In this document: positions 1 through 35,319 of the stretch, one piece after another
Layout: each line of letters opens with the position of its first letter
Numbering within the stretch: position 1 is the stretch's first letter
Virus record (IMG/VR): IMGVR_UViG_3300032050_000421
Location: 1 to 35,319 of that record
Direction: 5' to 3' (one strand)
DNA length: 35,319 bases
From: a virus
Program-made: the position numbers and the translations under genes
Notes under the pieces: generated by a model
Seen by the model: only the letters and a program-made list of their open reading frames with translations
What the model was told of the DNA's origin: nothing
Databases searched by the model: none

Positions 1-252
1 GGCTACGGTCTAGAATTTGACGGACAAGATAGATTAGCAGTAGATACAGATATAATCGCTACTAGAGCATTTGTTGAAGCTAGTACAGAGTTATATCAGG
101 ATGCAATAGATGATTTATTTATTCATCCGTATCACACAAATATAACAGCAACATATGACGATGCTAATAATAGAATAATTCTTGAAGGTTCCGCTTCTTC
201 TTCAACAAGCGGCGGAAGCAATTTAGCAAACTCATGGTGGCTAGGAGGATAA
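1..252 (+). CDS. Tail fibre protein, C-terminal fragment (5' end outside the window)
   Basis: Frame 1 is open from the first base to TAA at 250-252 and encodes 83 residues. It begins GYGLEFDGQDRLAVDTDI, followed by an ATRAFVE segment and a DLFIHPYHTNITATYDD segment. These are typical of repeat and end regions of phage tail fibres of uncultured aquatic phages, in which short 'G-L-E-F-D-G-x-x-L-A-V-D' beta units alternate with helices. The protein ends in a Ser/Gly-rich tail and WWLGG. The coding end contains the Shine-Dalgarno GGAGG of the next gene, which starts 1 base after the stop, so the two are probably co-translated. The fibre role is inferred from family resemblance. Total length and N-terminal anchor are unknown. 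Confidence 0.7.
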   Translation, partial: GYGLEFDGQDRLAVDTDIIATRAFVEASTELYQDAIDDLFIHPYHTNITATYDDANNRIILEGSASSSTSGGSNLANSWWLGG

Positions 253-253
253 T

Positions 254-709
254 ATGGCAGTTCAACGCTTAGGAATATCTAATCCAGCTCTTAATACAAG
301 CACATTGATATTTACGGCTACCGCTTCATATATGGCCTCCGTTATTGCCACAAATAAAGATACTACCGCAAAAAAGGCTAGGGCTTGGGTAGTACCTTCT
401 GGAGCAACCTTAGCTTCTCAATATGGATATATTCTATATGATGTAGACGTTCCAGCATACAATTCAATAGAGTCACACAGATTTGCAGTACAAAATGGCG
501 ATACGGTATATGTGAGAGCAGATACCGCAAATATGTCATTTTCTTTAAATGGTATTTATGATTCCACCGCCTCATTTGATAGCCACCTTACTCAGACTAC
601 AAATGTACATGGAATTGCAGATACATCACAGCTAGTAACTGTGAGCACGACAAATTCTCTAAATAACCGCCTAATTGCCATAGAATTAGGTCTAGGGATA
701 TTTGATTAA
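254..709 (+). CDS. Short beta-rich fibre-associated protein A1
   Basis: 151 residues. It is the first of three paralogues in the island (with 4822-5214 and 11256-11588). They share an N-terminal SNP-x-x-N-T-STLI patch in two of the three, an aromatic/Val patch (ARAWVVP here), a Y-[DS]-x-x-Y-D turn and a final G-D-x-V-Y-V-R-A / SFSLNGI strand pair. The alternating hydrophobic pattern suggests a small beta-sandwich. The C-terminal 30 residues (SLNNRLIAIELGLGIFD) look helical and may trimerise. It starts after GGAGG (244-248) and sits between two fibre genes, so a fibre-tip, chaperone or virion-decoration role is a guess from context. I do not recognise a named family. Confidence 0.72.
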   Translation: MAVQRLGISNPALNTSTLIFTATASYMASVIATNKDTTAKKARAWVVPSGATLASQYGYILYDVDVPAYNSIESHRFAVQNGDTVYVRADTANMSFSLNGIYDSTASFDSHLTQTTNVHGIADTSQLVTVSTTNSLNNRLIAIELGLGIFD

Positions 710-729
710 TACGACCAGAATGCTATAAT
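702..729 (+). promoter_or_regulatory. Predicted sigma70-like promoter before fibre B1
   Basis: An extended -10, TGCTATAAT, lies at 721-729, with a candidate -35 TTGATT at 702-707 (16-nt spacer). The expected start of transcription, 7 nt past the -10, is about 736. That lies inside the AGGAG at 735-739, giving a leader of only about 10 nt before ATG 746. Read from sequence only. Confidence 0.55.
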
Positions 730-745
730 ATTGTAGGAGACTAAA

Positions 746-2656
746 ATGCCAAATTATTCAAGTTTATCAACACAGATTACGGACATAAAGAACGAGATCA
801 GCTCGTCTCTTGCCGCATCTGCATATTCAGCTCAGGACTTGGTCTATGTTGCCAAAGCTCTTGAAGCATTAAGTAAAGTCGTCGCACCAGATGATGTCGA
901 TGAGATCACAGTTCTAAATAATATATATCTTGGCTCAACTGCAGAGGCATTTTCTACTAGCGCAGCTCTTACAAACCCAACACTTGTTGTTAAGAAATCA
1001 GCAAATGCTTATGTTCAAGTAGCACTACAGAATGGATCTAGTGGAGCTAGTGCTTCTTCAGATTTCTTAGCGTATGCAAATAATGGTACAGATGAAACAG
1101 GCTGGATCGATATGGGTATTACATCTAGCGCATTTAATGATCCAAACTTCACAATTACAGGTGCAAATGATGGATATATATTTATGTCTGCTCCAACAGG
1201 AACCACTGGTAAAGGAAATTTAGTTTTAGCAACAGATAGCACTGGTACAGAAAACAAGATTATATTTGCAGCAGGCGGATTATCTTCAGATAATGAGCAA
1301 ATGTCAATTACACCAGATGAAAATGTTCATATTGAAATTAATACAGCTTCAACATCTCCTTCAACAGGAGCACTAACAGTTGTCGGTGGTGTAGGAATTC
1401 AGGGTGATGTTAATATTGCAGGTAATATTACATTCGGTGGAACTGGAACTACAGTTCAAACAGGATCTCTTGCAGTAGATAATTCAATCATTTTCGTCGG
1501 TAATAATAACTCAACAGACGCATTAGATCTAGGTCTATTAGCAGAATATGCAACAGGAATTTCTCCTGTAACAAATACAATTACAAATAAAGCTCTTGCT
1601 TCAGATGTTGCTACACTTACAACAGGAACAGCCCATGGATTTGCTGCTGGAGATATTGCAGTAGTTACTGGAGTAGATGCAACATTTAATGGAACACACG
1701 TTATTGAATCTGTTCCAACATCAACAACATTCACATTTGTAAAAGATGCGGCAAACGTAACTAGCGCAGCAGTTTCTCCAGTTGGATCTGTAACTGTTTC
1801 TGCAAAGCGCAAATTTGCTGGTGTTGTTCGTGATGCAAGCGACGGAGTAGTAAAGTTTTTCCAAGATGCTACAACTAAGCCATCAACTACAGTAAATTTT
1901 GCTGAAGGCGGACTAACATATGCAGATATTCAGGTAGATGATATTGCTGCAGATGTAATTACTGCAAACTCAGCCACAATTGGCGATGTTTCTAACACAG
2001 AACTTCAGTATTTGAATGGTGTAACATCTGCAATTCAGACACAATTAGACGCTAAGCTCGGAACATCAACAGCATCATCAACATACGCACCATTATCAGG
2101 ACCAGCATTAACTGGAACTCCTACTGCTCCAACTGCAGCAGTAGATACAAATACAACTCAAATTGCTACAACAGCGTATGTTGTTGGACAAGGATACTTA
2201 AAATCTGCAGCAGCAGCTTCAAATTATGCACCGCTTACTGCAGCTTCTCTTGTACGTCCAGTTTTAACATCAGCATTTGAAACAGTTTCAGTTTCTGCAA
2301 CACAAGCAACTGGAACAGTTAACGTAGACTTGTCTACAGCAGCAGTTCATTACTATACAGGAAACTCAGCAGCTAACTGGACATTTAATTTCCGTGGTAA
2401 TTCTGGAACTACTTTAAACTCTTTACTTTCTGTTGGTCAATCTGCTACTGTAGCATTTTTAGCAACTAATACTACAGCATATTATCCTACCGCTTTTCAG
2501 ATTGATGGAACAGCAGCTGGGGTTACTGTAAAATGGCAAGGTGGAACAGCACCAACTGCAGGAAATGCTAACTCAATAGATTCATATACCTTTACAATTA
2601 TTAAAACTGCATCAGCAACGTATACAGTTCTCGCTTCACAAGTTAAATTTGCATAG
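746..2656 (+). CDS. Long trimeric tail fibre B1
   Basis: 636 residues. The first 50 residues are helical (SLAASAYSAQDLVYVAKALE) and are conserved in fibres B2 and B3. Next comes a beta region with GWIDMGITSS and DGYIFM patches, then the STGALTVVGGVGIQGDVN block (around residue 205), characteristic of fibres in aquatic phages. A 75-residue module (HGFAAGDIAVVTGVDATFNG) occupies about residues 273-354. Then follow a TELQYLNGVTSAIQTQLDAK unit (about 418) and a phage tail-fibre repeat (TPTAP...TQIATTAYV, about 456-480). The C-terminal 130 residues (NWTFNFRG...ILASQVKFA type) form a widespread fibre tip. Expected to assemble as a trimer at the virion surface and contact the host. It has its own promoter and an AGGAG ribosome site. 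Confidence 0.85.
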   Translation: MPNYSSLSTQITDIKNEISSSLAASAYSAQDLVYVAKALEALSKVVAPDDVDEITVLNNIYLGSTAEAFSTSAALTNPTLVVKKSANAYVQVALQNGSSGASASSDFLAYANNGTDETGWIDMGITSSAFNDPNFTITGANDGYIFMSAPTGTTGKGNLVLATDSTGTENKIIFAAGGLSSDNEQMSITPDENVHIEINTASTSPSTGALTVVGGVGIQGDVNIAGNITFGGTGTTVQTGSLAVDNSIIFVGNNNSTDALDLGLLAEYATGISPVTNTITNKALASDVATLTTGTAHGFAAGDIAVVTGVDATFNGTHVIESVPTSTTFTFVKDAANVTSAAVSPVGSVTVSAKRKFAGVVRDASDGVVKFFQDATTKPSTTVNFAEGGLTYADIQVDDIAADVITANSATIGDVSNTELQYLNGVTSAIQTQLDAKLGTSTASSTYAPLSGPALTGTPTAPTAAVDTNTTQIATTAYVVGQGYLKSAAAASNYAPLTAASLVRPVLTSAFETVSVSATQATGTVNVDLSTAAVHYYTGNSAANWTFNFRGNSGTTLNSLLSVGQSATVAFLATNTTAYYPTAFQIDGTAAGVTVKWQGGTAPTAGNANSIDSYTFTIIKTASATYTVLASQVKFA

Positions 2657-2668
2657 GAGGTTGGCTAA

Positions 2669-4822
2669 GTGCCACTATTAGAAACAATTGCAGCGGCAGC
2701 GGCAAAAGGATTTGGATTAACATCTTTCTTAGGTGCTTTTGATGAGTTCTTTAATAGAGTTACGCTACTTTTATCTGGTAATGGAAATAATCTAGGATCT
2801 AATAGTACTTTTACTGACTATAGTTCTGATAATGTCTTTTTAACTAAAATATCAAATGTTTCTCCAGGATCATTTAGCCCATTTTTAGATAATTATTCTG
2901 TTTATTATAATGGATCTTCATATTCGCAAGTTTCTCAAAACACCGCATTTCAATTTGGTACAGGTGAATTTACCATAGAATATTGGGTAAATGTTACTCC
3001 TGATGTAAATATTCAATCATACTGGACTGCTATGGCATCTGTTGGTGGTGTAGGATTTAATCAAAACGGTGTAGCAATATATCTAATGGATTCTTCATAT
3101 GGAACTGCTGGTGGAATTGCAGTTGATATGAATAATGGTGGCGGCGGGTTACGTCTTACAGACAATATAGATATTCGTGGAACTGGATGGAGACATATAG
3201 CAGTAACTAGAGATACATCTAATACAGTTCGTTTATTTTTAGATGGACAACTAAGACAATCTGGAACAAGCACTTTAAATATTAATGGTTCTGGAACATA
3301 CGGTTGTGTTATTGGTATAAGTGATAGTAGTAATAATAACTATTTTAAAGGATATATTTCTAATTTTAGAACTATAAAAGGAACAGCATTATATACATCT
3401 GCATTTACTCCACCTACAAATAAATTAACAGCAGTTACAAATACATCATTTTTAGCAAATCAATCAAATAGATGGAGTAAAGATTTGTCTGCTAATGATT
3501 TATCAATATTTGCAGGCGGAGGAACTCCAGAAATTTCTTCATTCTCTCCATTTAGAAGCATGTCTCCATATGCAACAACAGACGGAGCTTCCTATTACTT
3601 TGATGGAACAGATGATAAAATCCAAGTAGGAAATAATTCTGATCCTTACACAGCTTATTCTTCATGGTTACAGCAAAATGGCTCTAGAACTGGAACATTA
3701 GAAACTTGGGTATATTTAGATAGTCATGCCACATCTACAACTCCTTATATGCACAGATCATTCTGGAATAAGGGTAATACTTTTATGAATTTGGGTATTC
3801 GTGAAACTGGAAGAGTTAGATGGTATTGGTATGACGGAACAAAACAATGTTGGATAGATTCAAGTGGTTCGATAAGACTAAAAGAATGGAATCATATAGC
3901 TTTTGATTTAAATGGATCTTCGGTTGCTATATACATAAATGGTGTTTCTCAAAGTTTACTTCGATATACAGATGCTAATAACGGTGCACAAATTGCTTCA
4001 GATGGTATATATAGTGGAATTACAAATGTGTCAAATTATGCTTCTGGAGAACAGTTTCATGTTGGTGGTGGACCATCAAGCGTAGAAGCTCAAAATTATT
4101 GGAATGGATATATATCAAATCTAAGAATATTACCAGGTACAAGACTTTATACTGCTAATTTTACTCCACCAACTGCTCCACTTTCAAATGTTTCTGGAAC
4201 AAGACTTTTGTTAAAAGCGGAAAATACAGAAATTATAGACGCAACAAGAAATAATAATATTGAAACATTTGGAGATGTTAAGATATCTACTTCTGTTAAA
4301 AAATATGGAAGCGGGAGCATGGTCTTTGATGGGTCTGGAGATATAATTTTTACCTCAAACAAACCTCTAATTGGTATAGGAACTGGTAATTTTACAGTAG
4401 AAGGTTGGTTTTATCCAACAACTTGGACTGTAGAAAACTTGTTTAGAAGACTATGGTGTGTTGGCAGTTCATTAAGCAATGACTTTGGATTAAATATAAA
4501 TACTGATGGTACTTTACAATATAGAAACAACGACTCTATTCTAATTACCTCTAGTTCTGTTTTGCCCTTAAATAGTTGGACACACGTAGCCTTGTGCAGA
4601 AATAATGGAACTACCTCTTTATACTTTAATGGAATTTTTGTAGGAAGTACAAGTACTAATAATAATCTAAGCTCTGCGGCAAACAATAGATTAACTTTAG
4701 GAAATCACCCAAATCCATCTCAAGGAACATTTAATGGATACATAGATGATTTTAGAGTATCAAGATTTGCCAGATATACTGGTGCATTTACTGCTCCAGT
4801 TGAGGAATTTAAGAGGCAATAA
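2669..4822 (+). CDS. Triple LamG-domain adhesin C1
   Basis: 717 residues, GTG start 12 nt after the previous stop. The Shine-Dalgarno TAGGAGGT overlaps the B1 stop codon. Three concanavalin A/LamG-like jelly rolls (Laminin_G_3 type) follow one another at about residues 80-250, 300-500 and 550-715. Each has the family's order: a YxFDGxx start, an F-T-x-E-x-W strand, a W-x-H-[IV]-A strand, an LFxDG / IYINGV turn, and a closing GYISNFR / GYISNLR / GYIDDFR strand followed by LYT-x-x-F-x-PP or a variant. Such domains bind glycans, so this is a likely receptor-binding or cell-surface polysaccharide-binding protein acting with fibre B1. It has no catalytic motif I recognise. It ends in a TAATG overlap with the next gene. 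Confidence 0.83.
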   Translation: MPLLETIAAAAAKGFGLTSFLGAFDEFFNRVTLLLSGNGNNLGSNSTFTDYSSDNVFLTKISNVSPGSFSPFLDNYSVYYNGSSYSQVSQNTAFQFGTGEFTIEYWVNVTPDVNIQSYWTAMASVGGVGFNQNGVAIYLMDSSYGTAGGIAVDMNNGGGGLRLTDNIDIRGTGWRHIAVTRDTSNTVRLFLDGQLRQSGTSTLNINGSGTYGCVIGISDSSNNNYFKGYISNFRTIKGTALYTSAFTPPTNKLTAVTNTSFLANQSNRWSKDLSANDLSIFAGGGTPEISSFSPFRSMSPYATTDGASYYFDGTDDKIQVGNNSDPYTAYSSWLQQNGSRTGTLETWVYLDSHATSTTPYMHRSFWNKGNTFMNLGIRETGRVRWYWYDGTKQCWIDSSGSIRLKEWNHIAFDLNGSSVAIYINGVSQSLLRYTDANNGAQIASDGIYSGITNVSNYASGEQFHVGGGPSSVEAQNYWNGYISNLRILPGTRLYTANFTPPTAPLSNVSGTRLLLKAENTEIIDATRNNNIETFGDVKISTSVKKYGSGSMVFDGSGDIIFTSNKPLIGIGTGNFTVEGWFYPTTWTVENLFRRLWCVGSSLSNDFGLNINTDGTLQYRNNDSILITSSSVLPLNSWTHVALCRNNGTTSLYFNGIFVGSTSTNNNLSSAANNRLTLGNHPNPSQGTFNGYIDDFRVSRFARYTGAFTAPVEEFKRQ

Positions 4823-5214
4823 TGGCTATTTCTAGACTAGCAACATCTAATCCATCTTCAAATACAAGCACTTTAATTTATACTGGAGTTAGAACTATAT
4901 TATCATCTATTATTGCAGCTAATAAATCTTCTGATCCCGCCACAATTAGGGTTTGGGTTGTTCCACTAGATCAAGATGCTACACCAGCAAATCATTCTTA
5001 TGTATCTTATGATACACCAGTTGGCGGAAATGACTCTTTAGAAACTTTTAGATTTCCAGTTATGACGGGAGATAAGGTATATGTCAGAGCAAGCTCTGGC
5101 GATATTTCTTTTAGCCTGTCTGGAATTGATGATACAAATATACCAGGAACGGAGCTAGCAGACCTAGAAGCAGATATTGCCTTCGCTACTAATATAGCGT
5201 TGCTTGATATTTAG
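4822..5214 (+). CDS. Short beta-rich fibre-associated protein A2
   Basis: 130 residues, paralogue of A1 (254-709). It shares SNPSSNTSTLIYT versus SNPALNTSTLIFT, the I-x-V-W-V-V-P strand, SYDTPVGGNDSLETFRFPV and GDKVYVRASSGDISFSLSGI. It starts in a TAATG overlap with C1, with AAGAGG about 6 nt upstream acting as the ribosome site. The last 25 residues (ELADLEADIAFATN) look helical. Its repeated placement next to a B-type fibre says it belongs to the same functional cassette. The exact function is unknown. Confidence 0.72.
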   Translation: MAISRLATSNPSSNTSTLIYTGVRTILSSIIAANKSSDPATIRVWVVPLDQDATPANHSYVSYDTPVGGNDSLETFRFPVMTGDKVYVRASSGDISFSLSGIDDTNIPGTELADLEADIAFATNIALLDI

Positions 5215-5228
5215 CATAAAGGTATAAT
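5200..5228 (+). promoter_or_regulatory. Predicted sigma70-like promoter before fibre B2
   Basis: -35 TTGCTT at 5200-5205, 17-nt spacer, -10 TATAAT at 5223-5228. The predicted transcription start is about 5235, at the first base of GAGGAG (5235-5240), which precedes ATG 5246. The -35 overlaps the end of gene A2. Confidence 0.58.
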
Positions 5229-5245
5229 AGCCAAGAGGAGATAAA

Positions 5246-7297
5246 ATGCCATTTAATTTAACTACATTTGACGCAGCGCTACAGGCAAAGCTTAATACTG
5301 CCAGCGTTAGCTTAAGCGCACAGGATTACCTACTGCTCACAAAGGCTGTGGCGGCAGCAATAGAGGTATCAGAAGGTGTATCTCTTCTTAGTCTTAAGGG
5401 TACAGCAAATGGCGTAGCAGGATTAGATGGAACTGGTAATGTTCCTTTATCTCAACTTTTAAATGCAATTCCTTCCCAAGGTGCAAATTCTGGAAAATTT
5501 TTAACAACTAATGGAACAACAACATCCTGGGCTACAGTAGACGCTTTTCCTTCACAAACATCAAACTCTGGAAAACTTTTAACTACAAATGGAACTACAA
5601 CTTCATGGACAAATGCAGTTTCATTAGATGATGTTACAGTAGCTGATCAATTAAATGTTGGATCTTTGTCTGCAGGACTTAGAACAACTGATGGATATAC
5701 AAATCCAATGGCGGTATTTTCAACAAATCAACCAGACTACGCACAGCTTGTAATTAAAAATACAAATGCTGGCTCAGCTGCATCTACAGATTATATTGCA
5801 TATACAGATGATGGCGATGACAATGCTGGCTGGATTGATATGGGTATTACTTCAAGCTCATTTGCAGATCCAAACTTTACTATTACTGGAATCCATGATG
5901 GATACATATTTATGGAAGCTCCAGCAGATTCTTCAGGAACAGGTAATTTAGTTCTTGCTACTGGCGGTAATGGTACAGAAAATAAAATAGTATTTGCCGC
6001 TGGAGGTCTTCAAAGCGACAATACTCAAATGACTATTACTCCAGATGAGAATGTTCATATTGAAATAGCAACTCCTTCTACTTCTGCTACTACTGGCGCA
6101 TTAACTGTAGTCGGTGGAGTTGGTATTCAAGGAGATATGAATGTTGATGGAGATGTTTCAATTCAAGGAACTATTACATTTGGCGGTGGCGGAACAACTG
6201 TAGAAACATCCAATCTTGCAGTTACAGATCCAGCAGTATTTGTTGGTACAAATAATCAAGCAGATATTGTAGACCTAGCGTTTATTGGTGAATATGCTAC
6301 AACAGTTTCCCCAATTGTAGCTAGCGTAAGCAACAAGGCGTTGACAGATAATCTTGCAACATTGACTACATCTGCAAACCATACATTTTTAGTAGGAGAT
6401 GTAGTTACAATTACAGGAGTTGACGCTACATTTAATGGAACTTATAATATTAAAACAGTTCCTACTTCAACAACATTTACATATACTAAAACTGCAACAA
6501 ATGTAACATCAGCAGCAGTATCTCCTGTTGGAACAGCAACAGTAAATGCCCGTCGAAAGTTCTCTGGTATTGCAAGAGATGCTTCAGACGGAGTGATTAA
6601 AGCATTTAGGGATGCAACTACAAAACCTACATCAACAATTAACTTTTCAGAAGCTGGACTCACATTTGCACCATTTAAGGCGGGAGCTCTAGAAGTATCT
6701 TCTGCAACAATTGGTTCTGTTACAAATACTGAAATTGGTTATCTATCTGGTGTTACATCTGGAATTCAGACACAAATAAGCGCTAAATTAGATAGCTCAA
6801 CTGCTTCTAGCACATATGCACCTATAGCATCTCCAACATTTACTGGAACAGTAGTGTTGCCTAGCACAACCTCAATTGGAACAGTAGATTCAACAGAAAT
6901 AGGTTATCTAGATGGAGTTACTTCCAGTATTCAAACACAGCTATCTGCTAAACTAGATTCTTCTACAGCTTCATCTACATATACTCCATTACTTCAAACA
7001 ACTACAACTCCAGTATTTTCTGCAAATGCATATACTTTAGTTGCTGGAGACAAAGACAAGTTGGTACTTGCATCAAATGGGTCAACTGCTGGAACAATTA
7101 CAATTCCAACAGGAGTTTTTGCAACAGGTAGCGTAATAACTGTTGTTCAAACTGGAACTGGTCAACTCACATTTGCATCTAGTGGAACTATGAATTCTTA
7201 TAATAATCAGTATAAACTATCTGGCCAGTATGCTTCTTGTCAAATAATTGTGACAGCAAGTAATACATTCTTGCTAATCGGCAATTTGGCGGCTTAA
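5246..7297 (+). CDS. Long trimeric tail fibre B2
   Basis: 683 residues, paralogue of B1 and B3. The N-terminal helix (SLSAQDYLLLTKAVAAAIEV) matches the others. Two copies of an SGKFLTTNGTTTSW repeat sit near residues 80-125. The GWIDMGITSSSFADPNFTITG and STSATTGALTVVGGVGIQGD blocks match B1. The 75-residue module (HTFLVGDVVTITGVDATFNG) is at about residues 355-435. Two units of T-E-I-G-Y-L-[SD]-G-V-T-S-x-IQTQ-x-SAKLDSS follow at about residues 494 and 550. The C-terminal 90 residues (VAGDKDKLVLASNGSTAG onwards) form a different tip from B1, which suggests tip exchange between paralogues. A surface trimer for host contact is inferred from family knowledge. Confidence 0.85.
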   Translation: MPFNLTTFDAALQAKLNTASVSLSAQDYLLLTKAVAAAIEVSEGVSLLSLKGTANGVAGLDGTGNVPLSQLLNAIPSQGANSGKFLTTNGTTTSWATVDAFPSQTSNSGKLLTTNGTTTSWTNAVSLDDVTVADQLNVGSLSAGLRTTDGYTNPMAVFSTNQPDYAQLVIKNTNAGSAASTDYIAYTDDGDDNAGWIDMGITSSSFADPNFTITGIHDGYIFMEAPADSSGTGNLVLATGGNGTENKIVFAAGGLQSDNTQMTITPDENVHIEIATPSTSATTGALTVVGGVGIQGDMNVDGDVSIQGTITFGGGGTTVETSNLAVTDPAVFVGTNNQADIVDLAFIGEYATTVSPIVASVSNKALTDNLATLTTSANHTFLVGDVVTITGVDATFNGTYNIKTVPTSTTFTYTKTATNVTSAAVSPVGTATVNARRKFSGIARDASDGVIKAFRDATTKPTSTINFSEAGLTFAPFKAGALEVSSATIGSVTNTEIGYLSGVTSGIQTQISAKLDSSTASSTYAPIASPTFTGTVVLPSTTSIGTVDSTEIGYLDGVTSSIQTQLSAKLDSSTASSTYTPLLQTTTTPVFSANAYTLVAGDKDKLVLASNGSTAGTITIPTGVFATGSVITVVQTGTGQLTFASSGTMNSYNNQYKLSGQYASCQIIVTASNTFLLIGNLAA

Positions 7298-7298
7298 T

Positions 7299-9815
7299 AT
7301 GTCACGCCGCCTATTAGCAGGAGTGATTGCATCTAGCGGGTCTAGAGCACAATATAAAATTGCTAATAGTTTACGCATTGAGAGTGCAGAAAGCTCTCAG
7401 CTTTCAAGAACTCCAAGTGCAACTGGAAATACAAATAAATTTACTTTAAGTACTTGGGCTAAAAGGTCTTCTACTGGCGCATATCTTTATTTAGGAAGCT
7501 ATAGTAATTTTAGCGGTTCTGGGTGGTTTGACAATGTTGCATTTAATCCAGGTGATACCTTGGATGTTCTTTTAGCAAATTCAGGAAATAGCGGATTGGC
7601 GGCAAGATTAGTAACATCTACAGTATTTAAAGATTTTGCATCTTGGTATCACGTCGTTGTATCTGTAGATACAACTTTAGCTACCGCTAGTGATAGAATG
7701 AAAATTTATGTAAATGGAAATCAAATTACTGATTTCAGTACTGCTACATATCCATCTCAAAATTTTAATTTTACAAATATTAATGTTTCTGGAAGAACGC
7801 ATTACATTGGAAGAGAAGCATGGAGTTCTCCGAACTTATCAAATGGATATATTGCTGAATATCATCATATTGATGGGCAAGCTTTAACCCCATCATCTTT
7901 TGGAGAAATAGATTCTGCTACTGGACAATGGGTTCCTAAACAATATTCAGGGTCTTATGGAACAAATGGAGTATACTTAAATTTTAGTGATACATCTGGA
8001 ACGACGGCAACAACTTTAGGAAAAGATTTTTCTGGTAATGGAAATAATTTTACCCCTAGCGGATTTAGCGTTGCGGCAGGAATACAAAATGATGCTCTGT
8101 TAGATACTCCTACCGATTATGGAACTGACACTGGTCTTGGCGGAGAAGTAAGAGGAAATTATGCAACATTGAATCCTCTTGATAGAAGCTCTTATACTCC
8201 AGATGGAATTGGGTTTACTTATGGAAAAGGAAACCTACAACTAACCTCTAATACTACAGGTGATTCTAACTCTGGAGGTAGCACCTTTGTAATCCCACCA
8301 AATTCTGGTAAATGGTATTATGAAGCAACCTATACTCAAATAAGCACAGGTGGATCTGGATTTTTTTGGCATTATGTCAAAGACGCAGATAATTTAAATA
8401 ATAATATTGGTCACTGTATTGCGTACGGTGCTGCTAATCCTTGGGGAAGTTACGGATATTACAATTCAGCAACAGGATCTGGAGTAGCAACTTCTGCTAT
8501 AAGCAATGGAGCAATATTTCAAGTAGCTATTGATTCTGATACTCGTAAAATTTATATGGGAAATAATAATAGCTGGTACAATAGCGGAAATCCCTCAACT
8601 GGAACAAATCCAATAGGAACACTTGCTGGAACTGGCCCAATCATTCTCTCGTTTGGAGCTAGAACTGGATCTACTACTCAAGTCATTGATTTTAATTTTG
8701 GACAAAGACCATTTGCTTATACTGCTCCAACTAATTTTAAAACTTTATGTACCAAAAATTTACCAACTCCAGCAATATCTATTCCAAATCAATACTATGA
8801 TGCAGTTTTGTATGCAGGAAATAGTAACGGTTCTACTTCTGTAGGTGGACTCAATTTTTCTCCAGACTTAGTTTGGATTAAAAATAGAAGTGATTATGCA
8901 GATGGATCTTCAAACAATATGCTTTATGATGTCCTTAGAGGAACAACTAAACATTTAAGCACTGATAAAACAGATATAGAACAAACTTTAGCCACTGGAT
9001 TAAATTCTTTTAATCAAACAGGATTTAATCCAGGAAGCTCTACAAGAACAAATGAGAACGGCAAAAATTATATTGCTTGGTGCTGGGATGCAGGGGCAAC
9101 AGACTTAACTAATAATAATGGAACTGTTACATCAACAGTAAGAGTAAACCAAGCATCAGGTTTTTCTATTGTTAAATATAACACTGGAAATAATTTAAAT
9201 GCCTACACAGTTGGTCATGGTTTAGGCAAAGCTCCAAAATTTATTATGGTAAAAGGTGGATATACTACCGATGCATATAACTGGGATATTTATCATGCTA
9301 GTATAGGACCTACAAAAAGATTAAAAATAAATTCAACTGATGCTCCAGAAACTCAAGGAGGCCCCTGGGATAACACGACTCCAAGCTCAACTTTAATTTA
9401 TCAGAATAATCAAAATAATTATTGGTATGGCACTAATAGAAATGTTATAGCTTATTGCTGGACAGATATTCCTGGGTATAGTCAGTTTGCTTCTTACAGG
9501 GGTACTACTTCAGATGATGGACCATTTGTTTATTTAGGTTTTAGACCAGCTTGGGTTCTTATTAAAAGAACTGATGCTGGCGGGGATTTTTGGAATCTTA
9601 TGGACAGTAAAAGAGATCCAGTTAACATAACAAATGCTACAAATCGCCTCTACCCTAACTTTGTAAATAATGATGAGGTCGGAAACGTAACGGTTGACTT
9701 TTTATCAAATGGGTTTAAAATAAGAGATACTAACTCTAATAATAATGGAAGTGGAATGACATACGTTTATGCTGCTTTTGCAGAATCACCATTTAAGTAT
9801 GCCAGAGGTAGATAA
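7299..9815 (+). CDS. LamG/SPRY-like multidomain adhesin C2
   Basis: 838 residues. An N-terminal LamG jelly roll lies at about residues 45-200 (FTLSTWAKRSS, MKIYVNGNQI, YIAEYHHIDGQALTPSSFGE). After a linker (GKDFSGNGNNFTPSGFSVA) there is a SPRY-like region at about residues 295-480 (SGKWYYEATY). The remaining 350 residues (DLVWIKNRS, GKNYIAWCWDAG, HGLGKAPKFIMVKG, FRPAWVLIKRTD, YVYAAFAESPFKYARGR) match a domain common in marine phage fibre proteins (DUF7483-type, from memory). It starts one base after the B2 stop with no clear Shine-Dalgarno, so it probably depends on translation of B2. Likely a receptor-binding or virion surface protein. It ends in a TAATG overlap. Confidence 0.8.
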   Translation: MSRRLLAGVIASSGSRAQYKIANSLRIESAESSQLSRTPSATGNTNKFTLSTWAKRSSTGAYLYLGSYSNFSGSGWFDNVAFNPGDTLDVLLANSGNSGLAARLVTSTVFKDFASWYHVVVSVDTTLATASDRMKIYVNGNQITDFSTATYPSQNFNFTNINVSGRTHYIGREAWSSPNLSNGYIAEYHHIDGQALTPSSFGEIDSATGQWVPKQYSGSYGTNGVYLNFSDTSGTTATTLGKDFSGNGNNFTPSGFSVAAGIQNDALLDTPTDYGTDTGLGGEVRGNYATLNPLDRSSYTPDGIGFTYGKGNLQLTSNTTGDSNSGGSTFVIPPNSGKWYYEATYTQISTGGSGFFWHYVKDADNLNNNIGHCIAYGAANPWGSYGYYNSATGSGVATSAISNGAIFQVAIDSDTRKIYMGNNNSWYNSGNPSTGTNPIGTLAGTGPIILSFGARTGSTTQVIDFNFGQRPFAYTAPTNFKTLCTKNLPTPAISIPNQYYDAVLYAGNSNGSTSVGGLNFSPDLVWIKNRSDYADGSSNNMLYDVLRGTTKHLSTDKTDIEQTLATGLNSFNQTGFNPGSSTRTNENGKNYIAWCWDAGATDLTNNNGTVTSTVRVNQASGFSIVKYNTGNNLNAYTVGHGLGKAPKFIMVKGGYTTDAYNWDIYHASIGPTKRLKINSTDAPETQGGPWDNTTPSSTLIYQNNQNNYWYGTNRNVIAYCWTDIPGYSQFASYRGTTSDDGPFVYLGFRPAWVLIKRTDAGGDFWNLMDSKRDPVNITNATNRLYPNFVNNDEVGNVTVDFLSNGFKIRDTNSNNNGSGMTYVYAAFAESPFKYARGR

Positions 9816-9973
9816 TGCCAGGATATTTAACCAATAGGTACATAAGCCTAGATATCGTAAATCAATTTGATGAACTGAATACCGACCTTGCCGCTCTAGA
9901 CGCTTCTTTAAGTGCTAGAATGACAGCAGCGGAAGAAAATATAGAGGACTTACAGCTTAATATAGGGGTTTAA
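9815..9973 (+). CDS. Small coiled-coil protein (52 residues)
   Basis: A short open frame starting in a TAATG overlap with C2 and preceded by AGAGGT 5-6 nt upstream, so translational coupling is likely. It begins MPGYLTNRYISLDIVNQFDE. The rest (LNTDLAALDASLSARMTAAE, then ENIEDLQLNIGV) shows heptad-like spacing of Leu/Ile/Met and should form a coiled coil. It has no domain I recognise. It lies at the seam between the second and third fibre cassettes, so it could be a remnant of a fibre shaft or a small trimerisation subunit. Confidence 0.6.
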   Translation: MPGYLTNRYISLDIVNQFDELNTDLAALDASLSARMTAAEENIEDLQLNIGV

Positions 9974-9983
9974 ACCTAATTAA

Positions 9984-9992
9984 TGCTATAAT
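9984..9992 (+). promoter_or_regulatory. Predicted extended -10 promoter before fibre B3
   Basis: TGCTATAAT at 9984-9992, the same nine bases as before B1, with no convincing -35 upstream. The predicted start, about 9999, is one base before AGGAG (10000-10004). ATG is at 10010, 17 nt after the hexamer, matching B1 (16 nt) and B2 (17 nt). Confidence 0.5.
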
Positions 9993-10009
9993 TTCTAATA
10001 GGAGACAAT

Positions 10010-11254
10010 ATGCCATTTACAACAGAAATTACCAACGTCAAGTCAGAGATTAATGCTGGCTTAGCCGCCTCACAATATACAGCCAAAGATCTTGTATATG
10101 TATCCAAGGCAATCGAAGCTCTTGCAAACGCAGAAACAATAGCTGGCGTATTTGATACAGCAACAGTTCAATCAATTCTTTATGTAGGAAATCTTGCTTC
10201 AGCATTCGGTTCAGGTCTTACAAATCCAATTGCAGTATTTCAAACAAACGAACCAGACTATGCTCAAATAGCATTTAGAAATACAAGTTCTGCAGCAAAT
10301 GCATCAACAGATTTAATTCTTTATACAAATGACGGTACAGACGATACAGGCTGGATCGATATTGGTATGACTTCAACTAATTTTGCCGATCCAGATTTTA
10401 CTATTACTGGAAAGGGCGACGGATATATTTTCGTATCAGGTTCAGGTAATGATCAAAATGACAGAGGTAATTTAGTTCTTGCAACAGATTCAACGGGCAC
10501 ACAGAACAAAATTATTTTTGCAGCTGGTGGTCTATCATCTGATGATACTCAAATGGTTATCACTCCTGGCGTAAATGTCCATGTCGAAATTCCAACTGCT
10601 TCAACATCTCCAAGCACTGGTGCACTTACAGTTGTCGGCGGAGTTGGTATTCAGGGAGATGTAAATATACAAGGAGACATTACATTCGGCGGAACAGGAA
10701 CAACTCTTACAACAACTACACTTTCAGTTTCAGATGCTCAAGTTACAGTTGGTAGCGGAAACACAACAGACGCACTAGACCTTGGTATTGTTGGAAATTA
10801 TGGTGTTAGCGGAACTGCAAAATATACAGGTATTGTTCGTGACGCTACTGATGGAGTTTATAAATTCTTTAAAGATACAACTGTTGCCCCAGCTTCTGGT
10901 ATTGTAAATTTTGCGGGAGCAGGATTGGCATATGCAGATATTAAAGTTGGAGCAATTGATGCAACATCTTTAATTGTTGGCGATGTTTCTAATACAGAGC
11001 TTCAATATCTAAATGGAGTAACTTCAGCAATTCAAACACAAATAAATAGTAAAGCTGAATATCCACTTCAATCTGGAAATACAGGAAAATTTTTAACAAC
11101 AGATGGTTCAGTAGTTTCTTGGGCAACGGTAGATGCCCTTCCTTCTCAAACTAATAATTCTGGGAAGTATTTAACAACAAATGGAACATCGGCATCATGG
11201 GCTACCATTACAACAGACCCACTGCCAGATGTATTCTTATTGATGGGAGCATGA
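10010..11254 (+). CDS. Long trimeric tail fibre B3 (short form)
   Basis: 414 residues, the shortest of the three B paralogues. It has the same helical start (INAGLAASQYTAKDLVYVSK), the GWIDIGMTSTNFADPDFTIT and SPSTGALTVVGGVGIQGDVN blocks and one TELQYLNGVTSAIQTQINSK unit. It lacks the 75-residue module found in B1 and B2: the flanking sequence joins directly (LGIVGNYGVSGTAKYTGIVR). Its C-terminus carries two SGKxLTTxG-x(3)-SWAT repeats, which in B2 sit near the N-terminus. Likely a virion surface fibre that works with the downstream A3/E1/E2 proteins. Confidence 0.83.
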   Translation: MPFTTEITNVKSEINAGLAASQYTAKDLVYVSKAIEALANAETIAGVFDTATVQSILYVGNLASAFGSGLTNPIAVFQTNEPDYAQIAFRNTSSAANASTDLILYTNDGTDDTGWIDIGMTSTNFADPDFTITGKGDGYIFVSGSGNDQNDRGNLVLATDSTGTQNKIIFAAGGLSSDDTQMVITPGVNVHVEIPTASTSPSTGALTVVGGVGIQGDVNIQGDITFGGTGTTLTTTTLSVSDAQVTVGSGNTTDALDLGIVGNYGVSGTAKYTGIVRDATDGVYKFFKDTTVAPASGIVNFAGAGLAYADIKVGAIDATSLIVGDVSNTELQYLNGVTSAIQTQINSKAEYPLQSGNTGKFLTTDGSVVSWATVDALPSQTNNSGKYLTTNGTSASWATITTDPLPDVFLLMGA

Positions 11255-11255
11255 T

Positions 11256-11588
11256 ATGCCAACAGCATATAAAGTACTAGGAAGAAAAGCTTCTGCTGCT
11301 ACTACAATGGAAGAGCTCTATGCTGTTCCATCTTCAACTTCAGCTGTAATTTCAACAATTACAGTATGTAATAGATCAGCATCAGCAAGAACATATCGTA
11401 TTGCAATTAAACCAACAACAGGTACAACATTAGCAAATGAACATTATATTGCTTATGATGTTTCTATTCCAGCAAATGATACTACGGCACTAACTCTAGG
11501 CCTGACGCTTGCTACTGGAAATTCAATTCAAGTATATGCATCTGCTGCAGATTTAACTTTCCAAGCATTTGGTTCTGAGATAGTTTAA
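11256..11588 (+). CDS. Short beta-rich fibre-associated protein A3
   Basis: 110 residues, the most diverged member of the A family. It shares a V-x-N/C-N-x-S/T pattern (ISTITVCNRSASARTYRIAI), the YIAYDVSIPANDTT segment equivalent to YILYDVDVPAYNS in A1, and a closing GNSIQVYASAADLTFQAFGS equivalent to GDTVYVRADTANMSFSLNG. It lacks the helical tail of A1 and A2. It lies after its B fibre rather than before it, so the cassette order is rearranged here. Small beta-sandwich; function unknown, fibre-associated by context. Confidence 0.7.
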   Translation: MPTAYKVLGRKASAATTMEELYAVPSSTSAVISTITVCNRSASARTYRIAIKPTTGTTLANEHYIAYDVSIPANDTTALTLGLTLATGNSIQVYASAADLTFQAFGSEIV

Positions 11589-11599
11589 TAGGAGTAGCC

Positions 11600-12523
11600 G
11601 TGGGATTTTCTAGGCTTAGCTTTTCATCTCTTACTAAAGGTAATTTAAGATTTTTAAATGCCTCTCTATCTCCATTTAAATCAACAATAAGCGTAGAAGC
11701 TTTAATAGTTGCTGGAGGAGGCGGAGGCTGCGGCACGAGTGTTGGTGGTGGAGCAGGAGGCGGAGGTGCAGGAGGTCTTTTATATTACGGTTCAGAAAAA
11801 CCAAAAACTCCAAATGGTCCAGCATTAGAATTAACTCGTGGAATTACATATACATGTACAGTTGGTAATGGTGGAAATGGAGTTGGATCTCATGGAGATA
11901 AAGGACAAGATTCTTCTATTTCTGGATCTGGATTTACAACTTTAACAGCTATTGGTGGCGGCGGCGGAATGACAAGATCTTTAGATAGATCAAAATCTAC
12001 TGGTGGCTCTGGCGGCGGTGGTCCAGAATTTCCAGATGCATCAGTATACGGTTTTGGAACTCCTTTACAGGGAAATCCAGGAGGCTTTGGAGAAACAAAT
12101 GTAGGCGGCGGCGGTGGTGGCGGAGCAGGATCTCCAGGATCAAGTGCGTCAGCTTTAGGAGGTAGAGGCGGCGCAGGAGGTAATGGCTTAGGATATTTAA
12201 TAACTGGAACACTAACTTATTATGCAGGTGGTGGTGGCGGAAGTAGAAACAGTGGAGTTGGAGGGCCTGGTGGAATAGGCGGTGGTGGAAGTGGTGGAAG
12301 AGGTTCTGCAGGAACTGCTTGGGATACAAATATAAATGGACAAGCAAATACAGGTGGTGGAGGTGGAGGTTCATATGAAACTGCATCTGGAAATGGTGGA
12401 TCTGGTATTATAGTTTTAAGATCTTTATTCAAAGCTGCTTCTACTTCTGGAACAGTTACAGAAATTATAGATGGAGATTTTTATGTATATAAATTTACTG
12501 GAACAGGAACAATAGTTTACTAA
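11600..12523 (+). CDS. Glycine-rich adhesin E1
   Basis: 307 residues, GTG start after TAGGAG (11589-11594). About residues 35-275 are dominated by Gly-rich motifs (VAGGGGGCGTSVGGGAGGGG, GGGGGAGSPGSS, GGAGGNGLGY, GGGGGGSYETASGNGG) separated by short variable segments, ending with SGIIVLRS and YVYKFTGTGTIVY. This layout resembles glycine-rich distal adhesins such as gp38 of S16-type phages, whose poly-Gly II sheets present variable loops; that link is by composition, not demonstrated homology. It is a tandem paralogue of E2, joined by a TAATG overlap. Likely a receptor-contacting tip protein. Confidence 0.78.
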   Translation: MGFSRLSFSSLTKGNLRFLNASLSPFKSTISVEALIVAGGGGGCGTSVGGGAGGGGAGGLLYYGSEKPKTPNGPALELTRGITYTCTVGNGGNGVGSHGDKGQDSSISGSGFTTLTAIGGGGGMTRSLDRSKSTGGSGGGGPEFPDASVYGFGTPLQGNPGGFGETNVGGGGGGGAGSPGSSASALGGRGGAGGNGLGYLITGTLTYYAGGGGGSRNSGVGGPGGIGGGGSGGRGSAGTAWDTNINGQANTGGGGGGSYETASGNGGSGIIVLRSLFKAASTSGTVTEIIDGDFYVYKFTGTGTIVY

Positions 12524-14208
12524 TGTCTACAAAAAGATTTTCTTCTAATACAAAAAGTTCAAGTTTGTCTGGAGCACTTCCTCCTACACTAGAATATATT
12601 GTTGTCGGCGGCGGCGGTGGTGCAGGAGCATACTATTCTTGTGGCGGCGGTGGTGCTGGTGGATATAGATCTTCTGTTCAAGGAGAATCATCTGGTGGCG
12701 GAGCTTCAGCGGAACCAGTTTTTCAAATAACTCCTGGAGTAACATACAGAATTATAGTTGGTCGTGGAGGAAGAGGAGTAGTAGGAGATACAGCAACTCA
12801 AAGAGTAGAAAACGGACATAAGTCAGCTTTTCATAATATTGTTGCATATGGCGGAGGCGCAGGTAGCGCTGCACAAGCAGGAGCAGAACAAGCAGAAGTT
12901 GGAGGTTCTGGAGGTGGACAAAGAAATCCAGACAATAATGCCCCTGGAGGAGCTGGAATTGCTGGACAAGGATATCGTGGAGGAAACTCTATAGGAACAA
13001 ATTCATGGACTTCTCCATATTATCCAGGTGGTGGCGGTGGCGGTGCAGGTGGTCCTGGTGGAGATGTAAATACATCAACTACAGGAACTAATGGTGGAAT
13101 TGGAGTTCAGTCTTCTATAACTGGAATACCAACTTATTATGCAGGCGGCGGCGGAGGAAGCGCTCAAAATGGTGGAGCTGCTTCTGGATCAGGAGGACTT
13201 GGTGGCGGAGGAAATGCTGGAAACCCAGCTGGAGATAAAGGACATCCTGGTCAAAATGGGCAGCCAGGTACTGGTGGCGGCGGAGGAGCTGGAAATAGGT
13301 CTATGGGTGGACACGGAGGTTCTGGAGTTGTTATTCTAAGATATCCAAGTAAATATGCACCAGCATTAACTACAGGAAATCCAATAGTTACTATAGCAAA
13401 TGGATATAGAATTTATAAGTATTTAGGCAACGGCAGCATAACATTTGGAGAAAGTAAAAACTTTACAGATTTGTATACAAAAGATGAATTATTTTTAGAT
13501 TTTGATGCAGCTGATCTAGTATATTCAGATGGAGCAACTATTCCATCTGGAACATCTTTAGCACACAGAGATATTAGTGAAATACCATTAATTACTGGAG
13601 GTTCTTTAACATATGGAACTGCTAATGGAGGATTTTTAAATTTTGGTAATGCTGCGGGATATGCAAGATTTTTAGCTTCAGAAAAATATAAATGGACAGA
13701 ATTAAATAGAGCTAGAAGTGTTAGTTTAGTTTGTTGGTTTCAAAGTGATCAAACAAGCAGACAAGTTTTGCTATCAAGATTTTACAATATTGATTCATCT
13801 TATGATAATATAAGTGGTCAATTTAACCATATTGTTGATCCAACAGGAGATTATCATCATAATTCCAGTACAGTTATTGCTGGTGCAAACGGAGACTTAA
13901 ATACAAATTCGTGGTCAGCCAATACATGGACATTGTCTGTATGGACTTATGATGTTTCAGATGGATTTGCTAGATGGTATCAAAATAATGGAAACTTGAT
14001 TACATCTTTAAATTATGGCAATGATAATACCGAAGGTCTAACAACAGAAAAACAAGTTAATACTCCAGTTGGTTTAGGAACCAGATCAGATATATTTGAA
14101 ACTCTTCGTGGCAAAATTGCAATTGCTAGAGTTTATACAAAAGCGCTTTCTGTAGCAGAAATTCAACAAGAGTATAATTCTTACAAGACCCGCTTTGGCC
14201 TATCTTAA
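12523..14208 (+). CDS. Glycine-rich adhesin with C-terminal LamG-like domain E2
   Basis: 561 residues. The N-terminal half (about residues 25-275) repeats the E1 architecture: VVGGGGGAGAYYSCGGGGAG, FQITPGVTYRIIVGRGGRG, PTYYAGGGGGSA, GSGVVILRYPSK, then GYRIYKYLGNGSITF. The C-terminal half (about 325-558) is LamG/concanavalin-like (FLDFDAADLVYSDG, SLVCWFQSDQTSRQVLLSRF, ARVYTKALSVAEIQQEYNSY). It combines the two adhesin types of the island in one chain, so it looks like a fusion of an E1-like unit with a lectin domain. It starts in a TAATG overlap with E1. Probable receptor-binding protein. Confidence 0.8.
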   Translation: MSTKRFSSNTKSSSLSGALPPTLEYIVVGGGGGAGAYYSCGGGGAGGYRSSVQGESSGGGASAEPVFQITPGVTYRIIVGRGGRGVVGDTATQRVENGHKSAFHNIVAYGGGAGSAAQAGAEQAEVGGSGGGQRNPDNNAPGGAGIAGQGYRGGNSIGTNSWTSPYYPGGGGGGAGGPGGDVNTSTTGTNGGIGVQSSITGIPTYYAGGGGGSAQNGGAASGSGGLGGGGNAGNPAGDKGHPGQNGQPGTGGGGGAGNRSMGGHGGSGVVILRYPSKYAPALTTGNPIVTIANGYRIYKYLGNGSITFGESKNFTDLYTKDELFLDFDAADLVYSDGATIPSGTSLAHRDISEIPLITGGSLTYGTANGGFLNFGNAAGYARFLASEKYKWTELNRARSVSLVCWFQSDQTSRQVLLSRFYNIDSSYDNISGQFNHIVDPTGDYHHNSSTVIAGANGDLNTNSWSANTWTLSVWTYDVSDGFARWYQNNGNLITSLNYGNDNTEGLTTEKQVNTPVGLGTRSDIFETLRGKIAIARVYTKALSVAEIQQEYNSYKTRFGLS

Positions 14209-14221
14209 TTTGTAGTATAAT
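14195..14221 (+). promoter_or_regulatory. Predicted promoter for a leaderless start of F
   Basis: -10 TATAAT at 14216-14221. The predicted transcription start 7 nt past it is 14228, exactly the A of the ATG. No AGG-type ribosome site exists in the 19-base gap after the E2 stop. A weak -35-like TTGGCC lies at 14195-14200 (15-nt spacer). Confidence 0.55.
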
Positions 14222-14227
14222 AATATT

Positions 14228-15997
14228 ATGACATACCAACTAAAGGTAATTAAAGATTATCCAATAGGCTTCTGGCCGTTGGATGAAACTTCTGGTTCCA
14301 CCGCCGCTGATATTTCTGGCTGCGGAAATAATGGAACAATTACGGGCGGATTTACAACAGGAATAATTCCTTTAGTATCAGGCGGATTAACTGCAACTAA
14401 TATAACAAGCACACGCTATTTAACAATACCTTGTGATAATGATTATTATGGATCTACCGCAGACGGCGGATTTGCAGATGAGAACTCATCAGATAATGAC
14501 TTTACTTTAGAATGCTGGATATATCCAAAATTCACTACAGCTAACTCGGCTCCAATTATGGCGGATGATAACACATCTATTGGAATATATTATGAAGCGG
14601 GCAATATAGTATTCCAACTAGAATCAGAAAGATTAGATTATAGTCTTCCTATTGTTTCTGCTGTTCATCACATTGTTGCAACATATACTCCAAGCGAGAT
14701 GATTTTATATGTTGATGGAGAATTGGCTGCAAGCAAGCCCCTATCAAACTTTGCTTTTACTAATGCAGAACTTACATTAAAAATTGGACCTACGGCAAAT
14801 GCGTCAGACTCATTTTTGATTGATGCCCCAGCAGTATATAGATATGCTTTGTCTCAATCAATCATATTAGAGCATTATTCTTATAATGGAGTTGTGCCTC
14901 CAGTTCAAATTGCCGATCCTGAGAACGGCACATTATTTGAAATTTTAGACGATAATGTATCTACTCAATATAAATTTTCTTACCCAGCAAACCGTCCACT
15001 AGATGTATTTTTTGATGATGATCTAGAATATAATCAAGACAAGAAGTATCTTGGAATTATTAAATCAACGGGATCAAAAACAGTTGTTGTAGAAGACGCT
15101 ATTGCAATTCCTCTTGGCTTTGACATAGATTCTTCTAAAATTGAGTGGGATTCAAATGATGGTGTTTCAGTTAGGACAAAGGTTGAAGGTGGATCTTATC
15201 AAACAGCATATAACGGAAGAGCCATTCCTCAATTTAAATTAGGCGGGACATTTAGTTCTGAAAGAGTAATTTATTTAGAAATAACATTCACAACTACAGA
15301 TGCAAGCAAATATATTCCTAAACTATTTAATCTATCATTATCATTTTATAATGATCAAAAAGTGTTTGCTTATACTAACTCTGATTATATTTATACTTTA
15401 GACGGCTTTGCAGGCTCTACAGATAATGAAATTGCTATGGGTAGAGATAAGCATAGGGCTATCTCTAGACACCCCCGCAATGGCCTTAGAACGGGTTCTG
15501 CGGCGGGTTTCAGAGTAAGTACACTAGAATCTACCAAGACAGTAGAACTATTCTTTACGCCCTCTACAACAGGAGCAAATACCCTATTCTATTCTCCAGC
15601 TTCAACTGGATTCACAGAGACTGAATATTCTTGGAATGGCTCAGGATCAATTGCAAAAACAAATATTTCCGCAATCTACGTAAATGGTATAAATCAGACA
15701 AGTCAGACAAATGTATCAAATGTCTTTACGGCTGGTGATCTACATCACGTAGTTTTGGTATTTACGGCATCTGCCACTGGAGACTTTAGATTTAATTATA
15801 AGTCTTCAGGTGGTCCATCTAGCCTATATCAATATATATCTTATTATCCATTGGCATTTAGCCAGTCAAATGCTTTGGCCCATTACAATATGCATATTGG
15901 AATCCCTGCCCTTTCGGTAGATGATTCGTCATTCACCCTGACAGAAAATGCTGTTGAGTATTATAATAACGACTGGATTGTTGTCCAAAGCGTATAA
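14228..15997 (+). CDS. LamG-domain fibre/adhesin protein F
   Basis: 589 residues. A LamG jelly roll occupies about residues 1-215 and opens with the typical YPIGFWPLDETSGSTAADIS, followed by FTLECWIYPKF and MILYVDGELAASKPL. A middle beta region (about 225-385) and a second jelly-roll-like region (about 395-560, TKTVELFFTPSTTG, DLHHVVLVFTASATGDFRF) follow. Proteins with this opening are common in uncultured freshwater and marine phages. It is probably a surface protein that binds host glycans. It lacks a Shine-Dalgarno and appears to be translated from a leaderless transcript. It is the last adhesin gene before the head module. Confidence 0.78.
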   Translation: MTYQLKVIKDYPIGFWPLDETSGSTAADISGCGNNGTITGGFTTGIIPLVSGGLTATNITSTRYLTIPCDNDYYGSTADGGFADENSSDNDFTLECWIYPKFTTANSAPIMADDNTSIGIYYEAGNIVFQLESERLDYSLPIVSAVHHIVATYTPSEMILYVDGELAASKPLSNFAFTNAELTLKIGPTANASDSFLIDAPAVYRYALSQSIILEHYSYNGVVPPVQIADPENGTLFEILDDNVSTQYKFSYPANRPLDVFFDDDLEYNQDKKYLGIIKSTGSKTVVVEDAIAIPLGFDIDSSKIEWDSNDGVSVRTKVEGGSYQTAYNGRAIPQFKLGGTFSSERVIYLEITFTTTDASKYIPKLFNLSLSFYNDQKVFAYTNSDYIYTLDGFAGSTDNEIAMGRDKHRAISRHPRNGLRTGSAAGFRVSTLESTKTVELFFTPSTTGANTLFYSPASTGFTETEYSWNGSGSIAKTNISAIYVNGINQTSQTNVSNVFTAGDLHHVVLVFTASATGDFRFNYKSSGGPSSLYQYISYYPLAFSQSNALAHYNMHIGIPALSVDDSSFTLTENAVEYYNNDWIVVQSV

Positions 15998-16022
15998 TTT
16001 GTCACATTAGACGACAAAAAGC

Positions 16023-16051
16023 TGGACTTGTATCAAGAAGAATGGTAAAAT
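16023..16051 (+). promoter_or_regulatory. Predicted promoter for a leaderless start at 16060
   Basis: -35 TGGACT at 16023-16028, 17-nt spacer, extended -10 TGGTAAAAT (hexamer TAAAAT 16046-16051). The predicted start is about 16058, two bases before ATG 16060. The leader AAAAACCT has no ribosome site. Confidence 0.52.
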
Positions 16052-16059
16052 AAAAACCT

Positions 16060-16398
16060 ATGGATATTAAAAGAGTCAATCAGTCAGTTGTAGAAGATAC
16101 AATTTTGGGTATTTATGTCTGGGAGATGCCAGATGGTCGCTGGATTGGCGATGATGACGGAAATTTCCTATCAGTTACTTCTAAAAAAGGTAATAGGCAA
16201 AGAATGAACCTGCTTGCTGATGCTGTTAGATCTTATGGTATTTATGAAGGACAGCCTAAGTTTTTGGCGGGTAAAAGAAAGATTGATGACGAAGAATATC
16301 AGCATCAAAAGCAAAGATTGGATTGGGGACTAGTTCCAGATCCATATGATATTGGTAGTTATAAAGATGAAATGAAAAAGGTACAGGGTAAAAGATAA
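16060..16398 (+). CDS. Unknown small protein upstream of portal
   Basis: 112 residues, charged, no signal peptide or membrane segment. The N-terminus holds a beta-like stretch (TILGIYVWEMPDGRWIGDDD) and a basic patch (SKKGNRQRM). The C-terminus is Asp/Glu/Lys-rich with LDWGLVPDPYDIGSYKDEMK. It ends in a TAATG overlap with the portal gene, so the two are translationally coupled and it probably belongs to the head module (a packaging or portal accessory protein would fit the position). I do not recognise the family. Its own promoter and leaderless start make it the first gene of the head transcription unit. Confidence 0.75.
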   Translation: MDIKRVNQSVVEDTILGIYVWEMPDGRWIGDDDGNFLSVTSKKGNRQRMNLLADAVRSYGIYEGQPKFLAGKRKIDDEEYQHQKQRLDWGLVPDPYDIGSYKDEMKKVQGKR

Positions 16399-17978
16399 TG
16401 GAACATATCGACGACAATAACAATCAAGATATTGAAATTTCAAATGCGGCGGACTGGGTAAAATTTAATAGCCCAACAATTGAAAAAAGCAATGACCCAT
16501 TTAAGGTAGAAGGCGAAGATATTCTAAAGATCAATGGCCTTGGTGCAACATTTCGTCGTAAACTAAGTAGAGAAATTCAAAAAAGATTTGTTGGTGCTGA
16601 AGGAACAGGAACTCAGCAGAACCTATTGGCTCAAGCAATTTCTGGCTATGCCATGTTTGACTTGGTTGAACCACAATATAATCTTGAATATCTATCTAGA
16701 GTATATGAAATTTCTCCATATAATTATGCTGCAGTTAATGCAAAGGTTTCTAACATTGTTGGACTTGGATTTGATTTTATTGAAACCCGCAAAACTTTAG
16801 AGGCTATGGACGGAATTTCTAGCGAAGCTCAACTTGAAAGAGCACGTAGAAAGTTAAATAAACTTCGTCAAGAACTACATCAATGGCTTGAAGATTGCAA
16901 TGAAGAAGAAACATTTAAAGAGACATTAATTAAATTTTACACAGATGTTGAAGCAACAGGAAATGGCTACCTAGAAATTGGTAGAACTACAACTGGAAAA
17001 ATAGGATATATTGGACATATCCCAGCAAAGACTATGCGTGTTCGTCGTTTGCGTGATGGCTTTGTTCAATTGCTATATGGAAAGGCTGTATTCTTCCGTA
17101 ACTTTGGAGATCAAGAAACTCCTAACCCAATTGCAGGCGGAGAAGATAGACCTAATGAAATTATTCACATTAAGAAATATACGCCTCAAAACAATTATTA
17201 TGGATTGCCAGATATCGTAGCAGCATCTAATGCTATGGCTGGAAATGAGTTTGCTGGAAAATATAACCTAGATTATTTTGAAAATAAGGCAGTGCCTCGT
17301 TATATTATTACAGTAAAAGGCGGAAAGCTTTCATCAGAATCAGAAAGAAAATTGCTGGAGTTTTTCCAGGTCGGACTTAGAGGAAAGAATCACAGATCTC
17401 TTTATATTCCACTCCCAGCAGATTCTCCAGATTCTAAAACAGAATTTAAGATGGAGCCAGTTGAGGCAGGAACTCAAGACTCATCATTTAATACATATCG
17501 TAAAATGAACCGTGACGAGATTCTTCTTGCCCACCGTACCCCAATTAATAAAATTGGAACTCCAGAAGGAATTAATTTGGCGGCAGCAAGAGATGCCGAT
17601 AAGACATTTAAAGAGCAGGTTTGCCGTCCAGCACAAGATATTCTAGAGAAGAAAATTAATAGAATTATTGGCGAAATGACAGATGCTCTTGAAATTAAAT
17701 TTAATGAATTGGCCCTTACCGATGAGGATACAATGTCTAAGATTGATGAGCGTTATTTGAGGATGAAGGTAATTACTCCAAATGAAGTTCGAATTAGAAA
17801 AGGCATGGTTCCTTTAGAGGGTGGAGACGAAGTAGTTGAATTAAAGCCAGAGCAACAGGCTGAAATTCGTACCCAGGCCTCTGGAAATAGATTAAGGGAC
17901 CAAGAAAGACAAAATAATCAACCAGACATTTCTGGAGAAGCCCGTAATGAACAAGGGGCTGGAAGACAGGTTGAGTAA
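16398..17978 (+). CDS. Phage portal protein
   Basis: 526 residues, in the usual range for HK97/PBSX-type portals. It shows the family pattern: an N-terminal clip (YEISPYNYAAVNAKVSNIVG), a helical stem region (QHQ-free, ERARRKLNKLRQELHQWLED), the core NEIIHIKKYTPQNNYYGLPD with the G-x-P motif of portals, then YNLDYFENKAVPRYIITVKG and a long C-terminal part with LAHRTPINKIG. Twelve copies form the dodecameric ring at the capsid vertex through which DNA is packaged and ejected. It starts in a TAATG overlap and is followed by protease and capsid genes in the canonical order. The C-terminal 50 residues are Gln/Glu/Arg-rich and probably disordered. Confidence 0.9.
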   Translation: MEHIDDNNNQDIEISNAADWVKFNSPTIEKSNDPFKVEGEDILKINGLGATFRRKLSREIQKRFVGAEGTGTQQNLLAQAISGYAMFDLVEPQYNLEYLSRVYEISPYNYAAVNAKVSNIVGLGFDFIETRKTLEAMDGISSEAQLERARRKLNKLRQELHQWLEDCNEEETFKETLIKFYTDVEATGNGYLEIGRTTTGKIGYIGHIPAKTMRVRRLRDGFVQLLYGKAVFFRNFGDQETPNPIAGGEDRPNEIIHIKKYTPQNNYYGLPDIVAASNAMAGNEFAGKYNLDYFENKAVPRYIITVKGGKLSSESERKLLEFFQVGLRGKNHRSLYIPLPADSPDSKTEFKMEPVEAGTQDSSFNTYRKMNRDEILLAHRTPINKIGTPEGINLAAARDADKTFKEQVCRPAQDILEKKINRIIGEMTDALEIKFNELALTDEDTMSKIDERYLRMKVITPNEVRIRKGMVPLEGGDEVVELKPEQQAEIRTQASGNRLRDQERQNNQPDISGEARNEQGAGRQVE

Positions 17979-18005
17979 TACTACTCAACTGATTATTTGC
18001 CTTTT
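17970..18005 (+). terminator. Weak hairpin at the end of the portal gene
   Basis: GTTGAGTA (17970-17977) and TACTCAAC (17982-17989) form an 8-bp stem with a 4-base loop overlapping the portal stop codon. T-runs come later (17996-17998, 18002-18006) rather than directly after the stem, so termination is uncertain. It may be a partial terminator or may insulate the promoter that follows. Confidence 0.3.
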
Positions 18006-18025
18006 TATATATAAAAAATTATAAT
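17997..18025 (+). promoter_or_regulatory. Predicted promoter for a leaderless prohead protease gene
   Basis: -35 TTGCCT at 17997-18002, 17-nt spacer, -10 TATAAT at 18020-18025. The predicted transcription start is about 18032, one base before ATG 18033. TAAGCAT between them has no ribosome site. The -35 region shares the 11 bases ATTTGCCTTTT with the promoter before the major tail protein. Confidence 0.6.
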
Positions 18026-18032
18026 TAAGCAT

Positions 18033-19364
18033 ATGAATATTGAGAAATCTCTATGGTCATCAGATGGCGATAGAATCAGCTTATCGGTTCCTTTTACAAA
18101 AGTAAACCGTGAAAAACGCACAGTCTCAGGTTTCGCTACGCTTGATAACCTTGATCAAACAGGAGATCTTGTAACAGCAGAAGCAAGCATGAAGGCATTT
18201 GAAAACTTCCGTGGCAACATTCGTGAAATGCATGGATCAAATGCAGTTGGCAAAATGGTTTCATTTAGACCAGAAACATTTTATGATCCAAAGAGCGGCG
18301 AGTTTTATAATGGCGTGTATGTAGATGCATACATCTCAAAGGGCGCACAAGATACATGGGAAAAAATTCTTGACGGCACACTAGCAGGATTTTCAATCGG
18401 CGGAAAAATTATTGAATCAGATCATGAAGTAAATAAGGCAACAGGTAAGACAGTTCGTTTTATTAAAGATTATGCTCTTATGGAACTTTCAGTAGTAGAT
18501 TCACCAGCAAACGAGCTTTGCAACATTTTGTCTATTCAGAAAATGAATGGTCAGCTTATGTTTAAAGGTATTGCTGCAGAAACAGTAACAGAAAATATTT
18601 TTTATGATAAGGATACAGATGCTGTATTCGTATCAACAGAAGCATCTTATACATCTCCAGTAACAGGTAAAGAAGCAACCTTAATTGGATGGGTAGAGAG
18701 TAACGATGTAAACAAAGCAAAAGAGATCGATAGAATTCTTGCTTCATTCAAGAAGACAAGAGAAACGTTGCCTGATACAAACACAATTGCAAAACAGGCA
18801 AACGCAGAAGGAGGTAATGAAGTGTCAGAAAATACAGAAACAACTCCAGTAGTAGAAGAAACTGCTCCTGTGGTTGAAGAAACACCAGCCGCTGCTCCTG
18901 CAGAGGAAGCACCAGCTGTTGAAGACGCTCCTGCAGAAGAAGCAGTAGCAGACGCTTCTGCCGAAGTTCTGGAAAAAGCAGCCGACGTATCAGAAGTTGA
19001 GGTTGATGAACCTGATTTTGCAAAGATGCTAGGTGATCTTAAGGGATTTTTCTCTGAGACACTAAACAAGGCTTCTGAGGCAAACGCAGCTCAAGTGTCA
19101 GCAATTAAAGACACAGTTGAGACATTCAGCAAGAGCGTAGATACTCGTATTTCAGAATTGGCAGAACAACATGCAGCACTTTCAAAGGCTGTAGAAAACA
19201 TCAAGAACACGATTGAGGGCGTAGAAAAGCGTGTTGACGCAGTTGAATCAGAAACTGCAATTAAGAAGTCCTCTGACCTTGGCGGGTCACAGGAAGTAAT
19301 AACCAAATCCAAATCAAAATGGAACGGTTCTTTCCTCGGTTCCGTAAACGAAATTTTCAACTGA
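18033..19364 (+). CDS. Prohead protease with C-terminal scaffold region
   Basis: 443 residues. About residues 15-165 form an S78/XkdF-type prohead protease. His67 (in REMHGSNAVG), Ser121 (in LAGFSIGG) and Glu151 or Asp156 (in MELSVVDSPAN) fit the His-Ser-acidic arrangement and spacing of HK97-type proteases. A short alpha/beta region (about 185-250) follows, then an acidic Pro/Ala/Glu repeat (about 265-312, VVEETAPVVEET) and a long helical, coiled-coil-like region (about 315-410). The end, KSKWNGSFLGSVNEIFN, is a likely capsid-binding tail. The protein should direct procapsid assembly and then digest the scaffold. The start is chosen for the -10 seven bases upstream; there is no Shine-Dalgarno. 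An internal start at 18822 may also give free scaffold. Confidence 0.85.
   Translation: MNIEKSLWSSDGDRISLSVPFTKVNREKRTVSGFATLDNLDQTGDLVTAEASMKAFENFRGNIREMHGSNAVGKMVSFRPETFYDPKSGEFYNGVYVDAYISKGAQDTWEKILDGTLAGFSIGGKIIESDHEVNKATGKTVRFIKDYALMELSVVDSPANELCNILSIQKMNGQLMFKGIAAETVTENIFYDKDTDAVFVSTEASYTSPVTGKEATLIGWVESNDVNKAKEIDRILASFKKTRETLPDTNTIAKQANAEGGNEVSENTETTPVVEETAPVVEETPAAAPAEEAPAVEDAPAEEAVADASAEVLEKAADVSEVEVDEPDFAKMLGDLKGFFSETLNKASEANAAQVSAIKDTVETFSKSVDTRISELAEQHAALSKAVENIKNTIEGVEKRVDAVESETAIKKSSDLGGSQEVITKSKSKWNGSFLGSVNEIFN
18822..19364 (+). CDS. Scaffolding protein from an in-frame internal start (predicted)
   Basis: Inside the protease gene, AAGGAGGT (18808-18815) lies 7 bases before an in-frame GTG at 18822. 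Initiation there would give 180 residues, from residue 264 of the long product to its end: the acidic repeat, the helical region and the KWNGSFLGS tail, with no protease domain. That is the composition of a phage scaffold. It parallels lambda, where scaffold Nu3 is nested in the protease gene C. The ribosome site is stronger than those of most genes in the window and sits exactly at the domain boundary. Experimental support is absent. Confidence 0.6.
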   Translation: MSENTETTPVVEETAPVVEETPAAAPAEEAPAVEDAPAEEAVADASAEVLEKAADVSEVEVDEPDFAKMLGDLKGFFSETLNKASEANAAQVSAIKDTVETFSKSVDTRISELAEQHAALSKAVENIKNTIEGVEKRVDAVESETAIKKSSDLGGSQEVITKSKSKWNGSFLGSVNEIFN

Positions 19365-19384
19365 AAAGGTAGGTGAAATAAATA

Positions 19385-20437
19385 ATGAGCAATGAAACAT
19401 TAGAAAAAACAGTTGCAGCAAATACTACAGTTTCTACAGCTATGACAGGGTCAGCTTCAGCTACCACTGGCGTACACGTAGGATCTGAGGGAAATGGCGG
19501 TCTACTCAATCCTGAGCAGTCCTCTCGCTTCCTTGATTATATGTTTGATGCAACCGTCATTGGTAAAGTGGCTCGTACTGTTCGCATGCGAGCAGACACC
19601 ACTGAAATTGACCGTATTGGCGTAGGAAGTAAGCTTATGAAGCTTGCAACTGAAGCTGACGACACCGCTTCAAATAGCGCTGTCACATTCTCTAAGATCT
19701 CTCTTTCAACAAAGAAGCTACGCTTAGACTGGGAGCTTTCAACAGAGTCTCTTGAAGACAATATTGAGGGTGCAGATCTAGAAGATCACATCGCACGTAT
19801 GATGGCAACACAGGCAGGTAATGACATTGAAGATGTTATCCTAAATGGAAATACTGCACTAACATCAGATGCACTTTATAAGGCATTTGACGGTGTAGTA
19901 AAGAAGTCTAAGGCTAACGGTCACGTTGTTGACGCAGGTGGTGCAGCAGTATCACGTGCAGTATTCAATTCAGCACTTAAGGCTATGCCACGTAAGTACA
20001 AGCAGCGCAGAGCAGATCTTCGCTTCTTGGCTGGTTCCAATTTGATTCAGGACTTCCTGTACGCAAACAGCATTGGAACAAACAACACTATTCCACAGGA
20101 TATCGCTTCAAGCGTTATTCGTGGACAAGAAGTTCAGCCACTCGGCGGTCCAGCAGGATACGTCGCTCCATTCGCATTCGGTATTCCGATTGTTGAAGTT
20201 CCTCTTCTAAATGAGGCACAAGATGGCGACTATTCAGGCGAAACAGGTAATCACGGAGATATCCACTTGACATTCCCAAATAACGTAGTTATTGGTATCA
20301 AGCGTGATGTAACCGTTTACCGCTTCTTCTGGCCACGCAAGGACTCTATCGAATATACAATGTATACTCGTGTAGGTGTCGAAATTGAGCAGGCAGACGC
20401 TTGGGTCGTAGTTAAGAACGTTAAGGTCGCTTCCTAA
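19385..20437 (+). CDS. Major capsid protein (HK97 fold)
   Basis: 350 residues. It follows the protease/scaffold by 20 bases with the ribosome site AAAGGTAGGTG. After a Thr/Ala/Ser-rich 35-residue N-terminus comes GGLLNPEQSSRFLDYMFDAT, a conserved opening of HK97-type capsid proteins. Next are the E-loop region (KLATEADDTASNSAVTFSKI) and the spine helix (LEDHIARMMATQAGNDIEDV) with ILNGNT. The C-terminal A-domain part has VIGIKRDVTVYRFFWPRKDS. There is no long delta domain at the N-terminus, consistent with a separate scaffold. It should form the icosahedral shell. Its codons are richer in C/G-ending choices than the fibre genes, as expected for a highly expressed gene. A strong terminator follows. 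Confidence 0.9.
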   Translation: MSNETLEKTVAANTTVSTAMTGSASATTGVHVGSEGNGGLLNPEQSSRFLDYMFDATVIGKVARTVRMRADTTEIDRIGVGSKLMKLATEADDTASNSAVTFSKISLSTKKLRLDWELSTESLEDNIEGADLEDHIARMMATQAGNDIEDVILNGNTALTSDALYKAFDGVVKKSKANGHVVDAGGAAVSRAVFNSALKAMPRKYKQRRADLRFLAGSNLIQDFLYANSIGTNNTIPQDIASSVIRGQEVQPLGGPAGYVAPFAFGIPIVEVPLLNEAQDGDYSGETGNHGDIHLTFPNNVVIGIKRDVTVYRFFWPRKDSIEYTMYTRVGVEIEQADAWVVVKNVKVAS

Positions 20438-20464
20438 TTTATAGGATTTAGATCCGCAAGAAAT

Positions 20465-20494
20465 GCCCCCTAAATTAATTTTTGGGGGGCTTTT
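20465..20494 (+). terminator. Strong rho-independent terminator after the capsid gene
   Basis: GCCCCC (20465-20470) pairs with GGGGGC (20485-20490). The stem extends inward through a T-G wobble and three A-T pairs to a 6-base loop, and TTTT follows. It ends transcription coming from the protease and capsid genes. Confidence 0.9.
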
Positions 20495-20519
20495 CATTTA
20501 AATTTACTAATGCTATAAT
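20491..20519 (+). promoter_or_regulatory. Predicted promoter for the neck gene cluster
   Basis: -35-like TTTTCA at 20491-20496 (within the terminator T-tract), 17-nt spacer, extended -10 TGCTATAAT at 20511-20519. The predicted start is about 20526, 21 nt before ATG 20547, with AGGAG at 20536-20540. Terminator and promoter together reset transcription here. Confidence 0.6.
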
Positions 20520-20546
20520 TGTTTTAAGTAGAAATAGGAGATTAAT

Positions 20547-20945
20547 ATGTCATTTGAGACATTAAAAGTATCTGAACTAAAAAAGATTGCAGAAGACTTT
20601 GCAGTTGAAGTAGAAGGTCTAAAAAATAAATCAGACATCATTGCAGCCCTCGCAGAAGAAGGCGTAACATGGTCAATCTATCAAAAAACCCTTAGCGACA
20701 TTGAAGAGGCGGAAGAAGATTCAGACGAGATTCTACCTAGATTTGATCATAAGAAAGAACAAGCAAAAGACACTGTATTGGTTCGTATGACTAGAGCTAA
20801 TTTTAGGTATGATATTATGGGATTTACCTTTACTAAAGATCATCCATTTGTTGCGATGACTTCAGATAAGGCCCAAGCAATTTTTGACAAGGAGGAAGGC
20901 TTTAGATTAGCTACCCCAGCAGAGGTACAGGAATACTACAACTAA
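20547..20945 (+). CDS. SAP/HeH-like domain protein, probable head-associated protein
   Basis: 132 residues. Residues about 4-38 (LKVSELKKIAEDFAVEVEGL, KNKSDIIAAL) match the helix-extended-loop-helix pattern of SAP/HeH/Rho-N-like domains, which often start small phage proteins encoded beside the capsid gene. An acidic linker follows (EEAEEDSDE). The C-terminal half (VRMTRANFRYDIMGFTFTKD to FRLATPAEVQEYYN) is a small beta domain seen in head- or neck-adjacent phage proteins. The domain suggests nucleic-acid or protein contact; the precise role is unknown. Strong ribosome site TAGGAG. It is first in the cluster that runs through the neck genes. Confidence 0.72.
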   Translation: MSFETLKVSELKKIAEDFAVEVEGLKNKSDIIAALAEEGVTWSIYQKTLSDIEEAEEDSDEILPRFDHKKEQAKDTVLVRMTRANFRYDIMGFTFTKDHPFVAMTSDKAQAIFDKEEGFRLATPAEVQEYYN

Positions 20946-20960
20946 TCTAGCCTATACAAA

Positions 20961-21944
20961 ATGGAATTATCAATAGGCTCCACATATCCAGTAAAACATA
21001 AAGTTTATTGGAGAGGAGAACCTACGGATACAGATGCTCTTCCAGTTGTAACTGTTTATGATGTTACGGAAGATCCTACTGCCAACCCTCCAATTAATCC
21101 AAATACAGTTTTGTATACACTCACGGCTGAAAAGTCGGAAGTAGATATTGGTGTATACCAAATATCGCTTCCTGTTAATGCAACATATAAATCTAGAGAT
21201 TTAAAGCTTAGATGGTCTTATCAAATTAGCGGAAATGCTCAGGTAAGAGAGCATAAAGTATTTGTTATACAGCCATATGTAGATATTGAACAATCTATCG
21301 ATTCGCTTGGTTTTGGAGAAGATCCTTCAGATCCAGAATATAAAACATATTCTCAGCTTAGATCAGCAGAAAGATATGCTCGTAAAAACATAGAAAATTA
21401 TACTGGACAGAAGTTTTATTTATATAATGAAACATTTGCAATGTATGGCTCTGATTCAGATACACTTCTTCTTCCAGAAAAACTTTATGATTTACACAAG
21501 CTATATGTAAATGATATTCTTTTAATAGATAACTTAACTGATCCAGACACTGATAACTGGAATTATGATGTAGAAATTATTGAGAGCGGATTTGGGATAA
21601 GAATTAATCGTGCCAGCCTTTTAGATAATACAGTATATACTGCCAATGGCATGGTTCCTCCAACAATTCATGATGGAGATGGAGTATTTAAATCTGGCAA
21701 CAGATATACAGTTGTAGGCTCATTTGGCTACCCAAATGTTCCTGATAATGTGGAACTTGCAGCTATTGAATTAATGAGAGACTTTTTCGCTAAGGATAAT
21801 ACATGGCGAAATAAATATATAGGAGAACTATCTACATTCGACTGGGACTTCAAGTATACAAGTGGTGCTCACAGCGGAACAGGAAACCTTTACGCCGACA
21901 AACTTCTTGAAGACTTTGTTCTTTCCAAGATAGTTATAATCTAA
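20961..21944 (+). CDS. Head-tail adaptor (connector) protein
   Basis: 327 residues. The N-terminal 115 residues form a beta-sandwich (YPVKHKVYWRGEPTDTDALP to VREHKVFVIQPYVDIEQSID). Then comes the helical adaptor core (YSQLRSAERYARKNIENYTG) typical of gp6/gp15-type connectors, a beta region (LYDLHKLYVNDILLIDN), and a C-terminal helix (VPDNVELAAIELMRDFFAKD) followed by GELSTFDWDFKYTSG. Such proteins bind the portal ring and extend the neck. No good Shine-Dalgarno precedes the ATG; a TAnnnT hexamer (TAGCCT) ends 7 bases upstream, which is too weak to claim a leaderless start. It overlaps the next gene by one base (TAATG). Confidence 0.78.
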   Translation: MELSIGSTYPVKHKVYWRGEPTDTDALPVVTVYDVTEDPTANPPINPNTVLYTLTAEKSEVDIGVYQISLPVNATYKSRDLKLRWSYQISGNAQVREHKVFVIQPYVDIEQSIDSLGFGEDPSDPEYKTYSQLRSAERYARKNIENYTGQKFYLYNETFAMYGSDSDTLLLPEKLYDLHKLYVNDILLIDNLTDPDTDNWNYDVEIIESGFGIRINRASLLDNTVYTANGMVPPTIHDGDGVFKSGNRYTVVGSFGYPNVPDNVELAAIELMRDFFAKDNTWRNKYIGELSTFDWDFKYTSGAHSGTGNLYADKLLEDFVLSKIVII

Positions 21945-22375
21945 TGTCATCAGGGCTAGTAGACTCAATTCTATCAATGAAGCTTGACGTATATCGTCAA
22001 TCTGAAATTCAAGATCCAGATACTGGAGCCATTAAAAGAGAGTGGAATTTCCATAGAACAATCGCTTGCCACGCTAAAGGCGTTATTAGTAACTCTGCAA
22101 CAACCCGCTCAAGCGATAGACAAGTATTTGATAATAAGTATAAAAATGAACAGACAGTACAGCTTAGAACATCTGAAAAATTAATTACCAGAGAAAAGGT
22201 TACTAATATTAGAAACCAAGACGGGGTAGTTGTTTGGACTGAAATTAATTTCCCATCAGATACGCCAACAGTTTTTGAGGTCGTTGGAACAACTCCAATT
22301 ACAGACCCATTCGGTTCTTTGATTGGATATAATACTACAGTCATAAGATCGGAGAACCAGCAAATTGGACAATAG
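21944..22375 (+). CDS. Head-closure (stopper) protein
   Basis: 143 residues. The sequence MKLDVYRQSEIQDPDTGAIK, then a beta-rich stretch with the insert ATTRSSDRQVFDNKYKNEQT and closing strands VFEVVGTTPITDPFGSLIGY, has the size and strand pattern of head-closure/stopper proteins (SPP1 gp16, PF05521-like). These sit below the adaptor and seal packaged DNA. The position between adaptor and gp10-like gene supports this. Its 3' end overlaps the next gene by 11 bases. Confidence 0.72.
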   Translation: MSSGLVDSILSMKLDVYRQSEIQDPDTGAIKREWNFHRTIACHAKGVISNSATTRSSDRQVFDNKYKNEQTVQLRTSEKLITREKVTNIRNQDGVVVWTEINFPSDTPTVFEVVGTTPITDPFGSLIGYNTTVIRSENQQIGQ

Positions 22376-23147
22376 CACAGCATTAGTTCAGGCTGCCGTC
22401 GGTCTTGAAAGATTAATGGGTGGCACAAAGAACGCTACCCTAACAGATAGCACAGTAGCTCAAGTATCTGCTTATGTATATTACAATGCTCAAGTTCTTG
22501 CTAAATTAACTAAGAATAAAGCATTTCAAAGTAAATTTACAAAAACAATTTTTGATCAAATTCAAAAAGATTTTGGATTATATATAGATGCTCAGGCTAG
22601 AGTAAAGCCTAAATCTCTTCACCATGTTTATGAATGGAAGCGTGTCGGACAACCAAATGCTCGCCTATTTAAGCTAAAGGTTATTTCAGAGCAAGGTATT
22701 TCATTCAGAATATCCTATGAGTTTTTAGATTCCAAGACCCTTGTCCCAACAAGTAAGGGTGTTCACAGACACGTATTTAAGAATAAAGCTATGATTATGG
22801 AAAATGGAATTCCAGTAGTAATTCGTCCACGATTCTCAGAAAGATTAGTATTTGAAGTTCCAGGCGGAACAATTTTTATGCCTAAGCAAAAGTCTGTTAC
22901 AGTAAATAGGCCAGGAGGAAAAGCAGCAACTAATCAATTTAGATTGGCTTATGCAAGATTCTTTACTGGCAATCTAGTAAACAATTCAATCAAAAATTCT
23001 GGATTTCAAAAGCTATTCGGTGCATCAATGGCTAAAGCACTATCTATACCTTCAAATATTAAACGTGTTCAGTATAAATTTACTCCAAACACAATTAGCC
23101 TACAGGCAGACTCTGCCCTACACAATGCCTTTGGAGGAGTACTATGA
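22365..23147 (+). CDS. HK97 gp10-like neck/tail completion protein
   Basis: 260 residues from a TTG start at 22365, preceded by GGAG at 22351-22354. The next in-frame ATG is 17 codons in and has a poorer site. The N-terminal half is helical (VAQVSAYVYYNAQVLAKLTK). The middle has LHHVYEWKRVGQPNARLFKL and a GVHRHVFKNKAMIMENGIPV block, and the C-terminus is basic. Size and position between the stopper and tail-terminator genes fit the minor tail/neck family often annotated as HK97 gp10-like, though it is longer than usual. It is basic overall, which fits contact with DNA or the negatively charged neck. Ends in an ATGA overlap. Confidence 0.62.
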   Translation: MDNSTALVQAAVGLERLMGGTKNATLTDSTVAQVSAYVYYNAQVLAKLTKNKAFQSKFTKTIFDQIQKDFGLYIDAQARVKPKSLHHVYEWKRVGQPNARLFKLKVISEQGISFRISYEFLDSKTLVPTSKGVHRHVFKNKAMIMENGIPVVIRPRFSERLVFEVPGGTIFMPKQKSVTVNRPGGKAATNQFRLAYARFFTGNLVNNSIKNSGFQKLFGASMAKALSIPSNIKRVQYKFTPNTISLQADSALHNAFGGVL

Positions 23148-23656
23148 CAGTAAATTTTAAATTAGATGCAATGACAGAACTTCGTAAATTTATATGGACA
23201 AAATTAGTAGAATATAAAATATTTGACGAAGACGATTATTGGTCAGATAATTTAAATGAAAATATTATCCCAATTGTTCCAGTTCAGCAAACTGCTGAAA
23301 TGAATCAATTTTTGAGCGGGAAGAAGCATATAGTCTATGATAAGGTAGGAATGGCCTATGACGATATTTGGCTTATTTGTACAGAGCAGGTCCTATTTAC
23401 GACATATTCAACCGACTTCTCAGAAATTAATGAAGTAAGAAATTTTATGATTGATCAATTTAGACGCATGGATGATTCAGCCAAAGATGTAAATTATTGG
23501 TCTGGAATATCTAATAAGTTTAAGTTTCATTCAATTTATATTGCAGATATATCCCCTACATCTCCTTCAGAGGAGCTTCAGGGATTTTTCTCTGCGGACG
23601 TAATCCTTGAGGTCAAATATTCACGGATGACGGATACATTAGGCAGATACTCGTAA
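23144..23656 (+). CDS. Tail terminator protein
   Basis: 170 residues, starting within an ATGA overlap. It begins with a helix (DAMTELRKFIWTKLVEYKIF) followed by IIPIVPVQQTAEMNQFLSGK, GMAYDDIWLICTEQVLFTTY, a helix EINEVRNFMIDQFRRMDDSA and a long C-terminal beta hairpin. This alpha/beta layout and the position just before the major tail gene fit the tail-terminator family (lambda gpU, SPP1 gp17), which caps the tube and joins it to the neck. Assigned from pattern and gene order. Confidence 0.68.
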   Translation: MTVNFKLDAMTELRKFIWTKLVEYKIFDEDDYWSDNLNENIIPIVPVQQTAEMNQFLSGKKHIVYDKVGMAYDDIWLICTEQVLFTTYSTDFSEINEVRNFMIDQFRRMDDSAKDVNYWSGISNKFKFHSIYIADISPTSPSEELQGFFSADVILEVKYSRMTDTLGRYS

Positions 23657-23659
23657 CAT

Positions 23660-23688
23660 TTGCCTTTTGACCCCTTATGGCCTAAAAT
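23660..23688 (+). promoter_or_regulatory. Predicted promoter before the major tail protein
   Basis: -35 TTGCCT at 23660-23665 (inside ATTTGCCTTTT, identical to the protease promoter), 17-nt spacer, -10 TAAAAT at 23683-23688. The predicted start is about 23695, giving a leader of about 60 nt that carries the strong ribosome site AGGAGG. The rest of the 99-base gap 23657-23755 shows nothing else clear. Confidence 0.55.
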
Positions 23689-23755
23689 TGGATTACATGA
23701 GGAAAGAGCCTAGCCAGCTAAAAATTTATAGAATTCACAGGAGGTGGAAATAAAT

Positions 23756-24493
23756 ATGCCACAGTCAACAGGTAATGCTAAAAACATTCTCGTTGGTGCG
23801 TCGCCATTGTTCATTTCGAACATCGACTCTACTGTTTCTGGATATGAGAGCACATACGCTAACTCAGAGCCAGGACTAAATGGTGGTCCAGCATTTGCAA
23901 CAGGTACATCTTACACAGATACACTTAATGCAGTAACATCTGGAACATTCTACTATCGTAACGTAGGTTTTACAAATAATGGTCTTCAGATCACTTATAA
24001 CCCAACATACGATTCAGTAACAGTAGACCAGTTGCTTGATACAGCTAAGCTGTTCAAGTCTGCGATGGAAGTTATGATCATGACAGAAATGTCTGAAGGT
24101 ACACTAGAAAACGTTCTAGTTGTATTCGGTCAGGCAGACGACCCATCTAATAACACATCACTTAGCCAAGATAACACAATTATCAACGAAGGTACAGCAG
24201 GAGCAACATCATCAAAGTCAACTTTGGGTATTGCTGCAGGTGCTCTTGGTATTGCACCAACTGAGCGTCAGCTAGTCGCTGTAGGTCAAGCACCTACAGT
24301 ACAGCGTGGATCTATTGTAACAAAGACAGAGCGTGTATACTATGCACGTCGTGTTCTTTCCGTACAACAGTCACAATTCTCGCTTGCTCGTACAACCCCA
24401 ACCACATTTCCAGTAACCTTCCGTCTTCTTCCAGATGGTAACTATGCTGGATCTGAATATGGTAAGATTATTGACCGTGTATTGACAGCTTAA
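23756..24493 (+). CDS. Major tail tube protein
   Basis: 245 residues from ATG 23756, which is placed 11 bases after AGGAGG (23739-23744). An upstream in-frame GTG at 23744 overlaps that ribosome site and is not the likely start. The chain begins MPQSTGNAKNILVGASPLFI, followed by TYANSEPGLNGGPAFATGTS and FYYRNVGFTNNGLQITYNPT, the usual start of tail tube beta-barrels. It continues with VDQLLDTAKLFKSAMEVMIM and ends FPVTFRLLPDGNYAGSEYGK. It should polymerise in rings around the tape measure protein. Own promoter, strong ribosome site and following terminator suggest high, separate expression, as for the capsid gene. Confidence 0.85.
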   Translation: MPQSTGNAKNILVGASPLFISNIDSTVSGYESTYANSEPGLNGGPAFATGTSYTDTLNAVTSGTFYYRNVGFTNNGLQITYNPTYDSVTVDQLLDTAKLFKSAMEVMIMTEMSEGTLENVLVVFGQADDPSNNTSLSQDNTIINEGTAGATSSKSTLGIAAGALGIAPTERQLVAVGQAPTVQRGSIVTKTERVYYARRVLSVQQSQFSLARTTPTTFPVTFRLLPDGNYAGSEYGKIIDRVLTA

Positions 24494-24516
24494 TAATAAT
24501 TTAAATATTATTGCTC

Positions 24517-24544
24517 AAAGCCCCCGATTTTTCGGGGGTTTTGT
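24517..24544 (+). terminator. Strong rho-independent terminator after the tail tube gene
   Basis: CCCCCGA (24521-24527) and TCGGGGG (24532-24538) form a 7-bp stem with a 4-T loop, flanked by AAAG and TTTT that can extend the pairing. Classic intrinsic terminator. Confidence 0.92.
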
Positions 24545-24546
24545 GG

Positions 24547-24575
24547 TTGTATTAGTATTATGTATTTGTTATAAT
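24547..24575 (+). promoter_or_regulatory. Predicted promoter for the tail assembly genes
   Basis: -35 TTGTAT at 24547-24552, 17-nt spacer, extended -10 TGTTATAAT (hexamer 24570-24575). The predicted start is about 24582. AGGAGG (24591-24596) precedes the TTG start at 24602. It lies directly after the terminator, so the tail assembly genes are a new transcription unit. Confidence 0.6.
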
Positions 24576-24601
24576 AATTAAGACTATCCAAGGAGGATAA
24601 A

Positions 24602-24934
24602 TTGGCTACTACAGTATATGACGTGGAAGAGATCACGTTGCAAAACGGGGACACAGTAAAATTAAAGCCCCTAACAATCAAAGAACTACGTAAGTTCATG
24701 ACAGCAGTACAAAAGACTGCAGACGTAAAAACAGAAGACGAAACATTAACAATCCTTATTGATGCATGTGCAGTCGCATTGGAAAAGCAACTCCCAGATC
24801 TTGTTAAAGATAGAGATGCATTAGAAGATGCACTAGACGTTCCTACAATTAATCGCATTCTAGAGGTATGTGGTGGAATCAAACTTGACGACCCAAACCT
24901 ACTAGCGGCGGCGGTTCTGGCTGGTCAGAACTAG
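24602..24934 (+). CDS. Tail assembly chaperone gpG
   Basis: 110 residues from a TTG start with AGGAGG 5 bases upstream. The sequence VEEITLQNGDTVKLKPLTIK, then a helical part (RKFMTAVQKTADVKTEDETL, TILIDACAVAL), is typical of tail assembly chaperones: a small N-terminal beta motif binding the tape measure protein, then helices. It ends LLAAAVLAGQN. It lies directly upstream of the tape measure gene and carries a -1 frameshift site before its stop, as expected of lambda gpG analogues. It acts during tail assembly and is not in the finished virion. Confidence 0.85.
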   Translation: MATTVYDVEEITLQNGDTVKLKPLTIKELRKFMTAVQKTADVKTEDETLTILIDACAVALEKQLPDLVKDRDALEDALDVPTINRILEVCGGIKLDDPNLLAAAVLAGQN

Positions 24935-25266
24935 ACCTTGCCGCTTTAGAAGGAGAGTTGTTTCTTCTAGGTCACTGGAAAAGTTACGAAGAATTAGAAG
25001 AAAACCTCTCAATGCCAGAATTAATAAATACATTTGAGGCGATGCGAAAGAAAGACTACGAGAACAAAAAGTTTCAAGCTAGTCTGAAAGGTATCAACTT
25101 AGATGAAGAAAATAATAAAGAAGGAGGTCCTACGTTCGAAGACATTAAGCTAAGAGCAGCAGGAATTAATGCAGATCGAAGCGATGTCTTGTCACTACAA
25201 GGAAGTTTTGCAGCAGAAGCTGGATTCGGAATTGGAGCGGGCTTAGGATATTCTAGGAGCAACTAA
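24602..25266 (+). CDS. Frameshifted tail assembly chaperone gpGT
   Basis: A -1 frameshift at CCCAAAC (24892-24898) moves ribosomes into the frame that is open from 24889 to the stop at 25264-25266. The fusion would be 221 residues: 99 from gpG plus 122 from the T part (SGGGSGWSELDLAALEGELF, then LGHWKSYEELEENLSMPELI and an acidic/helical tail). The T part has no good start codon of its own near its beginning, and the stop of gpG lies well inside its open frame. In lambda, gpGT recruits the tail tube protein to the tape measure protein. The gene ends 4 bases before the tape measure start. Confidence 0.82.
24892..24945 (+). promoter_or_regulatory. -1 programmed frameshift signal
   Basis: The heptamer C CCA AAC (24892-24898) has the X XXY YYZ form in the gpG frame, so both tRNAs can re-pair at CCC AAA. 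Five bases later, AGCGGC (24904-24909) can pair with GCCGCT (24940-24945). Nested inside it is GTTCTG/CAGAAC (24914-24919 with 24926-24931). Slippery site, spacer and structure all agree. Confidence 0.75.
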
Positions 25267-25270
25267 CTAA

Positions 25271-28200
25271 ATGGCAGAAGAGACAATCAGTACACGCATT
25301 GTTGCCAATGCGGATTTCTCAGCCCTTATTGCAGATGTGCATAAGGTCACAGCCAGCCTATCTAAATTACAGGAGCAATTAGCCAACTCTAATAAGATGT
25401 TGGCAAATCAAATTTCTGTAATGAATAGGTCTTTCTCAGATACACTGAGAAGTACTGGTCAGTTCTCAACACACTTTGTAAGCCTACAATCAGATGTAGA
25501 AAAGTTTGGTAAGAATCTAGATGGCGGAAAATTAAAGTTAAATCAATACTTTAATACATTTAGAGATCATGCTAAAACATCTGGCGGATTAATCAGAGAG
25601 CTTGCTAAACAGCAGGTAGCTCTACAAAATGCCATACTTCAACCACTAGGTCGTAACTCTCAGGGATTAATGCAGTTTAACGTGCATGTCCCAAGAGGCT
25701 TGGATAATGTTAAAAATAAGACTGCAATTGCAAGACAAGAATTGCAAATTTATAATAAGGTTATTCAAGACGGAGCAGTTCAACTTATTAACTGGGGTAA
25801 AAATACTCAATGGGCAGGCCGTCAGCTAACAGTAGGTTTAACTATTCCATTAGCCGCATTTGGAAAAGCAGCAGCAGATGCATTCAGGATGGCGGATCAA
25901 GAATTAACACGTCTAACAAAGGTTTATGGTGATGTTGCAGGAACTTCTGCAACTGAATTATCAAGAGTTAGAAAAGAAGTTGAGTTGACAGCAAAGGAAC
26001 TGTCATCTGCAATGGGTGTAAATTTTAGAGAAACTATCGGTCTTGCTGCTGATATTGCAGCTACTGGAAAAACTGGAAATGAACTATTAGGCTCAATTTC
26101 AGAAACAACACGTCTTGCAGTACTTGGTGAAGTAGATAGGCAAGAAGCCATGAAGGCAACTCTTGCAATTCAGTCAGCATTTAAATCTAATACAGATGAA
26201 TTATCTAAATCTATTAACTTCCTAAACGCAGTTGAAAACCAAACATCAACAACTCTAAATGACTTAGTAGAAGCAATTCCAAAAGCTGGTCCAGTAATTA
26301 AGGGACTTGGCGGTAGCGTACAAGATCTTGCACTTTATCTAACAGCTATGCGTGAAGGCGGAGTTTCTGCATCAGAAGGCGCTAACGCATTAAAGTCTGC
26401 ACTTGCGTCTTTGATTAACCCAACGGATGTTGCAGTTGCTAAATTCCAAGGATTTGGAATTGACTTATTGGGTATTGTTCAAAAAAATGCTGGCAATGTT
26501 ACAGGCACACTATTTGAATTGCAGGCAGCATTAGATAGATTAGATCCACTACAAAAGCAACAGGCTATTGAGCAGTTGTTTGGTAAGTTCCAGTTCTCTC
26601 GTCTAAATGCTTTGTTTGAAAACTTAGGTCGTCAAGGAAGTCAGACTCTTCAGGTTATGGACCTTATGAAGAGAAGCAGCTCAGAACTTGCTGCAGTTGC
26701 TGACCGAGAGTTGGCGGCAGTAACAGAGTCTGCTTCAGGAAGATACCGTAGAGCAATAGAAGGGCTAAGAGCCGAACTCGCTGGAATTGGAGAGCAATTC
26801 CTTTCAATTAATACAACACTTATTAACGTAGTTCAAAATATCGTAGAATTTATTAATAAACTTCCTGGCCCAGTAAAACAAGCACTCACATTCTTGGGCG
26901 GATTGACCGCAGTAGCTGGTCCTCTGATCATGCTTACTGGTGTACTTGCTAACTTCTTTGGCTATATTCTAAAGGGTGTTGGCCATATGAAGGCATTCTT
27001 TAGAGGCGGAGAAGGCTGGAAATATCTTACACCAGAAATGTTGGCGGCAGAAAAAGCTGGTAAATTAGTAGAGCAAACATTTTATAGCGACGCTAAAGCT
27101 GCTTCTGTTTTGCAGATGGCACTTAAAAATCTTATTGATGAATTTGCAATTCTGGAAGGAAAGTCTCGTCAGGCTGTAGTTCCAGTTGGACCAGCAATTT
27201 CAACAATTGGCGGGAACGTAGTAGCTGGATCAGCACAAAGAGTAGTAGATCCAAATAATCCATTTGCAGGTGCACCATATACTCGTGCATCTACTCATAT
27301 GGTTCCAAGATCTGGAATGACTGATGAACAAAGAATGCAGCAGACAATATTTGGTCTTGTTCCAGGAGCAATTCCTGTAAATAGAAAAATTGGTGATAAC
27401 CCACAAATTTACATGAACGAGCCTTTGCCAAATATTCCAGGCCTAACATCTATTAACAATGTATCTACAGGTGTAGTTTCTGGTGAAGCAGCAAAATGGC
27501 ATGCCATGATGGCCACACTTGGAATGCAGTCAAAGCAGGAAATTCAAGATTTGCGTCAACAGATTATTGCTACTGGTACAGTAAGCAAAGATTTCATGAA
27601 CACATTTGACGATATCTTGCCAGCAGTTAAAGCAATTACAGATAATGCTGCATCTCAATCTGCTGCAATTGTTGCAGAATTACGTGCAGGTAAAATAAAC
27701 CTTGAACAGGCTAAACAGCAAATTATTGCATTAAACTTAGAAACTGAAAGAATTATTGGAACTACAGTAAGTGCTCAAGCAGCAGCAATGGGCAAGACAA
27801 TTAATCTTACACAGGTTCCTACATTAGATCAGCCAGTAGTAGACCCTACTGGAAAATCTAATATGCGTGAATTATTTAAGAAGAGCAAGACCAGAGACTT
27901 TGTAGATAAAATTGCACGAGCACTTGGAGTAAGAACTTCTGGTGCAGGATATAATATTGAGACAACAAAGCCTAAAAAGTTTAACAGTGGTAATTTAGTT
28001 CCTGGAAGTGGAAATACTGATACTGTTCCAGCAATGCTTACTCCAGGCGAGTTTGTTATTAATAAAGAAGCTACTGCTAGAAATCTACCACTTCTTATGG
28101 AAATTAACTCAAGTACTAGAGGAGGCGTTGCATCTAGTTCAAGGGGTAACTATGGAGTTAGACCAAACTTAGGTCAAGTTTTAGGCGGAATATTTAGAAG

Positions 28201-31200
28201 GCCAGAAAATAGGAGAACCCTAACTGTTCGTGGCAATCCTTTGCCTAGACATTATTGGTCTACAAGAACTGGTGCAGATGTCAATGCTAGACGTAACGAC
28301 TTAATTGAAAGCCACGATGCTGGATGGAAAATTAAACATCCAGACGGTAGATTCTTTTCAAGAGAAGAGTTACAAGGGCTAAGTAAAGATGAAGTCAACA
28401 TGCTGTGGAAAGATGTTGATAGAAGTCATATGGGTACAGCAACTCATAGAGATGCAGATGGATTTTATTTCCTTCCAGCCCTATTTGGACCACAGCAGAG
28501 ATACGGTGCTGGCGGAAATCTATCTTTAAGGACTGGTGGTAATCCACAAGAAATTCTAAGAGCTTTAAATTCTGGAACAATGCATCCTTTCTCAACAATG
28601 AGATCTTCAGCACGTCTTTTAGGATATCCATCTAAAGATATTGATAGAGTATTTGGAGAAGCATGGAAAGACATGTCTATGCAACTCCGAACAAGAAGTA
28701 AGCCATTCGGTAAAACAAGTGATACCTATGAAGAATTTGCTATGGGTATTTTGCAGAAACATCTTAAGAAATTAAAGATTCCTAAAACAAATACAAGCTT
28801 CTTTGATGAAATGATGAAGATTGGAACAGTCCGTGGCGGCGGCGGAGCTGGATCTGTTTCTTCTGCAGTTATGGCTGGAGATGAAACAATTTCATTTAGA
28901 AATAATGGCGGAATGATTTATATGAATTCTGGCGGAATGGTTCCAGGAGTTCAATACCTTGAAGATGGCGGTGGAGTACAGGGATTTAGATCAGGATTCC
29001 AGTCACAAGCTGGAACCCCAGGCAATCGCAGATTCTTTGGTTCTGGTTTATTTAAATCAGATAATACTGGCATGCGTGGCATGGCTATGGGTATGGGTAT
29101 GGGATTTGCAGGACAAGCAATCGGAGGAGATATTGGAAATGCTATTCAAATGGCTTCTATTATACCTATGCTTGCTCCTAATATGCTCTCTAAGACCTTC
29201 AATGGGCTAAAGGGTGTAGCAACTGCCCTAACTACCACAGGAAAGGCCGCCAGCTTGGCTGGAAAGGCCCTAGGATTGGCCTTTAGAGCCCTACCATTCG
29301 GAGCTGCAATTGGAGGAATTCTAGCTGTTGGTGCAGCAATTAAATATTTAAGGGCGGAGGCTGAAAAGCGTCGTAAGGAAGAAGTAGCTGGAGTTGGTAT
29401 TACTAAGCAAATGTCTGAAGAGGCAAAGCTTAAGAATATTAATTTATCAGATTCTATTAAGTCAGTAACAGAACAATTAAAGCTACAAAGAGCTGCTGGC
29501 CTTGCCGCCTATGAAGCATATACACAGTCAGGTATTCCACAATTAACTCTTACAATTAAAGAACTAAAGGCTGCTCAAAAAGAAGCTAAAGAAACAATGA
29601 AAGAATCTGTAAATTTATTTAATAATGCAGATCCTTCAGATGTTATTGAATTAGCACAAAATTTAAAAACAGAATACATTGCTGGTGGAATGAGTGTTCA
29701 AGAAGCAACAAATAAAATTTATGCATTAATTTCTGTTTCAAATAAAGCTAAATTTGCAGTTTCTGCAGTTGCTAACGAAGGATTTGTGGCAATTACTGAT
29801 GCGTCAACAGCTGCAGATTTAAAGATTAGAAAACTTGCAGAAGGTTTAACTACAGTTGATGCTGAAGGCTTAGCATCTGGAATTGATTCAATGGTTGTAT
29901 TGCTTGATATGTCCATGAATAAATTAAAGGGTACAAAAGATGAGTTTGGAAATGTTATTGATGCTGGAGCAGCTCTAGAATCACAATTTGACAAGATATC
30001 TAATGCAGGCGGAACAAGTCCAATTGGCGAAATGGCTATGCAAAATCTTCTTAAGATTAGGCCAGAACTAGAAGGTGTAATTAATAGCGCAGACACACTT
30101 GAGAGTATTTATGCAAAATGGAGAATTCAATTATCTGGTGCTGTAGTAAATCTTAAAAATCTAACTGCAGAACAAGCCAAATCTTTGGCATTAGTTCAGG
30201 CTGCTGGACAACAGGCAATGGATCAGGCAAAAGAATCTGGCAAGGGCGGAATTCTTGGAGCATCTCAAAAAGTATTAGATGGCCTTAATAAGAGTGTTAA
30301 AAGAAATTCTGCAGATAGCCGAGCAGCATTTGAACAAGCTCAAAAGAATTATGAAAAAGAATTAGAGTTAATTGAAAAGAAGATTAAAAAGATTAACGAA
30401 GAGGCTGAAGCAAGAAAGAAAGCCCTTGAAGATCAGCAAAGGTCAGAAGATACAAAGCTTGAAATTCAAAAAGCACAGCTTGATTATCAAAATAAAATTG
30501 CTGCTGGTGATATGGCTGGCGCTGCAGCGGCTCAATTAAGAATTAAACAATTAGTTAATGAGCGTGAGAATCAAAAAGCTATTGACTCAATTGAAGAAAA
30601 TCGTGCTAAGCGTGTAAAGGCTGAAGAAGCAAAAGCAGAAAAAATTAGATCAATGGCCAAAAAGAAAGAAGAGGCTCAGGCATCGGTTGTTTCAAATGCT
30701 TCACGTGCAGCAGAACAACGTGGAATTATTCAAGACTTGCAGTCCAAGTACGAGGGTCTTATTTCTAGACAGAACAGCCTTGAATTTATTAAAGATAAAG
30801 ACGCTAGAGAAATTGAAAGAAAATCAATTAGTGGTGGAATTAATGAATTATCTAGAAGAATTGCTTCTGAAGGTGCTGGAAATACACAATTTTCAAAGAT
30901 ACTTGCTGAGGCATTCCCAGGTCTTGTTGCAATAAATGAAAAGAGTAAAAAGCTTGAGTCTAGAGATCAAGGTACTGTAACCCAAGCCGCACCAGATATA
31001 TTAGGTGGCAAAGTAATTCCTGCTCCAAAGATAACATTACCTAGTGGTGCTGAAACAGCCTTTGCGTCAGATGCAGCTAAAATTAAATCTGCAGCAGAAG
31101 CAGCATATGACAAATTGGGTGATGGTAAAACTTTAAGAGATGTTGTAGATGCAATTCTAAATGGGCCTAATGCTAAACAGGCAGCGGCAGGAATTAGATT

Positions 31201-31705
31201 TACAAAAGATAATCCTTATAAATTAACTGGTAGGTATGAAACTAATAAAGATGGAACCCTTAAGGATCAAGAAAGATTTGATCTTAATAAAGAAATGGGA
31301 TTTGTTAAGGGTGATTATTATACTTATAATGGTAGAACTTATCGTGTTGTTGGAGGCAAAACAATTCAGTCTGCTGCATATGTTCAACCAGTGGGACGTG
31401 CAACATTTGGTAGAATTGTTCCACGACGCCCATATATTGTAGGAGAGCGTGGTCCAGAAATGCGTTACTTTGACGACGGTCCAGGATATATTGGTCCAAG
31501 ATATAATGTACCAGGAAAAACAAAGTCGGACTATTATTATTCTCCTAATCAACAACCAGCTAATATACAAAATAGCCCTACATTTGTTTTTAACTTTGAA
31601 GAAGCTCCAAAGAATGCTAGAGAGCTATATAATGAATTTCAAAAGATTGTTAAGGTAGAAATGTCAAAGACTGGAAATACAGTAGTATACGGAGGCAAAA
31701 AATAA
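25271..31705 (+). CDS. Tail tape measure protein
   Basis: 2144 residues, the largest gene here. The N-terminus is helical. About residues 170-430 match the TP901-type tape measure domain (FRETIGLAADIAATGKTGNE, SASEGANALKSALASLINPT). Hydrophobic stretches lie at about 532-568 (FLGGLTAVAGPLIMLTGVLA), 1270-1306 and 1330-1362 (ALPFGAAIGGILAVGAAIKY). A PGSGNTDTVPAMLTPGEFVI motif typical of the family is near 917, and a GERGPE motif is near the C-terminus. A charged coiled coil occupies about 1690-1806. An unexplained insert spans about 983-1190. It sets tail length and helps DNA entry. At about 0.15 nm per residue, a tail of roughly 320 nm is expected if the whole chain is extended helix; the insert would reduce that. 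AGGAG at 25256-25260 is the ribosome site. Confidence 0.92.
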   Translation: MAEETISTRIVANADFSALIADVHKVTASLSKLQEQLANSNKMLANQISVMNRSFSDTLRSTGQFSTHFVSLQSDVEKFGKNLDGGKLKLNQYFNTFRDHAKTSGGLIRELAKQQVALQNAILQPLGRNSQGLMQFNVHVPRGLDNVKNKTAIARQELQIYNKVIQDGAVQLINWGKNTQWAGRQLTVGLTIPLAAFGKAAADAFRMADQELTRLTKVYGDVAGTSATELSRVRKEVELTAKELSSAMGVNFRETIGLAADIAATGKTGNELLGSISETTRLAVLGEVDRQEAMKATLAIQSAFKSNTDELSKSINFLNAVENQTSTTLNDLVEAIPKAGPVIKGLGGSVQDLALYLTAMREGGVSASEGANALKSALASLINPTDVAVAKFQGFGIDLLGIVQKNAGNVTGTLFELQAALDRLDPLQKQQAIEQLFGKFQFSRLNALFENLGRQGSQTLQVMDLMKRSSSELAAVADRELAAVTESASGRYRRAIEGLRAELAGIGEQFLSINTTLINVVQNIVEFINKLPGPVKQALTFLGGLTAVAGPLIMLTGVLANFFGYILKGVGHMKAFFRGGEGWKYLTPEMLAAEKAGKLVEQTFYSDAKAASVLQMALKNLIDEFAILEGKSRQAVVPVGPAISTIGGNVVAGSAQRVVDPNNPFAGAPYTRASTHMVPRSGMTDEQRMQQTIFGLVPGAIPVNRKIGDNPQIYMNEPLPNIPGLTSINNVSTGVVSGEAAKWHAMMATLGMQSKQEIQDLRQQIIATGTVSKDFMNTFDDILPAVKAITDNAASQSAAIVAELRAGKINLEQAKQQIIALNLETERIIGTTVSAQAAAMGKTINLTQVPTLDQPVVDPTGKSNMRELFKKSKTRDFVDKIARALGVRTSGAGYNIETTKPKKFNSGNLVPGSGNTDTVPAMLTPGEFVINKEATARNLPLLMEINSSTRGGVASSSRGNYGVRPNLGQVLGGIFRRPENRRTLTVRGNPLPRHYWSTRTGADVNARRNDLIESHDAGWKIKHPDGRFFSREELQGLSKDEVNMLWKDVDRSHMGTATHRDADGFYFLPALFGPQQRYGAGGNLSLRTGGNPQEILRALNSGTMHPFSTMRSSARLLGYPSKDIDRVFGEAWKDMSMQLRTRSKPFGKTSDTYEEFAMGILQKHLKKLKIPKTNTSFFDEMMKIGTVRGGGGAGSVSSAVMAGDETISFRNNGGMIYMNSGGMVPGVQYLEDGGGVQGFRSGFQSQAGTPGNRRFFGSGLFKSDNTGMRGMAMGMGMGFAGQAIGGDIGNAIQMASIIPMLAPNMLSKTFNGLKGVATALTTTGKAASLAGKALGLAFRALPFGAAIGGILAVGAAIKYLRAEAEKRRKEEVAGVGITKQMSEEAKLKNINLSDSIKSVTEQLKLQRAAGLAAYEAYTQSGIPQLTLTIKELKAAQKEAKETMKESVNLFNNADPSDVIELAQNLKTEYIAGGMSVQEATNKIYALISVSNKAKFAVSAVANEGFVAITDASTAADLKIRKLAEGLTTVDAEGLASGIDSMVVLLDMSMNKLKGTKDEFGNVIDAGAALESQFDKISNAGGTSPIGEMAMQNLLKIRPELEGVINSADTLESIYAKWRIQLSGAVVNLKNLTAEQAKSLALVQAAGQQAMDQAKESGKGGILGASQKVLDGLNKSVKRNSADSRAAFEQAQKNYEKELELIEKKIKKINEEAEARKKALEDQQRSEDTKLEIQKAQLDYQNKIAAGDMAGAAAAQLRIKQLVNERENQKAIDSIEENRAKRVKAEEAKAEKIRSMAKKKEEAQASVVSNASRAAEQRGIIQDLQSKYEGLISRQNSLEFIKDKDAREIERKSISGGINELSRRIASEGAGNTQFSKILAEAFPGLVAINEKSKKLESRDQGTVTQAAPDILGGKVIPAPKITLPSGAETAFASDAAKIKSAAEAAYDKLGDGKTLRDVVDAILNGPNAKQAAAGIRFTKDNPYKLTGRYETNKDGTLKDQERFDLNKEMGFVKGDYYTYNGRTYRVVGGKTIQSAAYVQPVGRATFGRIVPRRPYIVGERGPEMRYFDDGPGYIGPRYNVPGKTKSDYYYSPNQQPANIQNSPTFVFNFEEAPKNARELYNEFQKIVKVEMSKTGNTVVYGGKK

Positions 31706-32184
31706 TGTCAATACTTTTACCTGTAGGCTCCCTACTATATTTTGATACTGGAACCGATCCAGTTAATCCAACATGGTCTAAAATAACAGAACACAACAGA
31801 CAGCCACTAAGCATTACTAAGAATAGAATTCAAAAGGTGCAAAGAATGGCAAATGGCACTCTTCGTAAATTCTTTGTAGCAGAAAAAAGAGAGTTTAGCG
31901 TATCATGGACTATGCTACCTACATTTTCAAATATGACAGTTGATGGAGGCTATGCAAAAGATGAAATTGAAAGCTTCTATGAAACTAGTAAAGGACAAGG
32001 CACATTTAAAATTAAAATAGTTTACGGTAAAGAGCAGACATCTCCTTATGCTGAGAGATCAGAAATTGTTACCGTATCCCTATCATCCTGCAGTTTTGAG
32101 CTTCTTAAAAGAAACGTAAAGGCTAGAGGATCTGATCCAGCACAGGAATTCTGGAATGCATCTCTTTCTATGGAAGAGGTCTAA
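31705..32184 (+). CDS. Distal-tail-like (Dit) minor tail protein
   Basis: 159 residues, joined to the tape measure gene by a TAATG overlap. It is beta-rich with RQPLSITKNRIQKVQRMANG, TLRKFFVAEKREFSVSWTML and KDEIESFYETSKGQGTFKIK. This is the pattern of the N-terminal ring-forming domain of distal tail proteins, but the chain is shorter than classic Dit proteins (about 250 or more). The position right after the tape measure gene is where Dit is normally found. It probably forms the hub ring at the tail tip. The assignment rests mostly on synteny. Confidence 0.65.
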   Translation: MSILLPVGSLLYFDTGTDPVNPTWSKITEHNRQPLSITKNRIQKVQRMANGTLRKFFVAEKREFSVSWTMLPTFSNMTVDGGYAKDEIESFYETSKGQGTFKIKIVYGKEQTSPYAERSEIVTVSLSSCSFELLKRNVKARGSDPAQEFWNASLSMEEV

Positions 32185-34418
32185 TGATAACGGCAAGCAA
32201 CGAATTAAAAAACGTATTCTATAACAATCTATCAATTAAGACAGATGTTGGATGCACTATAGAGTACAACATGAACTCTTTGTTGGACAACTTAAGAGTA
32301 ACATACGACTCTTCGCTTGAGACCTACTATCCTAAAATTGATGGAAAGATTAATATTTATAAAAAACTATTTCCAATTGATTCCATTATTCGTCCATGGC
32401 GTTCATTATATGGTGGTAATAAATATTTAATTTGGACTACTGGAATGACAGAAACTACAAAAGATTCGTTCTTTAGCCCACGCAGAATCAGTTATCCGAG
32501 AACGGCGGCAGATCAAAATGATGGATATGAATCCCCTAAACAGAGTATATATCCAAGACTTTATTATCCTGGAGTCAATGCTACATATAAATATTGGGTA
32601 TCTCCAATATCAGAAGATGCTAAATTAACTGTTACATATTCTATTCTTACTGCAACAGTATCAGAAGCATCAAGCTCAGGTACTCTTGTCACATATAAAA
32701 CATCTCAGCCACATGGATTTACATCTGGACAAACTGTAACAATTACTGGTCTTACAACTGGTACATTTAATATATCAGGAACTATTTATTCAATTGAAAG
32801 CTCAACATCATTTACTATACAAAGTAGCGCTACTGGCACATGGGCAACGGGACAATCTGGAACAGCAACATTAAGTGCTGCTACTAAACCAGCCGTGTCA
32901 AATAAAATTATTGCTAGATTTGAAAAGACTCACGTTCTCCCATCTTCTTGCAGCTTTACAATTACATATTCAGACAATACAACTGCTTCTATTACTGGAC
33001 AAACAGTGCCATCTTCTGGAGAAATTGTATTACATTGGAATGGAACTACATGGTCACAAACTGCACCATCTACAATTCAGTCTCCTAAATTAATTAAATC
33101 AATATATTTAGATGCTATAAATCCTTCTTCTGGAAAAGCTATAGGAGTTATTGAAGTATCTGCAAGATGGATTAAAGACATATCTTCAGATGTAATTTCA
33201 TTTGATATTCAAAAAGAAGCATCTTCAAGTTCAGAAGATTTGTTGCCCGTAGGAACAATTACTGCAAATAATATGGAGGTTGAACTTGTTAAATACGATC
33301 AGTCTAGCCTTCAATATGTTGCATATAATAGAGCGTCCACATCTTGGGATACAACAAAAACCTACCTTGTAAAAAATGCAGAGCTAAAACCATATATTAG
33401 AGTCTACCATGACAACGGTGCATTGGGAACGGCTCCCAATAAGCATGACGATGTTCAACAGGGAACCTTTTATATAGATAGCTTTGAAACACAAGAATAT
33501 GGCGAGACATCTATAAATGCCCTTGACACATCAAAATATCTTATGGAAACAATTGCCCCATATATTTTGTGTGAAGGATATCCAGCAACTGGAATTATTA
33601 GATATCTTTTAGATTCAGTTGGATTTACTAATTATGAAATTCGTGTAGCTATTGATGATACTTCTATCCCGCAAATTAATTTTTGGTGGACAGATGGAAC
33701 AAAGACTATATGGGAGTGTTTGCAAGAAATATGCAGAGATATACAGATGAATGCATTTGTAGATGAAAATAATATTCTTCAGTTTTATAGCAGAGACTAC
33801 TTGTACAAGCAGGTAAATGTTGCTTGGGAATTTTATGAGTCTGCAGAGGGATCAAAGCAGCCTAACATTATGTCATTTTCTAAACGAGAAATTCCTGGGG
33901 CAAATTATGTTAAAGTCTTATGGCAGAGTCAATTAACATCAGACTATCTAGGAAACTCAACAGATCTTTGGGTAGATGAGGTTGCATATCTTAGCGCTGG
34001 CGGATTAAGAAAAACAATAGAGGCTAATACATCACCAGAGAATACAGAGCTTTCTATCGATATTGAAACTTTAGATAAATATAGTCCTTCGGCGGTGTTG
34101 TATAATTATCAAGGATATGTTTTAATTGATTCAGAGATTATTGAGTATGATGCGATTCAGTATCAATATACTCCTCATAACTCTAACACTGCTGTTCCAG
34201 TATGGATTGAATCTGCATCTGATGTAAACAAATATCAATTTTTATCCAAGCCAGGGTATGCCGATATTAATAAACCAAATGAGACAGCGTACTTTAGACC
34301 AACAGGAAGATATAGAGTAAAAACTAGAGGAGCTTTTGGAACAACTCCAGCAAGACATACTGCATCTGCTCTTGAGTCGTTGTCAACATGGAATCAAAAG
34401 GAGGTATTCTGGCAATGA
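32184..34418 (+). CDS. Tail tip hub protein (Tal/baseplate hub-like)
   Basis: 744 residues, starting in a TAATG overlap with the Dit-like gene. The N-terminus (about 1-150) is beta-rich. A module of about 75 residues at about 160-235 (TSQPHGFTSGQTVTITGLTT to STSFTIQSSATG) resembles one in fibres B1 and B2. About residues 340-600 carry features of tail-associated hub proteins: VELVKYDQSSLQYVAYNRAS, FYIDSFETQEYGETSINALD, IWECLQEICRDIQMNAFVDE and NILQFYSRDYLYKQ. The C-terminus (about 640-744) is beta-rich. No peptidase or lysozyme motif is evident. It should plug the tube tip and carry the tail fibres or adhesins. It ends in an ATGA overlap. Confidence 0.72.
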   Translation: MITASNELKNVFYNNLSIKTDVGCTIEYNMNSLLDNLRVTYDSSLETYYPKIDGKINIYKKLFPIDSIIRPWRSLYGGNKYLIWTTGMTETTKDSFFSPRRISYPRTAADQNDGYESPKQSIYPRLYYPGVNATYKYWVSPISEDAKLTVTYSILTATVSEASSSGTLVTYKTSQPHGFTSGQTVTITGLTTGTFNISGTIYSIESSTSFTIQSSATGTWATGQSGTATLSAATKPAVSNKIIARFEKTHVLPSSCSFTITYSDNTTASITGQTVPSSGEIVLHWNGTTWSQTAPSTIQSPKLIKSIYLDAINPSSGKAIGVIEVSARWIKDISSDVISFDIQKEASSSSEDLLPVGTITANNMEVELVKYDQSSLQYVAYNRASTSWDTTKTYLVKNAELKPYIRVYHDNGALGTAPNKHDDVQQGTFYIDSFETQEYGETSINALDTSKYLMETIAPYILCEGYPATGIIRYLLDSVGFTNYEIRVAIDDTSIPQINFWWTDGTKTIWECLQEICRDIQMNAFVDENNILQFYSRDYLYKQVNVAWEFYESAEGSKQPNIMSFSKREIPGANYVKVLWQSQLTSDYLGNSTDLWVDEVAYLSAGGLRKTIEANTSPENTELSIDIETLDKYSPSAVLYNYQGYVLIDSEIIEYDAIQYQYTPHNSNTAVPVWIESASDVNKYQFLSKPGYADINKPNETAYFRPTGRYRVKTRGAFGTTPARHTASALESLSTWNQKEVFWQ

Positions 34419-35319
34419 GACCTTATTTCTATGCTAATGGCGGAAGCACCTCTTATGGAGTAGATATTTCTCAGCCACCTACTTTAGAGGCACAAAGCAC
34501 AACGTCTATGAAGTTTTCAATTAACAAGGCTGGCATGTCTGCCGAACCAACTTCATATGTTTATAATTTAACAGAAGTAGATGAATACAATGTTGTAGTG
34601 TCTGGAGGTCAAGTCCTTAATGGAACTCCTACTACTGAGCCATTTACTGTAACTGGACTAAAGGCTGGCACAGCATATCGTGCAACAATGAATGCAAAAA
34701 TAAACTCTAATTCAGGAAATAGCATTGTGTTTTATTTTGTTATGCCTAAAGACTCTAATTTTGTTTCTGCTGGATCAAATGCTTTAGATCCAAGTAAACC
34801 TACAGCTTCTAAATCATTTTTGAGAATTAATAATAGTAGTAAAAATGCTAAGTCATATAAGGTGGCATGGAAAACATTTGATGGATTGAGCTTGGGATCT
34901 TATAATATTAGTACAATTACAGTTGGCGGAGTAGAAATTCCAGTAAGAACATATACATCTAACACCTACTATTCATTTGGAACAACCATGTATCTTGATG
35001 CAATTATTGAAAAGACTAGACAGTCTGCAGGATTTGGATTTTTCTTAGATAATCTAGGAACAAGCGGATACTATATTTCTATTGATACAACAGAAACTGC
35101 CGCATCAGAAAATAAAAAAGAAGTTAGAATTTTAAAGGTAAGCGGCTCAGATGCTAGAGTACTTAAAGATACTCAAAAAAATACAGTGACATCTTTAAAT
35201 GGAGTTTATGGCGGCAGGTCATATAAGATTGATGTGAAGGTACAAGTAAAACAAAACTCTGTAGCAATTACTGCTTATATTAATGGATTTAAAATATCTG
35301 TTGTAGATTCAAATGGAAC
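34415..35319 (+). CDS. Tail protein with FN3- and jelly-roll-like parts, 3' end outside the window
   Basis: ATG 34415 overlaps the hub stop (ATGA) and the frame stays open for 301 codons to the window end. The Shine-Dalgarno AAGGAGG lies at 34398-34404. It begins MRPYFYANGGSTSYGVDISQ. About residues 65-110 (PFTVTGLKAGTAYRATMNAK) have the strand pattern of a fibronectin type III-like domain. From about residue 190 onward (YSFGTTMYLDAIIEKTRQSA, YKIDVKVQVKQNSVAITAYI, NGFKISVVDSNG) it looks like a concanavalin/LamG-type sandwich. Probably a minor tail or receptor-contact protein attached to the tip complex. Confidence 0.75.
   Translation, partial: MRPYFYANGGSTSYGVDISQPPTLEAQSTTSMKFSINKAGMSAEPTSYVYNLTEVDEYNVVVSGGQVLNGTPTTEPFTVTGLKAGTAYRATMNAKINSNSGNSIVFYFVMPKDSNFVSAGSNALDPSKPTASKSFLRINNSSKNAKSYKVAWKTFDGLSLGSYNISTITVGGVEIPVRTYTSNTYYSFGTTMYLDAIIEKTRQSAGFGFFLDNLGTSGYYISIDTTETAASENKKEVRILKVSGSDARVLKDTQKNTVTSLNGVYGGRSYKIDVKVQVKQNSVAITAYINGFKISVVDSNG

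Follow-up and report, generated by a model that had tools for sequence, protein, structure and literature searches.

The closest described counterpart of the locus analysed here is the pair of fibre gp37 and adhesin gp38 in T-even phages (T2, PP01, S16), in which the adhesin gene lies directly behind the fibre gene, the adhesin body is glycine-rich and an N-terminal part of about 110 residues fits the phage's own fibre; the gp37 of T2 rejects the gp38 of PP01 unless the N-terminal 113 amino acids of gp38 are swapped (PMC12892980). In the gp24/gp25 system of cyanophage Pam3, a glycine-rich host-binding body also sits on a trimeric fibre, but shaft and body form a single protein and gp25 is a chaperone that is absent from virions (PMC9608196). 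Metaviromic host-recognition islands of marine phages are variable, under-recruiting and rich in genes for tail fibres, lectins, gp38 and Fe(II)-oxygenases, as is the island described below with respect to its variable content; they are defined by read recruitment, however, and the accessible part of that report describes no pairing of tags and sockets (PMC3909814).

The window, i.e. the whole stretch of DNA analysed, is an IMG/VR fragment of 35,319 bases. Like a T-even phage, the phage it comes from carries adhesin-type genes directly behind fibre genes, and their N-termini, judged by genomic pairing and co-variation, appear to fit the respective fibre. Glycine-rich bodies may be a further similarity, as suggested by Gly_rich_2 domains in E1 and E2 of the list below and in 22 of the 58 partners retrieved by search, with Gly_rich_2 not in C1 or C2. 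In contrast to gp38, the putative plug comprises only about 16–20 residues, the bodies belong to several unrelated folds, and a single phage combines several socket/plug types with one to three adhesins per fibre. Moreover, a phmmer search with E1 against all PDB chains, gp38 of S16 included, gave no match at E 0.1. By analogy, the partners may work like gp38 if they dock as suggested here, but because no homology to gp38 was found, we do not class them as gp38.

Phage identity and borders of the island

The phage was placed by its portal protein, which is 55–60% identical to portals of the Stanwilliamsviridae, a group of ~130 kb Streptomyces siphophages (cluster BE, e.g. Comrade and StarPlatinum); its portal, tape measure and tail genes are orthologous to and collinear with theirs. 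By these genes this lake phage is a freshwater relative of the family, distinguished by a low GC content of ~37%. Since a WhiB gene, i.e. a type of regulator regarded as an actinophage marker (PMC10202952), is present in four of six contigs from relatives and the GC content is near 37%, the host is likely to be a freshwater actinobacterium.

In Comrade, genes for a glycosyltransferase, ribonucleotide reductase and a LysM endolysin are followed by gp23, gp24, portal, protease and capsid, and further on by tape measure and hub, with the terminase (gp88) located ~49 kb downstream of the portal. The window phage keeps the order of glycosyltransferase, ribonucleotide reductase and then gp23 (our F), gp24 and portal, but has an adhesin island where Comrade has a single LysM endolysin. 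The terminase large subunit of its relatives (61–63% identical) again lies far downstream, 40–45 kb from the portal where this is measurable (contigs G001 and G003). A preliminary description of this DNA had seen an anomaly in the missing terminase upstream of the portal and in the fibre genes found there instead. This idea has to be given up, because Comrade and the large relatives show that a remote terminase and a pre-portal F are normal for the family.

A second sample yielded a contig of this phage that matches window positions 14–13211 at 100% identity and reaches 7.26 kb further upstream; coordinates below 1 refer to positions on this contig. It carries genes for a glycosyltransferase (−5603), ribonucleotide reductase (−4482) and a 74-aa protein (−2477), followed by virion-type genes from −2165 onwards and then by P0 (−98 to 252) ahead of A1, all of these virion-type genes lying behind the ribonucleotide reductase gene. 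Because virion-type genes are thus present upstream of position 254, the island has to be placed between the ribonucleotide reductase gene and F, starting near −2165 and ending at 14208. The features are as follows.

1 to 252, + strand (start 98 bases before the window): P0, 3' end of the gene for a 116-aa fibre-related protein, precedes A1; longer version in relatives
254 to 709, + strand: A1, small virion-type protein, constant (81% mean identity, 7 orthologues)
746 to 2656, + strand: B1, constant fibre (75% mean identity, 8 orthologues)
2264 to 2653, + strand: putative socket domain at the C-terminus of B1, phrog_5906-like beta-sandwich (AF2 pLDDT ~88–97 over most of it)
2669 to 4822, + strand: C1, exchangeable partner with three Laminin_G_3 domains; start codon GTG
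2669 to 2725, + strand: predicted docking tag of C1, (M)PLLETIAAAAAKGFGLTS
4822 to 5214, + strand: A2, constant (89% mean identity, 9 orthologues), an eight-stranded jelly roll in AF2
5246 to 7297, + strand: B2, constant shaft, ends ...ASCQIIVTASNTFLLIGNLAA; the last ~100 aa are of another type than in B2 of most relatives
7299 to 9815, + strand: C2, exchangeable partner, DUF7483; N-terminus MSRRLLAGVIASSGS is a candidate tag, three fibres of this type seen
10010 to 11254, + strand: B3, constant fibre, ends ...DPLPDVFLLMGA
11256 to 11588, + strand: A3, constant (86% mean identity, 7 orthologues)
11600 to 12523, + strand: E1, exchangeable glycine-rich partner, Gly_rich_2; N-terminus VGFSRLSFSSLTKGN (slot-3 tag); start codon GTG
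12523 to 14208, + strand: E2, second slot-3 partner, Gly_rich_2 plus LamG-like tail; N-terminus MSTKRFSSNTKSS
14228 to 15997, + strand: F, fixed pre-portal LamG-type protein with one Laminin_G_3 domain, orthologous to gp23 of the Stanwilliamsviridae and bounding the island on the right
16060 to 16398, + strand: small conserved gene between F and portal, orthologue of Comrade gp24
16398 to 17978, + strand: portal protein, by which the phage was placed

What stands of the ~16 kb island originally drawn from 254 to 15997 is therefore an adhesin island in front of the portal, with its left border moved out from 254 and with F no longer counted as a cassette. F aligns with Comrade gp23 over its full length (26% identity, E 3e-39), precedes the portal in 55 of 55 related loci examined and is thus a constant, conserved pre-portal gene of the Stanwilliamsviridae.

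Outside the island, the hub gene, which is a single ORF of 1092 aa in the relative G017, is split in the window into 32184–34418 and an overlapping frame from 34403, possibly owing to a frameshift or an assembly error near 34,400. Two small ORFs at 24602–25266, between the major tail protein and tape measure genes, resemble the usual pair of tail assembly chaperones. An Ig-like insert of ~120–150 aa (29–35% identity) is common to B1, B2 and the hub protein (window 746–2656 and 32184–34418).

Constant backbone and exchanged partners

Within the island the gene order is A1-B1-C1, A2-B2-C2, B3-A3-E1-E2 and then F, with the ORFs located where they had been placed before. Pairwise similarity bears out the earlier view that three A and three B copies are interleaved with differing lectin-type partners: A1 and A2 are 47% identical (E 3e-28), A3 is 31% identical to both (phmmer E 2e-8 and 2e-11), and B1, B2 and B3 share 55–60% across 225–419 residues (E 1e-67 to 1e-149). 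The A proteins may be structural adaptors. For A2, AF2 predicts the jelly roll confidently, with unspecific PDB matches (IBDV VP2, TNF, CBM); at the sequence level, B1, E1 and A2 found no meaningful match in the PDB.

In nine related contigs, as far as each of them reaches, the order P0-A1-B1-[slot 1]-A2-B2-[slot 2]-B3-A3-[slot 3]-F-portal is kept. Across up to nine relatives, the backbone proteins are homologous in every pair, with mean identities of 81% (A1), 75% (B1), 89% (A2), 69% (B2), 76% (B3), 86% (A3) and 54% (F). The slot proteins, which include LamG, fibrinogen-like, fn3 and glycine-rich domains, are homologous over half their length in only 6 of 36 pairs for slot 1, 11 of 28 for slot 2 and 7 of 28 for slot 3 (first gene in the latter two), in each case at ~40% identity. 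Whole modules also come and go, since the window phage lacks two small genes that most relatives carry before B2, as well as a further module of theirs that comprises f9, an f3 fibre, a PASTA-type partner and others.

The proposal of constant genes with exchangeable partners made in the preliminary description thus fits these relatives, and the outcome it had named as speaking against it, an island that is fixed and collinear with no variation at the level of cassettes, was looked for in the related contigs and not found: the A and B genes stay collinear and conserved, but partners are swapped. The proposal needs adjustment in that whole modules are also gained or lost and in that the border between constant and variable sequence lies ~16–20 residues inside each partner, in a tag matched to the fibre ahead of it, and not at the gene border.

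In the adhesin island of many relatives there are also runs of genes for proteins of 200–260 aa, comprising 2OG-Fe(II) oxygenases (Pfam) and an unnamed family of 230–260 aa (upstream of F in loci L036, L040, L042, L051, L058 and L060; also L187:4674–6599 and L184:6647–7366). Some loci with such runs encode collagen-like proteins as well. Both the oxygenases and the unnamed family may modify adhesins.

A short N-terminal tag paired with the fibre end

The exchanged partners have a common N-terminal tag of ~16–20 residues, whose type follows from the C-terminal domain of the fibre encoded ahead of it and not from the partner's own body. This match between tag and fibre end, as read from the genomes compared, appears to be the new element here; no report of the tag was found in the open-licence literature. 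MPLLxTxGAASAKGFG stands behind B1-type fibres, and tags of other kinds stand behind those of B2 and B3 type. Among the related contigs, seven phages have MPLLETxGSSSAKxFGLNS behind B1, but two with a variant B1 end have MPIITTIRGNxxPFGKR instead. The usual B2 is followed by MPF(I/V)NSVRGxFGAQGR, carried by one to three tandem genes, and B3-A3 by MAISKxSxSxLxSG, usually in two tandem genes. Slot-1 partners agree in 66% of their first 16 residues, whereas their bodies are homologous in only 2 of 21 pairs; tags of different slots agree at 12–29%. Within slot 3 the tag is loosely conserved (32% identity). C1 starts 12 bases after B1 and C2 one base after B2. In 33 pairs, including the B1/C1 junction of the window, the partner starts in the reading frame of the fibre, 0–12 bases from the fibre stop, probably a case of translational coupling. 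Another fibre type, f3, which ends in LKLRTQWSSATLxKRAxNSWVVxGDLSA, is followed by partners whose basic N-terminus (MARKFGKHGRRK) leads into a PASTA domain (L187:2427–4677, similarly in L190, L194 and L198); this is likely to be another socket/plug pair.

With the B1 C-terminal domain as query, many further phages were retrieved, yielding 108 non-redundant fibres of this type (B1c) with a downstream ORF. The tag is found in the next ORF for 91 of the 108, compared with 6 of 2342 behind all other ORFs of the same loci, and in the ORF after that for four more (95/108). Nine of the remaining 13 fibres are of a B2c subtype, and each of these precedes the B2c tag or a variant form. Behind a few B1c fibres no tag could be recognised. 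The 58 partners retrieved include, besides the 22 with Gly_rich_2, bodies with DUF7483 (10) and Laminin_G_3 (4) as well as beta-propeller and fn3 bodies. Because this set had been chosen by the fibre, IMG/VR was also searched in reverse by the tag alone, using a degenerate DNA pattern. This gave at least 120 sites, 112 of them with upstream sequence, and among the matches listed 111 of these 112 testable sites lie directly behind a B1-type fibre. Since clustering at 80% identity divides the matches listed into 91 groups and their bodies belong to 26 families, the sites are not independent but do not represent a single lineage either.

The pairing also occurs in named phages. Cyanophage S-MbCM6 has the tag MPFFSQLSGGVSAGFG in a fibre/partner pair, roseophage CRP-3 has MPFLASFGGGSARGFN with one small ORF between fibre and tagged gene, and in podovirus ctXG6705 the protein tagged with MPLLQRTGSMGAKGFG is annotated as 'phage tail fiber adhesin gp38'; a weaker form, below the score cut-off, is present in Prochlorococcus phage P-SSM7. 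In the cultured Actinomycetia phage DSL-LC01 (L181:32222–38212), a B1c-like fibre is followed by the tag-like N-terminus MPVLSLLSARSLANTATKRVFGSF, and the same stretch contains a tryptophan halogenase gene adjoining genes for collagen-like proteins and an A-type protein.

For structure prediction, the tag was joined to the B1 end by reading through the stops, and the 33 in-frame pairs served as AF2 input. In this single chain, the B1 C-terminal domain is a confident beta-sandwich, while the tag has a pLDDT of only ~50, the monomer being perhaps the wrong state. In Foldseek searches, the PDB matches of the B1 end are weak, the best being the capsid spike of phage Pa223 (E 1e-3), followed by the T4 fibre connectors gp10 and gp9, and in BFVD it matches many phage fibre proteins.

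Proposed docking versus other explanations of the pairing

An important question is whether the tag is kept for its peptide or for its DNA. It sits right at the border of exchange, usually 0–12 bases behind the fibre stop, where a mere recombination joint would also be placed, i.e. homologous border DNA that lets whole partner genes be swapped and has no docking role. Yet codons 2–16 of the tags have pN/pS values of 0.40 (slot 1) and 0.48 (slot 2) at a pS of ~0.5, meaning that about half of the synonymous sites have changed: the tags are under purifying selection, and it is the peptide and not the DNA that is kept. In addition, two or three tandem slot-2 partners are all tagged, whereas only the first would need a joint, and tags are kept between phages with otherwise unrelated DNA, which makes the joint an unlikely explanation. 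Fibre end and tag also co-vary when body and shaft are taken into account (partial Mantel r = 0.42, p = 2e-4, 64 pairs). Together with the pN/pS values, this argues for selection acting on the peptide relative to the fibre end, and hence for docking, more than for a recombination joint; that a tag lies beside the gene of its fibre may still be due in part to homologous recombination there.

The partners could also be fibre chaperones of the Tfa or T4 gp38 kind, which would bind the tip during folding with the tag as client-binding peptide and then leave; T4 gp38 and Pam3 gp25 do aid fibre folding and are absent from the mature particle (PMC12892980, PMC9608196). However, the partner bodies of ~200–1000 aa are lectin-type, fn3 or beta-propeller structures with no Pfam match to tail fibre assembly proteins, and they vary like host-binding proteins while their supposed client stays constant, so we regard such a role as decidedly improbable. 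It seems even harder to believe that this is just an ordinary variable tail-fibre locus, in which host-binding genes diverge fast without any specific docking code. Marine phages do have metaviromic islands in which genes for fibres, lectins and gp38 abound (PMC3909814), but a locus of this kind predicts neither that the tag would lie behind its fibre type at 111 of 112 testable sites among the matches listed nor that distinct fibres within one phage would have distinct tags.

Overall, our data directly demonstrate constant fibres, exchanged bodies and a common tag that is paired with the fibre end in genomic searches from either side, co-varies with it and is under purifying selection. On this basis, we consider it probable that the island encodes a multi-socket adhesin array, in which exchangeable tip adhesins would dock via short tags onto constant fibre sockets. 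Each B gene would provide a constant tail fibre, with the conserved beta-sandwich at the end of B1-type fibres and of the relatives' diverged B2 type acting as socket. Behind each fibre, one or more genes would encode tip adhesins, presumably virion-borne and host-binding, with unrelated bodies (LamG, DUF7483, glycine-rich, fibrinogen-like, fn3 or beta-propeller), the short N-terminal plug of which would fit its own socket on the fibre tip. With several socket/plug types per phage, each fibre should receive its own adhesins only, and recombination could swap adhesins while leaving the fibre untouched.

At a larger scale, we lean slightly towards the view that aquatic phages widely use a modular docking code, in which a short N-terminal peptide suffices for mounting adhesins of unrelated folds on a trimeric domain conserved at the fibre tip, several mutually exclusive peptide/socket types coexist per virion, and adhesins that keep their plug move between phages of different bacterial phyla. 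If docking is confirmed, it would explain how unrelated lectin folds can be carried by the same fibre and several adhesins by one phage without mis-assembly. Host-binding proteins in such aquatic phage genomes are mostly 'hypothetical', and the tag could then become a sequence signature for finding tip adhesins together with their fibres in unannotated genomes of aquatic phages.
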